From NCBI RefSeq assembly GCF_023101685.1, contig NZ_CP082164.1, positions 1,550,001 to 1,614,000 on the forward strand: DNA of 64,000 nucleotides, given 5' to 3'. Positions 1-64,000 of the stretch are shown here, piece by piece. How positions within the stretch are numbered: the first letter of the stretch is position 1; each line of letters begins with the position of its first letter. The stretch is from Bradyrhizobium sp. 186 (GTDB taxonomy: Bacteria > Pseudomonadota > Alphaproteobacteria > Rhizobiales > Xanthobacteraceae). Below the pieces are notes generated by a model. It saw only the letters and a program-made list of their open reading frames with translations. It did not search any database and had not been told where the DNA came from. The position numbers and the translations under genes are program-made.

Positions 1-1
1 G

Positions 2-49
2 CTGCGTAGCGCGGTCGACGGCTTCCTCGCCAAGGTGCGCGCGGCTTAA
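2..49 (+). CDS. C-terminal end of a protein, probably a methyl-accepting chemotaxis protein
   Basis: An open frame runs in from the left edge and stops at TAA 47-49. The last residues read LRSAVDGFLAKVRAA. This resembles the extreme C-terminus of many alphaproteobacterial chemotaxis receptors, where a short helix of this composition follows the signalling hairpin. Only 15 codons are visible, so the call rests on that similarity alone. The frame has no start in the window. Confidence 0.4.
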   Translation: MRSAVDGFLAKVRAA

Positions 50-82
50 GTCGCTGCACCAAGGCGTTGCCATCAAACACGA

Positions 83-212
83 TCGTCATGCCCGGGCTTG
101 TCCCGGGCATCCACGTTCTTGGTGACCGCGTGCGAGGATACACGTGGATGGCCGGGACATAGGCGAGCGGAAGCGACGCCGTCCTTCGGACGGCTATGCC
201 CGGCCATGACGG
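83..212. repeat. Dispersed palindromic repeat, copy 1
   Basis: Bases 83-122 are identical over 40 nt to 44913-44952. Each copy holds a hairpin built on CCCGGGCTTGTCCCGGG. It is followed by a partner arm containing GTGGATGGCCGGG and a closing GCCCGGCCAT. The element lies between the end of the left-edge gene and the convergent TctC-type gene. It has the look of the short intergenic palindromes scattered through Bradyrhizobium-like chromosomes, and may form RNA hairpins that end transcription from either side. Confidence 0.75.
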
Positions 213-233
213 AGAATGTGACGGGCTGTCAGC

Positions 234-1211
234 TTACTGCTTCTCGATCTTCGCGTTCGTGATCAGCTTCTCCCACAGCACGAGCTGCTCGTTGACGAAA
301 GTGCCGAGCTGTTCCGGCGTGCCGGAGAAGGCGTCCATGCCGAGCGTCGCGAGCTGGGCCTTGATCTCCGGCTTCTCGACGATCTTCCTGATCTCGGCGT
401 TGAGCCGCGTCACGATCTCCTTCGGCATTCCGGCCGGACCGAAATAGCCCTGCCACGACGAGATGTCGAAGTCCGGCACGCCGGCCTCCTGCATCGAGGG
501 GAGGTTCGGCACCAGTGGCGAGCGGTCCTTGGTGGTGACGGCGAGTGCCCGCAGCGCATTGCCGTTGACGTGCGGCAGGCCGGTCAGGATGTCGACGAAC
601 ATCATCGAGACGCGGCCGCCCATGACGTCGTTGAGCGCCGGCGGCGAGCTCTTGTAAGGCACGTGCAGGAGGTCGAGCCCGGCATTGTGCGCAAAGGTCG
701 CCCCCGACACGATCGCCGAGGACGAGCCCGAGGCGTAGCTCAGCTTGCCCGGATTGGCCTTGCCATAGGCGACGAGCTCGCCGACGGTCTTGGCCGGCAC
801 GTCGGGATGAACGACCAGCATGAAGGGCAAATCGCCGGTGCGCGCGATCGGGGTGAAGTCCTTGACGGGATCGTAGGTCAGACTCTTGAGCAGATAGGGA
901 TTGGCCGAATGCGTCGTGTTGGTCGTCACCAGCAGCGTGTAGCCGTCCGGTGCGGCGCGCGCGACATAGGTCGCGGCGATCATGCCGTTGGCGCCCGCCT
1001 TGTTCTCGATGATGATGCCGACGCCGAGCGCCTGCGCGAGGTGGTGGGAGATCAGCCGTGTCGTGGTGTCGGTGCCGCTACCGGCTGCGAAGGGCAAGAC
1101 CAGCGTGATGTTGCGGCTGGGATAATTGTCGGCCCGCGCGGCGGACGCGGCGGCAAGACACAGCACGGCTGCGCCGGCGGTGCGGAGGCTTCGAATCAGC
1201 GCTGAAAGCAT
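234..1211 (-). CDS. Tripartite tricarboxylate transporter substrate-binding protein (TctC/Bug family)
   Basis: Periplasmic solute receptor of about 325 aa. A Sec-type signal peptide (MLSALIRSLRTAGAAVLC, cleavage near ASAARA-D) is followed by the family opening YPSRNITLVLPFAAGSGTDTT and the later LLVTTNTTHSANPYL and VPYKSSPPALNDVMGGRVSM blocks. Bug proteins bind carboxylates or aromatic acids, either for TctAB permeases or as stand-alone sensors. No tctA or tctB is adjacent, so the partner and ligand are unknown. I chose ATG 1211 because GAGGGA lies 9 nt upstream and the signal peptide starts there; an in-frame start at 1259 has neither. Confidence 0.85.
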   Translation of the reverse strand: MLSALIRSLRTAGAAVLCLAAASAARADNYPSRNITLVLPFAAGSGTDTTTRLISHHLAQALGVGIIIENKAGANGMIAATYVARAAPDGYTLLVTTNTTHSANPYLLKSLTYDPVKDFTPIARTGDLPFMLVVHPDVPAKTVGELVAYGKANPGKLSYASGSSSAIVSGATFAHNAGLDLLHVPYKSSPPALNDVMGGRVSMMFVDILTGLPHVNGNALRALAVTTKDRSPLVPNLPSMQEAGVPDFDISSWQGYFGPAGMPKEIVTRLNAEIRKIVEKPEIKAQLATLGMDAFSGTPEQLGTFVNEQLVLWEKLITNAKIEKQ

Positions 1212-1307
1212 GTTTGGTCGTTCCCTCTTTTTCGTTGGCGGGGAACCTAGCCGGTCCAAATCGAAACCGGAAGATGGCAGACGAGCGCACGCGTCCGCAG
1301 CGCGGAA

Positions 1308-2243
1308 TTACTTCACCGCCGAGCCCTGGCGCGAGGCGATCACGACGCCGGCGAGGACCAGCGCGTAGCCGATCAGGTGAAACGGCTGGAGCTTTTCGCC
1401 GAGCAGCAGGATCGCCATCGCCGAGCCGAACACTGGCACGAGATGAAAGAACGGCGCGGCGCGGTTCGGGCCGATCAGCGCCACGCCGCGGTTGAAGAAG
1501 AGATAGGCAAGCGTCGAGGGGAAGATCAGGATGTAGCCCAGCGTCGCCAGCGTCACCGTATCGAATTGCATGACGCGGCCGCTCCAGGCCTCCCAGATGG
1601 CCGTGGGCAGCAGCATCATCGCGCCGCAGCAGGTGGTGAAGGAGAGAAAGGAAAGCTGATGAACCTTCGGCCGGCGCGGGATGAAGGCGGAGTAGATCCC
1701 GAACGCCACCAGCGAAGAGGCAAACATGATGTCGCCTTTGTTGAGCGTGATGCTCGCGAGTGCCGCGAAATCGCCGTGCAGGATGATGATCAGCACGCCC
1801 GCAAGCGAGATCGCGATCCCGGCGAGTTGCGCGCCTGTCAGCCGCACGCCGAACAGCACCAGCGACCACAGCGCCACGAACAGCGGTCCGGCCGACTGGA
1901 TCAGAAGCGCGTTCAGCGCCTCCGTGTATTGCAGGGCCCAGTATGAGATCGCGTTGTTGAAGGCAAAGCCGACCAGCGACAGGAACAGCATCAGCGGCAG
2001 GCTCTTGCGCAAGTTCGGCCAGTCACGCTTCAGATGCGGCCATGAGAACGGCAGCAGGATCAGGAACACGCCGAACCAGCGGATCGTGGTCACCGTCAGC
2101 GGCGGCACATGGGCGCCGACATGGCGCGCGAGCACGATGTTGCCGGCCCAGAACAGCGAGCTCAGGCTCAACAGCAGATAAGGCTGGTTATTGAGCCAAC
2201 TGGCCGGATTCGAGGCTGGTGGCGCAGGCGAAGCGATCGTCAT
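1308..2243 (-). CDS. EamA-type (DMT superfamily) membrane transporter
   Basis: About 311 aa with ten predicted hydrophobic segments arranged as two EamA repeats. The first repeat opens at WLNNQPYLLLSLSSLFWAGN and the second begins near the GDIMFASSLVAFGIYS segment. DMT exporters of this class move metabolites or amino acids across the inner membrane, but the substrate cannot be read from sequence. A second, clearly related copy lies at 4037-4969. The ATG at 2243 is preferred over an upstream GTG that has no ribosome-binding site. The protein ends in a short basic tail typical of the family. Confidence 0.85.
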   Translation of the reverse strand: MTIASPAPPASNPASWLNNQPYLLLSLSSLFWAGNIVLARHVGAHVPPLTVTTIRWFGVFLILLPFSWPHLKRDWPNLRKSLPLMLFLSLVGFAFNNAISYWALQYTEALNALLIQSAGPLFVALWSLVLFGVRLTGAQLAGIAISLAGVLIIILHGDFAALASITLNKGDIMFASSLVAFGIYSAFIPRRPKVHQLSFLSFTTCCGAMMLLPTAIWEAWSGRVMQFDTVTLATLGYILIFPSTLAYLFFNRGVALIGPNRAAPFFHLVPVFGSAMAILLLGEKLQPFHLIGYALVLAGVVIASRQGSAVK

Positions 2244-2333
2244 TGGCGTGTGCAACCTTGCGCCGGTTTGCTGTTGCGGCACAAGTCGCGCCGCCGCAAT
2301 GCTACAATGCAGGCATGATCTAAGGAGGCGTCA

Positions 2334-2735
2334 TTGGCGGTCAATATGTTGAACATCGAGGGCCTGGAGCGGCTCGACCAGCATGCGCCGGTGGTGATGC
2401 TGAACCTGATGCGCTTCCACGAGCACTCGCGCGACGGCGACGGATCCGGCTGGGACGCCTATTTGCGCTACAGCGCGATCACCGTGCCGATGATCAGGGC
2501 GCGCGGCGGCACGCTGCTGTGGACCGGCGAAGCCAAGGCGATCGCGCTTGGCCCGCGTAACGGCAACGAATGGGATTTCGTGGCGCTCGTCTACTATCCG
2601 TCAGTCGCGGCCTTCCTCGACATGATGACGTCGGAGGCCTACGAGACCGAAGCCGACCCGCACCGCCACAACGCCTGCGCCGAACACGTCATCATCGCGA
2701 CCAGCGAGGCGTACAGCAAGTTCAAGACGACGTAG
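2334..2735 (+). CDS. DUF1330-like small protein
   Basis: 133 aa, with a TTG start placed by a strong AAGGAGG a few bases upstream (2323-2329). The sequence has the ferredoxin-like pattern of DUF1330 proteins: VVMLNLMRF near the start, a YLRYSAITVPMI helix, GGTLLWTGEAKAIALG, then WDFVALVYYPSVAAFLDMMTSEAYE. Such proteins are small dimeric alpha/beta barrels of unknown activity, related in fold to EthD-like and monooxygenase-like domains. No signal peptide or membrane segment. It stands alone between divergent EamA and TetR genes. Confidence 0.7.
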   Translation: MAVNMLNIEGLERLDQHAPVVMLNLMRFHEHSRDGDGSGWDAYLRYSAITVPMIRARGGTLLWTGEAKAIALGPRNGNEWDFVALVYYPSVAAFLDMMTSEAYETEADPHRHNACAEHVIIATSEAYSKFKTT

Positions 2736-2744
2736 CGCGTGCGC

Positions 2745-2900
2745 TTCCCCTCTCCCCTTGTGGGAGAGGGTGGCTCGCCGCGTAGCGGCGAGACGGGTGA
2801 GGGGTCTCTCTCCGCGAGTCCAACTCTTATTTTAATGCGCGGAGAGAGACCCCTCACCCGGCGCTTCGCGCCACCTTCTCCCGCAAGGGGAGAAGGATGA
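2745..2900. repeat. Large intergenic palindrome with a 21-bp perfect stem
   Basis: Bases 2796-2816 and 2838-2858 are perfect inverted copies (21 bp) around a 21-nt AT-rich centre. Smaller hairpins flank them: CCTCTCCCCTTGTGGGAGAGG on the left and CTTCTCCCGCAAGGGGAGAAG on the right. It sits between two convergent genes, so it could act as a bidirectional transcription stop. A related but not identical hairpin pair occurs at 43651-43781. Confidence 0.8.
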
Positions 2901-2922
2901 AAAAGAAACGCGGCGGCAACAC

Positions 2923-3561
2923 TTACTTCTTCCGCTCCGCGCTCCCGCGCGCGTCTGGCATCAGCCCATCCACAGCGGCACGGCACGTTGCCTGCAGCAG
3001 GCGGCAGACGTCGTCCGCCGACCGCTGCCCACTTAGCGCTGCAAAGGTCGGATAGCTCGTCAGCACGAAAATCAGGTCGACCGTGTCCTGCAAAGCGCGC
3101 TTTGCTGCGTGCTTCCCGACGATGCGCGGCACGAGCCCGGTCAGCAGCTCGCGCCGTCGTTCGTTGCGTTTGAGCAGCGCCTCGCCGAATTCGGGATCGG
3201 TTGCGATGGCCTGATTGAGTCCGCGGATCGCGGGGTCGTGCCCCCAGAACGTACAGAAGATTGTGACGACGCGGTCGAGCGCGGCGCGCGGGTCGGCCAT
3301 CGCCATCACCTCGGCGAGTTCGAACAGCCCGCCTTGGTGCGCGATGTCGTCGAACACGGCCTCCAGTAATCCGCGCCGCGATCCGAACTGGTTGTAGACG
3401 GTCAGTCGCGTGACGCCGGCGGCCTTCGCCACCACGTCGAGCGAGAAGTTCGCGATGCTGGCGTCCTTGCGCAGCAATTTGGCGCCGGCCGCGATGATGC
3501 GTCCTCGCGTCTCCGCCGCCGCGGAGGCCCGCGCCGGGCTCACATAGTTGCGCTTCGGCAT
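2923..3561 (-). CDS. TetR/AcrR family transcriptional regulator
   Basis: About 212 aa. The N-terminal helix-turn-helix is readable: TRGRIIAAGAKLLRKD, then FSLDVVAKAAGVTRLTVYNQFGSRRGLLEAVF, the standard TetR DNA-binding domain. The C-terminal half is helical and would hold the ligand pocket. The start at 3561 has GGAGG about 12 nt upstream; a start at 3582 is also open but would overlap the operator-like palindrome. It is divergent from a small membrane protein at 3628, which is the likely target along with the gene itself. The ligand is unknown. Confidence 0.88.
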   Translation of the reverse strand: MPKRNYVSPARASAAAETRGRIIAAGAKLLRKDASIANFSLDVVAKAAGVTRLTVYNQFGSRRGLLEAVFDDIAHQGGLFELAEVMAMADPRAALDRVVTIFCTFWGHDPAIRGLNQAIATDPEFGEALLKRNERRRELLTGLVPRIVGKHAAKRALQDTVDLIFVLTSYPTFAALSGQRSADDVCRLLQATCRAAVDGLMPDARGSAERKK

Positions 3562-3586
3562 GGCCTTGCCATTCCTCCACATGTAC

Positions 3587-3601
3587 TATACATGATGTAT
3601 A
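3587..3601. promoter_or_regulatory. Perfect 15-bp palindrome, likely TetR operator
   Basis: TATACATGATGTATA is a perfect dyad centred on G3594, between the divergent TetR gene and the membrane-protein gene at 3628. It is AT-rich in otherwise GC-rich DNA. The site lies 26 bp from the chosen TetR start and 27 bp from the other gene, which suits repression of both by the TetR dimer. Confidence 0.65.
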
Positions 3602-3627
3602 TCTAATATGGAAAGCCGGAGCTTGCC

Positions 3628-4032
3628 ATGCAGACTGCCCTCGTGATCGCCCTGTCGCTTCATGTGTTGTCGTCCGTGTTCTGGGCGGGATCAAGCTTCG
3701 CGTTGGCGCGCACCGGCGGAGCCGGTGGCGAACAACTCGTCTTTCCGCAACTCGGCGCTGCGATGATTGCGATCCTGACCGGGGCCTATCTCGGCCATCT
3801 CGTCCACGCCGGCAGTTTCGGCACGGCCGAGCAGGTGCTCGCGGTGGGTGCGGTTTGCGCGCTGATCGCAGCCGGCGTTCAGGCCGCGATCGGTCCCCGT
3901 GCGCTGCTGAATTTGCGCCGTGGCGCGAGCCAGCCGGCGGACACGCGTTCCCGCATCGCGACCGCCCAGCGCGTAGCTGCGGGTCTGCTCGGCATCACCG
4001 CACTCTGCATGGGCGCAGCGCGTTACATCTGA
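3628..4032 (+). CDS. Small four-helix integral membrane protein
   Basis: 134 aa with about four hydrophobic segments: TALVIALSLHVLSSVFWAG, LGAAMIAILTGAYLGHLV, VLAVGAVCALIAAGVQAAI and VAAGLLGITALCMGAARYI. A histidine in the first helix (SLHVLSSVFW) and one in the second (LGHLVH) recall small haem-linked or CopD-like membrane proteins, but this is only a resemblance. It is divergent from the TetR regulator across a perfect palindrome, so its expression is probably controlled by that regulator. Function unknown. Confidence 0.7.
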   Translation: MQTALVIALSLHVLSSVFWAGSSFALARTGGAGGEQLVFPQLGAAMIAILTGAYLGHLVHAGSFGTAEQVLAVGAVCALIAAGVQAAIGPRALLNLRRGASQPADTRSRIATAQRVAAGLLGITALCMGAARYI

Positions 4033-4036
4033 ACGC

Positions 4037-4969
4037 TCAGCTCGCCTGCTTCCTCGAAGCCACGAACACACCCGACAGCACCAGCGCGAAGCCGATGAAG
4101 TGGAAGGCCTGCGGGTGTTCGCCGAGGAAGGCCATCGCCATGATCGAGCCGAACACCGGCACCACGTGGAAGAACGGCGCGGCGCGGTTGGCGCCGATCA
4201 GCCGCACGCCGCGATTGAAGCAGAGATAGGCGAGCGTCGAGGGGAACACCGCGACATAGAACAGGGTCAGGAGGTTCGGCCCGTCGAGCTTCATCATCGG
4301 ACGCGCGGACAGCTCCCAGATCTCGACCGGAATGAGACAGGCGGCGCCGCAGCCGAAGGTGAAGGCGAGGAACGACAGCCCGTGCATCGGCGGCCGCTTC
4401 AGCGTCAGCACCGAATACAGCGCGAAGATGATCAGCGCGACGAGGAAGATGAGATCGCCCTTGTTGAAATCGATGTTCGACAGCGTGGTGAAATCGCCAT
4501 GCAGCAGGATGGTCAGCACACCGCACATCGACAGCAGCACGCCGAAGGCCTGCGCTGCGGTGAGGCGCACACCGAGGATGGCCAGCGACCACAGCGCCAC
4601 GATCAGGGGCGCTGCCGACTGCAACAGGAGTGTGTTGAGCGCCTGCGTATGCTCCAGCGCCCAGTATTGCAGCGTGTTGAAGGCGCCGATGCCGGTGATC
4701 GAGAGTGTGATCATCAGGCCGAGCTTGCTGCGGATCGCGGGCCAGTCCTGTGCCAGATGCTTCCAGGCGAACGGCAGCACCAACAGGAAGGCAAAGGACC
4801 AGCGCAGGAAGGAGAGCGTGACCGGCGGGATGTGGCCGGCGGCCAGCCGCCCGACGATGGCGTTGCCGGCCCAGCACAGCGCGGTGATGCTGAGCAGCAG
4901 ATAAGGCTGGTTGGCGATCCAGGTGTGGCCGGGCGTGGCGGCGCCTGTGCTCTGGTCGGTGGCGGACAT
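4037..4969 (-). CDS. EamA-type (DMT superfamily) membrane transporter, second copy
   Basis: 310 aa and paralogous to the protein at 1308-2243. Shared blocks include ANQPYLLLS, FWAGN/CWAGN, the LxxGVLxILLHGDF stretch, the NKGDxxF segment opening the second repeat, and the FFHxVPVFGSxMA motif near the C-terminus. Ten membrane segments are expected. The gene converges on the small membrane protein with a 4-nt gap. Substrate unknown; the close family match of two copies separated by under 2 kb suggests local duplication. Confidence 0.87.
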   Translation of the reverse strand: MSATDQSTGAATPGHTWIANQPYLLLSITALCWAGNAIVGRLAAGHIPPVTLSFLRWSFAFLLVLPFAWKHLAQDWPAIRSKLGLMITLSITGIGAFNTLQYWALEHTQALNTLLLQSAAPLIVALWSLAILGVRLTAAQAFGVLLSMCGVLTILLHGDFTTLSNIDFNKGDLIFLVALIIFALYSVLTLKRPPMHGLSFLAFTFGCGAACLIPVEIWELSARPMMKLDGPNLLTLFYVAVFPSTLAYLCFNRGVRLIGANRAAPFFHVVPVFGSIMAMAFLGEHPQAFHFIGFALVLSGVFVASRKQAS

Positions 4970-5337
4970 TGTGATTGTTATGGCCCCGCGTCATGCGCCA
5001 AGGCCCCGGCCCGGCCGTGTCCGGGCCGGCTGGTCGCCCGGCCCCGCTCAAAGACACGGAAATCGAGGTTGCATCAATGGGGCGGACGCATCGCGACCAT
5101 GCAGCAGCAGACATCGCCTCTCACGCTTTGGTCGAAGCTGTCGCGCCGGGCTGGATGGTTTCTGGATTTTCCGGGGATATCAAAGGCTTGGATAGCCCTC
5201 CGAGCCTCGAAAAAGCCCCGTTCTTGCTTGCCTAGAGAGGCTGCTTCCTTTATCCGGTTGGGCTGCCTCGCATGCGAACGGCCTTGGGCCGGGAATTGTG
5301 CTGGGCGCACCTAAAATCTTCGAAGGATTACCCGCGA
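4970..5337. other. Intergenic region between divergent EamA gene and purA
   Basis: No convincing gene. It contains a GC-rich hairpin (GGCCCGG...CCGGGCC around 5009-5028) and a TAAAAT-like -10 candidate near 5311 with no good -35 partner. It must carry the promoters for both flanking genes, but I cannot place them. Confidence 0.5.
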
Positions 5338-6630
5338 ATGGCCAATGTTGTCGTCGTCGGCGCCCAGTGGGGCGACGAAGGAAAGGGCAAGATCGTCGAC
5401 TGGTTGTCGGAGCAGGCGGACATCGTCGTCCGTTTCCAGGGCGGCCATAACGCCGGCCACACGCTGGTGATCAACGGCAAGATCTACAAGCTTGCGCTCT
5501 TGCCCTCGGGCGTGCTGCGCGAACACAAGCTGTCGGTGATCGGCAATGGCGTGGTGTTCGATCCGCAGGCCTTCCTCGACGAGGTCACCAAGCTGCGGGC
5601 GCAGGGCGTCGCGATCTCTCCGGACAATCTGCGGGTTGCCGAGAACGTCACCCTGATCCTGCCGCTGCACCGCGAGCTCGACGCGCATCGCGAATCCGCC
5701 AATGCGGCGACCGCGATCGGCACTACCCGCCGCGGCATTGGACCCGCCTATGAAGACAAGGTCGGCCGCCGCGCCATCCGCCTAATGGACCTCGCCGATC
5801 TCGACACCCTGCCGCACAAGATCGACCGTCTGCTGGCGCATCACAATGCGCTGCGCCGCGGCCTCAATCTTCCGGAGTTCGACGGCAAGGACATCCTGAA
5901 GGAATTGACCGCGCTCGCGCCGCAGCTGCTGCCCTATGCCGAGACGGTATGGCGGCTGCTCGACATCAAGCGGCGCGAAGGCAAGCGCATGCTGTTCGAG
6001 GGTGCGCAAGGCGCGCTGCTCGACGTCGACCACGGCACTTATCCTTATGTCACCTCGTCCAACACGGTGGCGGCGCAGGCTGCGACCGGCTCGGGCCTCG
6101 GCCCCGGCGCGGTCGGCTATGTGCTCGGCCTGTGCAAGGCTTACACGACCCGCGTCGGCCAGGGCCCGTTCCCGACCGAGCAGGACAATGAGACCGGCCG
6201 CAAGATCGGCGAGCGTGGCCGCGAGTTCGGCACCAATACAGGGCGTCCCCGCCGCTGCGGCTGGTTCGACGCTGTGCTGGTTCGCCAGGCGGTCCGGACC
6301 TGCGGCATCAACGGGTTGGCGCTGACCAAGCTCGACATCCTCGACGGCTTCGATTCGATCGAGGTCTGCACCGGCTACAAGCTCGACGGCAAGGAGATCG
6401 ATCATTTCCCGGCCGGCGAGGGCGCCCAGGCCCGGGTCGTGCCGATCTACGAGACCATCGAGGGCTGGAAGGAGCCGACAGCAAACGCCCGTTCGTGGGC
6501 CGACCTGCCGGCCCAGGCCATCAAATATGTCCGCCGGATCGAGGAATTGGTGGGGTGCCCTGTCGCGCTGCTTTCCACCAGCCCCGAACGCGAGGATACT
6601 ATCCTGGTGCAAAATCCGTTTGAGGCTTAA
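5338..6630 (+). CDS. purA: Adenylosuccinate synthetase
   Basis: 430 aa, full length for PurA. It joins IMP and aspartate using GTP, the first step from IMP to AMP, in the cytoplasm. The N-terminal GTP-binding signature [11 protein letters not shown] is at residues 8-18, followed by the [11 protein letters not shown] block, [38 protein letters not shown] and the C-terminal [11 protein letters not shown] and KLDILDGF motifs. The ATG at 5338 is set by GAAGGA upstream and by the conserved [15 protein letters not shown] start. An upstream in-frame ATG at 5272 adds a tail the family lacks. Confidence 0.98.
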
Positions 6631-6667
6631 CGATATCTTACCGGGACGTGCGTATAGTTGAGTTGAA

Positions 6668-8290
6668 ATGGCTGATTACTATCCGCTGATCGCCCGCGCT
6701 ATTGCCGCCCTGGATCCCAACGCTCCCGGCGAAAGCCGTCGCGCGCTCTACGAGCGGGCGCGCACGGCGCTGATCGCGCAGCTCCGCAGCGTGCAGCCGC
6801 CGCTCTCCGAATCCGAGATCACCCGCGAACGGCTGTCGCTGGAGGAGGCCGTTCGCAAGGTCGAATCCGAGGCCGCCCAGCGCGCCCGCGAGGCCTCGCG
6901 CCCAGGTGGGGGCGCCCGCAGCTCCGGCAGCGGCGACGCCTTCCGCCGGGCCAGCGCCCGCGCCACCGAGGGCAACCAGCCCGCTTCCGCCCAGCCGACT
7001 GCACCGCCACGCGCCCGTCCGGCCCCGCCCACGCCGCGTGCCGACCGCCCGTCCTTCAACGTAGACGACCAGGTCGATCGCGACGCCCAGCGTGGGCCGC
7101 GTGCCCCGCGTTTCGACGCACCGCGTCAGCCGGGTCCGTCCGCACCACCGCCGATGCCTGAGCCGCCGGCTCCGCCGCCCGGACGCGACCGCCCCGCCGC
7201 GCGCCGCTCGCCGGACGTCGGCCCTTTACCGCAACAGGCCCCCGGCGTGCGCGGCTTCCGCGACATCACTGCCGACGTCAACGATCTTGGCGGCGCCGCC
7301 GCGCAGGCCAACCGCGCCGCGCGCCGCACCTATGCCAACGTGCCCTCGCCCTCGCCGGAATTCGACCGGCTCGAGCCGAGCCTGGAGAATCGCGCCGGCG
7401 AGGGGGACGCGCCTTATTCCTACGACGAGTCGATGGAGGAGGCCGAGCGCTACGCGCCGCAGGCGCCATCGCCCCGCCCGCGCGTAGCGCCCGAGCGCGA
7501 AGCCAAGAAGCGCGCCCGCTCCCGCTCCATCTTCCCGTTCAAGAGCGCGATCGCCGTCGGCATCGTGCTGATCCTGGTCGGCGCCGGCATCCTCTGGGGC
7601 AAGTCGCTGGTCCAGACCGTGAGCGGCCTGTTCAAGTCCTCGCTGACCCAGGTGGTGGAGGCGCCGAAGGATCCGTCGCAGCCGCAGAGCAAGCCCAAGA
7701 TTCCGGATCGCGTCGGCCAGCCCTCGGCCGGCGACCAGCCGGTTGCGCCGGTGGCGCAGAAGGTCGTGCTCTATGATGAGGACCCGTCCGATCCCAAGGG
7801 CAAGCAATATGTCGGCTCGGTGGTGTGGCGGCTCGAGCCGATCAAGGCGTCCGGCAACCAGAAGGCCGACGTCGCCGTACGCGCCGATATCGAGATCCCC
7901 GACCGCAAGTTCAAGATGACGATGTCGTTCCGCCGCAACACCGATTCGTCGCTGCCGGCGAGCCACACCGCGGAGTTGACCTTCATCCTGCCGCAGGATT
8001 TTTCCGGCGGCAGCGTCTCCAACGTGCCGGGCATCCTGATGAAGTCGAACGAGCAGGCGCGCGGCACGCCGCTCGCGGGCCTCGCGGTCAAGGTCACCGA
8101 CGGCTTCTTCCTGGTCGGCCTCTCCAACGTCGACGCCGACCGCGGCCGCAACGTCCAGCTCCTGAAGGAGCGCTCCTGGTTCGACGTGCCGCTGGTCTAC
8201 GCCAACCAGCGCCGCGCCATCATCGCCATCGAAAAGGGCGCCCCCGGCGAACGCGCGTTCAACGACGCGTTCGCGCAGTGGGGCGATTGA
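6668..8290 (+). CDS. Proline/arginine-rich membrane-anchored protein of unknown function
   Basis: 540 aa, 37 nt after purA. Residues 1-75 are helical and charged. Residues 80-290 are low-complexity and rich in Pro, Ala and Arg, probably disordered. One transmembrane helix follows a KKRARSRSIFPFKS stretch (about residues 290-312). The C-terminal third is a compact domain with alternating strands (VVWRLEPIK, DVAVRADIEIPDRKFKMTMSFRRN, TAELTFILPQDF, WFDVPLVYANQRRAIIAIEKG). The topology suggests a cytoplasmic disordered arm and a periplasmic domain. It is a conserved-looking hypothetical; purA proximity need not mean shared function. Confidence 0.75.
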   Translation: MADYYPLIARAIAALDPNAPGESRRALYERARTALIAQLRSVQPPLSESEITRERLSLEEAVRKVESEAAQRAREASRPGGGARSSGSGDAFRRASARATEGNQPASAQPTAPPRARPAPPTPRADRPSFNVDDQVDRDAQRGPRAPRFDAPRQPGPSAPPPMPEPPAPPPGRDRPAARRSPDVGPLPQQAPGVRGFRDITADVNDLGGAAAQANRAARRTYANVPSPSPEFDRLEPSLENRAGEGDAPYSYDESMEEAERYAPQAPSPRPRVAPEREAKKRARSRSIFPFKSAIAVGIVLILVGAGILWGKSLVQTVSGLFKSSLTQVVEAPKDPSQPQSKPKIPDRVGQPSAGDQPVAPVAQKVVLYDEDPSDPKGKQYVGSVVWRLEPIKASGNQKADVAVRADIEIPDRKFKMTMSFRRNTDSSLPASHTAELTFILPQDFSGGSVSNVPGILMKSNEQARGTPLAGLAVKVTDGFFLVGLSNVDADRGRNVQLLKERSWFDVPLVYANQRRAIIAIEKGAPGERAFNDAFAQWGD

Positions 8291-8296
8291 GGCATC

Positions 8297-8318
8297 CACC
8301 TCTCCTCGCGGAGAGGTG
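8297..8318. terminator. Hairpin between convergent genes
   Basis: CACCTCTCC (8297-8305) and GGAGAGGTG (8310-8318) form a perfect 9-bp stem with a TCGC loop, directly after the stop of the gene ending at 8290 and before the convergent gene ending at 8328. No long T-run follows, so strength is uncertain. Confidence 0.55.
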
Positions 8319-8327
8319 AGGCAAGCT

Positions 8328-8603
8328 CTATTGCGCAGTCGCTTCCCGCTTGCGCGCCGCTGCTGCGGCGGCCGCCTCGCGGTCCATCACGGCGCGGCAG
8401 CCGGGGCTCACATTCGCCTTGTTCCGCACCATGCAGGCTCTGATCCGCGGGATGTCGGGAATTTCGCTGGAGCACAGCCGCATCGCATCGCCCGAGCACA
8501 TCTGCTGCGCTTCGGATGAGAAGGCGAGGCTGGGCGATGTCTGGAATGCAACGGCAGTGGTAACGAAGGCGAAGAGCGTGGCGATGGTCTGATTGCGTGT
8601 CAT
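8328..8603 (-). CDS. Small secreted cysteine-rich protein
   Basis: 91 aa. A signal peptide (MTRNQTIATLFAFVTTAVAF, cleavage near SLAFS) precedes a domain with four spaced cysteines: MCSGDAMRLCSSEIPDIPRIRACMVRNKANVSPGCRAVM. The spacing matches the short cysteine-rich repeat seen singly in many alphaproteobacterial exported proteins and, in tandem, in the eukaryotic Golgi protein GLG1. The start at 8603 is the one that gives a signal peptide. The protein at 9116-9358 carries the same repeat. Role unknown, probably a small disulfide-bonded periplasmic protein. Confidence 0.75.
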   Translation of the reverse strand: MTRNQTIATLFAFVTTAVAFQTSPSLAFSSEAQQMCSGDAMRLCSSEIPDIPRIRACMVRNKANVSPGCRAVMDREAAAAAAARKREATAQ

Positions 8604-8859
8604 GCAAATGCGTCCCCGAGTTCCGCGGATATGATCCGCTTGATTTTTGGGGCGCCGCACGCGGCTTGGTTTGCCGCATGTCGCGGCCATCACGCAGGGA
8701 ACTCAATCCCGCCTGTGGTCGCTCGATCTCGTGTGATGTTCGAATCGAAAGTGCTGCGCCGCCCGAGCGAAGTATGCGCCATTGTCACGAGGCTGCAATG
8801 GGAGGCGCAAAGGAATTCGCGATTGTTGCGCGTTCGTCACGTTGAAGCGGCGCGCTGCG

Positions 8860-9090
8860 TCAGACGGACGATGCGCTCGCTTGTTCCGCGTCGGGATCTC
8901 CCAGTGCGGCGGCGTGTTCTTCCACCGCCGTCACGCCCTTTGCGGTGAGCTCGAACAGATCGCCGTCCTTCACGACATAGCCGCCGGCGATCAGCTCGCC
9001 GATCTTGCCGTGCCGGTCGTCCGCAAAGGCAACGGACTGGCTGATGTCTCTCAGGATGGTGAGGTGTTCGTCGCGCAGCATGTCTGACAT
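8860..9090 (-). CDS. Small hypothetical protein, winged-helix-like
   Basis: 76 aa starting at ATG 9090 with TTTGGAG upstream. The sequence MLRDEHLTILRDISQSVAF, then GKIGELIAGGYVVKDGDLFELTAKGVTAVEEHA, has the helix-then-beta-wing pattern of small winged-helix domains (ELIAGGYV, turn, LFELTAKG). DNA binding is a guess. No membrane segment. It lies between two cysteine-rich secreted proteins on the same strand, and the GC-rich C-terminal tail is poorly ordered. Confidence 0.6.
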   Translation of the reverse strand: MSDMLRDEHLTILRDISQSVAFADDRHGKIGELIAGGYVVKDGDLFELTAKGVTAVEEHAAALGDPDAEQASASSV

Positions 9091-9115
9091 CTCAGATCTC
9101 CAAAGGGCTTGATCC

Positions 9116-9358
9116 TTACATGCCGTGACTCGCGAACACCTTGCTGCAAGACCTCGACAGCTTGGCTCGGTTGGCTTGCAGGCAGCTCTGCACCGCACCG
9201 TCATTGCCGAGGTCCTTGCGGCACAGCCGCGAGGCATCGCGCGAGCAGGCCTGCTGTTCCTGCGGCGTACCGCCGTGACCTTGCGCGAGAGCCGGCGCGT
9301 TCGACAGGCCGCTCAGGGCCGTCAGCGTGATCGTCGCCAGAAGAAATTTACGGGACAT
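9116..9358 (-). CDS. Small secreted cysteine-rich protein, second copy
   Basis: 80 aa. Signal peptide MSRKFLLATITLTALSGLSNAPALA, cleavage before QGHGG. The mature part contains the same four-cysteine unit as 8328-8603: ACSRDASRLCRKDLGNDGAVQSCLQANRAKLSRSCSKVF. The two proteins share little outside the cysteine pattern, so they are old paralogues rather than a recent duplication. Likely periplasmic with two disulfides. Function unknown. Confidence 0.78.
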   Translation of the reverse strand: MSRKFLLATITLTALSGLSNAPALAQGHGGTPQEQQACSRDASRLCRKDLGNDGAVQSCLQANRAKLSRSCSKVFASHGM

Positions 9359-9503
9359 CGGCGGCTCCTGTCACTGGGTGAAGTTCAGGTCCTGTCTGAA
9401 CTCGTCGCCTTGCCGCTTGTTCCCCCTCGGGCAGAGACCGTGGCCCCGCTATTCAAGGTTCCCGCGGCACTGCTATAACAGCAGCGAAGTATGAGGGTAC
9501 TTG

Positions 9504-9929
9504 ATGAAACGCTATCTGGTGTTTGCGCTGGTTGGCCCGTTCGCGGGCGGGTTCCTGCTGCTGCTGACGACGACCTACCAGTCCGGCTATTGGGCGCAGA
9601 CCAGTCTCGGCGAGGTCGGCAAGCTATTCGTGGTGTTCTTCAAGACCCTGCAATACAGCTACCTGTTCGGCTTCCTGCCCTCGCTGATGATCGGCGCAGT
9701 CGACGACATCCTGACCCACATCAGGCGGATCGGCCCGGTGCTGCGGATGCTGCTGATCGGCCTGTTCGCCTTCATCCTGGCCTCGCTGACCTACAGCTCG
9801 CGCGGGCCGGACTCGGGCGCGGTGCAGTTCATCCTGTACGGCCTGGTCGGATTCGTGCCGGCGGTGGTGTCATCCTGGTTCGTGCACAAATATGTCGATG
9901 AGCCGCATCCGGCGGCAGCACCGACCTGA
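9504..9929 (+). CDS. Small four-helix membrane protein of unknown function
   Basis: 141 aa with hydrophobic segments at MKRYLVFALVGPFAGGFLLLL, LQYSYLFGFLPSLMIGAV, VLRMLLIGLFAFILASLTY and FILYGLVGFVPAVVSSWFV. A GAGGG site lies 6 nt before ATG 9504, which is preferred to the overlapping TTG at 9501. The C-terminus is short and proline-rich. No catalytic motif is visible. It is close to the DUF4112 gene on the same strand, and the pair may be cotranscribed. Confidence 0.72.
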   Translation: MKRYLVFALVGPFAGGFLLLLTTTYQSGYWAQTSLGEVGKLFVVFFKTLQYSYLFGFLPSLMIGAVDDILTHIRRIGPVLRMLLIGLFAFILASLTYSSRGPDSGAVQFILYGLVGFVPAVVSSWFVHKYVDEPHPAAAPT

Positions 9930-9996
9930 GCGCGCGACCTTTGGGCGCGCCGCGGCAACCTCCGCCATGCTGGCGCGTTCCCTGAAGGCCATGACC

Positions 9997-10533
9997 ATGT
10001 CCGACGACGACATTCTTGCTCCGCGTCGATCCCGTTCGGGGAGCCGCTCGCGTGCGACCTCTTCGGGCGCCGAGGCGCGCGGGCCGATCATCGACCAGGA
10101 AGGCCACGAGATCCGTCCCGAAACGCTGGAGCAGGGCTTTCGCGAGTTTCGCTTCGAATTTGGGCAGGGCAACCCATTCGGCAATCTGACGCGCGAGCAG
10201 CGGATCGCACGGATCGAGGCGATCGCAAAGTTGCTGGACGTCGCCTTCATCCTGCCCGGCACCAATATCCGCTACGGCATCGACGGCCTGATCGGCCTGA
10301 TCCCGGTCGTCGGCGACATCATCACGACCGCGATCTCGCTGTGGCTGGTGCGCGAGGCCCGCGCGCTGGGCGCGCCCTGGTATCTCACGGCGCGCATGCT
10401 CGGCAATGTCGCGGTCGACGGCGTGGTCGGCATGGTGCCGTTCGCGGGCGACGCCTTCGACGTCATGTTCCGCGCCAACATGCGCAACGTCCGCCTCTTG
10501 CGTCGCTGGCTCGACAAGCAGCCGCGCATCTGA
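9997..10533 (+). CDS. DUF4112 family membrane protein
   Basis: 178 aa. The recognised block runs from about residue 70: RIEAIAKLLDVAFILPGTNIRYGIDGLIGLIPVVGDIITTAISLWLVREARALG, then NVAVDGVVGMVPFAGDAFDVMFRANMRNVRLL. Two GxxPxxGDxxD/T repeats are the hallmark of DUF4112. Two membrane helices are expected. The first 60 residues are basic and probably disordered. GAAGG 8 nt before ATG 9997 sets the start; an ATG at 9991 is also possible. Function is not known for the family. Confidence 0.85.
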   Translation: MSDDDILAPRRSRSGSRSRATSSGAEARGPIIDQEGHEIRPETLEQGFREFRFEFGQGNPFGNLTREQRIARIEAIAKLLDVAFILPGTNIRYGIDGLIGLIPVVGDIITTAISLWLVREARALGAPWYLTARMLGNVAVDGVVGMVPFAGDAFDVMFRANMRNVRLLRRWLDKQPRI

Positions 10534-10552
10534 GGCGCCTCTTCCCAAAACG

Positions 10553-10585
10553 CAAAAAGCGCGACGGCCTTTTGGCCATCGCGCT
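10553..10585 (-). terminator. Rho-independent terminator for the minus-strand gene at 10618-10911
   Basis: Read on the minus strand, AGCGCGATGGCC, AAAA loop and GGCCGTCGCGCT form a 12-bp stem with one G-T pair, followed by TTTTT. It lies 33 bp past the stop of the gene it serves and between two convergent genes. Confidence 0.8.
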
Positions 10586-10617
10586 CTCAACGCACATCGA
10601 AAGGCTTACGAAAAAGC

Positions 10618-10911
10618 TTACGCCGCGTCGGCGTCGGCGTTCGCGACCGGCTCGGGCTTGCGGTGACGGGGCAGCGGGAAGGCTTCGCTTTCGTAGAGCG
10701 AGCGGATGCCGTTCTGGTCGAAGCGCGCTTCCTCGACCTGGAGATAGGCGCCGTTCAGCGAATCCGTCGGCAACTGCTCCATCGCGAACTGCACGGCTTC
10801 GGCCGCGGTGCCGAAGCGGCGATAGGTGAAGCCTGCGCGCTTCTTCTTGCGGATCGCGGCGGGAAAGAGTTCGGCGGAGGTGTTGAAGTTGAACGGACGC
10901 AGTGGACGCAT
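10618..10911 (-). CDS. Conserved hypothetical protein
   Basis: 97 aa starting at ATG 10911, with GAGG nine bases upstream. The sequence [42 protein letters not shown], then [29 protein letters not shown], suggests a small alpha/beta protein that ends in a short Ala/Asp-rich tail. No signal peptide, membrane segment or known motif. It has its own terminator. I do not recognise a function. Confidence 0.65.
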
Positions 10912-11123
10912 GGTCAAAGACCTCGTGATCTCTCTGGGGCTTTAAGCGCGTGGGGTTTGGCGGGCGGAGGCCACAATCGAGTGGGCCCGCCGCACACATC
11001 ATTTTCGTCCACTAATATAGGCCGATTTGACGAAATTGCGACCCCTGCGATGCGAGATGATGAATCCACGCATGGCAGCTCCGCGACTCGGAAAATCGTA
11101 ATAATATCAATAGTTTGAATGGT

Positions 11124-11288
11124 TTACAGCTTGCCGAGGAGCAGCAGCACGAGCAGCACCACGAGCACGAGGCCGCCGATCCCCATGCCGGAATGGCCCA
11201 TCCCGTAGCCATAGCCGCCGACGCGGCCTGACAGGCCGCCGACCAGATAGATGATCACCAGGATGATCAGGATGGTCCCAAGGGTCAT
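11124..11288 (-). CDS. DUF3309-type small membrane protein
   Basis: 54 aa. Two hydrophobic stretches (TLGTILIILVIIYLVGGL and GIGGLVLVVLLVLLLLGKL) are separated by a glycine-rich loop, GRVGGYGYGMGHSGMG. This is the typical form of DUF3309, a family of tiny inner-membrane proteins often linked to stress regulons. AGGGAGG five bases before ATG 11288 fixes the start. Role unknown. Confidence 0.75.
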   Translation of the reverse strand: MTLGTILIILVIIYLVGGLSGRVGGYGYGMGHSGMGIGGLVLVVLLVLLLLGKL

Positions 11289-11397
11289 GGCATCCTCCCT
11301 GGCGGCCGCCAATAAAGCGATGACCGGCCGCACCGCCTGAGAAGAAAAGCACATCACGCCGCCGGGTTCCATGACGGAACCCGGCGGCGTGCAAGGT

Positions 11398-11817
11398 TTA
11401 TTTCGGCTCGAGCTTCAGCGCGGCGGAATTGATGCAGTAGCGCAAGCCCGTCGGCCCGGGGCCGTCGGGGAAGACATGGCCGAGATGGCCGCTGCACTTG
11501 GCGCAGAGCACCTCGGTGCGGACCATGCCGTGGCTCACATCGCTCTCCTCGTCGATATGGCTCTCGGCGGCGGGCTGCGTGAAGCTCGGCCAGCCGCAGC
11601 CGGAATCGAACTTGGCGTCGGACTCGAACAGCACGTTGCCGCAACCCGCGCAGGTGTAGGTGCCGGCGCGGTGGTCGTGCTCATATTCGCCGGAGAAGGG
11701 ACGCTCGGTCGCCTTTTCCCGCAGCACGGCGTACTGCATCGGCGATAATTCCTGCCGCCATTGCTCTTCGCTCTTGATGACCTTGTCGTCTGTGGTTTTG
11801 GTCCTGGTGTCGGGCAT
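11398..11817 (-). CDS. msrB: Peptide methionine-(R)-S-oxide reductase MsrB
   Basis: 139 aa. Repairs methionine-R-sulfoxide in proteins. The zinc-binding pairs are CAGC (C56, C59) and CAKC (C105, C108). The signature GCGWPSF is at residues 73-79, and the catalytic cysteine is C128 in RYCINSAAL. No signal peptide, so it is cytoplasmic. GGGAG precedes the ATG. Together with the exported MsrA 34 nt upstream it covers both sulfoxide stereoisomers, and the two are probably cotranscribed. Confidence 0.96.
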
Positions 11818-11851
11818 GGGTCTCCCGTTTGATGAGTTGGTGACCTTGCGA

Positions 11852-12556
11852 TCAGTTGGTGGCCTTGCTGGCGCTCACCAGCGTCGGCTTCTCGATGTAG
11901 TTATCCGCGAACAGTTTTTTCAGGTTCTCGACCTTCGGGATATCGTTGTAGGCGATATAGGGCTGGCTCGGGTGCAGCGTCAGATAATCCTGGTGATAGG
12001 CCTCCGCCGGGTAGAACGCGTCCAGCGCGCCGACCTTGGTCACGATCGGCTTGTTGAAGACCTTGGCGCCGTTGAGCTGGGCGATATAGGCCTCCGCGAC
12101 CTTCTTCTGCTCGTCGGAGGTGGTGAAGATCGCCGAACGATATTGCGTGCCGGTGTCCGGGCCCTGGCGGTTGAACTGGGTCGGATCGTGCGCCACCGAG
12201 AAGTAGATCTGGAGGATCTTGCCGTAGGAGATCTTCCTCGGATCGTATTTGATCTCGACCGATTCCGCGTGGCCCGTCGTGCCGGACGAGACGCTGCGGT
12301 AGTCGGCGGTCGCCTTGGTGCCACCGGCATAGCCGGAGACCGCGTTGACGACGCCTGCGGTGTGCTGGAACACGCCCTGCACGCCCCAGAAACAGCCGCC
12401 GGCGATCACGGCGGTCTGGATGCCGTTCGCGGGCGCTGCATCCATGGTGGGGGCGGGGATCACGACCGCATCCTCGGCGGCCCGGGACGGCACGGCGAAG
12501 GCCAGCGTCAGGGCGGTGGTGGCGGCGAGCAGGGTCAGCAGGGCGGGTCGGCGCAT
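11852..12556 (-). CDS. msrA: Peptide methionine-(S)-S-oxide reductase MsrA, exported
   Basis: 234 aa. The catalytic motif GCFWGVQ places the active cysteine at C55. It is followed by [22 protein letters not shown] and [14 protein letters not shown] blocks of MsrA. Residues 1-27 ([20 protein letters not shown]...SRAA) form a clear signal peptide, so unlike cytoplasmic MsrA this one acts outside the inner membrane. Reductant delivery would then need a periplasmic thiol system. AGAGGA lies just before the ATG. The downstream msrB is cytoplasmic. Confidence 0.95.
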
Positions 12557-12806
12557 GGCGGATCCTCTTTCGAAGGTGTGACAAGTCTAGGGCGGTTGGG
12601 GCCGGGCGAACAGCCTGGCCGGCGGCGTTTTCGGTCACCTGAGATACGGACAAGCCGGCCGATTGTTACGCCGGGATGGACCACGAGGCTGTGAAAAGCG
12701 CGGGGTGGCGCCGCCCGGCTTGGCGGCAGCGGGGTCCCGGGGCTAGATGAACCCGTGTGATCGATGATCGATTTAAAGATGTGGTCGCTGGAGCTGATTT
12801 GACAAC

Positions 12807-14492
12807 ATGCTGCGCCTCGTTCCCCTTACACTTGTCGCTCTCGCCGCCTGTGCCTCGATCGCCGCGGCCGACCCCCAGCCCGGCGACGATCTCGCCACCT
12901 GCCGCGACCGCCAGGCTGATATGCAGGCAAGGGCGCAGGCCTGCGACAACCTGCTCAATGCCGACCGCGTCACCGGCAAGGACAAGGCGACCGCGCTCAC
13001 CGTGCGCGGCAACACGCTGATCAACAAGCGCGACTACGTCCACGCCATCGAGACCTTGTCCATGGCCCTCGACCTCGATGCCGATAACGTCGGGACGCTC
13101 AACCTGCGCGGCCTCGCCTATGAGCGCAAGGGCCAGGACGACCTCGCCATGGCCGACTACAACCTCGCGCTCCAGAAGCGCCCGACCTACGGCGTCCCCT
13201 ACAACAATCGCGGCATCATTCAGATGCGCAGGAAAGCACTGCAAAGTGCGCTCGACGATTTCACCCTGTCGATCAAATACGCGCCCAAGTTTCTGCTTGG
13301 CTATACCAATCGCGCCCGGGTCCGTACGCTGTTGAAGGACTATGACGGGGCGCTGGCAGACTTCGCCGACGCGGAGAAGATCGATCCGAACGCACAGCAG
13401 ATCACCGCCAATCGCTGCATGACCTACGGCATGATGGGCAAGTTCGACGAGGCGCTCGCCGACTGCAACGGATTGATCCAGAAGCTGCCGAAGTACCAGT
13501 ACGCCATCAACAACCGCGGCGACGTCTACATGATGAAGGGCGACATCGATGCCGCGCTGAAGGACTACAACACCGTCCTTCAGCTCAATCCGAACAACGT
13601 GCGCGCCCATTCCGGCCGGGGCCAGATCTATGAGCGCAAGCACGATCTCGCCCAGGCCCGCGCCGACTATCGCTCGGCTGCCTATGCGTTGACGGCATTC
13701 GACGAACTCGACGTCGCGCGCGCCCGCGCCAAGGCGCAGGAGCGGCTCGCCGCGCTCACGCCGCAAGCGACGGGGGGCGCCACCGGGCGCCGTGTCGCGC
13801 TGGTGATCGGCAACGGCGCCTACAAGAACGTCCATGCGCTGCCGAATCCGCCGCGCGATTCGAAGCTGGTGGCAACCGTGCTGCACGATCTCGGCTTCCA
13901 GACCGTGATGTCGACCAGCGACCTGACCCGCGACAAATTCTTCCAGACACTACAGGCGTTCGCGGAGGAAGCGGAGAAGGCGGATTGGGCGATGGTCTAT
14001 TATGCCGGACACGGTTTCGAGATCGGCGGCGTGAACTATCTCGTTCCGGTCGACGCCAAGCTTTCGGCCGACAAGGACGCCGAGACCGAAGCGGTGGCGC
14101 TGGAGCAGGTGATCGCAGCTGTGGGGGCGGCCCGAAAAGTGCGTCTCGTCGTCCTGGACGCGTGCCGCGACAATCCGTTCGCGCCGACCATGCAGCGCAC
14201 GCTGTCGCTCAAACTGGTCGACAAGGGCTTTTCCAACATAGAGCCCGGCGCAGGCTTCATGGTGGTCTACGCCGCCAAGCACGGCGAGACTGCGATGGAC
14301 GGCGACGGCGGCGCCAACAGCCCCTTCGCCACCGCGCTCGCCCGCGACATCAAGGAGCCGCGCGTCGAGATCAGAAAGCTGTTCGACATCATCCGCGACG
14401 ACGTCTGGTCCGCAACCAAGCACGGCCAGCAGCCGTTCACGTACGGGTCGCCGCCGGGGCGGGAGGATTTTTTCTTTGTCGCGGGGAAGTGA
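12807..14492 (+). CDS. Secreted TPR-caspase (peptidase C14-like) protein
   Basis: 561 aa. Signal peptide MLRLVPLTLVALAACASIAAA. Residues about 60-300 are a series of TPR repeats (for example NVGTLNLRGLAYERKGQDDLAMADYNLAL). The C-terminal half is a caspase-like domain: RRVALVIGNGAYKN opens it, the catalytic histidine is H402 in YYAGHGFEIGG, and the catalytic cysteine is C453 in VVLDACRDNPF. Such proteins cleave after basic residues or serve as pseudoenzymes. The domain order suggests TPR-guided substrate selection in the periplasm. It is divergent from msrA. Confidence 0.9.
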   Translation: MLRLVPLTLVALAACASIAAADPQPGDDLATCRDRQADMQARAQACDNLLNADRVTGKDKATALTVRGNTLINKRDYVHAIETLSMALDLDADNVGTLNLRGLAYERKGQDDLAMADYNLALQKRPTYGVPYNNRGIIQMRRKALQSALDDFTLSIKYAPKFLLGYTNRARVRTLLKDYDGALADFADAEKIDPNAQQITANRCMTYGMMGKFDEALADCNGLIQKLPKYQYAINNRGDVYMMKGDIDAALKDYNTVLQLNPNNVRAHSGRGQIYERKHDLAQARADYRSAAYALTAFDELDVARARAKAQERLAALTPQATGGATGRRVALVIGNGAYKNVHALPNPPRDSKLVATVLHDLGFQTVMSTSDLTRDKFFQTLQAFAEEAEKADWAMVYYAGHGFEIGGVNYLVPVDAKLSADKDAETEAVALEQVIAAVGAARKVRLVVLDACRDNPFAPTMQRTLSLKLVDKGFSNIEPGAGFMVVYAAKHGETAMDGDGGANSPFATALARDIKEPRVEIRKLFDIIRDDVWSATKHGQQPFTYGSPPGREDFFFVAGK

Positions 14493-14520
14493 CGACGTGG
14501 CTTGCGCAGCAAGACAAGTC

Positions 14521-14600
14521 GTCATTCCGGGGCGATGCGAAGCATCGAACCCGGAATCTCGAGATTCCGGGTTCGGCTCTTCGAGCCGCCCCGGAATGAC
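14521..14600. repeat. Nested intergenic palindrome
   Basis: Outer arms 14521-14534 and 14587-14600 are exact inverted copies (14 bp, beginning GTCATTCCGG). Inside them a second perfect palindrome is centred on CTCGAG near 14560, with CCCGGAATCT on one side. The element lies between convergent genes ending at 14492 and 14609, and could form a cruciform or terminate transcripts both ways. Confidence 0.8.
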
Positions 14601-14608
14601 GGAGTGGA

Positions 14609-15724
14609 TCACACCACAATGCTCAACCGCTTCGCCGCCCGCGTGATGCCCGTGTACAGCCACCTGGCCCGGCTCTCCTGGAACGCAAAGCTCTCGTCGA
14701 ACAGCACAACGTCGTCCCATTGCGAGCCCTGCGACTTGTGCACGGTCAGCACATAGCCGAAGTCGAACTCGTCATAGGGTTTGCGCTGCTCCCAGGCGAT
14801 CTGCTCGATGCCGCCCTCGAAGCAGTCGGCGCGCACGGAGACTTTCGTCACCTTGTGGCCAAGATCCTCGTCCGGCGACAGCCGCATGCTGAGGATGCGC
14901 GATTTCGAGCGCGAGGTGTTGCGCGACTTCACGCGCCACAGGCCGCCGTTGAACAGGCCTTTCTTGCGGTTGTTGCGCAGGCACACCAGCTTGTCGCCGG
15001 CGACCGGAAACTGGTCCTCGATGTTCTGGCGTTGCCGCACCCGCATGTTGTAGGCGCGGCGGGTGTTGTTGCGGCCGACCAGGACCTGGTCGGCGCCCAT
15101 GACGCGGTCGGGGTCGAGCTCCTTGCGCGACACCACCTCGCTCTCGCCGTAACGGCCGATGTCGAGCTCGCGGCCTTCGCGGACGTCCATCGACATCCGC
15201 ACGATCGGATCGTCCTGGGCCTGGCGGTGCACTTCGCTCAGCATCGCGTCGGGCTCGGTATTGGTGAAGAAGCCGGCGCCCTGGATCGGGGGCAGCTGCG
15301 CGGGATCCCCCAGCACCAGCAGCGGGCAGTCGAACGACATCAGGTCGCGCCCCAGTTCGGCATCGACCATCGAGCATTCGTCGATCACGATCAGCTTGGC
15401 CTTGGACGCCGGCGCATCGTCCCAGAGCTCGAAGCTCGGCTGCTCCTCGCCGGATTCGCGGGCGCGGTAGATCAGGGAATGGATGGTGGAGGCGTCGTCG
15501 CAACCCTTGTTGCGCATCACCAGCGCGGCCTTGCCGGTGAAGGCGGCGAACTTCACCTCGCCGTCGACGCCGTCGGCGATGTGCCGCGCCAGCGTGGTCT
15601 TGCCGGTGCCGGCAAAGCCGAACAGGCGGAACACCGGCGGCGTGCCGTTGCGGCCGGGTTTTGCCTTGAGCCAATCGCCAACGGCTTTTAGCGCGGCATC
15701 CTGATGCGGGGTGAATGTCGGCAT
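14609..15724 (-). CDS. RecD-like ATP-dependent DNA helicase
   Basis: 371 aa, short for RecD2. Walker A is GFAGTGKTT and motif II is VIDECSMVD, followed by LVLGDPAQLPPI (motif III). The C-terminal UvrD-like block reads YVLTVHKSQGSQWDDVVLFDES, ending with LYTGITRAAKRLSIV. This is a minimal SF1B helicase of the kind found alone in alphaproteobacteria and some phages, without RecB or RecC. ATG 15724 is chosen because the sequence MPTFTPHQDAALKAVGDWL is the natural start; the upstream extension is basic and unlike the family. Confidence 0.92.
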   Translation of the reverse strand: MPTFTPHQDAALKAVGDWLKAKPGRNGTPPVFRLFGFAGTGKTTLARHIADGVDGEVKFAAFTGKAALVMRNKGCDDASTIHSLIYRARESGEEQPSFELWDDAPASKAKLIVIDECSMVDAELGRDLMSFDCPLLVLGDPAQLPPIQGAGFFTNTEPDAMLSEVHRQAQDDPIVRMSMDVREGRELDIGRYGESEVVSRKELDPDRVMGADQVLVGRNNTRRAYNMRVRQRQNIEDQFPVAGDKLVCLRNNRKKGLFNGGLWRVKSRNTSRSKSRILSMRLSPDEDLGHKVTKVSVRADCFEGGIEQIAWEQRKPYDEFDFGYVLTVHKSQGSQWDDVVLFDESFAFQESRARWLYTGITRAAKRLSIVV

Positions 15725-15822
15725 TTTGTGTCTTGAGGAAGGGCGAAATCGACCGATTCGCCATCCCCCAAAACTAACCATTCCCCCCGCCGGTTCAAGC
15801 GGTGCAAAATCCTACTCCCGCC

Positions 15823-16476
15823 CTATTGCCAGCCGGGAACGCCGCGCATGTCGGGCAGATGGTGGGCGATGCCCTTGTGGCAGTCGATGCAGGTCTTCTC
15901 CCCCGTGAACAGGAAGCGCTGGTGCGCGACCGAGGCCCGCGGCGACTGCTTGGTGATATCCATGGAATCGGCGCTGTGGCAGTTGCGGCATTCCAGGGAG
16001 TCATTGGCCTTGAAACGCGCCCATTCATGCGCCGCGAGCTCGAGCCGGTGGTCGAGGAATTTCTCCCGGGTGTCGATCGTGCCGAACAGCTTGCCCCAGA
16101 CTTCCTTGGAGGCCTGCATCTTGCGCGCGATCTTATCGGTCCAGTTGTGCGGAACGTGGCAGTCCGGGCAGGTCGCACGCACGCCGGAGCGGTTGGTGAA
16201 GTGGATGGTCGACTTCAGCTCGGCGTAGACGTTGTCCTTCATCTCGTGGCAGCCGGTGCAGAACTTTTCGGTGTTGGTGATCTCGAGCGCGGTGTTGAAG
16301 CCGCCCCAGAAGATCACGCCGGCCATAAAGCCCGCGAGCACCAGCACGCCGAGCCCAAACACCGAGCTCGGCCGGATCAGCACCTGCCAGAGCTCGCGCG
16401 CAAAGTCCCAGCTTCGCGCGATGAAGCCGCGCCTGGCCTTCAGCTTTTCGTTGGGCTCGCCAGCGGTCGTCGTCAT
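15823..16476 (-). CDS. napC: Membrane-anchored tetrahaem c-type cytochrome NapC
   Basis: 217 aa. One N-terminal membrane helix ([23 protein letters not shown]) is followed by four haem-binding motifs: CTGCH, CPDCH, CRNCH and CIDCH. It passes electrons from quinol to the periplasmic NapAB complex. It is the last gene of napEDABC. Its ATG at 16476 overlaps the end of napB, so translation is coupled. An upstream extension of the frame lies inside napB and is not real. Confidence 0.97.
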
Positions 16477-16943
16477 CGGCGGCCACCGGGGCTTGCGCGC
16501 GACAGCAGCGTGTCGATGTCGGTGAAGTCGTTGCTGACGGGCGGCGTGGCGGTGTTCTGCGGCACGTGGCACTCCGTGCAGAAGAAGCGTCGCGGCGAAA
16601 TCGAGGCCAGGAACTGTCCGTCACGGTCCATGAAATGCGTGATCGAGACCATCGGCGCCTGCGATTCCGCGATGCGCGCCCGCGCATGGCAGGACAGGCA
16701 TTTGTTGCCGTTGAGGTCGATCTGGTAACCGTCGATCATGTGCGAGATCACCGGCGGCTGCTCCGGATAGTTGCGCACCTCCCTCTCGGAGGTGTTGCGG
16801 TTCGGCAGCATCCGCGGCGCCGGGCCCTCGTCGTTGAGCGGCGTCGGGCCGCGCAGGCCGGAGGTCACCGTCTGCGCGGTCAGCGAGCTCGCGCCCGCGG
16901 CGATCGCGAACGCGAGCAGGACAATTGCGGATCGCTTCATCAT
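16473..16943 (-). CDS. napB: Dihaem cytochrome subunit NapB
   Basis: 156 aa. A signal peptide ([24 protein letters not shown]) leads to a periplasmic domain with two haem sites, CLSCH and CTECH, and the family blocks [17 protein letters not shown] and [20 protein letters not shown]. NapB relays electrons from NapC to NapA. Its start overlaps the napA stop in an ATGA arrangement (16940-16943), showing translational coupling. Confidence 0.97.
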
Positions 16944-19453
16944 GACAGGCCCACCCGCTCGATGCGCACCGCGCACTTCTTGAAATCGGTTTGCAGCGAG
17001 ATCGGATCGGTGGCGTCGAGCGTCACCTTGTTGATCAGCTTGGATTCGTCGAACCAGGGTACGAACACCAGCCCGCGCGGCGGCCGGTCGCGGCCCCGCG
17101 TTTCCACGCGGGCGCGGATGAAGCCGCGGCGGGAGACCACCTTCACCTCGTCGCCGCGCCGGATCTTTGCCTCCTGCGCGTCATCGGGATGCATGAAGCA
17201 CACGGCCTGGGGGAAAGCCTTGTAAAGCTCGGGCACGCGGCGCGTCATGGTGCCGGAATGCCAGTGCTCCAGCACGCGGCCGGTCGAGAGCCAGAACGGA
17301 TATTCGTTGTCGGGCGATTCCGCCGGGGGCTCGTAGGGCAGCGCGAAGATGCGTGCCTTGCCGTCCGGGTAGCCATAGAACTGGACGTCCGCGCCCTGCT
17401 TGACGTAGGGATCGCTGCCTTCGCGGAAACGCCATTTCGTCTCCTGGCCGTTGACGACGGGCCAACGCAGCCCGCGCTCGCGGTGGTAGCTTTCGAACGG
17501 CGCGAGGTCGTGGCCATGGCCGCGGCCGAACGAGGCATATTCCTCGAACAGGCCCTTGTGGACATAGAAGCCGTACGCCTTGGACTCGTCGTTGAGATAG
17601 CCCTGCTCGATATCGGAGACTGGGAACGCGTCGACATGGCCGTTTCTGTAGAGCAGGTCGAACAGCGTCTTGCCGCGGTACTCGGGCTTCTTGGCGATCA
17701 GCTCCTCGGGCCAGACCTCCTCGATCCCGAAGCGCTTCGAAAATTCCATGAGCTGCCACAGATCCGATTTTGACTCGCCCGGCGCGGAGACGAGCTGATG
17801 CCAGAACTGCGTGCGACGCTCGGCATTGCCGTAGGCGCCTTCCTTCTCCACCCACATCGCGGTGGGCAGGATCAGATCGGCGGCGAGCGCCGTCACCGAG
17901 GGATAGGCGTCCGAGACCACGATGAAATTGTCGGGATTGCGGAAGCCTGGATAGGTCTCCTCATTGGCGTTCGCGCCGGCCTGCAGGTTGTTGTTGACCT
18001 GCAGCCAATAGGCGTTGATCAAGCCATCCTTCAGCATCCGGCTTTGCAGCACGGCGTGAGCGCCGGGCTTGTCGGGGATGGTGCCCTCGGGCAGCTTCCA
18101 GATATGCTCCGCCTTGTCGCGATGCTCCTTGTTGGTGACGACCATGTCGGCCGGCAGTCGGTGCGAAAAGGTGCCGACCTCGCGCGCGGTGCCGCAGGCC
18201 GAGGGCTGGCCGGTCAGCGAGAACGGGCTGTTGCCGGGCGAGGAGATCTTTCCGGTCAACAGATGGATGTTGTAGATGAGGTTGTTGCACCAGACGCCGC
18301 GGGTGTGCTGGTTGAAGCCCATGGTCCAGAACGAGACCACCTTGGTCTTGGGGTCGGCGTAGAGCTCGGCGATCGCCTCGAGCCGGTTGAGCGGCACGCC
18401 GGACATCTCGGCCGCCTTCTCAAGCGTATACTCCGACACGAACTTGACGAACTCGTCGTAACTCATGTCGGTGGAGTCGTTGGCCTTGGCCGCGCCGGTC
18501 GCCTTCTTCTGCAGCGGGTGCTCGGGCCGCAAGCCATAGCCGATATCGGTCTGGCCGCGCTTGAACACGGTATGGGCTGCAACAAAGTCCTTGTTGACGC
18601 GACCGGTCCTGATGATGTGGTTGGCGATGGCGTTGAGCAGGTAGAGGTCGGTCTGCGGCTTGAACACCATGCCGATGTCGGCGAGGTCGAACGAGCGGTG
18701 CTCGAAGGTCGAGAGCACGGCGACGCGGACGTGCGGCGCGGACAGGCGGCGGTCGGTCAGCCGCGTCCACAGGATCGGGTGCATCTCCGCCATGTTGGAG
18801 CCCCACAGCACGAAGGCATCGGTGGCCTCGATGTCGTCATAGCAGCCGGGCGGCTCGTCGATGCCGAAGGTGCGCATCATGCCGGCGACCGCGGAGGCCA
18901 TGCAGTGCCGCGCATTGGGGTCGATGTTGTTGGTGCGGAAGCCGGCCTTGAACAATTTTGAGGCGGCATAGCCCTCCCAGATCGTCCACTGGCCGGAGCC
19001 GAACATGGCGACGCCGTTGGGCCCGCGCTTCTTGATCGCCTCCTTCCACTTCACCTCCATGATGTCGAAGGCTTCGTCCCACGACACCGGCGTGAACTCG
19101 CCATTCTTGTCATACTTGCCGCCGGTCTTGCGCAGCATCGGCTGCGTCAGGCGATCATGGCCGTACATGATCTTGGAGAGGAAGTAGCCTTTAACGCAGT
19201 TCAGGCCGCGATTGACCTCGGCCTTGATGTCGCCATGGGTGGCGACCACGCGGTTGTCCTTGGTCGCGACCATCACGGAGCAGCCGGTGCCGCAGAAACG
19301 GCAGGCCGCCTTGTCCCATTTCAGCTCGGATACGTCGCGCTCAGTGACGAGATTGGCGGCGAGGGCCGGCACCGGCATGCCCGCAGCGGCGGCCGCGATC
19401 GCGGCGGCCTCTAACTTCAGCATCTGGCGGCGGTCGAGCTTTGGCGATGTCAT
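16940..19453 (-). CDS. napA: Periplasmic nitrate reductase catalytic subunit NapA
   Basis: 837 aa, full length. A twin-arginine signal ([19 protein letters not shown]) exports the folded enzyme. The 4Fe-4S ligands are C51, C54, C58 and C86 (CRFCGTGC, later NCVKGY). The molybdenum ligand is C184 in [10 protein letters not shown]. It binds bis-MGD and reduces nitrate to nitrite with electrons from NapBC. GGGAGAG precedes the ATG. The neighbours are napD upstream and napB downstream, in the usual order. Confidence 0.98.
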
Positions 19454-19470
19454 GATGGCTCTCCCGGCCT

Positions 19471-19785
19471 TTAGATCGTTTCGACGGCGTGAAAGACCAG
19501 CGCTGCGGAATAGACGTGCGGCAGCGACTGGATGGTGTTGAGCATGGTGCCGAGGCTGCCGGCTTCCGGCGCTTCGGTCACGACGACGAGCTTGCCTCTG
19601 ATATCGCGGCCATGGATCTCGCAGCCGGGAAGCGCGGTGATCTCGGCTTCGACTTCGGCGAGACGTTCGGAGCGCGCCTGCACAATGATGCTGGCGATCT
19701 CGCAGCCTGGCGGCGGGACGATGCGCTCAGTGCTGAGCACCCGGCCGGTGATCAATGCGCGGCGGTTGAGTGTGGTCTGGGCCAT
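19471..19785 (-). CDS. napD: NapA maturation chaperone NapD
   Basis: 104 aa starting at ATG 19785. It has the ferredoxin-like NapD pattern: [51 protein letters not shown], then [35 protein letters not shown]. NapD binds the twin-arginine signal of NapA and holds back export until the cofactor is loaded. Cytoplasmic. It sits 17 nt upstream of napA. Confidence 0.95.
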
Positions 19786-19811
19786 GATGCCTGTCTTTCG
19801 CTTTTTTGGGA

Positions 19812-19994
19812 TCAATGCGGGGGCGGCGGACCGGGAGGGCCGGCGACCATCTGGTAGATCCAGACACCGAGCCCGTAAGTGCCGACCGTTCCGACCGCGA
19901 GGACGGGCATCACGACCGCGGTCAGGAACAGGAACGCAAAAATCTCCATGCGCTTACGGCGCACGCGCCAAGTCGTATCGTCAGGGGCCGACAT
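19812..19994 (-). CDS. napE: Small membrane protein NapE
   Basis: 60 aa. MSAPDDTTWRVRRKRMEIFAFLFLTAVVMPVLAVGTVGTYGLGVWIYQM contains one to two membrane segments after a basic start, then a Pro/Gly-rich tail. Size, position as first gene of the operon and sequence fit NapE, whose role is unclear but which usually accompanies napDABC. The frame stays open upstream, but the region before ATG 19994 is the regulatory leader. Confidence 0.9.
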   Translation of the reverse strand: MSAPDDTTWRVRRKRMEIFAFLFLTAVVMPVLAVGTVGTYGLGVWIYQMVAGPPGPPPPH

Positions 19995-20081
19995 ATTCGG
20001 TCTCTCTGAAATTTTAGGGATCGGGACGGCATCCGCGCCGTTGCCTTGCTGCACTTTAGAATCATGCAAGCCCCGGACACC

Positions 20082-20095
20082 TTGATCTGGATCAA
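20082..20095. promoter_or_regulatory. FNR/FixK-type binding site upstream of napE
   Basis: TTGATCTGGATCAA matches the FNR/FixK consensus TTGAT-N4-ATCAA at every defined base. Its centre is 94 bp before the napE start codon. Oxygen-limited activation of nap by a FixK2-type regulator is established in Bradyrhizobium. The gene in the other direction (20239) starts 143 bp away and could also respond. Confidence 0.85.
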
Positions 20096-20238
20096 CTGGT
20101 CGACTTGGACGCATCTCGTAGCGACTGCTACATGCGGGTGAGGGATCGTTCTCCCGCGCGGCGGAATTGCGGTTCCGTAGACAGCGCCGCCTCACGCATT
20201 AAGATGACCGCAACAAGAATAATGCGGGAGAGGCGTCC

Positions 20239-21444
20239 ATGAAGTTCGGCATCTTCTACGAGCTGCAACTGCCGCGGCCCTGGGTGGCGGACGACGAGCT
20301 CAGGCTTTATCAGAACGCGCTCTCGCAGCTGGAGCTCGCCGACAAGCTCGGCTACGACCACGCCTGGGTCGTCGAGCATCATTTCCTCGAGGAATATTCG
20401 CACTCGCCCTCGCCGGAATCCTTCCTCGCTGCCGCAAGCCAGCGCACGAAAAACATCCGGCTCGGCCACGGCATCCTCCAGCTCACCACCAACCATCCCG
20501 CCCGCGTCGCCGAGCGCGTCGCGGTGCTGGACCTGCTCTCGAACGGCCGCTGCGAGTTCGGCATGGGCGAGAGCGCCTCCATCACCGAGCTCGAGCCGTT
20601 CGGCCGCGACATGGAGACCAAGAAGGAGATGTTCGAGGAAGCCGTAGCCGCGATCTTCCCGATGTTCAAAGACGCCGGCAGCGAGCATCATGGCAAGTAT
20701 TTCGACATCCCCTTGCGCAATGTCGTGCCGAAGCCGGTGCAGAAGCCGCATCCGCCGCTGTGGATGGCCTGCTCGCAGCTGCCGACCATCGAGCGCGCCG
20801 GCCGCCACGGCTTTGGCGCGCTGGGGTTTCAGTTCGTTAGCGCCGACGCCGCGCATGCCTGGGTGCACGCCTATTACAACGCGATGACCAAACGGCTGCA
20901 CAAGCTCGCCGACTACGAGATCAATCCGAACATGGCGCTGGTGTCGTTCTTCATGTGCGCGAAGACGGATGAGGAAGCGCGCGCCCGCGCCGACGGCGCC
21001 ACCTTCTTCCAGTTCGCGTTGCGCTTCTACGGCGCCGCGCAGAACCGCCAGCGTCCCGCGCCCGGCGCGGTCAACATGTGGGACGAGTACAACAAATGGA
21101 AGCGCGCCAATCCCGAAGCGCAGGAGGCCGCGTTGCGCGGCGGCCTGATCGGCTCGCCGGAGACGATCCGCAAGAAGCTCAAGCGGTTCCAGAGCTCGCA
21201 TATCGACCAGGTGATCCTCCTGAATCAGGCGGGCAAGAACAGCCACGAGCACATCTGCGAATCGCTCGAGCTGTTCGGCCGCGAGGTGATGCCGGAATTC
21301 CAGAACGATCCGGCACAGGCGGCCTGGAAGCAGGGCGTCATGAACGGCGAGATCAAGCTCGAGGAAATCGACACCCAGGCCTTCACCGACCGCTACGGCA
21401 AGCTCGCGGTGAACGTCGCGCCGGCGAAGGCCGCGGCGGGGTAG
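20239..21444 (+). CDS. LLM-class flavin-dependent oxidoreductase
   Basis: 401 aa bacterial-luciferase-like TIM barrel. Family features are the MKFGIFYELQLPRPW start, HAWVVEHHFLEEYSHSPSPE, LGHGILQLTTNHPARVAERVAVLDLLSNGRCEFGMGE, and HIDQVILLNQAGKNSHEHICESLELFGREVMPEF near the end. It probably binds FMNH2 and inserts oxygen into an unknown substrate. GGAGAGG precedes ATG 20239. It stands alone, divergent from nap, with no flavin reductase next to it. Confidence 0.88.
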   Translation: MKFGIFYELQLPRPWVADDELRLYQNALSQLELADKLGYDHAWVVEHHFLEEYSHSPSPESFLAAASQRTKNIRLGHGILQLTTNHPARVAERVAVLDLLSNGRCEFGMGESASITELEPFGRDMETKKEMFEEAVAAIFPMFKDAGSEHHGKYFDIPLRNVVPKPVQKPHPPLWMACSQLPTIERAGRHGFGALGFQFVSADAAHAWVHAYYNAMTKRLHKLADYEINPNMALVSFFMCAKTDEEARARADGATFFQFALRFYGAAQNRQRPAPGAVNMWDEYNKWKRANPEAQEAALRGGLIGSPETIRKKLKRFQSSHIDQVILLNQAGKNSHEHICESLELFGREVMPEFQNDPAQAAWKQGVMNGEIKLEEIDTQAFTDRYGKLAVNVAPAKAAAG

Positions 21445-21741
21445 GGGGCATCCGCCGCTGCCTGGGCCGTGGTCTTCACGGCTCGTCCCCCACGGGCCCT
21501 GCGGAGCGCTACATCCTGCACCGATAATGCCGGTGGTCATGGGTAGCTGGCCCTCGAGTTCTTCATGCGAGGGTGGTCGGCGGCTGGCTTGGCTAAACTT
21601 GTCTCATCCAGCGCCATCAACCCGCCATGACCTATCGCGCAGCTGCTAATGATCTGAATTTACTTTCGCTTTCGGCGCAACGACGGATGTCGCCAGACTT
21701 GCTACCGATTCGACCCGGTCGCGAATGACCCAACTCTGCGA

Positions 21742-23532
21742 TCACCCCTCCGGCACCCCGGCCAAGCTCAGCCCCTCATAGAGGCGCTCCCGTCCGGCGA
21801 GGTAAATCGGATTGTCGCTCGGAAGGTGGGTGCGCGCGCGGCGAACGGTGAAACTCGGATTGAGGGCAAGCGCCGCCCGTGCCGCGCGCTTCGCCTCGTC
21901 AACCGCTCCAATGCGTGCCAACGCGGCGGCGAGCCAAAAATACACGAGCGGATGATTTCGATTGGCCTCAATGCTACAGCGTAGCCAAACCACTGCTTCC
22001 CCGTTAGCATCAAGGTGAAACTTGGCTATACCAACGATCATCAGCCAAATATAGGAACGGGCATCGCGAGGAGACAATCGAAGCGCCTCCTGCACGTAGG
22101 CTTCGGTTTCTGCTGCATGACCAACGTACACTTTGGCGAGACCGATCCAAGCTTGAGCATGGGCCAAATTGCGATCCAGCACCAGCGCCCGTTCACATTC
22201 AGCAATACCTTGAGTCGCGCGGTTCGTTAGAACAAGGACGATGCCCAATCGCAAGTGCGCCAACGCATGCTGAGGAGCCAGCGACAGAACCCTATTTAGG
22301 GTCGCCTCAGCCACCGCAAGGTGCGGGGCTGGATCGTCAGTCAATAAGGCGGTGACAATTGCCTCATCCAAGCCTGCTCTGCCTACCAGCGCCTCGATAC
22401 AGCCGGGGTCTAGCGCCAAAGCCCGTTCAAAAAAGCCGCGCGCCTGCGTCAAGTACTCTGGGGTAGTCCCCCTGTTCGCGAAAGCGATGCCTTGGAAATA
22501 CAGATCCATTGCGTCGGGGTTTACGGAGTGTTCGGCTCGCCGCGCCTCGGCTGCAATGAGCTCAGCATCTAGCGCGTTGGCCAGCCGGGCGACGATTTCG
22601 TCCTGCATATCGAACAGATCGGCGATGGGTTTATCGAACCGCTCGGCCCAAAGGTGATTGGCACTTTCGGCGTCGACAAGCTGAACGTTCACCCGAAGCC
22701 GGTTGCCGCTTCGCTGGACCGAACCTTCAAGCACATAGCGAACGTTCAACTCGCGCCCGATCTTCTTGAGGTCGACGGTCTTGCCCTTGTACGTGAATGC
22801 GGTGTGTCGGCCGATTACGAATGAACCGGATATGCGCGACAAGTCGGTGGTAAGGCTCTCGGTCACGCCGTCCGCGAAATAGTCCTGCTACGGATCGCCA
22901 CCGAGGTTGGCGAAAGGCAGCACAACAATGGAAAGACGAGGTGACGAGAGCGAGCCCGGGGCCGCGCGCTGGGCCTGCGTCAATGGGCTAGGATCATCCC
23001 AAACCACAGCATAAGACCGCACAGGGCGATCAATGTTCTTGAGGGTCTGCTCGCCCAGATCGACGAACTCGACCCCAGCCTTGCCCCGGACATAATCGTG
23101 CGCAGAAGACGAGATACAGATGCCGCCGGGTTGTGCGAGGCTCTCGAGCCGCGCCGCGATGTTTACGCCATCTCCGAAGATGTCATGCGGCTCAACGATT
23201 ACGTCACTAATATTAATGCCGACGCGGAAAGCAATGCGCCTTTCTTCGACCTCATCGGCTGTAAGCTCCTTGATGCGGGTCTGGAACTGCACCGCAGCTC
23301 GGACCGCCGCGACCGCGCTCGGAAACTCTGCCAAGAACCCATCGCCTGTGTTCTTCACGATGCGGCCGCCATGGTCCGCTATCGCTGGCTCCACAGAGTT
23401 CGCGAGGAGCGCTGTTAGCTTAGCATGCGTCCCCTCTTCGTTGTGGTGCATGAGCCACGAATAGCCAACCACGTCAGCAGCCAATATCGCTGACAACCGG
23501 CGCTCCATCCGGGCTGGGCGGTCTTGCACCAT
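21742..23532 (-). pseudogene. Class III adenylate/guanylate cyclase with TPR domain, interrupted by one in-frame amber codon
   Basis: Two parts lie in the same frame. The first, 23532 to 22888, is a full cyclase domain: AILAADVVGYSWLM carries the first metal-binding Asp, then NTGDGFLAEF and GDGVNIAARLESLAQPGG. It breaks at TAG (22890-22888) inside the linker that normally reads LGGDPEQDYFADG. The frame then continues without shift as QDYFADGVTESLTTDLSRI, a TolB-like domain and TPR repeats to 21742. One change from GAG would restore it. It may be a decaying gene, a truncated but active cyclase, or a sequencing error. Confidence 0.88.
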
Positions 23533-23916
23533 AGCACTGCGCCTCGCGGGTCCGAGTTATACGACAGACCAGCTAAGATGCCTACTCGGCCGATGTCGGT
23601 TTTTGTGCCCATAGCGTCGTTGCACTGCTGTGCAACAATAGGTCGGCTACCGGGGTATAGCGGACCTCGCAAGCCGTCCGCGCGGCAGATTTATGGGTTC
23701 ACGGCCTGGGCCTGAACCTCTTTCACTTCGGCTTCTGACCGGTTCTGCTGGAAAAGGCGGCTGTTGCGACGCATGGTCGACCGATCCTGAGCTTGTGATC
23801 CCGATGCTCCCTGATTGGTGCTGCTTCGGCATCCAGTCGGACCGGCGTGGTGATGAAGGATTTGCGGTATAGTCTCAAGTCTTTACGGCCCCAACGAGCG
23901 ATGCCCTGGAGTGCTC
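23533..23916. other. Intergenic region with no recognised gene
   Basis: 384 bp between the interrupted cyclase (minus strand) and the DUF2200 gene (plus strand). GC content is lower than nearby. Short open frames are present but none has a ribosome-binding site or familiar sequence. Divergent promoters must lie here, but I see no clear boxes. Confidence 0.5.
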
Positions 23917-24276
23917 ATGGCAAAACACCGGATCTATACGACGAGCTTCGCAAGCGTTTATCCGCTTTACGTTGCGAAGGCAGAGAAGAAAGGACGCACG
24001 AAAGCAGAGGTCGATCAGGTCATCTCCTGGTTGACAGGCTATGGTCAGAAGGAGCTGGAAGCCCAACTGGAAAAACAGACGGACTTTGAAAGCTTCTTTG
24101 CGAAGGCCCCTAACATCAATCCTTCGCGAGCCCTGATCACAGGCGTGGTTTGCGGCGTTCGGGTGGAGGAAATCAAAGAACCAACCATGCGGGAGATCCG
24201 CTACCTGGATAAGCTGATCGATGAGCTGGCCAAGGGAAAAGCAATGGACAAGATTTTGCGGAAAAGTGCTTCCTGA
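23917..24276 (+). CDS. DUF2200 family protein
   Basis: 119 aa. [42 protein letters not shown] is the standard DUF2200 opening, and the rest ([65 protein letters not shown]) matches along its length. It is a small soluble protein of unknown role. ATG 23917 is the conserved start, with TGGAG upstream. Codon use is less GC-rich than its neighbours, hinting at transfer. Confidence 0.88.
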
Positions 24277-24393
24277 GCCGTCACCTTCCATCCGCTCGGC
24301 TCGGCGACCTTGCGCGACATATCCGACGACACCCGCCTTCCGCCGCGCGGCCATTGCTGATAAATTTCATCAAAAGGCGATAGGGAGAAAACG

Positions 24394-25182
24394 ATGCGCC
24401 CTCACGGGACGCCGGCAAATCCGGCGGCTGGCGATATCGCGCCGGCGGTACTCGCGATCGGCCGGCCCGATTTCCCAGAGGTTCTGATCGCCACACTGTG
24501 CCGGCAGGCCGGGGTTGGCCATTGCATGGTGTTTTCGCTGACGCGTGCCGGTGCGGCGCACTGTCTGCTCGATGCCGGCAACATCCCGATCGGCGGCGAT
24601 CTTGGCGCCGCCTATGCCGGGCAGTTTCACGAATCCGATCCCAACCGCGATGCGATGTTCGAAGGCGAGGAGAGCGCATCGATCGTGCTGCCGGCCTTCG
24701 CGCCCCGCATGTACGGCGCGCGCTACCGAAAGATGTTCTTTGTGGATTCCGGCATCGTCGACAAATGCGCGACGGCGATCTGGGTCGAGGACACCTGCTT
24801 CTACGTCAATTTCTATCGCATCGCCACGCAGGGCCAGTTCAGCGATGCCCAGCGCGCGCGGCTTCAGGCCATCGCACCGGCTATCAGTGCGAGCGTAGCC
24901 CGCCATTTCCAGCAGAGTGCGGCGACGACGCCCGAGCAGTCACTTGCCGCATTGTTTGCCACGCGCCCGCCGCTCGCCGATCTCACGCCGCGCGAGCGGG
25001 AGGTCTGCCGCCGCATTCTCTCCGGCTTCAGCTCCGAGGCGATCTCGCGAGCGCTCGGCATCAGCCTGCATTCGACGCTGACCTATCGCAAGCGCGCCTA
25101 TGAGCGGCTCGGCATCTCCTCGCAGAGCGAGCTGTTTGCGATCGTGCTGCGGCTGCTCGCGGGCCCGCGCAGCCTGAACTGA
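24394..25182 (+). CDS. LuxR-type helix-turn-helix transcriptional regulator
   Basis: 262 aa. The C-terminal DNA-binding domain is clear: DLTPREREVCRRILSGFSSEAISRALGISLHSTLTYRKRAYERLGISSQSELFAIVL. The N-terminal 190 residues have no recognisable autoinducer-binding or receiver signature (no phospho-acceptor block) and probably form a GAF/PAS-like sensor. AGGGAG precedes the ATG. It is 85 nt upstream of a cytochrome P450 gene on the same strand, so it likely regulates that gene or is cotranscribed with it. Confidence 0.87.
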   Translation: MRPHGTPANPAAGDIAPAVLAIGRPDFPEVLIATLCRQAGVGHCMVFSLTRAGAAHCLLDAGNIPIGGDLGAAYAGQFHESDPNRDAMFEGEESASIVLPAFAPRMYGARYRKMFFVDSGIVDKCATAIWVEDTCFYVNFYRIATQGQFSDAQRARLQAIAPAISASVARHFQQSAATTPEQSLAALFATRPPLADLTPREREVCRRILSGFSSEAISRALGISLHSTLTYRKRAYERLGISSQSELFAIVLRLLAGPRSLN

Positions 25183-25267
25183 CGCCTGTCCCAATCGCTG
25201 GGGACAGACGGCCGCTCCGGCCGGCGCTAGCCTTGGTGAATCGAGGAGACAGCAAGGGAACCAGGCT

Positions 25268-26434
25268 TTGAGCACCGCGCCGCGCATCGACATCGACCCG
25301 GCCTCTTTCTGGGTCGACCCCTATCCGATGCTTGCCAGGATGCGAAAGGAGGCGCCGATCGCCTTCGTGCCGCAGCTCGGCTCGACGTTGCTGGTGAGCC
25401 GCGACGACATCTCGATCTCCGAGAAGCAGATCGACGTGTTCTCCTCGCACCAGCCCGCAGGTCTCATGAACAGGCTGATGGGCCACAACATGATGCGCAA
25501 GGACGGCGAGGCGCATCAGGCCGAGCGGCGCGCGATGTTTCCGACGGTGTCGCCGAAAACGGTGAAGGCGCACTGGACCGCGCAATTCCAGGCCCATGCC
25601 GACCGCATCATCGCTTCGATCGAACCGGGGCGGATCGATTTCATGCGCGACTTCGCGCTGCCGTTCTCCGGCGAATGCCTGAAGTCGATCACCGGCCTCA
25701 CCAACATCCGCTTCCAGGACATGGATGCGTGGTCGCAAGGCATGATCGACGGCATCGCCAATTACAGCGGCGATCCTGCTGTCGAGGCGCGCTGCCACGC
25801 CGCGACGTCAGGCATCGATGCCGCGATCGACGACATGCTGCCGGTGATGAGGAAGCACCCGGATCAGAGCATCCTCGGCGTCCTCGTTGCCGCCGGCATG
25901 CCGATGGAGAGCGTGCGCGCCAACGTCAAGCTTGCAATCTCCGGCGGCCAGAACGAGCCGCGCAAGGCCATCGCCGGCACCGTGTGGGCGCTGCTGACGC
26001 ATCCCGAGCAGCTCGATCTCGTGCGCAAAGGCGAGGTGTCGTGGCTCCAGGCCTTCGAGGAATATGCCCGCTGGATTTCGCCGATCGGCATGTCGCCGCG
26101 GCGCATCGCAAAACCCTGGAGCATCCGCGACGTCTCGTTCGAGCTTGATGAGCGCGTTTTCCTGATGTTCGGCTCCGCCAACCGCGACGAGAAGCATTTT
26201 GAGCGGGCCGACCAGTTCGACGTGCGGCGCGACGTCTCCAAGAGCGTTGCCTTCGGCGCCGGCCCGCATTTCTGCGCCGGCGCCTGGGCCTCGCGCGCCA
26301 TGATCGCCGACGTCGCGCTGCCGACCGTGTTCGCGCGCGCCGGCCGGCTCGAGATCGCCGATGACGAGCCGGTGCGGATCGGCGGCTGGGCGTTCCGAGG
26401 GCTGCTGAATTTGCCCGTGAGATGGCTGCATTAG
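25268..26434 (+). CDS. Cytochrome P450
   Basis: 388 aa from a TTG start; the first ATG in frame lies about 60 nt further in and would remove conserved sequence. The haem-binding loop is FGAGPHFCAG with the thiolate ligand at C336. The ExxR helix corresponds to FEEYARWISPIG followed by SPRRIAKP. The I-helix reads AISGGQNEPRKAIAG, so the usual Asp/Glu-Thr oxygen-activating pair is replaced by Asn-Glu-Pro. It is soluble and bacterial class I type, but no ferredoxin or reductase gene is adjacent. Substrate unknown. Confidence 0.9.
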   Translation: MSTAPRIDIDPASFWVDPYPMLARMRKEAPIAFVPQLGSTLLVSRDDISISEKQIDVFSSHQPAGLMNRLMGHNMMRKDGEAHQAERRAMFPTVSPKTVKAHWTAQFQAHADRIIASIEPGRIDFMRDFALPFSGECLKSITGLTNIRFQDMDAWSQGMIDGIANYSGDPAVEARCHAATSGIDAAIDDMLPVMRKHPDQSILGVLVAAGMPMESVRANVKLAISGGQNEPRKAIAGTVWALLTHPEQLDLVRKGEVSWLQAFEEYARWISPIGMSPRRIAKPWSIRDVSFELDERVFLMFGSANRDEKHFERADQFDVRRDVSKSVAFGAGPHFCAGAWASRAMIADVALPTVFARAGRLEIADDEPVRIGGWAFRGLLNLPVRWLH

Positions 26435-26804
26435 TCCGGCAAGGGCCCGTCCATCCCGAACGCCGCCATGATCCATCTTGCCCCCGTTTTGCCCGACGTG
26501 TCAAATGACCTTCGGATAATACGTAAGCCGTTGTTTTCGCACACCCCGGCTACTGTGCATGGGGTTGTTTTCGCGTTTTTTGTTTCGACAGCGAGTCCGG
26601 GACCGAACGCGTGCGGCCTTCACATTCGCGTGCAGAAAAATTCCATCTTCATTTGCTGCTCCGGTTGAAAGATTAATCATGCGCGCCGCACGCGCGGCAG
26701 TGTGCGCATCGCTATTTTGTCGGCCGTCTCGACACCTCCGGTAAGCCACACCATCATCCCTGCAACGGAATGATTGGACGGCCGCGTGCGGCCGGGAGCT
26801 TGGA
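26435..26804. other. Leader region of the sulfonate operon
   Basis: 370 bp without a convincing gene. It contains T-rich runs around 26560-26590 and several short frames lacking ribosome-binding sites. The promoter of the alkanesulfonate operon should lie in its right half. No clear -35/-10 pair or CysB/Cbl-type site was recognised. Confidence 0.5.
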
Positions 26805-27755
26805 ATGCAGCGTCGAGACTTTCTCAAACTTTCTGCCGGCGCAGCCGCGCTCACGGCCCTGCCGCGAACGGCGTGGGCGCAATCGGGCGTGAAGGAAATT
26901 CGTGTCGGCTACCAGAAGAACGGCGTGCTGGTCATCACGCGCCAGCAGGCCGCCTTGGAAAAACATTTCATCCCGCAGGGCATCGAGGTGAAATGGGTCG
27001 AGTTCTCCTCCGGCCCGCCGATGATGGAAGCGATGAATGTCGGCAGCGTCGATTATGGCGCGGTCGGCGATTCCCCGCCGGTGTTCGCCCAGGCCGCGGG
27101 CGCTGCGATCGTCTATGCCGCAGGCCAGCCCATCACCAACGGCGCGGGCATTCTGGTGCCGAAGGACTCGCCGATCCGCTCGATTGCTCAATTAAAAGGC
27201 AAGCGCGTCGGCTTCACCAAGGGTTCCAGCGCGCACAACATCGTGGTGCAGACGCTGGAGAAGGCGGGCCTGACCTATGCCGACATCACCCCGGTCTATC
27301 GGGCGCCGCCGGACGCGGGCCCTGCGTTTGCCAATGGCAGCATCGAGGCCTGGGCGATCTGGGATCCGTATTTCGCGATCGGCGAGACCAAGCAGAGCGG
27401 CCGCATCCTGATCAATTCGCGCGAAGTCACCAAGACCAACTCCTTCTACATCGCCAACCGCGATTTCGCCAAAAACCACGGGCCGATCCTGCAACAGATC
27501 GTCGATGTGACGACCGCGACCGCTAAATGGGCTGAACAGCACCGCGATGAGGTCGCCAAATCGCTGGCCGCGGTGACCGGCATCCCGCTCGATATCCAGA
27601 CCATCGCCGCCAACCGCTCGAACTTCGTGGTCGGCCCAGTCACCGACGACATCGTCGCGACCCAGCAGGGCGTCGCCGATCGCTTCTACAAGCTCGGCCT
27701 GATCCCGAAGCCAATCGTCATTCGCGACATCGTCTGGCGCAGCACGGCGACCTGA
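26805..27755 (+). CDS. ssuA: Sulfonate ABC transporter substrate-binding protein, first copy
   Basis: 316 aa periplasmic receptor of the SsuA/NrtA-like family. The signal MQRRDFLKLSAGAAALTALPRTAWA has twin arginines, so export may be by Tat. Family blocks are IRVGYQKNGVLVITRQQ, VKWVEFSSGPPMMEAMNVGSVDYGAVGDSPPVFAQAAGA and KDSPIRSIAQLKGKRVGFTKGSSAHN. It captures aliphatic sulfonates for SsuBC. GGGAG is six bases before the ATG. It is the first gene of a six-gene operon. Confidence 0.9.
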   Translation: MQRRDFLKLSAGAAALTALPRTAWAQSGVKEIRVGYQKNGVLVITRQQAALEKHFIPQGIEVKWVEFSSGPPMMEAMNVGSVDYGAVGDSPPVFAQAAGAAIVYAAGQPITNGAGILVPKDSPIRSIAQLKGKRVGFTKGSSAHNIVVQTLEKAGLTYADITPVYRAPPDAGPAFANGSIEAWAIWDPYFAIGETKQSGRILINSREVTKTNSFYIANRDFAKNHGPILQQIVDVTTATAKWAEQHRDEVAKSLAAVTGIPLDIQTIAANRSNFVVGPVTDDIVATQQGVADRFYKLGLIPKPIVIRDIVWRSTAT

Positions 27756-27793
27756 TCGTGCCGACCAGTCTTCCCATTCATAAGAGTTTGAAC

Positions 27794-28747
27794 ATGAGGC
27801 GTATCATTCAGCGTCTGATCGCGGCCATCGTGCTGTCGATCGGTATCGTCGCCGCCGCGGTCGGCACGTCCTATGGACAGGACAAGGTGGTCCGCATCGG
27901 CTACCAGAAATACGGCAAGCTGGTCTTGCTCAAGAGCAAGGGCACGCTGGAGCCGAAGCTTGCGGCCGACGGCTACAAGGTGGTGTGGACGGAATTCCCG
28001 TCCGGCCCGCCGCTGCTCGAAGCGCTCAATGTCGGCGCCATCGATTTCGGCAACACCGGCGAAGCCCCGCCGATCTTCGCGCAGGCCGCCGGCGCGCCGA
28101 TCCAGTATGTCGCCTATGAGCCGCCGGCGCCGAAGGGCGAGGCGATCCTGGTGCCGAAGGACAGTCCGTTGAAGACGGTCGCCGATCTCAAGGGCAAGAA
28201 GATCGCGCTGAACAAGGGCTCGAACGTTCACTATCTCCTGGTCAAGGCGCTGGAGAAGGCGGGCGTCAAATATTCCGAGATCGAGCCGGTTTTCCTGGCT
28301 CCGGCTGATGCGCGCGCGGCCTTCGAGCGTGGCGCGGTCGATGCATGGGTGATCTGGGATCCGTTCCAGGCCGCGGCGGAAGCGGCCACCGGCGCGCGCA
28401 CGCTCACTGATGGCACCAACATTGTCGCGAACTACCAGTTCTATTTCTCCTCGAAGAAATTCCTCGATGCAAATCCGAAGATCGTCGACGCCGTGCTCGC
28501 CGAGCTCAGCGCGGTCGATGATTGGGCCAAGGGCGACATCCATGCGGTGGCCGAGCAACTGGCGCCGGCGATTGGGCTGTCGGTCCCGGTGGTCGAGGTG
28601 GCGCTGAAGCGGCAATCCTACGGCATCAAGCCGATCACCGACGCCGTGGTCGCCGACCAGCAGCAGGTTGCGGACGCGTTCCTCGCGCTCAACCTGATCC
28701 CGAAAGCAATCAAGATTTCCGACGTGGCGCGGAGGCCAGGATCATGA
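27794..28747 (+). CDS. ssuA: Sulfonate ABC transporter substrate-binding protein, second copy
   Basis: 317 aa, a paralogue of the preceding gene with the same core order ([85 protein letters not shown]). Its signal peptide, [28 protein letters not shown], is Sec-like and lacks the RRxFLK pattern of copy one. Its stop overlaps the ssuD start (ATGA at 28744-28747). Two receptors for one transporter may widen the range of sulfonates taken up. Confidence 0.9.
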
Positions 28748-29922
28748 GCAAGACCATGAGCAAGCAAGCTAACGCCAATATCCTCTGGTTCCTGCCGACC
28801 CACGGCGACGGCCGCTATCTCGGCACCGGCATCGGCGGCCGCGAGGTCAACTTCAACTATCTGCGCCAGATCGCACAGGCCGCCGACCAGCTCGGCTATT
28901 ACGGCGTGCTGCTGCCGACCGGGCGGAGCTGCGAGGATTCCTGGATCGTGGCCTCCAGCGTCGCGCCGTTCACCGAGCGGCTGCGCTATCTCGTGGCTGT
29001 TCGCCCCGGCCTGCAATCGCCGAGCGTTGCCGCGCGCATGACCGCGACGCTCGACCGCATCACAGGCGGCCGGCTTCTGGTCAACGTCGTCACCGGCGGC
29101 GATCCCGTCGAAAACAAGGGCGATGGCATCTTCCTGAGCCACGACGAGCGCTACGAGGTTACTCGCGAATTCCTCAACGTCTATAGCGACCTGCTCGCTG
29201 GCAAGACCGTCAATGTCGAGGGCAAGCACATCCACATCGAGGATGGCAAGCTCCTGTTTCATCCCGTGCAGTCGCCGCGTCCGCCGCTATATTTCGGCGG
29301 CTCGTCAGATGCCGGCATCGACGTCGCCGTCGACGCTGTCGACAAATATCTCACCTGGGGCGAGCCGCCGGCGCAGGTCGCCGAGAAGATCGCGAAGGTG
29401 AGAGAGGTCGCAGCCGCGCGGGGTCGAAAGCTCTCTTTCGGCATCCGGCTTCACGTCATCGTCCGTGAGACCAACGAAGCCGCCTGGCAAGCCGCCAACG
29501 AGCTGATCAAGCATGTCAGCGACGAGACCATCGCGACCGCGCAGAAGAACTTTGCGCGGATGGATTCGGTCGGCCAGCAACGCATGGCGCAGCTCCATGG
29601 CGGCAATCGCGACAAGCTCGAGATCGCGCCGAACCTCTGGGCCGGCGTCGGTCTCGTGCGCGGCGGCGCCGGCACGGCGCTGGTCGGCGACGCCCAGACC
29701 GTCGCGGCGCGCATCAAGGAGTATCAGGATATCGGCATCGATACCTTCATCATGTCGGGTTACCCGCATCTCGAGGAAGCCTACCGTTTTGCCGAGCTGG
29801 TTTTCCCGCTGCTCTCGCTCGAGCTGCCGGGCAACGTGACAAAGCTTCATTTCAACGGTGGCCCCTTCGGCGAAACCGTCGGCAGCGATTTCCGTCCGCG
29901 GCAGCAGGTTTCGCAGTCATGA
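28744..29922 (+). CDS. ssuD: FMNH2-dependent alkanesulfonate monooxygenase
   Basis: 392 aa, the expected size. SsuD cleaves the C-S bond of alkanesulfonates to sulfite and aldehyde using FMNH2 and O2. Recognised blocks are [53 protein letters not shown] [35 protein letters not shown] and [14 protein letters not shown]. The reduced flavin would come from the reductase at 31603. It overlaps its upstream and downstream genes by ATGA, which indicates coupled translation. Confidence 0.96.
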
Positions 29923-30725
29923 GCCTCATCGACAGCATTCCGCTTCCGCGCAGCTTCCGCCTGCCGCGCGTCGACGGTCTGGTCCAGTGGATCGTGCCGC
30001 TCGCCATCATCGCAATCTGGCAGGTGGCCAGCGTCACCGGTTTCGTGCCGACGCGGGTACTGCCGGCGCCGAGCGACGTCGCGCTTGCCGGCTGGAAACT
30101 GCTGCTCTCCGGCGAGCTCGTCCGCAACATCTGGGTCTCTTTCTGGCGCGCCTCGATCGGCTTTCTGATCGGCGGCAGCATCGGCTTCGCGTTCGGGCTT
30201 GCGAACGGCCTGTCGCAGCTCTCGGCAAAGCTCACCGACACCACGCTCCAGATGGTGCGCAACGTGCCGCATCTGGCGCTGATCCCGCTGGTCATTCTGT
30301 GGTTCGGCATCGACGAGAGCGCAAAGCTGTTTCTTGTGGCACTCGGCGTGTTCTTCCCGATCTACCTCAACACGCTGCACGGCATCCGCACCGTCGATCC
30401 CCAGCTCATCGAGATGGGCCGCATCTACGGCATGAGCGACGGCGAACTGTTTCGCCGCGTGATCTTCCCCGGCGCGCTGCCATCGATCTTCGTCGGCATC
30501 CGTTTTGCGCTCGGCATCATGTGGCTGACCCTGATCGTCGCCGAGACCATCGCGGCATCCTCCGGTCTCGGCTACATGGCGATGCAGGCGCGCGAGTTCA
30601 TGCTGATCGACGTCGTCGTGCTTTCGATCCTGATCTACGCCCTGCTCGGCAAGCTCGCCGACAGCGCCTCCCGCGTGCTGGAACGCCTGACGCTTTCCTG
30701 GCACCCGGCCTTCCAGAAACGTTGA
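29919..30725 (+). CDS. ssuC: Sulfonate ABC transporter permease
   Basis: 268 aa with about six membrane helices. The permease coupling loop reads [35 protein letters not shown], the EAA motif of binding-protein-dependent transporters. The start overlaps ssuD (ATGA at 29919-29922). It forms the inner-membrane channel with the SsuB ATPase encoded next. Confidence 0.95.
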
Positions 30726-30732
30726 GAGTGAC

Positions 30733-31569
30733 ATGCAGACAGCCCTCCGTACGTCCCTTCCCGAAACCGAGCGTGCCAGCCGCGCCAATTTCGCACCGAC
30801 GGCCCGCGTGGTGCGCGAGGAGCGGCCGGTGCAGACCAGCGCTCCGCCGCTCAGCATCCGCGGCTTGCGCAAATCCTACGGCGACAACGAGGTGCTGCGC
30901 GGCATCGACCTGCACATCCCCGCCGGCCAGTTCGTCGCCATCGTCGGAAAAAGCGGCTGCGGCAAGAGCACGCTGCTGCGTCTGATCGCCGGACTGGAGA
31001 AGATCGACGCCGGCAGCGTCAGCTTCGGCGACGCGGTCAAGCCCGAGGACATCCGCGTGATGTTCCAGGAGCCGCGGCTGTTGCCATGGGCCCGAGTGCT
31101 CTCCAACGTCGAGGTCGGCCTCGGCCGCGATCGCACCTCGGCCGATGCGCACGCCCGCGCGGAGAAGGCGCTGACCGAGGTCGGGCTCACCGACAAGCGC
31201 GACCAGTGGCCTTCGGTGCTGTCGGGCGGACAGAAGCAGCGCGTCGCGCTCGCCCGCGCGCTTGTCTCCCGTCCGCGCGTGCTCGCGTTCGACGAGCCGC
31301 TCGGCGCGCTGGATGCGCTGACGCGCATCTCGATGCAGCGGCTTCTGGAGCGCGTCTGGCGCGACCAGGGCTTTACCGCGATCCTGGTGACCCACGACGT
31401 CTCCGAGGCGGTCGCGCTGGCGGACCGGGTGCTGGTGATCGACGAAGGCCGCATTGCCCACGACGTTACGGTTAACGCAGCCCGGCCGCGCGAGCGCGGC
31501 TCCGCCGAGCTAGCGAGCCTCGAAGGCTCGATCCTGAGCCACCTTTTGTCGGCAGACGATCGTACCTAA
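30733..31569 (+). CDS. ssuB: Sulfonate ABC transporter ATP-binding protein
   Basis: 278 aa. Walker A is [10 protein letters not shown], the signature is [15 protein letters not shown], Walker B is [12 protein letters not shown], and the H-loop is [10 protein letters not shown]. About 35 extra residues precede the ABC core (which starts at [17 protein letters not shown]), a feature of many SsuB proteins. GAGAG is placed before the ATG, seven bases after the ssuC stop. Confidence 0.95.
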
Positions 31570-31602
31570 ATGTAAGGGAACCCCGCTTTCGGGGAGCATG
31601 CC

Positions 31603-32184
31603 ATGAACGTCGTCCCCCGCAATATCATGACCGATACCCTCGTCTCGTCTGCCGATTTCCGCGGCGCCATGCGCCACCTGACCGGTGGCGTCAGTGTCAT
31701 CACTGCCGGACGGGGCAAGGACATCACCGGCATGACGGTGACGTCGGTCACCTCGCTTTCGGTCGATCCGCCGACGCTGCTGGTCAGCATCAACCGCGAC
31801 GCCTCCTCCTTCCCGCTGATCAGGCGCCACGGCGCCTTCGGCGTGAACATCCTCAACGCGGACCAGCTCGATGTCGCCGAACGCTTTGCCGGCAAGGGCG
31901 GGCTCAAGGGCGCGGATCGCTTTGCCGGTGCCCAGTGGGTGACGGGGGTCTCGGGCGTTCCGCTGTTGGTCGGTGCATTGTCGGCTGTCGATTGCGAGGT
32001 CGAGGAGATCGTCGAGCGGCATTCGCACGGCATTGTCATCGGCCGTGTCAGGGACATCAGGAATTCGACCCGGACTGCCGCGCTGGCCTATTGGCACGGT
32101 CAATACGTGGCGGTCGACCAGAACGAAGATGCGGCAAAGCTCACGGACGTCAGCATTCCCGCGGGCGGCCGACGCCGCATTTGA
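31603..32184 (+). CDS. NAD(P)H:flavin reductase, likely SsuD partner
   Basis: 193 aa of the flavin-reductase-like (HpaC/DIM6) family. FRGAMRHLTGGVSVITAG, then TGMTVTSVTSLSVDPPTLLVSINRDASS, is the FMN-binding core, and HSHGIVIGRVRDI and LAYWHGQYVAV follow. It differs in fold from E. coli SsuE but would do the same job of supplying FMNH2. It is the last gene of the operon, 33 nt after ssuB. A short hairpin (CCCCG-CTTT-CGGGG) overlaps its ribosome-binding site and might modulate translation. Confidence 0.9.
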   Translation: MNVVPRNIMTDTLVSSADFRGAMRHLTGGVSVITAGRGKDITGMTVTSVTSLSVDPPTLLVSINRDASSFPLIRRHGAFGVNILNADQLDVAERFAGKGGLKGADRFAGAQWVTGVSGVPLLVGALSAVDCEVEEIVERHSHGIVIGRVRDIRNSTRTAALAYWHGQYVAVDQNEDAAKLTDVSIPAGGRRRI

Positions 32185-32195
32185 TCGCCGCTGCC

Positions 32196-32222
32196 GGCCA
32201 TCGGCGCGCAGGCTGGCCTTTT
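32196..32222 (+). terminator. Weak hairpin with T-run after the sulfonate operon
   Basis: GGCCA (32196-32200) and TGGCC (32214-32218) are followed by TTTT. The stem is only 5 bp and the loop 13 nt, so it is a marginal candidate. Confidence 0.3.
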
Positions 32223-32286
32223 CCCCGACATCGCTCTAGAAGCCCTGCCTGAGCCTCCCGGACCGGGAAGGCAACGGAGCGGAACG

Positions 32287-32442
32287 ATGAAACGCGTCGC
32301 GACCTGGGCCTTCTACGTCGTCGGCGCGCTCGCGATTGCCTATCTCGCGCTCTACGCCTATGCGATGTTCCGCGGGCAGCCGATCGTGCCCGGCGATCCC
32401 ATTCGCATCTTCCGCAAGCCGGACGCGCCGAACTATTCGTGA
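32287..32442 (+). CDS. 51-residue single-pass membrane protein
   Basis: ATG 32287 to TGA 32442. A basic start (MKRVATW) is followed by one membrane helix (AFYVVGALAIAYLALYAYAM) and a short tail, FRGQPIVPGDPIRIFRKPD. ACGGAG lies upstream at a workable distance. The tail would face the periplasm or cytoplasm as a small proline-rich peptide. It lies 103 bp after the flavin reductase and converges on the M20 peptidase. Function unknown. Confidence 0.6.
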   Translation: MKRVATWAFYVVGALAIAYLALYAYAMFRGQPIVPGDPIRIFRKPDAPNYS

Positions 32443-32455
32443 CGGCTTGCGGCCG

Positions 32456-33604
32456 TCACCCCCGCAAAATCGCCAGCGCCAGCGCCTGCGCGCGCGGCAC
32501 GATGCTGTCGAGCTCGAGATATTCCTCCGGCGTATGCGCGAGCCCGCCCACCGGGCCGAGGCCGCAGATGGTCGGCGTGCCGACCGCGGCAGTGAAGCCG
32601 GAATCGGCACAGCCGCCGGAGAACTCGCCCTCGAGCGTGGTGAGGCCGGCCTGCTTTGCGGACGCCTGATAATTTTCGAACAGCGCCTTCGAAGCCTCGC
32701 TCTGCACGACCGGCACGAACTCGCCCTTGATCGTCAGCGTTGCACTCGTGCCCGGCACGTAAGATGTCGCGATGATCTTCTCGATCGCAGCCATCACCGT
32801 CGCGCGATCCGCCGGATCGATGTAGCGCAGGTCGATCTGGCCTTCGGCATACGGTGCCGTGGTGTTGACGGACTGGCCGCCCGCGACCAGACCGACATTG
32901 AGCGTGATGCCTTTGGCGAGATCGGTCAGCGCGTGGATCTGGACGATCTTGTGGGCGAGTTCGCCGATCGCGCTGACGCCGGCGGCGAAGTTGGCGCCGG
33001 AATGCGCGGCTTTGCCGGTGATGGCGAGATGCATGAAGATGCCGCCCTTGCGGCCGGTGACGACGTTGCCGGTCGGGCGGCCCGGCTCGGAATTAAACAC
33101 CGCGCGCGCGGCGCGTCCTTCGCGCTCGATCACGGGGCGCGACGAGGGCGAGCCGATCTCCTCGTCCGAGGTGATCAGCACTTTGATCGGGTGCGGGCTG
33201 CCGCCGAATTTGTGGAAGGCGGTCGCCACGAACACGTTCATGACAAGGCCGGACTTCATGTCGGCGACGCCGGGCCCGTAGGCGCGCTTGTCTCGAATCG
33301 TGAACGGGCGCCGTCCGGCCTCGCCCTTGCCGAACACGGTGTCGCGATGCCCCATCAACAGCACCGGCTTCTCGTTGCTGCCGGGTTTTGCGACCTCGGC
33401 ATGGATCGCGTCGCCAAAGCTGTCGTGGCTTTCGCGCCGAAAAGGAATCCCGTGCTCGGAAAAATGCCGCTCGAACCGTGCACCGACCGCATCGACGCCT
33501 TCCTTGTCATAGGATCCGGAATCGATGTTCACGACATCGCGCAACAGATCGATCATCGCCTGCCGCTGCGCCGCCAGCCAATCCGTGATTTGAGCCTCAG
33601 ACAT
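32456..33604 (-). CDS. M20-family metallopeptidase (glutamate carboxypeptidase-like)
   Basis: 382 aa. Zinc-site blocks are MGHRDTVF, GPGVADMKSGLVM, TSDEEIGS and the C-terminal GGLAHTPEEYLE. The dimerisation domain lies between (KAAHSGANFAAGVSAIGELAHKI). It resembles carboxypeptidase G2-type enzymes that release C-terminal glutamate or act as amidohydrolases. There is no signal peptide. GAGGTGACA before ATG 33604 decides the start over a GTG six bases upstream. Confidence 0.9.
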   Translation of the reverse strand: MSEAQITDWLAAQRQAMIDLLRDVVNIDSGSYDKEGVDAVGARFERHFSEHGIPFRRESHDSFGDAIHAEVAKPGSNEKPVLLMGHRDTVFGKGEAGRRPFTIRDKRAYGPGVADMKSGLVMNVFVATAFHKFGGSPHPIKVLITSDEEIGSPSSRPVIEREGRAARAVFNSEPGRPTGNVVTGRKGGIFMHLAITGKAAHSGANFAAGVSAIGELAHKIVQIHALTDLAKGITLNVGLVAGGQSVNTTAPYAEGQIDLRYIDPADRATVMAAIEKIIATSYVPGTSATLTIKGEFVPVVQSEASKALFENYQASAKQAGLTTLEGEFSGGCADSGFTAAVGTPTICGLGPVGGLAHTPEEYLELDSIVPRAQALALAILRG

Positions 33605-33712
33605 TGTCACCTCGCGTGGTTCTCAGCGCGCTTATAGGGCTTCGCAAGCGCACGACCTAGTCGGAGAACGCGGTGCGGCCATGCCAAGGTTGGAAGCACC
33701 ATGCCCCCCAGC

Positions 33713-33839
33713 GTCGTCCTGGCGAAAGCCAGGACCCATACCGCGGAATCTATCGATTATGGGTAGTCGGAGTACCGAACGACTAACCTTCGCCAAACTC
33801 CTCCCGGGAGTAATGGGTCCTGGCTTTCGCCAGGACGAC
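33713..33839. repeat. Inverted repeat of two 26-bp palindromic arms
   Basis: Bases 33713-33738 and 33814-33839 are perfect inverted copies. Each arm is itself a hairpin (CCTGGC-GAAA-GCCAGG), so the pair can form either two small hairpins or one long stem. It lies between the M20 peptidase start and the end of flbD. Confidence 0.85.
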
Positions 33840-33875
33840 ACCGGGAGTGTGGCGACAATCTGCGCTTCACAACAA

Positions 33876-33900
33876 AATGCCCGGGACCAGCCCGGGCATT
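33876..33900. terminator. Hairpin after flbD
   Basis: AATGCCCGGG and CCCGGGCATT form a perfect 10-bp stem with an ACCAG loop, 31 bp past the flbD stop on the minus strand. No T-run follows. The stem core matches the CCCGGGCAT arm of the dispersed repeat at 83 and 44913. Confidence 0.55.
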
Positions 33901-33930
33901 CACGTCCTCCAGCGTCCGTGCAGCGCCCGC

Positions 33931-35316
33931 CTACGCCCCCACCATCGGCATGCGCGGGTACTCACCAGGCATGCCGGCGGGTGTGATCGGGATGCCGCCG
34001 TCGGAATATTCGTTGAGCTTGTTGCGCAGCGTGCGGATCGAGATGCCGAGGATGTTGGCCGCATGGGTCCGGTTGCCGAGGCAGTGCTTCAGTGTCTCCA
34101 GGATCAGGTCGCGTTCGACGTCGGCCACGGTGCGGCCGACCAGGGCCCGCGTCACCTGCTCGGCGGCCATCGTGGCATGCGCCACCGCCGGTGCCGTCTT
34201 GGCGAGGTCGAGGCGGTCGCCGTCCGGCGTGAGGATCGCGTCGGGTCCGATCTCGTCGCCCAGCGCCATCAGCACCGCGCGGTGCATGGTGTTTTCGAGC
34301 TCGCGGACGTTGCCCTGCCAGCGATTGGTGGAGAGCACGCGACGGGCCTCCGCCGAGACCGGGCGCAGCGGCACGCCGTTGGCGTCGGCGTATTTCTTCG
34401 CGAAGTGCTGGGCCAGCTCCAAAATGTCGGCCGGACGCTCGCGCAGCGGCGGGATCTTCAGGTTGACGACGTTGAGGCGGAACAGCAGGTCCTCGCGGAA
34501 CGTGCCTTCGCGCACGGCTTCCAGCAGGTTGCGGTTCGAGGTCGCGATGATGCGGATGTCGACCGGCACCGGCTTGGTGCCGCCGACGCGGTCGATCACG
34601 CGCTCCTGGATCGCGCGCAACAGCTTCGATTGCAGGCGAACGTCCATCTCCGAGATTTCGTCGAGCAGCAGCGTGCCGCCGGTCGCCTCCTCGAACTTGC
34701 CAATGCGGCGGGCGATGGCGCCGGTGAAGGCGCCCTTCTCATGGCCGAACAGCTCGGACTCCAGCAGATGCTCGGGGATCGCAGCGCAGTTGATAGAGAT
34801 GAACGGACGCTTGGCGCGCGCCGAGCGGGTATGGACGTAGCGGGCCAGCACTTCCTTGCCGGTGCCGGATTCACCGGTGATCATCACCGAGGCGTCGGAG
34901 CCCGCGATCTGCTGCGCGAGCTTGATGACTTTCGCCATCGCCTCGTCGCGATAGATCAGCTCGCGGGAATCGTTGGCGACCGCGGCGAGCACCGCGGCGA
35001 TCAGCTCCGGGTCCGGCGGCAGCGGGATGTATTCCTTGGCGCCGGCATGGATCGCGGCGACCGCGGCGCGGGCGTCGTTGGTGATGCCGCAGGCGACGAT
35101 CGGCGCGTGGATGTGCTCGGCTTCGAGCCGCATCACGAGGTCGCGGATGTCGAGGGCGACGTCGACCAGCAGGAGGTCGGCGCCCTTGCCGCCGCGTAGC
35201 ACCCGCATCGCCTGCTCGTGATCCTCCGCATGGGTCACGGTGGCGCCGTTCTCCATCGCGATCTTGGTGGCAGTGGTGAGCTGGCCCTTCAGTGTGCCAA
35301 CGATGAGAAGCCGCAT
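33931..35316 (-). CDS. flbD: Sigma-54-dependent flagellar regulator FlbD
   Basis: 461 aa. The N-terminal 110 residues have a receiver fold but open LLIVGTLKG, lacking the paired acidic residues of normal receivers; one Asp remains in LLLVDV. The AAA+ core has Walker A GESGTGKE, the sigma-54 contact loop GAFTGA, and [10 protein letters not shown]. The C-terminal Fis-type helix-turn-helix is [31 protein letters not shown]. FlbD controls class III/IV flagellar genes in Caulobacter. AGGAG precedes the ATG. A target with a sigma-54 promoter is at 42121. Confidence 0.93.
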
Positions 35317-35364
35317 GTCAGTCTCCTGTCCGTCTGTTCGCGCTGCCGCGCGCCATTCCCTGCG

Positions 35365-35715
35365 CTAACCGCGTTCGGTCCTGATGATTTCGGTCATGGT
35401 CACACCGAGCTTGTCCTCGACCAGCACCACCTCGCCGCGGGCGACCAGCTTGTTGTTGACGTAGATGTCGATGGCCTCGCCGACGCGCCGGTCAAGCTCG
35501 AGCACGGTGCCGGGTCCGAGCTTCAACAGCTCGCCGACGTCCATCTTGGAGCGGCCGAGTACGGCCGAGACCTGCACCGGCACGTCGAAGACGGCTTCGA
35601 GGTCGGCGGCGACGCGCGACGCATATTCGTCCTCGTTGTAGCCGACGTCGGTGCCGGTCGGCGGTATCGGGCCGTTGAGGTCGGGCAGCGGGACCTGTCC
35701 GTCAGTGTCGCTCAT
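35365..35715 (-). CDS. fliN: Flagellar motor switch protein FliN
   Basis: 116 aa. After an acidic 40-residue start, the SpoA/FliN domain reads VFDVPVQVSAVLGRSKMDVGELLKLGPGTVLELDRRVGEAIDIYVNNKLVARGEVVLVEDKLGVTMTEII. It is part of the cytoplasmic C-ring that sets rotation direction and docks the export apparatus through FliH. It is three bases downstream of fliH and 48 bp upstream of flbD. Confidence 0.96.
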   Translation of the reverse strand: MSDTDGQVPLPDLNGPIPPTGTDVGYNEDEYASRVAADLEAVFDVPVQVSAVLGRSKMDVGELLKLGPGTVLELDRRVGEAIDIYVNNKLVARGEVVLVEDKLGVTMTEIIRTERG

Positions 35716-35718
35716 GGC

Positions 35719-36339
35719 TTAGTTCCCCCTGCGGGACGCGATGTAGCGTCCGACGAGTTCATCGACCTTGGCCGCGATGGCGCCGCGCTCCAGCACAACG
35801 CCGCCATCGGCCCACTCGATCCGGCAGTCGCCGGTGGCAATGTCGGGTTCGGCCAGAATCACCAGCCGGCCTTCGAAGCCGCTCTGCTTGGCCAGCCGCT
35901 CGATCTTCTCGCGCGCGCTGTCGTAGAGCGCGTCGTTGATACGGACGACGAGGTGCGGCGTCGCGACCAGATGCGAGAAGCAGTCCTTGACCAGCGCAAC
36001 GATCTCGCCGAGCGGCTCGGCGGCGACCAGGTCGGCGCACAGCTTGCGCGCCACCGCGACGGCGACGTCGACCGCCTCGGTCTCCATCTTGGCCTCGATA
36101 TTGCCGATCCCGGAGGCGATGCCCTGGACCGCGATATTGATCTCCTCAATGGCGAGCGCGACACGGCGGTCGCTCTCGGCTTTGGCCTCGCGCTGGCCGG
36201 CCGCAAAGCCGTCCTGATAGGCGCGTGCCTCGGCTTCCGCGACCTTCTGGACGATTTCGGCCGCGGTCGCGGCCTTCTCGCGCGTTCGGTCCGGCGCGGC
36301 GAAGTCGGTATCGAACAGGAATTTCGCGGGTGCGCCCAT
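35719..36339 (-). CDS. fliH: Flagellar assembly protein FliH
   Basis: 206 aa starting at ATG 36339, which shares one base with the fliG stop (TGATG). The sequence [15 protein letters not shown], then a coiled helical segment with AYQDGFAAGQREAKAESDRRVALAIEEI and a C-terminal stalk-like domain (DIATGDCRIEWADGGVVLERGAI), matches FliH, the regulator of the export ATPase FliI. Fused in frame upstream is only shadow sequence from fliG. No fliI is in the window. Confidence 0.88.
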   Translation of the reverse strand: MGAPAKFLFDTDFAAPDRTREKAATAAEIVQKVAEAEARAYQDGFAAGQREAKAESDRRVALAIEEINIAVQGIASGIGNIEAKMETEAVDVAVAVARKLCADLVAAEPLGEIVALVKDCFSHLVATPHLVVRINDALYDSAREKIERLAKQSGFEGRLVILAEPDIATGDCRIEWADGGVVLERGAIAAKVDELVGRYIASRRGN

Positions 36340-37430
36340 CAATACACCAGCTCGTCGTCGGCGCGGTTCTTGGTCAGCATGATCTCGCCCTTGGCGGCGA
36401 GGTCCTTGGCGAGATTGACCAGCAGAGCCTGCGCCTCGTCGACGTCGCGCAGGCGGACCGGTCCCATCGCCGCCATGTCGTCCTGGAGCATCTTGGCCGC
36501 GCGCGAGGACATGTTGCCGAAGAAGAAGTTGCGGACGTCCTCGTTGGCGCTCTTCAGCGCCACGCCGAGCTTGTCCTTGTCGACGTTGCGCATCAGGGTC
36601 TGGGCCGAGCCGGAATCCAGCTTCACGAGGTCGTCGAAGGTGAACATCAGCGCCTTGATGCGCTCGGCCGCTTCGCGGTTGTCCTCTTCCAGCGAGGTGA
36701 TGAAGCGGGTTTCGGTCTGGCGGTCGAAATTGTTGAAGATTTCCGCCATCACCTCGTGGGCGTCGCGGCGGCGGGTTTGCGACAGGTTGGACATGAATTC
36801 GGTGCGCAGCGTCTTCTCCACGCTCTCGATCACCTCCTTCTGCACCGCCTCCATCTTCAGCATCCGGTTGACGACGTCGAGCGCGAGCTCCTCGGGGAGG
36901 ATGCCGAGCACGCGCGCGGCGTGCTCCGACTTCAGCTTCGACAGCACCACCGCGATGGTCTGCGGATATTCGTTCTTGAGGTAGTTGGCGAGCACCTCTT
37001 CCTGCACGTTGGAGAGCTTCTCCCACATGTTGCGGCCGGCAGGACCGCGGATCTCGTCCATGATGCCGTGGACGCGCTCGGGCGCCAGGTATTGCTGGAG
37101 CAGCCGTTCGGTGGCGTCGAAATTGCCCATCAGCGCGCCGGAGGCCGACATGCGCGAGACGAATTCGAGCAGCATGTCCTCCACCGTGTCGACCTCGACG
37201 GTGCCGAGCGTCGACATTTCCAGCGAGAGCTGGCGCACCTCTTCGTCGTCGAGCAGCGACCAGATCTTGCCGCCATATTGCTCGCCGAGCGCCAGCATCA
37301 GGATCGCGGCGCGCTTCGGCCCCGCCACTGCTCCGGCCGTGGCGCCCGCGCGGCTGCCGGCACGCTGACCGAGCGTGGAGATCACGCTGGTGATGTCGTT
37401 CGAGTTGGCATTTTGCAGGGAGGCGGCCAT
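36339..37430 (-). CDS. fliG: Flagellar motor switch protein FliG
   Basis: 363 aa. The N-terminal domain opens [40 protein letters not shown]. The middle armadillo repeats contain [29 protein letters not shown], and the C-terminal torque domain contains [57 protein letters not shown]. It forms the top of the C-ring and contacts stator and FliF. GAGAG precedes the ATG. Confidence 0.97.
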
Positions 37431-37448
37431 GTCAGCTCTCGTCTCGAA

Positions 37449-39062
37449 TCATTTCACGGGTTCGGTCAGCCATTGGCGGATGATGGCGACGGTTTCATTG
37501 GGGTTGCGCTCGGCGAGCTCGCCGACGCGATGAACGGACTGGGCGTGGACCTGGCCCTGGATGGTAGCGACGTCGATTGCGCTTGCGGCGGCGCCCGGCA
37601 GGAGAGCCTGGCTGGGGGCCGGCGCGGCATCGTCGCCCGCCGCGGGGCCGCTAAGGACACCGGAGATGGCGGCGGCGACATCGTCGGAAGCGAGGATGCG
37701 CTTGACCAGCGGCCGGACCACCAGGAACAGCACGACCAGGCCGAGCAGCATCATGACGCCGAGCTCGACGAAGTACATGACGTCGTCCTTGGTGAACTGG
37801 AGCATGCCGAGGAAGCCGCTCGGCTCGCTGATCGGGGTGGTGGAGGGCGCGTCCGCAAAGCGGAGATTGACGACCTCGACCTGGTCGCCGCGCTTCTGGT
37901 CGAAGCCGATCGCCGAGCGCACCAGGGTGGCGATGCGGTCGAGCTGCTCCTTGGTGCGGTCCTGATAAGCCAGGTCGCCCTTCTCGTTCTTGGAGTAGAT
38001 GCCGTCGACCAGCACGGCGACCGAGATGCGGTTGACCCGGCCGGCCTCGGTCACCTCGGTCTTGGTGGTGCGGGAGATCTCGTAATTGTTGGTCTCTTCG
38101 GACTTCTTGCTCTGGTCCTTTGCCGCGACGCCGCTGTTCTGCTGGTTGCCCGGCAGCTCGTTGTTGACGGTGACCTGGCCGTTGTTGTCGGCGGTCATGC
38201 TCTGCTCTTCGCGGGTCTGGCTCGAGCGCAGCACGCGGCCCTCGGGATCGAACTTGTCCGAGGTCTGGGTGACCTTGTTGAAGTCGAAATCGGCGGAGAG
38301 CTGGACGCGGGCGCGCCCCGTCCCGACCACCGAGGACACGATATCCTCGACCTGCTTGCGCATCCGCTTCTCGAAGGCGGTGCGGCGCTCGTCGCCGACC
38401 GCCTGCTCCGGATCGGTCGCGGCGCCGTCGGCGAGCAACTGGCCGGCCTCGTCGACGATCGAGACCCGCTGCGGCTTCAGGCCGTTGACGGCGGAGGCAA
38501 TGAGGTGGCGGATGGCACGAATCTGCTGCGCTTCCAGCGAGCCGCGGACCCGGACCACGATCGAGGCCGACGGCTCCGGCGCCTCGCGCGAGAACAGCGG
38601 GCGCTCGGGCAGCACGAGATGGACGCGGGCGGCCTGAATGCGGTCGATGGCGCGGATGGTGCGGGCGAGCTCGCCTTCCAGGGCGCGCAGATGGTTGATG
38701 TTCTGGACGAAGCTGGTGGTGCCGAGCGCATCCGACTTGTCGAACACCTCGTAGCCGACCCCGCCGCCCTTGGGCAGGCCGCCCTCGGCGAGCTTCATCC
38801 GCAGCCGGGTCACCTTGTCCTTGGGCACCATGATGATGGTGCCCTCGTTGCGCAGCTCGAACTGGATGCCCTGGCGCTCCAGGTCCTTGATGATGCCGGA
38901 GGAATCCTCGACGCTGAGGTCGGTGAACAGCGTCGTCATCTGCGGCGTGGTGACCCGCATGATGACGAACGCGAAAAAGCCGACGAGCGCGGCGGTGACC
39001 GCGATCATCGCCCCGAACCGGGCGGCGCCGATACCTTTCAGAAAGTCCGTAAGACCTTGCAA
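37449..39062 (-). CDS. fliF: Flagellar MS-ring protein FliF
   Basis: 537 aa. Two membrane helices (IAVTAALVGFFAFVIMRVT near the N-terminus and YFVELGVMMLLGLVVLFLVVRPLV near residue 430) flank the periplasmic ring domains, with AGGLPKGGGVGYEVFDKSD-like LAEGGLPKGGGVGYEVFDKSDALG and SFVQNINHLRALEGELARTI blocks. The start is TTG at 39062 (MQGLTDFLKGIGAARFG); no better start is nearby. It heads the fliF-fliG-fliH-fliN-flbD operon. Confidence 0.96.
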   Translation of the reverse strand: MQGLTDFLKGIGAARFGAMIAVTAALVGFFAFVIMRVTTPQMTTLFTDLSVEDSSGIIKDLERQGIQFELRNEGTIIMVPKDKVTRLRMKLAEGGLPKGGGVGYEVFDKSDALGTTSFVQNINHLRALEGELARTIRAIDRIQAARVHLVLPERPLFSREAPEPSASIVVRVRGSLEAQQIRAIRHLIASAVNGLKPQRVSIVDEAGQLLADGAATDPEQAVGDERRTAFEKRMRKQVEDIVSSVVGTGRARVQLSADFDFNKVTQTSDKFDPEGRVLRSSQTREEQSMTADNNGQVTVNNELPGNQQNSGVAAKDQSKKSEETNNYEISRTTKTEVTEAGRVNRISVAVLVDGIYSKNEKGDLAYQDRTKEQLDRIATLVRSAIGFDQKRGDQVEVVNLRFADAPSTTPISEPSGFLGMLQFTKDDVMYFVELGVMMLLGLVVLFLVVRPLVKRILASDDVAAAISGVLSGPAAGDDAAPAPSQALLPGAAASAIDVATIQGQVHAQSVHRVGELAERNPNETVAIIRQWLTEPVK

Positions 39063-39143
39063 GCAACCGCCCCAGAAGATTCGGCTGCTTTCCCTGGAAA
39101 GGCCGACTGGGCAATTATTGCCTAGGTGATGGTTTCGATATGG

Positions 39144-39157
39144 TTAACAAAGGTTAA
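39144..39157. promoter_or_regulatory. CtrA-like paired TTAA motif upstream of fliF
   Basis: TTAACAAAGGTTAA holds two TTAA half-sites 6 bp apart, 82 bp before the fliF start. The CtrA consensus is TTAA-N7-TTAAC, so the spacing is one base short. The adjoining SciP-like gene and an FlbD regulator make CtrA control plausible. Confidence 0.45.
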
Positions 39158-39182
39158 GGGCTGGGACAAAAGTGGCGTCATG

Positions 39183-39216
39183 AAAAAAATCGGCCTCGCG
39201 GGGCGGGGCCGATTTT
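39183..39216 (-). terminator. Rho-independent terminator after the SciP-like gene
   Basis: On the minus strand AAAATCGGCC pairs with GGCCGATTTT (10 bp, 11-nt loop) and continues into a T-run (39183-39188 is A-rich on the plus strand). It lies 29 bp past the stop of the gene at 39245-39520. Confidence 0.85.
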
Positions 39217-39244
39217 CGTCAAAAGCCGCAGATTTCCGGATCGC

Positions 39245-39520
39245 TTACTGGCGATATTGCTGAATGCGGGTGGTGCGAAGCCCCGCAAGACCGTGCTGGT
39301 CGATGGAAAACTGCCAAGAGAGGAATTCGTCGACCGTCAGGGTGTAACGGCTGCAGGCCTCCTCGAGGGACAGGAGTCCGCCGCGAACGGCGGCGACGAC
39401 TTCGGCCTTGCGGCGGATGACCCAGCGTTTCGTGCCGGGTGCAGGCAGATCCGCGATCGTCAACGGACTACCGTCCGGCCCGATGACGTATTTTACCCTC
39501 GGGCGATGGGGTTCTGTCAT
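39245..39520 (-). CDS. sciP: DUF1153 protein, SciP (CtrA-inhibitory protein) homologue
   Basis: 91 aa from ATG 39520. The sequence PRVKYVIGPDGSPLTIADLPAPGTKRWVIRRKAEVVAAVRGGLLSLEEACSRYTLTVDEFLSWQ matches DUF1153. In Caulobacter this protein, SciP, contains a helix-turn-helix that binds CtrA and blocks CtrA-dependent transcription of flagellar and cell-cycle genes. The RKAEVVAAVRGGLLSLEEACSRYTLTVDEFLSW part is the helix-turn-helix. It has its own terminator and sits between fliF and flgD, which suits a role in ordering flagellar gene expression. Confidence 0.88.
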   Translation of the reverse strand: MTEPHRPRVKYVIGPDGSPLTIADLPAPGTKRWVIRRKAEVVAAVRGGLLSLEEACSRYTLTVDEFLSWQFSIDQHGLAGLRTTRIQQYRQ

Positions 39521-39748
39521 GGCGTACTCACAAACTCTCAACCACTGAACTCACTGAGTAACCCTACGCGTGGCGGCTTAAAAATCCGCTAAGCCTAAGG
39601 CTTCAATACAATTCTCGTTGAAACTTGGTGGAACGCGGCCGTCTCGGCCGGCGGGACGGGTGCGTCCAGGCCGGTCGAGGGGGTCTTCGTAAATACTTTA
39701 CTAACGAATAGAGCGTGCAAACACAGCTTATCAGGCGAGGCGCGCGCC

Positions 39749-40459
39749 TCAGTTGCTGGTGCTGCTGCTGACGATGCTCTTCACCTGGCTGACCGTGTAG
39801 GTCTGGCCGTCGATGGTCAAAAGCGGCGGCGACTGGGTCAGGTCGACCGACGACACCGTGCCCTGCACCTGCGCCGCGATGCCGACCGAGTTGCCCGAGG
39901 CATCCTTGCCTGTCGCCGAGATCGTGTATTTGCCGTCGGGCCATTGCGTGCCGTCATTGCCCTGGCCGTTCCAGGTGAAGGGAATGTCGCTGCCGGCGCC
40001 GGCGGTATATTTGCCGGTGAACACGGTCTGGCCGGTGCTGTTGGTCACCGAGATGTCAACCGTCGAGCTGGTGGGCACGTTGAGGTGCCAGGTCGCGGAC
40101 GAGCTCTTCATCGTCGCGGTCGAGCCGTCGACCACGGCGGTCTTGCCGACGAAGCCGAGCGCCTGGGTCGCCTGCGTGGTCTGTTGCAGGCTGACAAGGG
40201 TCGCGAGCGAGTCGTTGGTCTTGAGCTGCTGCTCGACGCCGGCGAACTGCACCAGCTGCTGGGTGAACTGGTTGGTGTCGAGCGGATCGAGCGGGTTCTG
40301 GTTCTGAAGCTGCGTCGTCAGCAGCGTCAAAAAGGTCTGGAAGTTGCCGGCGAGCGTCGCGCCGGTGGTCGAGCCCAAGCTCGAGCTCGACGAGGACGAC
40401 GACGGAAGCTGGGTCGTGCCTGAAACAACCGAAGGTGCAGCGCCTGTTGTGGTTGTCAT
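39749..40459 (-). CDS. flgD: Flagellar hook assembly protein FlgD
   Basis: 236 aa. After a Ser/Thr-rich start, the FlgD core reads FQTFLTLLTTQLQNQNPLDPLDTNQFTQQLVQFAGVEQQLKTNDSL, the rod-cap region. It is followed by beta-rich domains (VDISVTNSTGQTVFTGKYTAGAGSDIPFTWNGQGNDGTQWPDGKYTISATG). It is the scaffold on which hook subunits polymerise and is not kept in the mature filament. GAGGAG precedes the ATG. It is 12 nt downstream of fliK in the same operon. Confidence 0.95.
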   Translation of the reverse strand: MTTTTGAAPSVVSGTTQLPSSSSSSSSLGSTTGATLAGNFQTFLTLLTTQLQNQNPLDPLDTNQFTQQLVQFAGVEQQLKTNDSLATLVSLQQTTQATQALGFVGKTAVVDGSTATMKSSSATWHLNVPTSSTVDISVTNSTGQTVFTGKYTAGAGSDIPFTWNGQGNDGTQWPDGKYTISATGKDASGNSVGIAAQVQGTVSSVDLTQSPPLLTIDGQTYTVSQVKSIVSSSTSN

Positions 40460-40471
40460 GTCGGATACTCC

Positions 40472-42085
40472 TCAAACTCTGATGTCGACGCCGCTGCTCG
40501 ATCCGAGCATACGGCCGTAGCCGCGCCCAGCGGGCACGGCGGGAACGGCGTCTTCGTCGCTGATGATCAGCCTTCGGGCATTGCCGTTATTGTCGTTGCC
40601 TTGGCCGGAGTTCTGGCCCGACGAATTCTGGTCGCGCAGGCTGAACGAAAGCCCGTTGCTGCCGGTCTTGAGACCGGCATCGTCGAGCGCACGCTGCAAT
40701 TGCGGCGCGTCTTGCTTCAGCATCGACAGCGTTTCCGGCTTCTCGACGGTGAGATGCGAGGTGACCTGGCCGTTGCGGTCGACATTGATGCGCACGTCGA
40801 TGCGCCCGAGCTCGGCCGGATCGAGGCTGATGTCGAACCGGGTCTTGCCGGCCCGCGCCGCCGCGGCGATCTCGATCGGCACGCCGTTGAGCGGCACGGC
40901 GGTCGCGGTTGCAGCGGTGGCCGTGAGTGTCGCGGTCGATGCGGTCGCAGCCGAGGTCGTATTGGTCAGCGGCGCCTGCACGGCGGAGGCCGCCTGCGCG
41001 CTGGTGTCTGTTGCGGTGACAGCGGCCTGCGTGCCTGCATGAGCGTGCGTGGTCGGCGCGCTTGGCGTTGCATCGGCGGTGTGGTCGGAGGCGCCGGCCT
41101 TCGCGTCCGCCGCGCCGGCGTCGGCCTGCGGCTTTGCCGCTTGCGGATGCGTGGCGGCGGTCGTCGCGATCGCCGGATTCTGCGTCGTGGCGTCCGCGTT
41201 CGGCTTGCCCGCGTCCTGGCCGATATTGGCGACGTCGGCCTGCGCCGTGGCGACGGCCTTGAACGACGTCTTCGGCGTGCCCTGGTCGACAGCGGCGATC
41301 AGCCCGCCATTGGCCTTCGCATCGGTCGCGGTGGCCTCTAGCGTGCCAGTCGCGGTATCCGCCAGCGTCGCCGAGGTGTCCGCGTCGACTTTAGCGCCGG
41401 CCGTCTTGGCGCTCTTGTCGCCGGGCGTGGCTGTATCGGTCTTGGCGCCTGCGATCTGCGCCGCGGTCGAGGCGCTGGCGGCGAGGCCGGCGGCGGCGAT
41501 CGTCAGCGGCGAAGAAGCCGTGTTGGCGGCCTGGTTCGCGGCCGCATTCGGATCGACCGGTACGACAGGCGCGGCGACCACGATCGCGTTCGGATCGGGC
41601 GCGGCAGCCTGGGTCGGGTCGGTCTGCGCGGCGGCTGCGGCATCCACGGCGGCAGCGAGACCGTCGGTGCCGTCGGCCTTGTCACTTTTCGACTCCTCGG
41701 ACTTCTCAGTCGATTTGGTGCCGGAGGCCTCGGACTTGTCCTTGGTCTTGCTGGGTGCCTTGGCCGGATCGGTCGTGGTGTCGCTATCGGCCGTTGCCGG
41801 TGGATCGGTGTCGTCGCTCGCCTTGCTCTGCGAGGAGGGGGCGGTCGAGGACGTATCGCGCGGGCTTTTGTCCGGCGAGGACGACGAGGCGGAATCGGTG
41901 CGGCGCGGCGCGGTGTCCTGCGCCTGCGATGCCGCGTTGTTGCTGATCGCCTGCGTATTGCTGTCGACCAGCGAGCCGAAGGAATCGTTCGCGGAGGTGT
42001 CTTTCGAGGCCTGCGACCGGGCAAGCTTTTGCTGCGCGCTGGAGACTTGCGCGCTGGAAGTTACATCTGACGTCACACCAACCAC
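40472..42085 (-). CDS. fliK: Flagellar hook-length control protein FliK
   Basis: 537 aa. The first 350 residues are low-complexity (Ala, Thr, Asp, Ser, Lys) and expected to be extended, acting as the molecular ruler. The C-terminal domain, RFDISLDPAELGRIDVRINVDRNGQVTSHLTVEKPETLSMLKQDAPQLQRALDDAGLKT, is the FliK substrate-switch domain. I set the start at GTG 42085 (MVGVTSDVTSSAQ) because AAGGGG lies six bases upstream. A TTG at 42115 is in frame but sits upstream of or at the expected transcript start of the sigma-54 promoter at 42121-42136. Confidence 0.88.
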   Translation of the reverse strand: MVGVTSDVTSSAQVSSAQQKLARSQASKDTSANDSFGSLVDSNTQAISNNAASQAQDTAPRRTDSASSSSPDKSPRDTSSTAPSSQSKASDDTDPPATADSDTTTDPAKAPSKTKDKSEASGTKSTEKSEESKSDKADGTDGLAAAVDAAAAAQTDPTQAAAPDPNAIVVAAPVVPVDPNAAANQAANTASSPLTIAAAGLAASASTAAQIAGAKTDTATPGDKSAKTAGAKVDADTSATLADTATGTLEATATDAKANGGLIAAVDQGTPKTSFKAVATAQADVANIGQDAGKPNADATTQNPAIATTAATHPQAAKPQADAGAADAKAGASDHTADATPSAPTTHAHAGTQAAVTATDTSAQAASAVQAPLTNTTSAATASTATLTATAATATAVPLNGVPIEIAAAARAGKTRFDISLDPAELGRIDVRINVDRNGQVTSHLTVEKPETLSMLKQDAPQLQRALDDAGLKTGSNGLSFSLRDQNSSGQNSGQGNDNNGNARRLIISDEDAVPAVPAGRGYGRMLGSSSGVDIRV

Positions 42086-42120
42086 AGGCGACCCCTTGAA
42101 AACATCTTCGGACAAGAGGG

Positions 42121-42136
42121 AGCAAGGAGCGGGCCA
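42121..42136 (-). promoter_or_regulatory. Sigma-54 promoter of fliK-flgD
   Basis: Minus-strand TGGCCCGCTCCTTGCT matches TGGCACG-N4-TTGCW with one mismatch, and the GG and GC are correctly 10 bp apart. Transcription would begin near 42110, about 25 nt before the GTG start of fliK. FlbD, encoded at 33931, is the expected activator. Confidence 0.8.
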
Positions 42137-42425
42137 GCCTCGCGCGAAGCAATTTTATCAAGTAAAATCAATATGTTGATGCGTCTTGGTCAGCGACCCG
42201 AGGCTCTCCGCGACCCCGCCATTTCTGCCTCCTCGGCAAGAATTGCCCTAAGCCGGCCCCCCGCGCGATTGCTTCACCGGAATGCCGCCTATATTAAAGG
42301 AGTGCTCTCAGCCGCTTTTGACCGGGCCAGCCAGCCCCGGAGGAACCAGAGTTCCCCGGGACTCATTGTGCCCCGGCCAAAAGCATATCGCGGACCGCCA
42401 ACGCCGCCGTCAAAACCGCAAAACC

Positions 42426-43607
42426 ATGCTCAACAGTCTGGATATCGAAGGCCGTCCGCAGGACACCAGGGTCGTTGTCGCCATGTCGGGCGGCGTCGAT
42501 TCCTCGACGACGGCTGCGCTGTTGAAGGCGGAAGGCTATGACGTCGTCGGCATCACGCTCCAGCTCTACGACCATGGCGCGGCGACCCATCGCAAGGGCG
42601 CCTGCTGCGCCGGCCAGGACATCCACGACGCCCGCGACGTCGCCGCAAAACTCGGCATTCCCCATTACGTGCTCGACTACGAGGACCGCTTTCGCGAGTC
42701 CGTCATCGACAATTTCGCCGACTCTTACGCGCTCGGCGAGACGCCGGTGCCGTGCATCGAGTGCAACCGCTCGGTCAAGTTCCGCGACCTCCTGAAGACC
42801 GCGCGTGAGCTCGGCGCCGCCGCGCTCGCCACCGGCCACTATGTCGCCTCGCGGCGCCTCGCCGACGGCTCCCGCGCGCTGGTGTGCGCGGCCGATAGCG
42901 AGCGCGACCAGAGCTACTTCCTGTTCGCGACCACGCGCGAGCAGCTCGACTATCTGCGCTTCCCGCTCGGCGACATGACCAAGGCCGAGACCCGCGAGCT
43001 CGCCCGCCGATTTGGGCTGGCGGTCGCCGACAAGCACGACAGCCAGGATATCTGCTTCGTGCCGACGGGCCGATACACTGACATCATTACCCGCCTGCGG
43101 CCGAACGCGATGGATCCCGGCGACATCGTCGATCTCGACGGCCGTCTGCTCGGCCAGCACCACGGCATCGCCAATTTCACCGTCGGCCAGCGCCGCGGCC
43201 TCGGCATTGCGGCCAGCGCGCCGCTGTTCGTGGTGCGGCTGGACGCCGCCAACCGCCGCGTCGTCGTCGGCCCGCGGGATGCGCTGAAGATGCACCGCAT
43301 CGTGCTGCGCGACGTCAACTGGCTCGGCGATGGCGACATCGACCGCGCCATCGGCAACGGCCTCGAAATGTTCGTGCGCGTGCGCTCGACCCGCAGCCCC
43401 CAGCCGGCGTGGCTGCGCGGCGGCAACGGTCACTACGAGGTCGAGCTCGTCGCCGGCGAAGAGGGCGTTTCGCCGGGCCAGGCTTGCGTATTTTATGACG
43501 CGCCCTCGGGCCAGGCGCGCGTGCTCGGCGGCGGCTTCATCCAGAGCGCGGCGGCCAAGATCGCGAGCAGCGCCGTGCGGCCGCTCGCCGAAGCCGTGCG
43601 CGGCTAA
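42426..43607 (+). CDS. mnmA: tRNA-specific 2-thiouridylase MnmA
   Basis: 393 aa. It adds the 2-thio group to the wobble uridine of Lys, Glu and Gln tRNAs. The PP-loop is [14 protein letters not shown]. The catalytic cysteine pair is carried by [13 protein letters not shown] and the later ACVFYD segment. [22 protein letters not shown] and [20 protein letters not shown] are typical blocks. The ATG at 42426 is not preceded by a strong ribosome-binding site. An ORF extension to 42282 is unlike the family. The 340-bp gap before it, up to fliK, holds the sigma-54 site of fliK and nothing else recognised. Confidence 0.96.
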
Positions 43608-43650
43608 AGCTGATGAGATCAGTCTCAGCTCCTACCGCGAGGCAGGTGCG

Positions 43651-43781
43651 CCCCCTCTCCCGCTTGCGGGGGAGGGTTGGGGAGGGGGTCTTTCCACACG
43701 CGATATCTCGCGAGAGGAGAAAGCCTTCACCCGCCGCGCTCTTGCGAGCGCGTCGACCTCCCCCGCAAGCGGGGGAGGTGC
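43651..43781. repeat. Paired GC-rich hairpins after mnmA
   Basis: CCTCTCCCGCTTGCGGGGGAGG (near 43654-43675) and CCTCCCCCGCAAGCGGGGGAGG (near 43757-43778) are each hairpins and are also nearly complementary to one another. Their form is like the arms of the element at 2745-2900. They lie between mnmA and the methyltransferase gene and could stop mnmA transcripts. Confidence 0.7.
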
Positions 43782-43855
43782 ACCGAGTGCGCGGCGACAT
43801 TTGAATCCACCAACATTCATCACACTCTAAAAATTTCCGAGGCAGGGCAGGGGGC

Positions 43856-44494
43856 ATGGCAGCAGACATCTCGCGGGCCGGGGTCGAGAAGGCCTATGGC
43901 CGCTGGGCGCCGGTCTACGATCTCGTGTTCGGCAAAGTGTTCGACGCCGGGCGGCAGTCGACCATCGCGGAGGCCGACCGGATCGGCGGCCGCATCCTCG
44001 ACGTCGGCGTCGGCACCGGGCTGTCGCTGTCGGACTATTCGCGCACGACAAAGATCTGCGGCGTCGACATCTCCGAGCCGATGCTGCGCAAGGCGCAGGC
44101 GCGCGTGCGCGCGCTGCGGCTGTCCAATGTCGAAGTGCTCTCGGTGATGGATGCGAAGAACCTCGCCTTCCACGACGGCTTCTTCGACGCGGTGGTGGCG
44201 CAATATGTCATCACCGCCGTGCCCGATCCCGAAGGCACGCTCGACGAGTTCGTGCGCGTGCTCAAGCCCGGCGGCGAGCTGATCCTTGTCAACCACATCG
44301 GCGCGGAGAGTGGACCGCGAAAGCTGTTCGAGCTCGCCTTCGCGCCGGTCGCCCGCCGCCTCGGCTGGCGCCCGGAATTCCCATGGCAGCGCCTGGTCGA
44401 CTGGGCCGCCAGGCACGGCGGGATCACGCTCGCGGAGCGGCGCGCCATGTCGCCGATGGGACATTTTTCGCTGATCCGTTACCGGAAATCGTGA
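43856..44494 (+). CDS. SAM-dependent methyltransferase, PmtA-like
   Basis: 212 aa class I methyltransferase. Motif I is ILDVGVGTGLSLSDY, then ICGVDISEPMLRKAQ, DAVVAQYVITAVPDPEGTLDEFVRVLKPGGELILVNHI. The sequence AYGRWAPVYDLVFGKVFDAGRQ at the start matches bacterial phosphatidylethanolamine N-methyltransferases of the Rhodobacter type, which build phosphatidylcholine. The substrate cannot be proven from sequence. AGGGGGC precedes the ATG. Confidence 0.85.
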   Translation: MAADISRAGVEKAYGRWAPVYDLVFGKVFDAGRQSTIAEADRIGGRILDVGVGTGLSLSDYSRTTKICGVDISEPMLRKAQARVRALRLSNVEVLSVMDAKNLAFHDGFFDAVVAQYVITAVPDPEGTLDEFVRVLKPGGELILVNHIGAESGPRKLFELAFAPVARRLGWRPEFPWQRLVDWAARHGGITLAERRAMSPMGHFSLIRYRKS

Positions 44495-44538
44495 TCGTGG
44501 GGCCGGAACACGCGGCATAGCCTGCGCGTTTCCGCTTC

Positions 44539-44891
44539 ATGCGCACAACATCGAAACTCATCTTCACAAGCCTCCTGATCGCGGCCTCCGGCGCCGCGGT
44601 CGCGCAGGCCCCGCCCGCCCCGGCCACCCCGCCGCAGCAGACCGCGCCGCCGTCGCCGCAGCATTCGACCGGCTGCACGCCCGCGGACCGGCCAAACCGT
44701 CCGGCCGACGGCACCACCACCGGCCAGTCCCGGAACCGCTCGGCGACAGACTGGCCAAATCCGACGGCGTTATCTGCCCGCCCTCCGGCGTCGATCCCGA
44801 GATGCACGCCCCGCGCCCGACACCGGCGGCAACACCCCGTCATCCCGCCCCCGGCAGCCCCGGCGGCGACCCGACGGTAAGGCCGAAATAA
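44539..44891 (+). pseudogene. Small secreted proline-rich protein with an apparent frameshift
   Basis: Starts MRTTSKLIFTSLLIAASGAAVAQAPP, a good signal peptide. The uninterrupted frame ends at 44880, but after TTGQS (near 44730) it turns basic and irregular. From 44733 the next frame reads EPLGDRLAKSDGVICPPSGVDPEMHAP and continues to GSPGGDPTVRPK and TAA 44889-44891, which looks like the true C-terminus. A 2-base insertion or 1-base deletion near 44728-44732 explains this. A Pro/Gly stretch near 44815-44855 may hold two more compensating shifts. It could be a decaying gene or an assembly error. Confidence 0.6.
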
Positions 44892-44912
44892 GGGCCGTTC
44901 CGCATCCCAATC

Positions 44913-44998
44913 TCGTCATGCCCGGGCTTGTCCCGGGCATCCACGTTCTTGGGGCAACAAATGAAGGCGTGGATGGCCGGAACAAGCCCGGCCATCAC
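44913..44998. repeat. Dispersed palindromic repeat, copy 2
   Basis: Bases 44913-44952 are identical to 83-122. The partner arm (GCGTGGATGGCCGGAACAAG, then CCCGGCCAT) follows closely, so this copy is shorter than copy 1. It lies between the frameshifted gene and the tRNA. Confidence 0.78.
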
Positions 44999-45040
44999 GG
45001 ATTCAGTGCCCAAATGGCCAAATTTGTCACGCCGACTTGC

Positions 45041-45100
45041 CCGCCGAAGCTTTAGCGAAGGCGGGAGCCTTGGCGTAGGCGGAAGTTTCAGCGAAGGCGG
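45041..45100. repeat. Degenerate tandem repeat upstream of tRNA
   Basis: AGCGAAGGCGG occurs twice (near 45054 and 45090), with GTAGGCGG in between, each preceded by GAAG(C/T)TT. It ends six bases before the -35 box of the tRNA promoter. Confidence 0.5.
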
Positions 45101-45105
45101 ATTGC

Positions 45106-45135
45106 TTGACAGCCCGCCGCCCCCTTCCTTATATG
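45106..45135 (+). promoter_or_regulatory. Sigma-70 type promoter of tRNA-Met
   Basis: TTGACA at 45106-45111 and TATATG at 45130-45135 are separated by 18 bp. A start near 45142 would give a 39-nt leader before the tRNA. Confidence 0.75.
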
Positions 45136-45180
45136 CCGCGCGTTCGCGAGATCGGCCGTTTCGGCCCCCGCGAGCCCTGT

Positions 45181-45257
45181 GGCGGGGTAGCTCAGCTGGT
45201 TAGAGCACGGGAATCATAATCCTGGGGTCGGGGGTTCGAGTCCCTCTCCCGCTACCA
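45181..45257 (+). tRNA. tRNA-Met (CAT), elongator type
   Basis: 77 nt with encoded CCA. The acceptor is GGCGGGG with TCCCGCT (G1-U72 wobble and G7-U66). The D-arm contains AGCTCAGCTGGTTAGAGC, the anticodon stem is CGGGA/TCCTG with loop ATCATAA, and the T-arm is GGGGGTTCGAGTCCCTC-like. It is a tRNA-Met rather than initiator because position 1-72 is paired. A recombinase gene follows 280 bp downstream, so its 3' end may be an attachment site. Confidence 0.95.
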
Positions 45258-45448
45258 ATTCCAGCGTAACCCTTTGATTTCCCAGACTTGGCCGATCGAT
45301 GTTTCGCCACGAGGGATATCTCATTGATACAGGCGAAAGTATCGGTGATCAATGCGCGCAGTCACGCTCTCCTGCAGCCAAACAGCCCGTTGTAGCAAGC
45401 AGCACGAGTGGCGATGGTTTTTGAAAAGCGTAAGGCTGCGGGGGGGGG

Positions 45449-45469
45449 CGAATCCCTCCCTCTCCGCCA
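45449..45469 (+). other. tRNA-Ser-like 3' end fragment
   Basis: CGAATCCCTCCCTCTCCGCCA matches the T-loop end, acceptor strand and CCA of typical bacterial tRNA-Ser. There is no matching 5' half. A run of nine G precedes it (45440-45448). Such fragments are usual attachment-site scars next to integrases. Confidence 0.6.
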
Positions 45470-45536
45470 GTTTTTGAATCCTATCCGCCACTTTCTCCCA
45501 GCGAGAAACCCTTGAAAAACTGCGTTTCCGGCTTGC

Positions 45537-47453
45537 GTGAGTGTGCAAGTGCCGAAGCGTGTATCCCTCGATGTAGTCCATAAGGTAGTCCACAGCGGCA
45601 CGGCCGCGAACAAGCGCCAGACCGGCCGCCGGCGGAACGCGCCGTCCTATCTTGTTCATCGGCTTTCCACGTATTTCTTCCAGATCCGACCACCCCGCGA
45701 GCTTGCTCCCGGCTGCGGCCCATGCGCTCCTATTCGGGTACGGCTCGGCGTGCTGCCCAAGAGGGAGGCCCAACGCCGCGCTGCCTGGCTTGGCACGCTG
45801 GCGCAAGCCGGGTTCGGTGAATGGAGGAGGCACTTGGAAGGTCTAGCGTACAGTGAGTTTCCGCACAGCGACGTCGGCTTTCCCAAGGGCGACAGCCCGG
45901 AGGAATTCCTCGCCAATATGATGACCTTTCTCCAGGAAGCCGCGGCCAGGTTCGAAAACCCGGCCCCGCCGCCGGTGTTCTCGCCCGCTGCGATGCGGGA
46001 CCTCGCCGCCATCCAGGAGGCCGTCCTGGTCGAGCAGGAGGTCAAGAAGGGCGATGCGGGCCACCCAACCGTGACGGGACGTGCCGACCTGCTGCGCAAC
46101 GACATCTGGGATCGCTGGCGCGCCGGCGAGGGGCTTCCGCCGCTCGCCGCACCTCTGACGGATGCCATCGGGAAGCTCGCCGAGGTCGCCGATCGACAGC
46201 TTGCTTTGCTGCAGCAGGCCACCGCGATCCACCAGCCCGCTTCGGACAGGGTGGATCGTCCCGTCGTGCCGGTCCGCCGCGATCCACCGGCTGCGCTTCC
46301 CGAACAGCGTGAGGCCAATGCCGGGCCGTCGCCGCTGTTCAGCCAGATCGAGGACGAATACCTCGCGATCCGCGAAAATGGCGGCGCTTCCGCGGGCGCG
46401 ATCAGCACCGCTCGCTGGCGCACCAGCGTGTTCAAAACCTTGGTCGGAGATCGGCCGCTCGATCAGTACATGCCGATCGACCTGCAGAACTATGTCAATG
46501 AACTGCAATATCTGCCGCTGCAATTCTCCCAAAAGGGAGATCAGACGGAAGAATTGCTGGCGATGGGCATTAAGGCTGCGATCGCCAAGAACAAGGCGGA
46601 GCATTGCTACGAATCGATTGCGCTCAAGACGATGCAGGACGGTTACGTGCAGATCGTGCGCGCAATGATCCACACCGCAACGGGGCTGCATCGGTTGCGT
46701 GACCCATTCCAGGGCTTTCGCGTGCGATGGCCCGACTACGCCAAGCCTTCGGTGAAGCGAGAGAGCATCGACTATGAAACTCTGAACCGCGTGTTCCGGC
46801 TCGGGGTGGATTCAGGTTATCTCGACGACGCCATGCTTGGACCGCTGTGCCTGCTGTCGACGCGCCGGGTCGGCCTCGTGCCCTGGATCCGCGGCAGCGA
46901 TTTCGGGACCAAGCACGGCGTAGATATCATCCGCGTCAACGGGATCGTCTTCGACAAGAAGGTCGGGATCTACCGCCGCGTTCCCTACAAGACCGATGAA
47001 AGCCTCCGGTTCTTCGTGCTGCACAGCGCGTTCCGCAAGTGGGGCTTCGTGGACTGGGCTACCGAGCAGGGCGACAACTTTCTCTTTCGATTGCTGCAGA
47101 CCTGCAAGGATCCCTCGGACACCGCTTCCGACCGGATCAACAAGCTCCTCAGGCGCGGCGGCGCCGCCGGAATGAACATCGAGGTCGGTCAGTCGCTGCG
47201 GCATGGCGGCAAGGACATGCTGATCGAGGAAGACGTCGACACCCAAACGACCCGCCTTCAGATGGGCCATCGGGCCAGCGACCCTCATGCCGGTTACGGC
47301 ACGCGGGCCGAATTGCGCCGCAAGCAGTGCCAGGAACTGGCGAATTTCGAGCTGCCCAAGGAGATCGACTGGTCGATGTTCGAGGGGCTGGATTTTGAGG
47401 CGATGGCGTCAAGGCCGCGACAGGTGGGGCGGCCTAAGCGGCATGGTGGCTAG
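45537..47453 (+). CDS. Tyrosine-type site-specific recombinase (integrase)
   Basis: 638 aa if read from GTG 45537; the true start could be later because the first 35 residues look unlike the rest. The N-terminal part resembles phage-integrase SAM domains (SYLVHRLSTYFFQIRPPRELAP). The catalytic residues appear as R443/R444 (STRRVGL), R555-H556 (SLRHGG), H578 (GHRASDP) and the nucleophile Y587 (HAGYGTR). A long charged linker (residues about 120-270) separates arm- and core-binding parts. It presumably catalysed insertion of the island at a tRNA gene. Confidence 0.9.
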   Translation: MSVQVPKRVSLDVVHKVVHSGTAANKRQTGRRRNAPSYLVHRLSTYFFQIRPPRELAPGCGPCAPIRVRLGVLPKREAQRRAAWLGTLAQAGFGEWRRHLEGLAYSEFPHSDVGFPKGDSPEEFLANMMTFLQEAAARFENPAPPPVFSPAAMRDLAAIQEAVLVEQEVKKGDAGHPTVTGRADLLRNDIWDRWRAGEGLPPLAAPLTDAIGKLAEVADRQLALLQQATAIHQPASDRVDRPVVPVRRDPPAALPEQREANAGPSPLFSQIEDEYLAIRENGGASAGAISTARWRTSVFKTLVGDRPLDQYMPIDLQNYVNELQYLPLQFSQKGDQTEELLAMGIKAAIAKNKAEHCYESIALKTMQDGYVQIVRAMIHTATGLHRLRDPFQGFRVRWPDYAKPSVKRESIDYETLNRVFRLGVDSGYLDDAMLGPLCLLSTRRVGLVPWIRGSDFGTKHGVDIIRVNGIVFDKKVGIYRRVPYKTDESLRFFVLHSAFRKWGFVDWATEQGDNFLFRLLQTCKDPSDTASDRINKLLRRGGAAGMNIEVGQSLRHGGKDMLIEEDVDTQTTRLQMGHRASDPHAGYGTRAELRRKQCQELANFELPKEIDWSMFEGLDFEAMASRPRQVGRPKRHGG

Positions 47454-47458
47454 TTGAT

Positions 47459-47539
47459 TTGGCTGGCCTTGAGCGATCAAGGATCGCTGGCCCACAGTCA
47501 GCAATTTGGCGGTTCGATACCTGCCGCCCCAGCCAACCA
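47459..47539 (+). other. tRNA-like fold immediately after the integrase
   Basis: TTGGCTGG (47459-47466) pairs perfectly with CCAGCCAA (47529-47536), followed by CCA. Inside, TTGA/TCAA and GCTG/CAGC can form D-like and anticodon-like stems, and GGCGG/CCGCC a T-like stem enclosing TTCGATACCTG. The T-like loop is 11 nt and the anticodon-like loop 9 nt, so it is not a normal tRNA. It begins six bases after the integrase stop. It may be an att-site scar or a chance fold. Confidence 0.45.
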
Positions 47540-47977
47540 GTCCTGCGTTCCGCCGAAGTTGACAACCTGCGCCTGACAGGCCCGGAAATCCCGGCTTTTC
47601 GCGCCTTCGACTTGGTCTCTACGCTCCGGGTCTTCCAATATCCGGGGCGAAATGGCGGAAAGTCTCCGGCCGTTTCCCGAAAAACTCCCGTTTCGCGGAG
47701 ACTATTAGCGGAGATTGGTTCGATCATGACTGCCGCCCGAGCCGGGCAGTCTGGCGACGGCACGAAGTACTGCCAACTAGCCGCGCGTACTATCAGCAGT
47801 CGCACCAAGTGCGACCCTGACTAACCACGCGATAGGAGAGCCACGCGATCACGACTTGCGCTGGCGTCGGCCACATGTGCCCTCAGCGTCTACGTAGTGT
47901 ACTATAATGACGGCACCACTATTGCGGGTGCGCGTTCCTCGTGCCAACCTGATTAGCCCTGCCAACTTGGACCTCAG
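47540..47977. other. Gap between integrase and the small regulator gene
   Basis: 438 bp. It holds a -10 like TATAAT near 47903 (listed separately). Otherwise I see no gene with a ribosome-binding site or recognisable product. Confidence 0.5.
47895..47908 (+). promoter_or_regulatory. Possible promoter with overlapping dyad for the ribbon-helix-helix gene
   Basis: TATAAT (47903-47908) overlaps the inverted repeat TAGT-GT-ACTA (47895-47904), 70 bp before the gene at 47978. No good -35 box is present. A small DNA-binding protein encoded just downstream could bind the dyad. Confidence 0.35.
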
Positions 47978-48193
47978 ATGTCATCCCAGCCGAAAAAGAG
48001 ACCCGCTAAGGCCCGTGCTCGTGCGCCAGTGGGGAAAAGACAGGTTCTGATTATCATGGACCAGGAAGTCATAAAGTCAGTCAAGGTCGCGGCGGTTGAG
48101 GACGACATCAAGATGTCCCACGCCGTAGAAAAGGCGGTCCGGGATTGGTTGCATAAGAGGAAGCGAGCAAGAGCGATGAGTAAGGCGGTATAA
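47978..48193 (+). CDS. Small basic protein, ribbon-helix-helix-like
   Basis: 71 aa. After a Lys/Arg/Ala-rich tail, KRQVLIIMDQEVIKSVKVAAVEDDIKMSHAVEKAVRDWLHKRKRARAMSKAV has the strand-helix-helix pattern of ribbon-helix-helix DNA-binding proteins (VLIIMDQEV as the strand, EVIKSVKVAAVEDD and MSHAVEKAVRDWL as helices). It probably represses its own promoter and could control the giant gene starting 44 nt after its stop. Confidence 0.6.
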   Translation: MSSQPKKRPAKARARAPVGKRQVLIIMDQEVIKSVKVAAVEDDIKMSHAVEKAVRDWLHKRKRARAMSKAV

Positions 48194-48237
48194 GTTGCGC
48201 TCAATGGGGAGGAGCTTGGATTTGTTAGCTGCGCACC

Positions 48238-51200
48238 ATGGGAAATCCGGTGACCATCGCTGACGATTTCGGCGAGCAGAGCCGACTGACCGGGGTATAC
48301 GGACGCCTCCGCCTGAAGCTGCTTGATCTCTCCAAGAAGAACCGGATGCTGAATTATAACCTCGGCAGCAGGTCCAAAAGGCACCTGCAGATCGTCGACG
48401 AGGTCATGGACGAGATCTACAAGAAGTTGGCCGGCGACGACGCAACGCTTCGGATAGCGCCGCTGGATGAGCCGGAGGACGTACCACCGGAAGAAAAAAC
48501 TGAAGAGTTCATAGGCGCTCTTGAGCATGCGAAGGTCTCGCATCTTGAGTACCTGACGAAGTTGGAGGCGCTCGAGAGCGCCGGACGCGACGACGAATTG
48601 GCGTTGGCAAAGCTCGAACGCGAACTTCGCGACCATATTAGGAGCGAATTCGGGCTTCCTCCTCGCCCCAAGAAGGCTGATATCAACCGGGCGGATCTCG
48701 CCCGCCAGGCCGGCATCGATCCGAATTTCGAACTCAGCCCCGTGAAGACCAAGGCTTCGCATAGCGATGGAGCCCTGCAGACGCTCAGGTTTCCGGACGA
48801 GCTTGACCGGATGATGGGTAAGATCGTCGCGGACGCGAAACTGGCGGAACAGGAAATGGGCATTTCGACCCTCTTTCTGTCGTTCGGTTTCCTCGAATGG
48901 TACGAGTCGGACGCGTCCGATAAGAAGGCCTTCGCCCCACTGTTGCTTCTTCCGGTGACGGTTGATGTCAAAAAGCAGTACGGTAAAAACACCTACTCGT
49001 TGTCGGCGAGCGAAGGCTCGGCTGAATCAAACCTCAGCCTCCAAAAGCTTCTCGAGACCAACGCAGCGTTTCACCGCAAACTTCCCGTATTTGAAAATGG
49101 CGACGACGAGAAAGTCGGCTCGATCGAGGGATACTTCGACGGGGTCAGGGAAGCCATCACGGGGCTCGGACGTTGGCAGATTCGCCGATGGATGGTCCTC
49201 GGCCATTTCGCATTCGGCAGGTTTGCAGTCTACGCGGATTTGAGCCCGGACAACTGGACGGTGGATCCCATTGATCACCCCCTTGTTGGGTCGATCTTGC
49301 GGGGCAGCGACGGCACCAAGGGCACTGGAGATGGTGCTCTGCTTCCGGGCGATCCGGCGGACTATCCGATAGACGACCCGCAAATCGAGGCCATCGCTCC
49401 GTTTTTGATTCAAGACGCCGATGCGTCGCAGCATAGCGCTCTCATCGACGCCATGAAGGGCCATAACCTTGTGATCCATGGTCCGCCAGGGACAGGGAAA
49501 TCGCAGACGATCGCGAACATCATCGCGAACGGCCTGGCAGCGAACAAGACGATCCTCTTTGTGGCGGAAAAGCAGGCTGCGCTCGAGGTGGTGAAGCGCA
49601 GGCTTGGAAAGGCCGGGATCGGTGAATTCTGCCTCGAGCTTCACTCGGACAAGTCTTCGCCCAAGGCGGTACTCGAAAGCATCGAAGAGCGGTTGAAAGT
49701 CCGACCGATCGCAGTGCCGGCGTCACCCGGACGTTCTCAGCACGAAAATAGGGTTGAGATTGCCCGGTATCTCGACGCCTTGCACGCTGTCCAGGCGAGC
49801 GGCCGGACCCCGTTCGACCTGATTTGGCAGGCGCTGCGGGGATCGACTTTGAATTCTGGTGCCGTTGAATCCTTGTCTGGGGTCGGGTTGCCGCCGGAAC
49901 TGCTCAACAGCGCTGCCAACCTTTCGCAAGTCGAGGCCGATTTGGGTCGATTTGCCGGCGCCAGCGAAACGTTCCTGGGTTCGTTTGGGCATCCGGCGGA
50001 GTCCCTTTGGAGCAAGGCCGGATTGGGTAATGTCCAGAGCGCGCAGATCGATGATTTGCTTGCGTGCCTGGTTAAAATCGACGGGTCGGCGCGCACGCTC
50101 TCGTCCTGCATCGTGGACAACTCCGACTTTGAAATAGGCTCTATTGCCGACCTGAGGGCAACCGTCAAAGCTGGTGAGGCGCTGCAAGACGGGCCCGTTC
50201 CCGAATTGGTAGGGGAGCTCGCGCATCTCGATCCGGATGAGCTCATCCGGGCCCTGAACTCGCAACGAAAGCTCGACGAGGTCGCGCGGGCGCTCGCGGC
50301 TTGTCCGTCGATCGGAACACAGAGTATCGGAGTGTTTCGGTCGGCCGTCGAACTTGGCAAGATGCCGTTGTCGGAAATCTATTTTGAGAACACTCCGGCG
50401 GATCTGCTCAGGATTGCCAACGAAACCGTCGAAAAGGACCTGCTGCTCAAGAATGCGATCGCTGAGTTTTCTCCGGTCCTTGAGCTGTTCAAGCTCGATG
50501 GGAAGTGCTCTGCGACATTGCTCGATGCGGTTGCGAAAGCTATCATAGCGTCGACCAGGATTCCCCAGGAGCACCGGTCCGCGCTCTACATAAATCAATC
50601 GGTCGACGTGGCCGCGTTCGGACCGCTACGGGAGCGCTGGGTCTCCCTGGCCGCAAAGGAGCGCGAGTGGCGGCAGTATTTGTCCGCGTATGGACGAGAG
50701 GCATGGCCCGCTCCTGGATCGCTGAGGAACGCATCCGTACTGCTGAAAAAGGGTAATCTGGGCCGTGCGTTCGCTGCGATAAGCGGGGCCGCAAAGCCGG
50801 TCAACGAACTCGTCGCCCGTCTTGGTCTGGCGGATTCGGAAAAACCCGCCGATGATTTGGCGGCGCTGGCCGATCACGTCGATGCCATCGACACGTTTGA
50901 AGAGGATGAAGGCGCAGAGCGGGTTTTGAGCACTAGCTGGCTCGGTCTGGATACCAAGTTCGATGTCATCGATTTCGGCATCAAGGTGCGGCGATATCTT
51001 ACGGACAGCGTCGGGCGCGACTTGACGCTGCGCCTGCTTCAGATCCCGCAGGAGGCTGTCCGGCGCCTTCATGGTTTGGAAGCGTCGGCGACCAATCTGC
51101 GCAAAATCATCGCGGCGCGGACAGCCCCTCTCGACGACCGATCGGTCGACCTCACGATGAACAGGTTGGATAATCAGATCGCCTTGATGCGCCGGGTCGT

Positions 51201-54200
51201 CGCCGTGGATGGAGTCGACGCCCTGGCCGCGTTTGAGATTCCGATAAGGGAACTAGTCGAAATCTCGAAGCTCGAACTCGAGCGCGGCAGGGTCCGGTCG
51301 GTCCTGGACGCTTGTCCGCTCAAGGTCGCCGCCGAGCATTTCGCGGGCCTCCCCGACGGCGAAGCGAAAGCGCTCGCCGCACTTGATTGGCTTCGAGCCG
51401 TCAAGTCGATCGGAATGCCGGAAAATCTGCTCCGGCGGCTGAGTTCGCCGACGGCGGCGGACGAATTCGCCCGGCTGAAATCCATTGCAAACCGGGCGGC
51501 AGGCCCGCTCGCCATCTATGACAGCCAGGTGGAGATGTTGAGCTCGCAGTTCGGAACGGCGGCCCATGCCGGGTCGGAGCCCGGCATCGTTTCGGAGCAG
51601 GTGGCGGCACTTCTTGAGCGAAAAGAGGAATTGCGCGAGTTGCTCGCCCTGTACCGTGAGCGGCGGACTTTGGAGTCTCTCGGACTTGGTGAGTTTCTCG
51701 AGCGTGCCGACCGCGAGCGGATTGCGCCGCTGCATCTCCCTCAATTGCTTGAGGCCGTGCTCGCGCGGCGTGGCGCCGAGTTTGCCAAAAAGGCGGCAAG
51801 CGCCCTTCAGGACAACACGGGCTCTTCCCTTGAGGTTCGCAGGAAGCAGTTCGCTGAAAAGGACCGGTCCAAGATCAAGGACGACCGGCTGCGCATCAAG
51901 GCAAATCTCCTCACCAAAAAGCCTTTCCCGGGCTCGGACTTCGGGAAGAAAAAGACCTGGACGGAGATGGCGCTTCTCGAACACGAGATCGCCAAGCAAA
52001 AGCGGTTCGTCCCCGTGCGGACACTGCTGGCCCAGGCCGGGAAGTCCATACAGGCGCTCAAGCCGTGCTTCATGATGTCACCGCTGTCGCTTGCGAAATT
52101 CATGAAGGCTGGGTCCCTGAGCTTCGACATTCTCGTGATCGACGAAGCGTCGCAGATGCGGCCCGAGGACGCGCTCGGCGCCATGCTTCGGTCCAAGCAG
52201 ATAGTGGTGGTCGGCGACCAGAAGCAGTTGCCGCCCACGGACTTTTTCGCGCGCTCCGGAGACGCAGGGACGGGCGATGACGATGACTTCGAGGACCTCG
52301 ACGATGAATCCATTCTCGAAAGCTGCCAGAAGACCTTCGGTCAACGCCGTCCGCTCCGGTGGCACTACAGGAGCCGCTGCGAGAGCCTGATCCGTTTTTC
52401 CAACGAGCAATTCTACCGCCGGGAACTGATCACTTTCCCGGCGTCGAAGCCGGCCTCGTTTTCCATCGACCTCGTGCGGGTGCAGGGAACGTTCCAGGCG
52501 AGATGCAATCCGACGGAAGCGAGCCGCGTCGCGGAGGAAGCTATCACTTTCATGCGGCACCACGCTGCCCTTGATGAGGACGAGATACCGTCGCTCGGTA
52601 TCGTGGCGCTCAACATTCAGCAAATGGAATTGATTCAGCAGGAATTGAACCGCCTGATCGACGACGACGTGCTGGTGGACCAATACCGTGAGAAGGTGTT
52701 GAACAAGGGCGAGGAACTGTTCGTGAAGAACCTCGAGAACGTACAGGGTGACGAGCGCGATTTCATCTTCATCTCGATGACGTACGGTCCGGAGGTCGGT
52801 ACCAACGTGCTCAAGCAGCGTTTCGGACCGATCAACCGGAAGCAGGGGCATCGTCGATTGAACGTCTTGTTTTCGCGGGCGCGGTCACGTATCGGACTTT
52901 TTTGCTCTTTTGGATCGGCCGACGTCGTGCCGACGCCGGATAGCTCCGAAGGCGTCCATGTTTTGCGGAAGTATCTGGAGTACGCGGAAACGCGCGGCCG
53001 TGTGTCCGTACTTTCGGGACCGGGCGCGGATGCCGACAGCGACTTTGAGATCGAGGTCGCGGAGAGGCTGCGGGCGCGGGGCTACGTCATCGACTATCAG
53101 GTCGGGGTTTCCGGGTACAAGATAGACTTGGGGGTCCGCCATCCGGACCACCCCGAACGCTACCTTGCCGGAGTTGAGTGCGATGGCGCGACCTACCATA
53201 GCAGCAAGAGCGCCCGTGATCGGGACCGCCTGAGAGAGGAGGTCCTGAACGACAAGGGCTGGGACATCGTCCGCGTTTGGTCGACCGACTGGTTCGACAA
53301 TCCTTCGCTTCAGACAACCCGTCTCCTTGAGAAGCTGGAGTTGTTGCGGCGTAAGCCGGCGGTCGCACGGTCCGAGTACGCCATCGTGACGGAGGCGACG
53401 CAGCCCGTCGACGAAGCAGAGCCGGTAGAATCCGTGGGCGGGTCGGCCGATGTTGGTGCACCCGAGACAGATGCTGCGGAAGCGGGTGGCGAGGAGCAGC
53501 CGGTACAGCCGGAGACAAATGGGGGATTGCAAGAAAAATCATCGCTCACTGAAGCCAAATGCTTCGAGGCGCTGCGCCAGTTTCGCGACGAGGTGGTTGG
53601 CAATGAAATGGCCGACTGGGAGCCGCATCGGTCCATCTTGCGCGATGCGATGATCGAGACCTTCGTGCGGCAGAGGTTTGTCGAACCGGACGACTGGTTT
53701 GACAAGGTTCCGGGGTATCTTCGGCAGGGGACCAATCCCATTGAGAAGACCCGTTACATTGACCGTATCTGCGACATTGTCGCCAAGTTGAACGACGAGG
53801 AAAACGTTGCGGCGCTGGCGGATCGACGAGGCGCTCCGGACTTGTTCGACGGCATTCCGGATGCGAAGCAACGCAACTTGTCATCGAACCCTAGTGGACA
53901 ACCCGCAACGCCTCCTGCCGGTACGCCGAACGATGACGAATATGTTGCGACGAACTTTTCATTGCTGGGGGTGAGGCTCGATCCGGCGCGGTTTTATGAC
54001 CGGGAGTACGAGGCTGTCTTGAACAGCATGGTCGCTCTTGCGCTAAAGCACGAGGCTCCAATCTATGAAGACGTGCTGGTTGCGCGCATCGCCCGTGCCC
54101 ACGGATTTCAACGGTCCGGCGACCGGATCCAGAGAGCGGTTTCGAAGGTCGTCGGAAGGCGATATCGAAAGACTGAGGATGACGGCCGCACGGTAATCTG

Positions 54201-54462
54201 GGGAGAAAATTCACCCGAAACTATCCTGGTCCCCTATCGGAAGGGCCAATCGGAAATCAGGTCTCACACCGACACACCCGTTGCCGAACTCGCAAGTCTG
54301 GCCTTGCCGTATATTCGCGTCCGCCTTGCGGATGACGACATCCTGTACAGGATGGCAAGCCATTTCCAACTAGGCCGGCTTCGGGAGCCGACCCGCGTCA
54401 GTTTTCGGTCTGCCATCAACCTCGCAAGACAAGTGCTTACCAACGAGGTCACCCAGACCTAA
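48238..54462 (+). CDS. Giant DUF4011 - SF1 helicase - nuclease - DUF3320 protein
   Basis: 2074 aa. Residues about 20-90 carry the DUF4011 block VYGRLRLKLLDLSKKNRMLNYN. Walker A is GPPGTGKS at 415-422 and motif II is VIDEAS with D1302/E1303, so nearly 900 residues of mostly helical insert separate the two. VGDQKQLPPTDFF and NVQGDERDFIFISMTYGP (near 1505) are later helicase motifs. At 1600-1690 lies a Vsr/MTES_1575-like nuclease domain with D1630 (YKIDLGV) and E1647-x-D1649 (ECDGATYHSSKSARDRDRLREEVL). DUF3320 follows near 1915-1975. Proteins of this layout occur in phage-defence islands. Confidence 0.88.
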   Translation: MGNPVTIADDFGEQSRLTGVYGRLRLKLLDLSKKNRMLNYNLGSRSKRHLQIVDEVMDEIYKKLAGDDATLRIAPLDEPEDVPPEEKTEEFIGALEHAKVSHLEYLTKLEALESAGRDDELALAKLERELRDHIRSEFGLPPRPKKADINRADLARQAGIDPNFELSPVKTKASHSDGALQTLRFPDELDRMMGKIVADAKLAEQEMGISTLFLSFGFLEWYESDASDKKAFAPLLLLPVTVDVKKQYGKNTYSLSASEGSAESNLSLQKLLETNAAFHRKLPVFENGDDEKVGSIEGYFDGVREAITGLGRWQIRRWMVLGHFAFGRFAVYADLSPDNWTVDPIDHPLVGSILRGSDGTKGTGDGALLPGDPADYPIDDPQIEAIAPFLIQDADASQHSALIDAMKGHNLVIHGPPGTGKSQTIANIIANGLAANKTILFVAEKQAALEVVKRRLGKAGIGEFCLELHSDKSSPKAVLESIEERLKVRPIAVPASPGRSQHENRVEIARYLDALHAVQASGRTPFDLIWQALRGSTLNSGAVESLSGVGLPPELLNSAANLSQVEADLGRFAGASETFLGSFGHPAESLWSKAGLGNVQSAQIDDLLACLVKIDGSARTLSSCIVDNSDFEIGSIADLRATVKAGEALQDGPVPELVGELAHLDPDELIRALNSQRKLDEVARALAACPSIGTQSIGVFRSAVELGKMPLSEIYFENTPADLLRIANETVEKDLLLKNAIAEFSPVLELFKLDGKCSATLLDAVAKAIIASTRIPQEHRSALYINQSVDVAAFGPLRERWVSLAAKEREWRQYLSAYGREAWPAPGSLRNASVLLKKGNLGRAFAAISGAAKPVNELVARLGLADSEKPADDLAALADHVDAIDTFEEDEGAERVLSTSWLGLDTKFDVIDFGIKVRRYLTDSVGRDLTLRLLQIPQEAVRRLHGLEASATNLRKIIAARTAPLDDRSVDLTMNRLDNQIALMRRVVAVDGVDALAAFEIPIRELVEISKLELERGRVRSVLDACPLKVAAEHFAGLPDGEAKALAALDWLRAVKSIGMPENLLRRLSSPTAADEFARLKSIANRAAGPLAIYDSQVEMLSSQFGTAAHAGSEPGIVSEQVAALLERKEELRELLALYRERRTLESLGLGEFLERADRERIAPLHLPQLLEAVLARRGAEFAKKAASALQDNTGSSLEVRRKQFAEKDRSKIKDDRLRIKANLLTKKPFPGSDFGKKKTWTEMALLEHEIAKQKRFVPVRTLLAQAGKSIQALKPCFMMSPLSLAKFMKAGSLSFDILVIDEASQMRPEDALGAMLRSKQIVVVGDQKQLPPTDFFARSGDAGTGDDDDFEDLDDESILESCQKTFGQRRPLRWHYRSRCESLIRFSNEQFYRRELITFPASKPASFSIDLVRVQGTFQARCNPTEASRVAEEAITFMRHHAALDEDEIPSLGIVALNIQQMELIQQELNRLIDDDVLVDQYREKVLNKGEELFVKNLENVQGDERDFIFISMTYGPEVGTNVLKQRFGPINRKQGHRRLNVLFSRARSRIGLFCSFGSADVVPTPDSSEGVHVLRKYLEYAETRGRVSVLSGPGADADSDFEIEVAERLRARGYVIDYQVGVSGYKIDLGVRHPDHPERYLAGVECDGATYHSSKSARDRDRLREEVLNDKGWDIVRVWSTDWFDNPSLQTTRLLEKLELLRRKPAVARSEYAIVTEATQPVDEAEPVESVGGSADVGAPETDAAEAGGEEQPVQPETNGGLQEKSSLTEAKCFEALRQFRDEVVGNEMADWEPHRSILRDAMIETFVRQRFVEPDDWFDKVPGYLRQGTNPIEKTRYIDRICDIVAKLNDEENVAALADRRGAPDLFDGIPDAKQRNLSSNPSGQPATPPAGTPNDDEYVATNFSLLGVRLDPARFYDREYEAVLNSMVALALKHEAPIYEDVLVARIARAHGFQRSGDRIQRAVSKVVGRRYRKTEDDGRTVIWGENSPETILVPYRKGQSEIRSHTDTPVAELASLALPYIRVRLADDDILYRMASHFQLGRLREPTRVSFRSAINLARQVLTNEVTQT

Positions 54463-54491
54463 TCTACATTAGGCTCATGCAAGGGCATCCG

Positions 54492-54827
54492 CTATTCGCA
54501 CCAAACAACTTTCCCTGCACGAACCCAGAAATGCGATTTGCATCCTTCGCCCACCCAGACCGATGGATGCAAAGATACGTGCCCATGTTGATTGACCGAA
54601 ATATCCCACCTCGGCTTCACACCCTTGAGCAGGAGCATCTCCAGCCGCTGACCGCAACCGCACGGGCACCGTAAGCCTACAGACCAGTCCTCGTCGTCTT
54701 CCCGAGCGACCACGAGATTCCAGAGCGGCAGCCTCTTGGGCAGCATGTCCCCCTCGACGACCACCATGGACCGTCGCGGCGTCAGAGCCGCGGCAAGCCG
54801 GCGCCACCATAATGGCTTCTGCTTCAT
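54492..54827 (-). CDS. DUF6527 zinc-binding protein of a ubiquitin-like operon
   Basis: 111 aa. The sequence WSVGLRCPCGCGQRLEMLLLKG carries C54, C56 and C58; C96 and H99 (GCKSHFWVRAGKVVWC) probably complete the metal site, with C110 nearby. The pattern matches the DUF6527 proteins found beside bacterial E1, E2 and ubiquitin-like genes. Role unknown. Its ATG overlaps the stop of the JAB-E1 gene in ATGA (54824-54827). It converges on the giant helicase gene with a small 6-bp hairpin between. Confidence 0.85.
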   Translation of the reverse strand: MKQKPLWWRRLAAALTPRRSMVVVEGDMLPKRLPLWNLVVAREDDEDWSVGLRCPCGCGQRLEMLLLKGVKPRWDISVNQHGHVSLHPSVWVGEGCKSHFWVRAGKVVWCE

Positions 54828-56215
54828 GCCACCCTCCGCCGTTGAGCAAGCGCTGGCAGCCCAAGCAGCGGGTCTGTTTCGCCCGCCGCCACTGGAAACC
54901 GGTTGTCGGCAACAAACTGACTTTCCGCGAACGTATCTTCGTCCCCTTCCGCCAGCATGAATATCGAACGCGCCCGCGCCTCATTTGCAAAATCCCGGAA
55001 TGGGAAGAGCCGTGCGATGAATTCGATCACGCAGGCCGACGCCGCCCGCATGTTTAGGGTAATTACCCCTGGCGCCTCTTCGGCCATGCCGCGCAAATAG
55101 CCATCCTTAATCTTCTGGGCATGAGCATCAGGCGCGACCCGTGCGAGATACTCACTCTCCAGCAGCGCGGCATCGTAGACACCTCGATCCATCAGGCTTG
55201 ATCCGCCTGGAAAGACATAATCCACGCGCCCATAGACCTCTTCGATCCGGCGTTCGCCGGTCGACGTCTCCCGGGTCGGTATCGCCACGCCGACATCGAA
55301 CAGCGGCAACGCAAAATAGGCGCTCATCCGATCCGCAATATGGCGTCCCTCGGCAGTATCGACACAGGAGAAAAGCGTATCGGCTTCGCATGCCGCCAAA
55401 ATCGCGTCCGCCGTGGCAACCGAATCCAAAATAGGAATAACCTCGCAATCGGGCCGGTACCGACGGATCGCGTTCGCGAACGTCTCGACTTTGAGCGAGC
55501 CGATATCCAGAAGAGTCGAATTCAGGATTCGGTTGAGATTGCGCTCCTCCAGTTTGTCAAAATCGATGAGTATAATTTCACCGACGCCGAGACGCGCCAA
55601 CTGTTCGGCCACGATCGAGCCTGTTCCCGACACGCCGATCACACAAACGCTCAGCTTCCCGAGCCAGGCGCGCATCCCGCTGGTAAAGGCCATTGCTGGC
55701 ACTATGGGGCCAGCAGCCGTCGCACCTTCGTTCCACCATGAGGAAATGTCGGTGCCGACGACCATCGTCAGATCGACGTTTCTAGCGGTTCGGCCATTCT
55801 CGTAGATACGGGCGCGCATCGCTCCGTCCGGTATCATAATCGCAGAACCGGCTACTTGATTAGTGCCCTGTTGAAGGGCGCTCATCAGCGCGAGATCACT
55901 TTTGTCGTCGATGTCGGAAAAAGCGTAGAACCCGCTAGGGTGAGAATGCACCGCGATCGCGATATCGCCTCGCGGTGCCGCCCGGTCTATGGCCGCTTCC
56001 ACATATTCGCCCGGCCACGTGATTGAATCCGACCTTCGTGTGCAGTGCTGATACGGCACCGCGATGATCTCGCGACCAAGCAGTTTGCTCCGGCGCTTGC
56101 CAACCAGCGTACAAAGGAGCAGAGCGGCGGCCTCAAGGCCGTCGCCCGGGAAAAGATGCTCACGCAATTGATCAGAGATCTTTTGCGGAAGAACAAGCGT
56201 TACCTGCCGTTTCAT
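54824..56215 (-). CDS. JAB peptidase - E1-like (ThiF) adenylyltransferase fusion
   Basis: 463 aa. Residues 1-140 form a JAB/JAMM metalloprotease: E28 and the motif H90-S-H92-P followed by S100-x-x-D103, all zinc-site residues present. Residues about 175-420 are an E1/ThiF domain with the nucleotide loop GVSGTGS (194-200), LIDFDKLEERNLNR (216-229) and FSCVDTAEGR (281-290). It would remove or mature a ubiquitin-like tag and also activate it. No cysteine lies between C284 and C395, the span where classical E1 enzymes hold theirs. Its start overlaps the Ubl-E2 stop (ATGA). Confidence 0.92.
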   Translation of the reverse strand: MKRQVTLVLPQKISDQLREHLFPGDGLEAAALLLCTLVGKRRSKLLGREIIAVPYQHCTRRSDSITWPGEYVEAAIDRAAPRGDIAIAVHSHPSGFYAFSDIDDKSDLALMSALQQGTNQVAGSAIMIPDGAMRARIYENGRTARNVDLTMVVGTDISSWWNEGATAAGPIVPAMAFTSGMRAWLGKLSVCVIGVSGTGSIVAEQLARLGVGEIILIDFDKLEERNLNRILNSTLLDIGSLKVETFANAIRRYRPDCEVIPILDSVATADAILAACEADTLFSCVDTAEGRHIADRMSAYFALPLFDVGVAIPTRETSTGERRIEEVYGRVDYVFPGGSSLMDRGVYDAALLESEYLARVAPDAHAQKIKDGYLRGMAEEAPGVITLNMRAASACVIEFIARLFPFRDFANEARARSIFMLAEGDEDTFAESQFVADNRFPVAAGETDPLLGLPALAQRRRVA

Positions 56216-56970
56216 CGCTCGACCTCACGGCGCAGAGATTCGTCAACGAGCGCGAGGTGCGTCGCGAGGGTATCCCGGGAGGCATCCCACGGCCGGTGAC
56301 GAGACCAGCGTTGAAAGAGCAAGCCCGTCACCGTTTCCATGTGCTGAGTCTGCTCAATCACTGCGCCCGATAGGAGCGCCAGCGGGGGGTAACAATAGAA
56401 CATGTCGAGTTGGGCGCCGGGGTAACTGACCGGCACCTCGATCGCGATATCTGTCGCGGATACACGATAGCCCGGCGGGACCGGGTATTTGCGAAGAATA
56501 AGACAGCGGCGGCCCACATCGACCAATGTTTCCCAGCGCAGTCCGAGATCATCGAGATGCCGCTCATCTTGCGGCAACATAGCGAATTGGACGCGGCGTG
56601 CCGCCGCCATTTCACCGTTGTTGATCTGCCGGGGCGTCAGCCGTAGCTTTTCGATGCCGTTGTGGCGCAGATCAATCGTGTAGTTGAGGTCAACTTCCTT
56701 CTTCGGCTCACCCGCGATCTTCAGAATGATGATCCACGGCGTGTCGGGATTGAAGCCTGCCTGCTTGATGGCGTGCCGCACAACGATTTCCGGGTGAAGC
56801 GATTCAATGACCACCCCCTGGACATTGAGCTTCCACGGTCCGTCTTGATGGTGATCATCGTGGTGGTGGTGGTCACCGTGATGATGGCCATGACCATCAT
56901 GATTGTGATCGCCACGAGCCTTCTCACTGCGTCCGCCGTCCTGCGGCGTTTTGTCAATTTCCGAGTTCAT
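56212..56970 (-). CDS. Ubiquitin-like domain - E2-like fusion with histidine-rich N-terminus
   Basis: 252 aa. Residues 22-41 hold 12 histidines. Residues about 47-116 form a ubiquitin-like beta-grasp unit of the multiubiquitin type (WKLNVQGVVIESLHPEIVVRHAIKQAGF, then IDLRHNGIEKLRLTPRQINNG). Residues about 130-245 match prokaryotic E2 family E (LPQDERHLDDLGLRWETLVDVGR, YPGAQLDMFYCYPPLAL, WSRHRPWDASRDTLATHLALVDESL). The only cysteines are C156 and C193, the latter a candidate for the transfer cysteine. GGAGG sits five bases before the ATG. It is the first gene of the three-gene operon. Confidence 0.85.
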   Translation of the reverse strand: MNSEIDKTPQDGGRSEKARGDHNHDGHGHHHGDHHHHDDHHQDGPWKLNVQGVVIESLHPEIVVRHAIKQAGFNPDTPWIIILKIAGEPKKEVDLNYTIDLRHNGIEKLRLTPRQINNGEMAAARRVQFAMLPQDERHLDDLGLRWETLVDVGRRCLILRKYPVPPGYRVSATDIAIEVPVSYPGAQLDMFYCYPPLALLSGAVIEQTQHMETVTGLLFQRWSRHRPWDASRDTLATHLALVDESLRREVER

Positions 56971-56996
56971 CTGTGCCTCCGTATGGCGTTAGTTCT

Positions 56997-57023
56997 CCGG
57001 TCGTTTCAACTTGGGGTGACCGG
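56997..57023. promoter_or_regulatory. Inverted repeat in the divergent promoter, candidate WYL operator
   Basis: CCGGTC (56997-57002) and GACCGG (57018-57023) are exact inverted half-sites 15 bp apart. A second feature, GCTACG repeated twice with 2 bp between, lies nearby (57037-57050). Both are between the divergent Ubl-E2 and WYL genes. Confidence 0.4.
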
Positions 57024-57071
57024 CAGGATAGACTTTGCTACGGTGCTACGTCAGATTCGGACGTGCCCGGC

Positions 57072-58094
57072 ATGCGCTTGGACAAAACGAAGAAAATTCT
57101 CGAACTCGCCCGCGCCCTGGCAAGCAGCGCCGAGGGCCTGACGCTGGCTGAGATGTGTCAGATGACGGGTTGCAGTCGTCGCACGGTCGAGCGGATGCGT
57201 GACACCATCCGCGATGTGTTCCCGCAGATGGAGGAAATCTCCGATCACCCGACGAAGCGCTTCCACATTCCCAAAGGGCTTGACGGCTTCTTTCAGGACC
57301 CGACGACGGAAGAACTGAGTGATCTCGGCATGGCCGTGGCAGAACTGCGCGAGGCGGGTGCTACAGCCCGCGCTGGATCCATGGCCCAACTGGGTACAAA
57401 AATACGTGCTGCGATGCGACATGGGCGGCGGCGCGCGACCGAAACCGACGTGGAAGCTCTTTTGCTAGCCGAACTCATCGCCGTTCAGGCAGGACCGAAG
57501 CCAGCGGAAGACCCGGTTGTCTTAATGGTCCTTCGAAAAGCACTGCTCGGAATGAAGATGCTGCGGTTTACCTATCACGGCGGCTCAAGACCGGGCGCAT
57601 CACGCGACGTTATTCCGTTTGGCATCATTTTTGGCCGCATGAACTATCTGATCGGCGCGGATGCCGGGGCCACGAAGCCGAAGAACTGGCGTCTCGACCG
57701 GATCGAAAACATTGAGTGCCTCGATGCAGCAGCATCTCCGCCGACCGATTTTGACCTCGTGAAATTTGCCAACACTGCCTTTGCCTATTTCGAAGGGCAG
57801 CAGGAAGATATCGTGCTGCACGTCCTGCCGAGCGGCATGGATGACTTCAAGAACTATCGTTTCCACTCCAGCCAAACGGTCCAGAATCATCCTGAAGGCG
57901 GTGTCATCGTACGGTTTCGCGCCAGCGGCATGCTCGAACTGGCCTGGCATCTCTTTTCGTGGGGCAACAAGATCGAAATTGTCGAACCGATCTCCTTACG
58001 CCAGCAATTGACCACCGAATTACGGGTGGCACTGGCGCACCACGAGGAGCCGCTACGCTTTGGCTATAACCTCGATTCTAAAAGAGCCTCCTGA
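57072..58094 (+). CDS. WYL-domain transcriptional regulator
   Basis: 340 aa from ATG 57072. Winged helix-turn-helix near the N-terminus: TKKILELARALASSAEGLTLAEMCQMTGCSRRTVERMRDTIRDVFPQMEEI. The middle is WYL-type: LRFTYHGGSRPGASRDVIPFGIIFGRMNYLIGADAGATKPKNWRLDRIENIECL, and a C-terminal WCX-like dimer domain follows (LHVLPSGMDDFKNYRF, VRFRASGMLELAWHLFSWGNKIEIVEP). WYL regulators commonly repress defence operons until infection. It is divergent from the Ubl operon and 32 bp upstream of the TM0106-like gene. Confidence 0.87.
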   Translation: MRLDKTKKILELARALASSAEGLTLAEMCQMTGCSRRTVERMRDTIRDVFPQMEEISDHPTKRFHIPKGLDGFFQDPTTEELSDLGMAVAELREAGATARAGSMAQLGTKIRAAMRHGRRRATETDVEALLLAELIAVQAGPKPAEDPVVLMVLRKALLGMKMLRFTYHGGSRPGASRDVIPFGIIFGRMNYLIGADAGATKPKNWRLDRIENIECLDAAASPPTDFDLVKFANTAFAYFEGQQEDIVLHVLPSGMDDFKNYRFHSSQTVQNHPEGGVIVRFRASGMLELAWHLFSWGNKIEIVEPISLRQQLTTELRVALAHHEEPLRFGYNLDSKRAS

Positions 58095-58126
58095 TTTTTA
58101 GTTGTTACGTCCAATTCTGTCGCATC

Positions 58127-61100
58127 ATGCCTTTACATGCCAAACCCATGAAACCACTTTCAGCATCCCGCCTTAACGATTTTCTCGGTTGTCCGCACCA
58201 GGCGGCCCTTTGGCTCGACGATGTCAAGCCGGAGGGTGAAGTCGATGCGACGCTCGTGCTTATTCGCGACAAAGGTTTCGAGCACGAAGCAACGGTACTT
58301 GCCCAGCTCGAAAAGCTGCATGGTTCCGCTGAACACATCAAAGCTGAGGGAAGTCTGGCCGATCGCGTGCAACTCACACGAGAGGCAATCGAACGTGGGG
58401 CGAGGCTCATCTATCAGGGAGCGCTGTCTGAGGAGCCTTGGCTCGGTTACCCAGACTTCATTTTGCAGACGGGCACGCCAGAGGCACCGCGGTTTGAACC
58501 TGAAGATGCCAAGCTCTCGCGCAAGGCCAAGGGCGAACATCTGCTGCAACTCGGGATCTATGCCGAATTGCTCGAAATCTTGTTTGGCATTCCCGTACAG
58601 AGTGGCGCGATCCACGTCGCAATAAATGAACCAGAACGCTTTGACCTCCGGCGTACCCGATACATTCTTAGTCGCCTTAAGCGCGGTTTCGAGCGTTTCG
58701 TCGCCGATAAGGCGCGGGTCACGAAACCCCAGCCTTGCGCCGCATGTTCGCAATGCGATTTTAAGGCCCGTTGCGAAGACGAATGGCGGAAGGCCGATAG
58801 CCCTTTTTTTGTCGCGGGTCTCAGCGGCGCACAGGTGGTGAAACTGGCGGCTACCGGCATCCAGACGCTTTCCCAGCTTGCTGCACTCCCGCCGGCTACC
58901 AAGATCGACGGCATGGGCGCTGATACGGTCGCAAAACTGTCCGCCCAGGCTCGCCTTCAGCTCAACGCCGCGAAAACTGGCCAGCACGCGTTCGAGTTGT
59001 TACCGGCCTCGCGGGGCCGTGGATTTGCGATGCTCCCCGCGCCAGATGATGGCGATCTCTTCTTCGACATGGAGGGTGATCCGCTTTCGGGCCCAGGTCT
59101 CGAATATCTCTTCGGTATCTTTGCGCGCTTCAGCGGAGCGAAAGAACCGACTTTCAAACCTATCTGGGCTCATAATCCAGCCGAAGAAAAAGTCGCGTTT
59201 GAAACCACGATACGGTTCTTTGTCGAGCAGATCGCGCGGCATCCCGCGGCGCACATTTATCACTATGCTGCCTATGAGCCCGCGCACCTCAAAAATCTTG
59301 CCATGCGCTATGCGACGATGGAGGCGGAGCTCGATCAGTTCCTGCGCGAGCGCCGCTTCGTTGATCTCTATCGCGTAGTGGTTCAATCACTTCGTGCTTC
59401 AACGGAGGCCTATTCACTCAAAGACCTTGAAGCAATCTATTGGCACGCGCGAACAGGCGAGGTGAAAACCGCGTCCAGCAGTATCGTGGAATACGAGCGC
59501 TGGTGTCTTAGCGGAGACAACGCAATTCTCGATTCCATCGCGGATTACAACAAGGATGACTGCGTATCGACCGCGCATTTGCGGGACTGGCTGGAAGGCT
59601 TGCGGCCTGCCGGTATCAATCTCGAAATTGTTGATGACACCCGCGAGGAGAAGCGCGAACGATCGGTCGAACGCGCCCAGCTAGAAGCACGCAAACAAGC
59701 GCTCGCCGCAAGTGTCCGCGCATCGCCGCACGGAGATGCGCGCTTGCGTGAACTGGTGGCAGAGTTGTTGTGGTTTCACCAGCGATCGCAAAAGCCGGGA
59801 TGGTGGGCGGTTTTTGAGCGGCAGGCCTGGTCCGAAGATGAATTGATCGATGACGCCGAAAGCCTTGGCGGTCTGCGGCTCGATGCTAATGCTCCTGCGG
59901 TTCAGGTGAAGCAGTCGAAGGATACGACTTATGTCTTTCCACCGCAGGATACGAAACTGAAAGTCGGTGATACGCCCAGTATTGCCGAGACCTTAGGTTA
60001 CGCCGGGAGCATCGTGAAGCTTTCGGCCGAGGATGGCACTGTTGTGCTACGCCGTGGCGTGAAATCCGGTGCCATGCCGGAACGGTTCAGCCTGGTTCCC
60101 GCACCGATAAACCTGCAAGGTCTTCCCAACGCAGTTATCGCATTTGCCGATCGCGTTGTTCGCGGCCCCAGGCGCGAAGACCAGGCGCTGGTCGACCTAC
60201 TCATGCGCCGTCCGCCCCGCCTGAGGGGTCGCGTGGCTGCCCCGGTACGGAACCCCGATGAGCCGCTGACTGACGCCGTGATCCGCGCCGTGCTGGATCT
60301 CGATCATAGCTATCTCTTCATTCAGGGCCCGCCGGGTACGGGTAAGACATATAACGCCGCGCACGCCATTATTGCTTTGTTACGCGACGGAAAGCGCGTG
60401 GGTGTTTCATCGAACTCCCATAAAGCGATCAACAAGTTGCTGGGCGAGGTGGAGAAACTTGCAGCAAAGGCGAGCTTCCGTTTTAGCGGTGTCAAGAAGG
60501 GCAATAAGGATAAGCCTGAGACAGAGTTCAAAGGTCTCAACATCACGACGATCACAGACTCAAAACAGGCCGCATCCGAACACCGCCTCGTTGGCGGGAC
60601 CGCGTTTCACTTTTGCACGGAAGATCAACGCGGAACTTATGATTACCTATTTGTCGATGAAGCGGGACAGGTGTCACTCGGTAATCTTGTTGCCATGGCA
60701 GGTGCCGCCGCCAATATCGTTCTTATCGGGGATCAGATGCAGTTGCCGCAGCCCGTGCAGGGCGTGCATCCCGGCGAAACCGGACTGTCCTCCCTCGAAT
60801 ATCTTCTTGAAGGCAAGGCGACGGTAGCTGAGGATCGCGGTATCCTTTTGAACGAAACGCACAGGCTGCATCCTGCGTTATGCACTTTTATTTCCGAAGC
60901 GATCTATGACGGACGTCTGGAAGCGCATTTCTCAACGGCAGAACGTTATCTCGTACTCAAGCAAGATGCGCATCCCGCGCTCCGGTCGGCGGGATTGTCC
61001 TTCGTTCCTGTCGCGCACGATGGCTGCACGCAATCGAGCCGTGCCGAGGCAGAAGCCATCGTGGAACTCGTCACGAACGCCTGTACTCATAGCGTGGTTC

Positions 61101-61477
61101 GCGATGGCAAAGAGATGCCAATAACGCTGAAGGATATTCTGATCGTTGCGCCGTATAACCTGCAAGTGAATCTTCTCAAGCAGCTTCTGCCTGAAGGCGC
61201 GCAGATCGGCACCGTCGACAAGTTTCAGGGGCAAGAGGCGGCTATCGTTATCGTTTCCATGACAACTTCAAGGGGCACCGAGGCTCCGCGCGGAACGGAA
61301 TTCCTGTTTAACCCAAATCGTTTCAACGTCGCCGTGAGCCGCGCCGAGTGTCTGGCGATTGTCGTTCATGGCGCCGAGCTTTTGGAGGGGGCCTGGACCA
61401 AGATCGAGGACCTTCGCCGCCTCAACTTGTTCGCGCATGCCGAAGCGATCGCGCTTCAAGCGAATCCAAAGTGTTAA
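58127..61477 (+). CDS. TM0106-type RecB-like nuclease - RNase H-like - SF1 helicase
   Basis: 1116 aa. The N-terminal RecB-like nuclease region shows LGYPDFI and FEPEDAKLSRKAKGEHLLQLGIYAELLE, then four cysteines C204, C207, C210 and C216 (an Fe-S- or zinc-type cluster). The RNase H/DEDD-like part has DLFFDMEGDPL and IADYNKDDCVSTAHLRDWL. The helicase has Walker A GPPGTGKT at 734-741, motif II FVDEAGQ (D844/E845), GDQMQLPQP and a C-terminal TVDKFQGQEAAIVIVSM and NRFNVAVSRAE. It is 32 bp after the WYL gene, so probably cotranscribed. ATG at 58148 is an alternative start. Confidence 0.88.
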   Translation: MPLHAKPMKPLSASRLNDFLGCPHQAALWLDDVKPEGEVDATLVLIRDKGFEHEATVLAQLEKLHGSAEHIKAEGSLADRVQLTREAIERGARLIYQGALSEEPWLGYPDFILQTGTPEAPRFEPEDAKLSRKAKGEHLLQLGIYAELLEILFGIPVQSGAIHVAINEPERFDLRRTRYILSRLKRGFERFVADKARVTKPQPCAACSQCDFKARCEDEWRKADSPFFVAGLSGAQVVKLAATGIQTLSQLAALPPATKIDGMGADTVAKLSAQARLQLNAAKTGQHAFELLPASRGRGFAMLPAPDDGDLFFDMEGDPLSGPGLEYLFGIFARFSGAKEPTFKPIWAHNPAEEKVAFETTIRFFVEQIARHPAAHIYHYAAYEPAHLKNLAMRYATMEAELDQFLRERRFVDLYRVVVQSLRASTEAYSLKDLEAIYWHARTGEVKTASSSIVEYERWCLSGDNAILDSIADYNKDDCVSTAHLRDWLEGLRPAGINLEIVDDTREEKRERSVERAQLEARKQALAASVRASPHGDARLRELVAELLWFHQRSQKPGWWAVFERQAWSEDELIDDAESLGGLRLDANAPAVQVKQSKDTTYVFPPQDTKLKVGDTPSIAETLGYAGSIVKLSAEDGTVVLRRGVKSGAMPERFSLVPAPINLQGLPNAVIAFADRVVRGPRREDQALVDLLMRRPPRLRGRVAAPVRNPDEPLTDAVIRAVLDLDHSYLFIQGPPGTGKTYNAAHAIIALLRDGKRVGVSSNSHKAINKLLGEVEKLAAKASFRFSGVKKGNKDKPETEFKGLNITTITDSKQAASEHRLVGGTAFHFCTEDQRGTYDYLFVDEAGQVSLGNLVAMAGAAANIVLIGDQMQLPQPVQGVHPGETGLSSLEYLLEGKATVAEDRGILLNETHRLHPALCTFISEAIYDGRLEAHFSTAERYLVLKQDAHPALRSAGLSFVPVAHDGCTQSSRAEAEAIVELVTNACTHSVVRDGKEMPITLKDILIVAPYNLQVNLLKQLLPEGAQIGTVDKFQGQEAAIVIVSMTTSRGTEAPRGTEFLFNPNRFNVAVSRAECLAIVVHGAELLEGAWTKIEDLRRLNLFAHAEAIALQANPKC

Positions 61478-61606
61478 GTTGCAGCTTACCAAGCACGTGA
61501 AACTTGTTAAGCCACTCCAAGAGTTCTTTCGACAGGCGGGGCCGCACAGCGTTTATCAGTTATCCGCATGTTCCATAACATCCGATGGGCGAATTTGTCC
61601 TAAGCG

Positions 61607-63040
61607 CTACTCGGCCGCCTCGCCCGTCGCCTCGATCATCGGCACATCCAGGCTCCCGATCTCCTGCATGGCGCTGCCGGCGATGCCCTGGAGGTCTCCG
61701 TAAAGCCCCGCAGTGGAATCGAGCACACTGTTGAGCTGCTCCTCGCGTTTGGCCCACAACCGCGTCATGGTGTTGCGCTCACGATTGAGGTCGGCCTTCA
61801 TGTCGGTGAACTTCTCCACCACGGCCTGGATGCGATGTCGGAAGCGGGGGCCGGTGAGGTAAGCATACATCACCTCAGTCTTCGTCTGCTGACCTTCTTG
61901 CGCCTTTCGGCTGGCGGCGACGTCGATCAGGGACTGGCGGAGCGCGACGGCGAGCGGAATAGCGAAGCGCGGCTCCGCTACCCAGATGTTGTCAACCAGA
62001 TCGAAACTCTCGACGCCCCTGGGCAGTGCGCTCGAGACGATCAGCGCGACCTCCGCCTTCGCGGCCCGCTGGTCATCGCGCAGTTTGCCCAGCCAGGCGT
62101 GATTCCAGGCCTTCGTTCGCTTCGATTCCCAGAGAATCGTGCCACAGCGCTGTCCATTGGCGGCCAGCACCCCGTGCACCACGTCGCCGCCGAACTCACC
62201 CTTCGCCACCGGCTCGATCAGGTCACGGGGGAAGCGGCTGCGGAGCAGGGATTCGAGTTCGATTTCGAGCGCTTCGCCCTGCAACTGCTGCGAGCCCTGC
62301 TCCGCCTTGCGGCGCAGTTCCTCGATCTGGCGCTGCATGCCGGCGAGCTGGGCCTCCTTTTCGCCGACCTTGGACTTGAATGCATCCTCGGCCTCGATCC
62401 TGGCCTTGTCCCGGACGGCGGCGAGATTCTCCTGCACCTTTTTCTCTACGGTCAGTTCGACCTCGCGCTTGGCGTCCTCGAGCTCCCGCTGCTTGCGCAA
62501 CATATCGGTCTGGGCCTGCTGGGCTTCTGCGAGCTTCGTAGTGTTCGCGGCGAGCATCTGCTGCAGGTCCGCAAGCTGCCGGTCGCGCTGACCAAGATCA
62601 TCGGCCAGCGCCAGACGGGCTTTCTTTGCCTCGGCTTCGGCGATGGCCGCGCGTTCGGCGCGCATCTTGATCGCCACCTGTTCGTCCAGAGTTTCCCGAG
62701 CCTTGGCGAGGTCTTCCTGCGTTTGACGGAGGTGGGCTTCGCGACGGCCAAAGTCGGCTTCCTTGGCCGCGAGCTGCGCCTCGAACTGCTTGCGGGACGC
62801 GGCGACGATCGGCGCCGCCAACGATTCGGTCAGCTTGATCTCGGTGCCGCATTTCGTGCAGATGATCTGTGGGTCGCTCACGGTATCGGTCCTGTGGTGA
62901 TGGTGTGTGATTGTATCCGCATTGCCCGCGCCGACCGTGCTGGATCGCGACGTTATCCCCGGCAATCGGGCCGGCCGCGGCAGTGGCGACGCCCTGTACG
63001 GTGCCGTCGGTTTCGGCGTCTCGGCGGGATCGTGCGTCAT
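61607..63040 (-). CDS. DUF2130 protein with zinc-ribbon and coiled coil
   Basis: 477 aa from ATG 63040 (GAGGAA upstream, one base after the preceding stop). A tail of about 50 residues, including HHHH, leads to a zinc-ribbon-like start IICTKCGTEIKLTESLAAPIV. A long coiled coil (about 75-265) follows, then the DUF2130 globular region: LESLLRSRFPRDLIEPVAKGEFGGDVVHGVLAANGQRCGTILWESKRTKAWNHAWLGKLRDDQ, a nuclease-like E/K core. GTG 62881 with AGGA upstream is an alternative start closer to the family norm. Function unknown; often in defence-rich loci. Confidence 0.85.
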   Translation of the reverse strand: MTHDPAETPKPTAPYRASPLPRPARLPGITSRSSTVGAGNADTITHHHHRTDTVSDPQIICTKCGTEIKLTESLAAPIVAASRKQFEAQLAAKEADFGRREAHLRQTQEDLAKARETLDEQVAIKMRAERAAIAEAEAKKARLALADDLGQRDRQLADLQQMLAANTTKLAEAQQAQTDMLRKQRELEDAKREVELTVEKKVQENLAAVRDKARIEAEDAFKSKVGEKEAQLAGMQRQIEELRRKAEQGSQQLQGEALEIELESLLRSRFPRDLIEPVAKGEFGGDVVHGVLAANGQRCGTILWESKRTKAWNHAWLGKLRDDQRAAKAEVALIVSSALPRGVESFDLVDNIWVAEPRFAIPLAVALRQSLIDVAASRKAQEGQQTKTEVMYAYLTGPRFRHRIQAVVEKFTDMKADLNRERNTMTRLWAKREEQLNSVLDSTAGLYGDLQGIAGSAMQEIGSLDVPMIEATGEAAE

Positions 63041-63041
63041 G

Positions 63042-64000
63042 TCAGTTCCTCGTGGCGCGGAGGTCGCGGTCGCGCAGGATGGCTTCGACGATCCGGCGAA
63101 GCCGGCGCACTGAGCCACCGCGCCAATTGCGCGCCACCGCGGCGTGTTCGGCGCCGTCAAGCGGCGGCACCCAGCTTTCGTCGAGACCACGTTCCCTGGC
63201 CAGGTCCGCAATCACGGCCGGCAGCAGCGCACCGAGATCGCCCGCGCTCGGCTTCGGAAACTGAATCACGCGAAAGCGGTCGCGGAGTGCGCCAGGCAAA
63301 GGGTCGAGGCTGTTGGCCGTCGCCACGTAGGAGACCTGCGATAGATCGAGATTCGTCTGAAGCGCCGGGTCGGGGTAGCGCGCACTGGTTTCGGGCTCAA
63401 GGAAACCGAGGAGGCAATCCCATAGCCGTCCATAGTCATTCCGTACCGCGGCCTTCTCCAACTCCTCAAGCTGGATCAAAACGCTGGCATGTTTGGCCTG
63501 TGCAATCGCGAGAAACGGATGACACGGCTCGGCCGAATACCATCGGCGGTCAGTACCACCGAAGACCGCGCCGTCGGCACGCGAGGAGTCCTCGCACCAG
63601 ACGTTCAGGCCGAGGACTTGTCCGAGCCGACGAGCAAACCGAGATTTGCCCCCGCCAAAACCGCCGACCAAAATTAGCGGACGGAGCTTCACCGTGGTAC
63701 GACCGACGAGGTCGGTGAGCGCAAAATCGATCACATCTGATGCATAGGGAAATTCGGACAGGAGCGTGCTGCGGACCTGATGCAGCGGCGGTACTGCGAC
63801 CAGCGGCAACGGCACGTTGATGACGCCCTTGAGCGGTCCGAGGATCTCTTTGAGCTTGACGTTCTTCATCGCCTCGTCGCTCAAACGAGCGACCACGAGG
63901 TGATGTTCAGGCACCACTTCGGTCGAAAATGCTACCTGATGCAGGATCTCGGCTTTTTCCTTCGCCTCCTCGCGAGCCTGCTCCTCTTCCTCTTGTTCCC
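63042..64000 (-). CDS. AAA-family ATPase, N-terminus beyond the window
   Basis: At least 319 residues; the frame stays open to the edge with an acidic, helical start (EEEEQAREEAKEKAEILHQVAF). Walker A is GGFGGGKS, followed by RFARRLGQVLGLNVWCEDSSRADGAVFGGTDRRWYSAEPCHPFLAIAQA, the hallmark of a LonB/MoxR-like AAA family, and VSYVATANSLDPLPGALRDRFRVIQFPKPS (sensor 1 and arginine finger). The stop is one base from the DUF2130 start, so they are one operon. An interior GTG at 63917 is unlikely to be the start. Confidence 0.85.
   Translation of the reverse strand, partial: EQEEEEQAREEAKEKAEILHQVAFSTEVVPEHHLVVARLSDEAMKNVKLKEILGPLKGVINVPLPLVAVPPLHQVRSTLLSEFPYASDVIDFALTDLVGRTTVKLRPLILVGGFGGGKSRFARRLGQVLGLNVWCEDSSRADGAVFGGTDRRWYSAEPCHPFLAIAQAKHASVLIQLEELEKAAVRNDYGRLWDCLLGFLEPETSARYPDPALQTNLDLSQVSYVATANSLDPLPGALRDRFRVIQFPKPSAGDLGALLPAVIADLARERGLDESWVPPLDGAEHAAVARNWRGGSVRRLRRIVEAILRDRDLRATRN

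Follow-up and report, generated by a model that had tools for sequence, protein, structure and literature searches.

A Bub ubiquitin-like operon linked to a DriD-like WYL regulator and a RecB-like nuclease/helicase in Bradyrhizobium

What switches on a ubiquitin-like conjugation operon in Bradyrhizobium sp. 186, and which other genes does it work with? The window, the whole 64,000-nucleotide stretch of DNA that we analysed, holds a Bub operon, an established type of protein-tagging system in bacteria, composed of a Ubl-E2 fusion (BubA-BubB, hereafter BubAB), a JAB-E1 fusion (BubCD) and a DUF6527 protein that we take to be BubE. A sequence-only reading had grouped Ubl, E2, JAB, E1 and DUF6527 into a single operon and noted a WYL regulator divergent from it, and our analysis confirms both points. 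Its account of a three-gene system captured the Bub gene content but missed a RecB-like nuclease/helicase beyond the WYL gene and two DriD-type boxes. These three genes make up the left half of a unit of five. We propose, with a probability of roughly two in three, that BubE-BubCD-BubAB, the DriD-like WYL gene from which it diverges and the nuclease/helicase that follows form one unit triggered by single-stranded DNA (ssDNA).

The right half of the locus lies on the plus strand. The WYL regulator (57072..58094, conserved start ATG 57072) has a wHTH-WYL-WCX architecture, and the next gene (58127..61477, conserved start probably ATG 58148) encodes a 1116-aa protein with RecB-like nuclease, RNaseH-like exonuclease and SF1 helicase parts. 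This protein passes TIGR03491, the model for TM0106-family RecB-like nucleases with an SF1 helicase, at 247.9 bits against a cut-off of 97.45. On the other flank of Bub the window carries an Hhe/PDC-S37-like gene, which is found there in 0/26 of the other stretches compared.

To what extent are the two halves inherited together? We compared 27 loci, comprising 11 of class A (the clade of the window, window included) and 16 class B and C stretches. The WYL gene sits between the Bub operon and the nuclease/helicase in 11/11 class A loci, and the nuclease/helicase lies 3' of it in all 11, truncated by a contig end in one (L001). Neither gene occurs in the fetched stretches of the 16 class B and C loci (190 kb; 0/16 for each). 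Across the genus, surveys of 257 genomes each found nuclease relatives at 62-100% identity and WYL relatives at 60-100% identity in exactly 8 genomes, which are also the 8 with class A Bub; Bub itself is present in 17/265 genomes, 8 of which carry class A. The class A BubCD proteins form one branch with 100/100 support, and across 10 loci the distances of BubCD, WYL and nuclease track one another (r 0.96-0.97).

A serious though unlikely alternative treats the nuclease/helicase as a defence gene in its own right, which has no more than its regulator in common with Bub and was inherited with it as part of one ancestral island. Distant WYL-nuclease pairs lacking both an adjacent Bub operon and the boxes are present in 3 genomes, and the separate Hhe/PDC-S37-like gene beside Bub in the window also fits such an island. 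More distant nuclease relatives, at 36-45% identity, are present elsewhere in the genus without this setting. In all, 51/257 genomes have a match at E <= 1e-100, a count that takes in the 8; only the set at 62-100% identity is tied to Bub. Against this stand the adjacency in every clade locus, the matching distances and a second conserved box directly before the nuclease/helicase start, and sharing a regulator is a functional link in itself.

We therefore turn, within the five-gene reading, to the regulator. The WYL protein is identical to DriD at 160/322 positions without gaps and matches solved DriD chains with 336 bits over residues 1-322; identity to DriD is 50-53% in all 11 class A WYL proteins, which also have in common with DriD a putative recognition helix, RRTxER(M/L)RD. 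According to the available part of PMC12340889, the published DriD site is ATACGAC-N7-GTCGTAT and DriD activates an operon divergent from its own gene. In 11/11 class A loci the WYL gene has a DriD-type box on either flank, matching 10-12 of the 12 positions of a relaxed pattern, TACGWC-N7-GWCGTA, that was picked after viewing the box 1 alignment. In the window, box 1 (57047..57065, plus strand; TACGTC-N7-GACGTG, 11/12) lies in the intergenic region of BubAB and the WYL gene, and box 2 (58106..58124, plus strand; TACGTC-N7-GTCGCA, 11/12) lies 12 bp past the WYL stop codon, 5' of the nuclease/helicase. Boxes of at least 11/12 number two in the window, and the remaining 10 class A loci contribute 18, every one of these at the WYL flanks, and two of the 22 flank sites reach 10/12 rather than 11/12. 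The class B and C loci (n=16) contain a single box of this quality in 189,846 bases.

The strict published half-sites gave a more graded picture of box 1. It matches the published DriD core at 12/12 in L038 and is clear in 4/11 intergenic regions (L002, L038, L039 and L049; 0-1/300 shuffles as good), marginal in 4/11 (16-26/300 shuffles; the window, with 21, L001, L033 and L035) and indistinguishable from shuffles in 3/11 (L034, L036 and L037; 145-295/300). The best strict match lies elsewhere than box 1 in L034 and L037. Sites with up to two mismatches are not in excess in the window (6 observed vs 3.5 by chance), and across the genome the box pattern occurs less often than its control (26 vs 97). 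Inspection by eye of the Bub promoter revealed no consistent -10 element.

Does the WYL protein activate or repress? Its resemblance to DriD, an activator that senses ssDNA, suggests that it may do both of the things DriD does. We consider it improbable, though credible, that it is instead a CapW-like repressor lifted from the two boxes by ssDNA or damage, so that the unit would be de-repressed and not activated. CapW has been reported adjoining Bub operons, 219/544 of which have CapW or CapH+CapP (PMC13373217, available in part). The position of box 1 would also suit a repressor site, as it appears to fall between the WYL start codon and a likely WYL promoter (57016..57044, plus strand; GTGACC, a 17-bp spacer and TACGGT). 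The residues with which DriD contacts RNA polymerase are no better conserved than the rest of the WYL protein (10/16 identical, background 0.49, P = 0.20). Arguing against a CapW-like identity, the closest solved chains are DriD entries, no CapW- or BrxR-named entry appeared among the 12 PDB sequences returned up to E = 10 in this sequence-only search, and 50% full-length identity to DriD is accompanied by a DriD-like operator.

The activated five-gene unit would deploy an unusual Bub modifier. BubAB (56212..56970, minus strand; 252 aa) consists of a His/Asp-rich tail (residues 1-43, 56842..56970) with 12 His, a single beta-grasp Ubl domain (residues 44-119, 56614..56841) ending in INNG and a Prok-E2_E-type E2 domain (residues 120-252, 56212..56613) with a WSRH motif. 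The tail is predicted to be disordered (pLDDT < 50 across residues 1-41), and at least 6 His are found in the tail of 107/120 homologues among the matches listed. The Ubl domain scores 72.8 bits to PDB 9ea8 and is the only one in the protein, where the usual BubA has two or more. G119 is identical in 121 aligned sequences (BubAB and the matches listed) and is the probable C-terminus of the mature Ubl. Ubl and E2 share one polypeptide in 23/27 loci, namely L047 and the 22 of classes A and B, classes that were themselves sorted by this fusion. It is very improbable that the fusion stays uncut and that the Ubl serves as a cis-acting scaffold or sensor for its E2 instead of as a modifier, as this prevalence of fusion might suggest, since the Ubl|E2 joint is invariant, split BubA genes in three loci (L044 and its near-copy L045, and L048) stop exactly at the Gly equivalent to G119, and the Citrobacter PDB chains are separate pieces meeting at the joint Gly.

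Those solved Citrobacter chains are informative in detail. In an alignment with L028, a fused 362-aa relative, the BubA chains terminate at G229 and the BubB chain 9eae_C starts one residue after it. A single residue numbering runs through BubA and BubB, and the break between them falls at the Gly|Glu joint also present in BubAB. Within the E2 domain, W222, S223 and R224 of the WSRH motif are present in 27/27 loci and H225 in 26/27. C193, which the sequence-only reading had singled out as a key residue, is limited to the clade, and C156, the only other Cys of the window E2, is private to the window. The 27 loci have no conserved Cys in the E2, and a key role for C193 finds no support in the family as a whole.

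BubCD (54824..56215, minus strand) joins a JAB domain (H90, H92, D103) to an E1 adenylation domain and matches PDB 9ea4 with 449 bits across residues 7-457. H90 and H92 are invariant in the 27 loci and D103 has one exception. The DUF6527 protein (54492..54827, minus strand) matches PF20137 at 3.7e-21, its gene is present in 27/27 loci, and C54, C58, C96 and H99 form a C-x3-C-x37-C-x2-H signature. Sequence searches found no solved relative of it at E <= 1, and a fold search gave no convincing match. The JAB part and DUF6527 are candidate processing and removal enzymes.

How much of this is new? The packing of the Bub genes, once thought perhaps undescribed, is already on record. Iyer 2006 (PMC1779556, available in part) gives such packing in Table 1, row 6e: JAB-E1 operons with polyUbl, in some species fused to an E2/RWD-like domain, and a small metal-binding protein. 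The DUF6527 Cys and His residues resemble the C-x3-C-x35-38 signature of that protein, with the order of the last H and C swapped. Type 6e proteins mostly have 2-3 Ubl domains and the window has one, but we do not treat two or more as defining Bub because Iyer 2006 already includes a solo case. The available part of that description says nothing about a regulator of the WYL type, an operator, a nuclease or a tail rich in His.

The solved Citrobacter system (PDB 9d59, 9ea4, 9ea8, 9eae and 9eav) is very probably packed alike (9d59, 9ea8 and 9eae): Ubl and E2 have the same folds and belong to one polypeptide, with PDB chains meeting at NNG|E, and the order Ubl, E2, JAB-E1, DUF6527 is also that of the Citrobacter loci L004 and L028. 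It differs in having upstream Ubl domain(s), filament-forming according to the PDB titles, whereas the window clade has one Ubl with, usually, a His-rich tail. Where the clade has its DriD-like WYL gene, two boxes and linked nuclease/helicase, a winged-HTH pair similar to CapK+CapS is found in Citrobacter L028, and HTH and peptidase genes in two other Bub loci (L030 and L031). Bil (BilABCD) likewise groups Ubl, E1, E2 and JAB in one operon. Membership in Bil was rejected: a BilA chain matches only at E = 0.094, and the Bil E2 has its catalytic Cys in a CEHH motif (PMC11354881, available in part) that the window E2 lacks. The Caulobacter DriD regulon resembles the window in its 50% identical WYL protein, similar operator of the same spacing and divergent-operon layout; its targets include didA, bapE and a TonB-dependent transporter operon, and the word 'ubiquitin' is absent from the available text (PMC12340889). 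A WYL link to Bub as such is already in the literature (PMC13373217); what is new is the linkage of Bub to a DriD-like WYL gene, the nuclease/helicase and the boxes.

The likeness of the WYL protein to an ssDNA sensor, together with the nuclease/helicase half, suggests that tagging and nuclease are co-induced upon DNA damage. In the proposed mechanism, ssDNA arising from damage, for example by phage, would bind the WYL domain and place a dimer on the two boxes flanking its own gene. RNA polymerase would be drawn by box 1 to the promoter of Bub and by box 2 to that of the nuclease/helicase, and box 1, placed between the likely WYL promoter and start codon, may additionally limit the WYL gene. 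Cleavage of BubAB after G119 would separate Ubl and E2, G119 would be adenylated by the E1 part of BubCD, and E1 and E2 would pass the Ubl to target proteins, with JAB and DUF6527 as candidates for processing or removal. The nuclease/helicase would work on the same damaged or invading DNA. What the sequence shows directly is the gene make-up, the fusion, the conserved linkage, the two boxes and the homologies; the activities in this scheme are inferred from them. According to the available part of PMC13373217, phage protection by Bub had yet to be demonstrated, and any defence role of the unit would be a prediction from these homologies.

Whether this extends to a distinct Bub clade, fixed as a five-gene ssDNA-triggered unit in which one DriD-like sensor acts through two operators on a RecB-like nuclease/helicase and on tagging with one Ubl, usually a His-tailed one, we regard as evenly balanced. 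Bub proteins have solved structures, and the class A clade supplies a concrete candidate for the trigger: its regulator is homologous to an activator whose structure is understood, and the operator fits, which together point to ssDNA. The clade also supplies a partner enzyme expected to act on DNA. With a candidate trigger and a candidate partner, the timing of Bub induction and Bub's partners become testable. If the proposal is true, ubiquitin-like conjugation would be connected both with the destruction of DNA and with a way of sensing DNA damage that is independent of SOS. The His-rich tail, where the clade has it, would make every conjugate a natural metal-binding tag, which may permit recovery of endogenous conjugates on metal resin without engineering.

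Three overlapping minus-strand genes in the window encode a Ubl-E2 fusion (BubAB, 56212..56970), a JAB-E1 fusion (BubCD, 54824..56215) and a DUF6527 protein (54492..54827), here called BubE. The sequence-only reading had recognized this operon, which is a Bub (bacterial ubiquitination-like) operon and shares its arrangement with L028, a Citrobacter plasmid locus in which JAB-E1 and then a DUF6527 gene come after a 362-aa Ubl-E2 fusion. Its suggestion that the packing might be undescribed does not hold, as the available text of Iyer et al. 2006 (PMC1779556) gives an operon type 6e with polyUbl, an E2/RWD-like domain (joined to polyUbl in some species), a JAB-E1 fusion and a small metal-binding protein. 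Citrobacter BubA chains in the PDB stop at residue 229 (...NNG) of the L028 fusion, BubB chain 9eae_C begins at the residue directly after, and the numbering is continuous (BubA 155-229, BubB 234-361), so the solved proteins were very probably derived by cutting a fusion of the window's kind. The fused Ubl-E2, JAB-E1 and DUF6527 operon is thus already known, as is WYL control of Bub.

Loci for comparison came from a scan seeded with the window's BubAB (five loci), from searching genomes with BubCD (385 of the class, 265 of the genus, 398 of the phylum) and from 58 plasmid matches, four of which were taken. BubCD was found at E <= 1e-60 in 2, 17 and 3 of these genomes, respectively, counting the window's genome each time. 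Counts exclude two loci, L005, which is fragmented into several ORFs, and L043, which is missing its BubAB side at the contig end. Class A loci have one Ubl (window, L001, L002, L033-L039, L049), class B loci longer fusions (L003, L004, L028-L032, L040-L042, L050; L030 and L041 are near-copies), and class C loci (L044-L048) are divergent, BubA and BubB being split in three of them. Class A forms a single branch of the BubCD tree with support of 100/100. L028 lies on a conjugative IncHI2A plasmid, its class B Bub near transfer genes and integrases and preceded by a hypothetical gene and a winged-HTH gene that are CapK/CapS-like by position; 41 of the 58 plasmids with BubCD relatives were typed as conjugative.

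The divergent WYL regulator that had been noted beside the operon (57072..58094, plus strand) proved conserved, with a homologue divergent to BubAB in 11/11 class A loci and 0/16 class B and C stretches. The window's protein shares 50% identity with Caulobacter DriD across 322 gap-free residues (336 bits), and no second such WYL gene occurs in the window's genome at E <= 1e-10. Behind the WYL gene, all 11 class A loci encode a RecB-like nuclease/RNaseH-like exonuclease/SF1 helicase (58127..61477, plus strand, in the window) 61-91% identical to the window's, the L001 copy being cut by a contig end (66% over 151 residues). The 16 class B and C stretches, each reaching about 5 kb to each side, gave no match (E <= 1e-10). 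In genus surveys of 257 genomes each, a draw not identical to the 265 of the BubCD survey, close nuclease (62-100%) and WYL (60-100%) relatives occurred in exactly eight genomes, those holding class A Bub. The distances of BubCD, WYL and nuclease across ten loci are correlated (0.96-0.97), a level reached in 0/5000 permutations. Remote nuclease relatives are common in the genus (51/257 genomes at E <= 1e-100).

Alignment of the BubAB-WYL intergenic regions revealed a conserved inverted repeat (box 1, 57047..57065) similar to the DriD site ATACGAC-N7-GTCGTAT given in the available text of PMC12340889. From the box 1 alignment and this site we drew a relaxed pattern, TACGWC-N7-GWCGTA, which is not independent of box 1 because it was written partly from it; scanning with it yielded an unsought second site (box 2, 58106..58124) in the gap that separates the WYL stop from the nuclease start. 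Boxes matching at least 11/12 positions number two in the window and 18 in the ten other class A loci, all at the two WYL-flanking places, and the remaining 2 of 22 flank sites match at 10/12 (site 1 of L036, site 2 of L001); box 2 of L049 overlaps with the stop codon of the WYL gene. The class B and C stretches contain one box of at least 11/12 in 189,846 bases. In the window's genome the one-mismatch pattern is rarer than its control (26 versus 97 places), two of the 26 being boxes 1 and 2, and a two-mismatch count showed no enrichment in the window. Strict DriD half-sites in box 1 were equalled by 0-1 of 300 shuffles in four loci, 16-26 in four (21 for the window) and 145-295 in three. The single-sequence signal is modest, and the evidence for the boxes is their conserved position. 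Just upstream of box 1, GTGACC-N17-TACGGT is likely the WYL promoter; Bub showed no consistent -10 element. At L103, a locus whose stretch has no Bub match, a WYL gene (35% identical) has two DriD-type boxes (11/12; 3279 and 7296) at a distance on either side, perhaps another DriD-type regulon.

Residue conservation was scored over 27 loci (11 class A, 11 class B, 5 class C). In the E2, S223 never varies, and H225 differs in a single locus. C193, earlier put forward as a key E2 residue, is Cys in 11/11 class A, 5/11 class B and 0/5 class C loci, and by this distribution is typical of the clade, not the nucleophile of the family. DUF6527 C54, C58, C96 and H99 are kept in 27/27 loci and likely form a metal site; a fold search with the predicted structure gave no convincing match. 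BubAB position 156 (56503-56505), Trp in 99% of 121 aligned rows and in the other ten class A loci, is Cys in the window, possibly a private change.

G119 and the joint INNG are invariant in 121/121 aligned rows. Among the class C loci L044, L045, L047 and L048, BubA and BubB are separate genes in L048 and in the near-copies L044 and L045, with BubA terminating at the equivalent Gly (...DQTEG-stop) in all three; they are fused in L047, which retains DQTEG. The invariant joint and the ends of the split genes argue for a processing step in the fusion after G119, with JAB or DUF6527 as candidate enzyme. Two PDB titles, one for Citrobacter, name multi-ubiquitin protein filaments; unlike those proteins, class A fusions have no upstream Ubl domains. 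Instead the Ubl is preceded by a short tail, His-rich in 8/11 loci (10-17 His, ORF as called), without His in L002, L038 and L039, and with at least six His in 107 of 120 homologues listed.

Convergent with the DUF6527 gene, the window encodes a 2074-aa DUF4011/SF1 helicase/MTES_1575 nuclease/DUF3320 protein (48238-54462, plus strand), found in 1/27 Bub stretches compared; it is close to the anti-phage Hhe and PDC-S37 models and below the NCBIfam Hhe cut-off. Close to where the defence region begins there is a tRNA-Met (45181-45257, plus strand), with an mnmA-like tRNA-modification gene (42282-43607) a short way off. A search for repeats that would mark the end of an island found none. Adjoining the nuclease/helicase is a DUF2130 protein (61607-63211, minus strand) with no PADLOC match at E <= 0.001.

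According to the available text of PMC12340889, DriD is activated by ssDNA and turns on the operon transcribed divergently from driD, whose own expression stays unchanged, and at weak promoters the DriD site overlaps the -35 region. The identical divergent layout suggests, by analogy, ssDNA-triggered activation of both Bub and the nuclease/helicase. Against an activator, the polymerase-contact residues listed there are identical in the window's protein at 10/16 places, which does not exceed background (P = 0.20). We keep as a rival that the WYL protein is a CapW-like repressor, because CapW or CapH+CapP is reported beside 219/544 Bub operons in the available text of PMC13373217. The words "helicase", "DriD" and "activator" are absent from that text, as is "ubiquitin" from that of PMC12340889.

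In a comparison outside of which the main Bub papers lie, the His-rich single-Ubl form and the fixed five-gene unit, with its DriD-like regulator, two DriD-type boxes and nuclease/helicase, are apparently new. The tie between Bub, WYL and nuclease is drawn from only 11 loci, eight from one genus. Three genomes hold a distant divergent WYL-nuclease pair with neither adjoining Bub nor DriD-type boxes; G588, one of the three, carries a class C Bub on a different contig. Pairs of this kind stand at loci L098, L099 and L100, with WYL genes 30-31% and nuclease/helicase genes 41-43% identical. The pair can thus exist alone, perhaps as a separate module, and its tie to Bub is the property of one clade. 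Under ssDNA-triggered activation, ssDNA from damage or phage would switch on Bub on one side of the regulator and the nuclease/helicase on the other.
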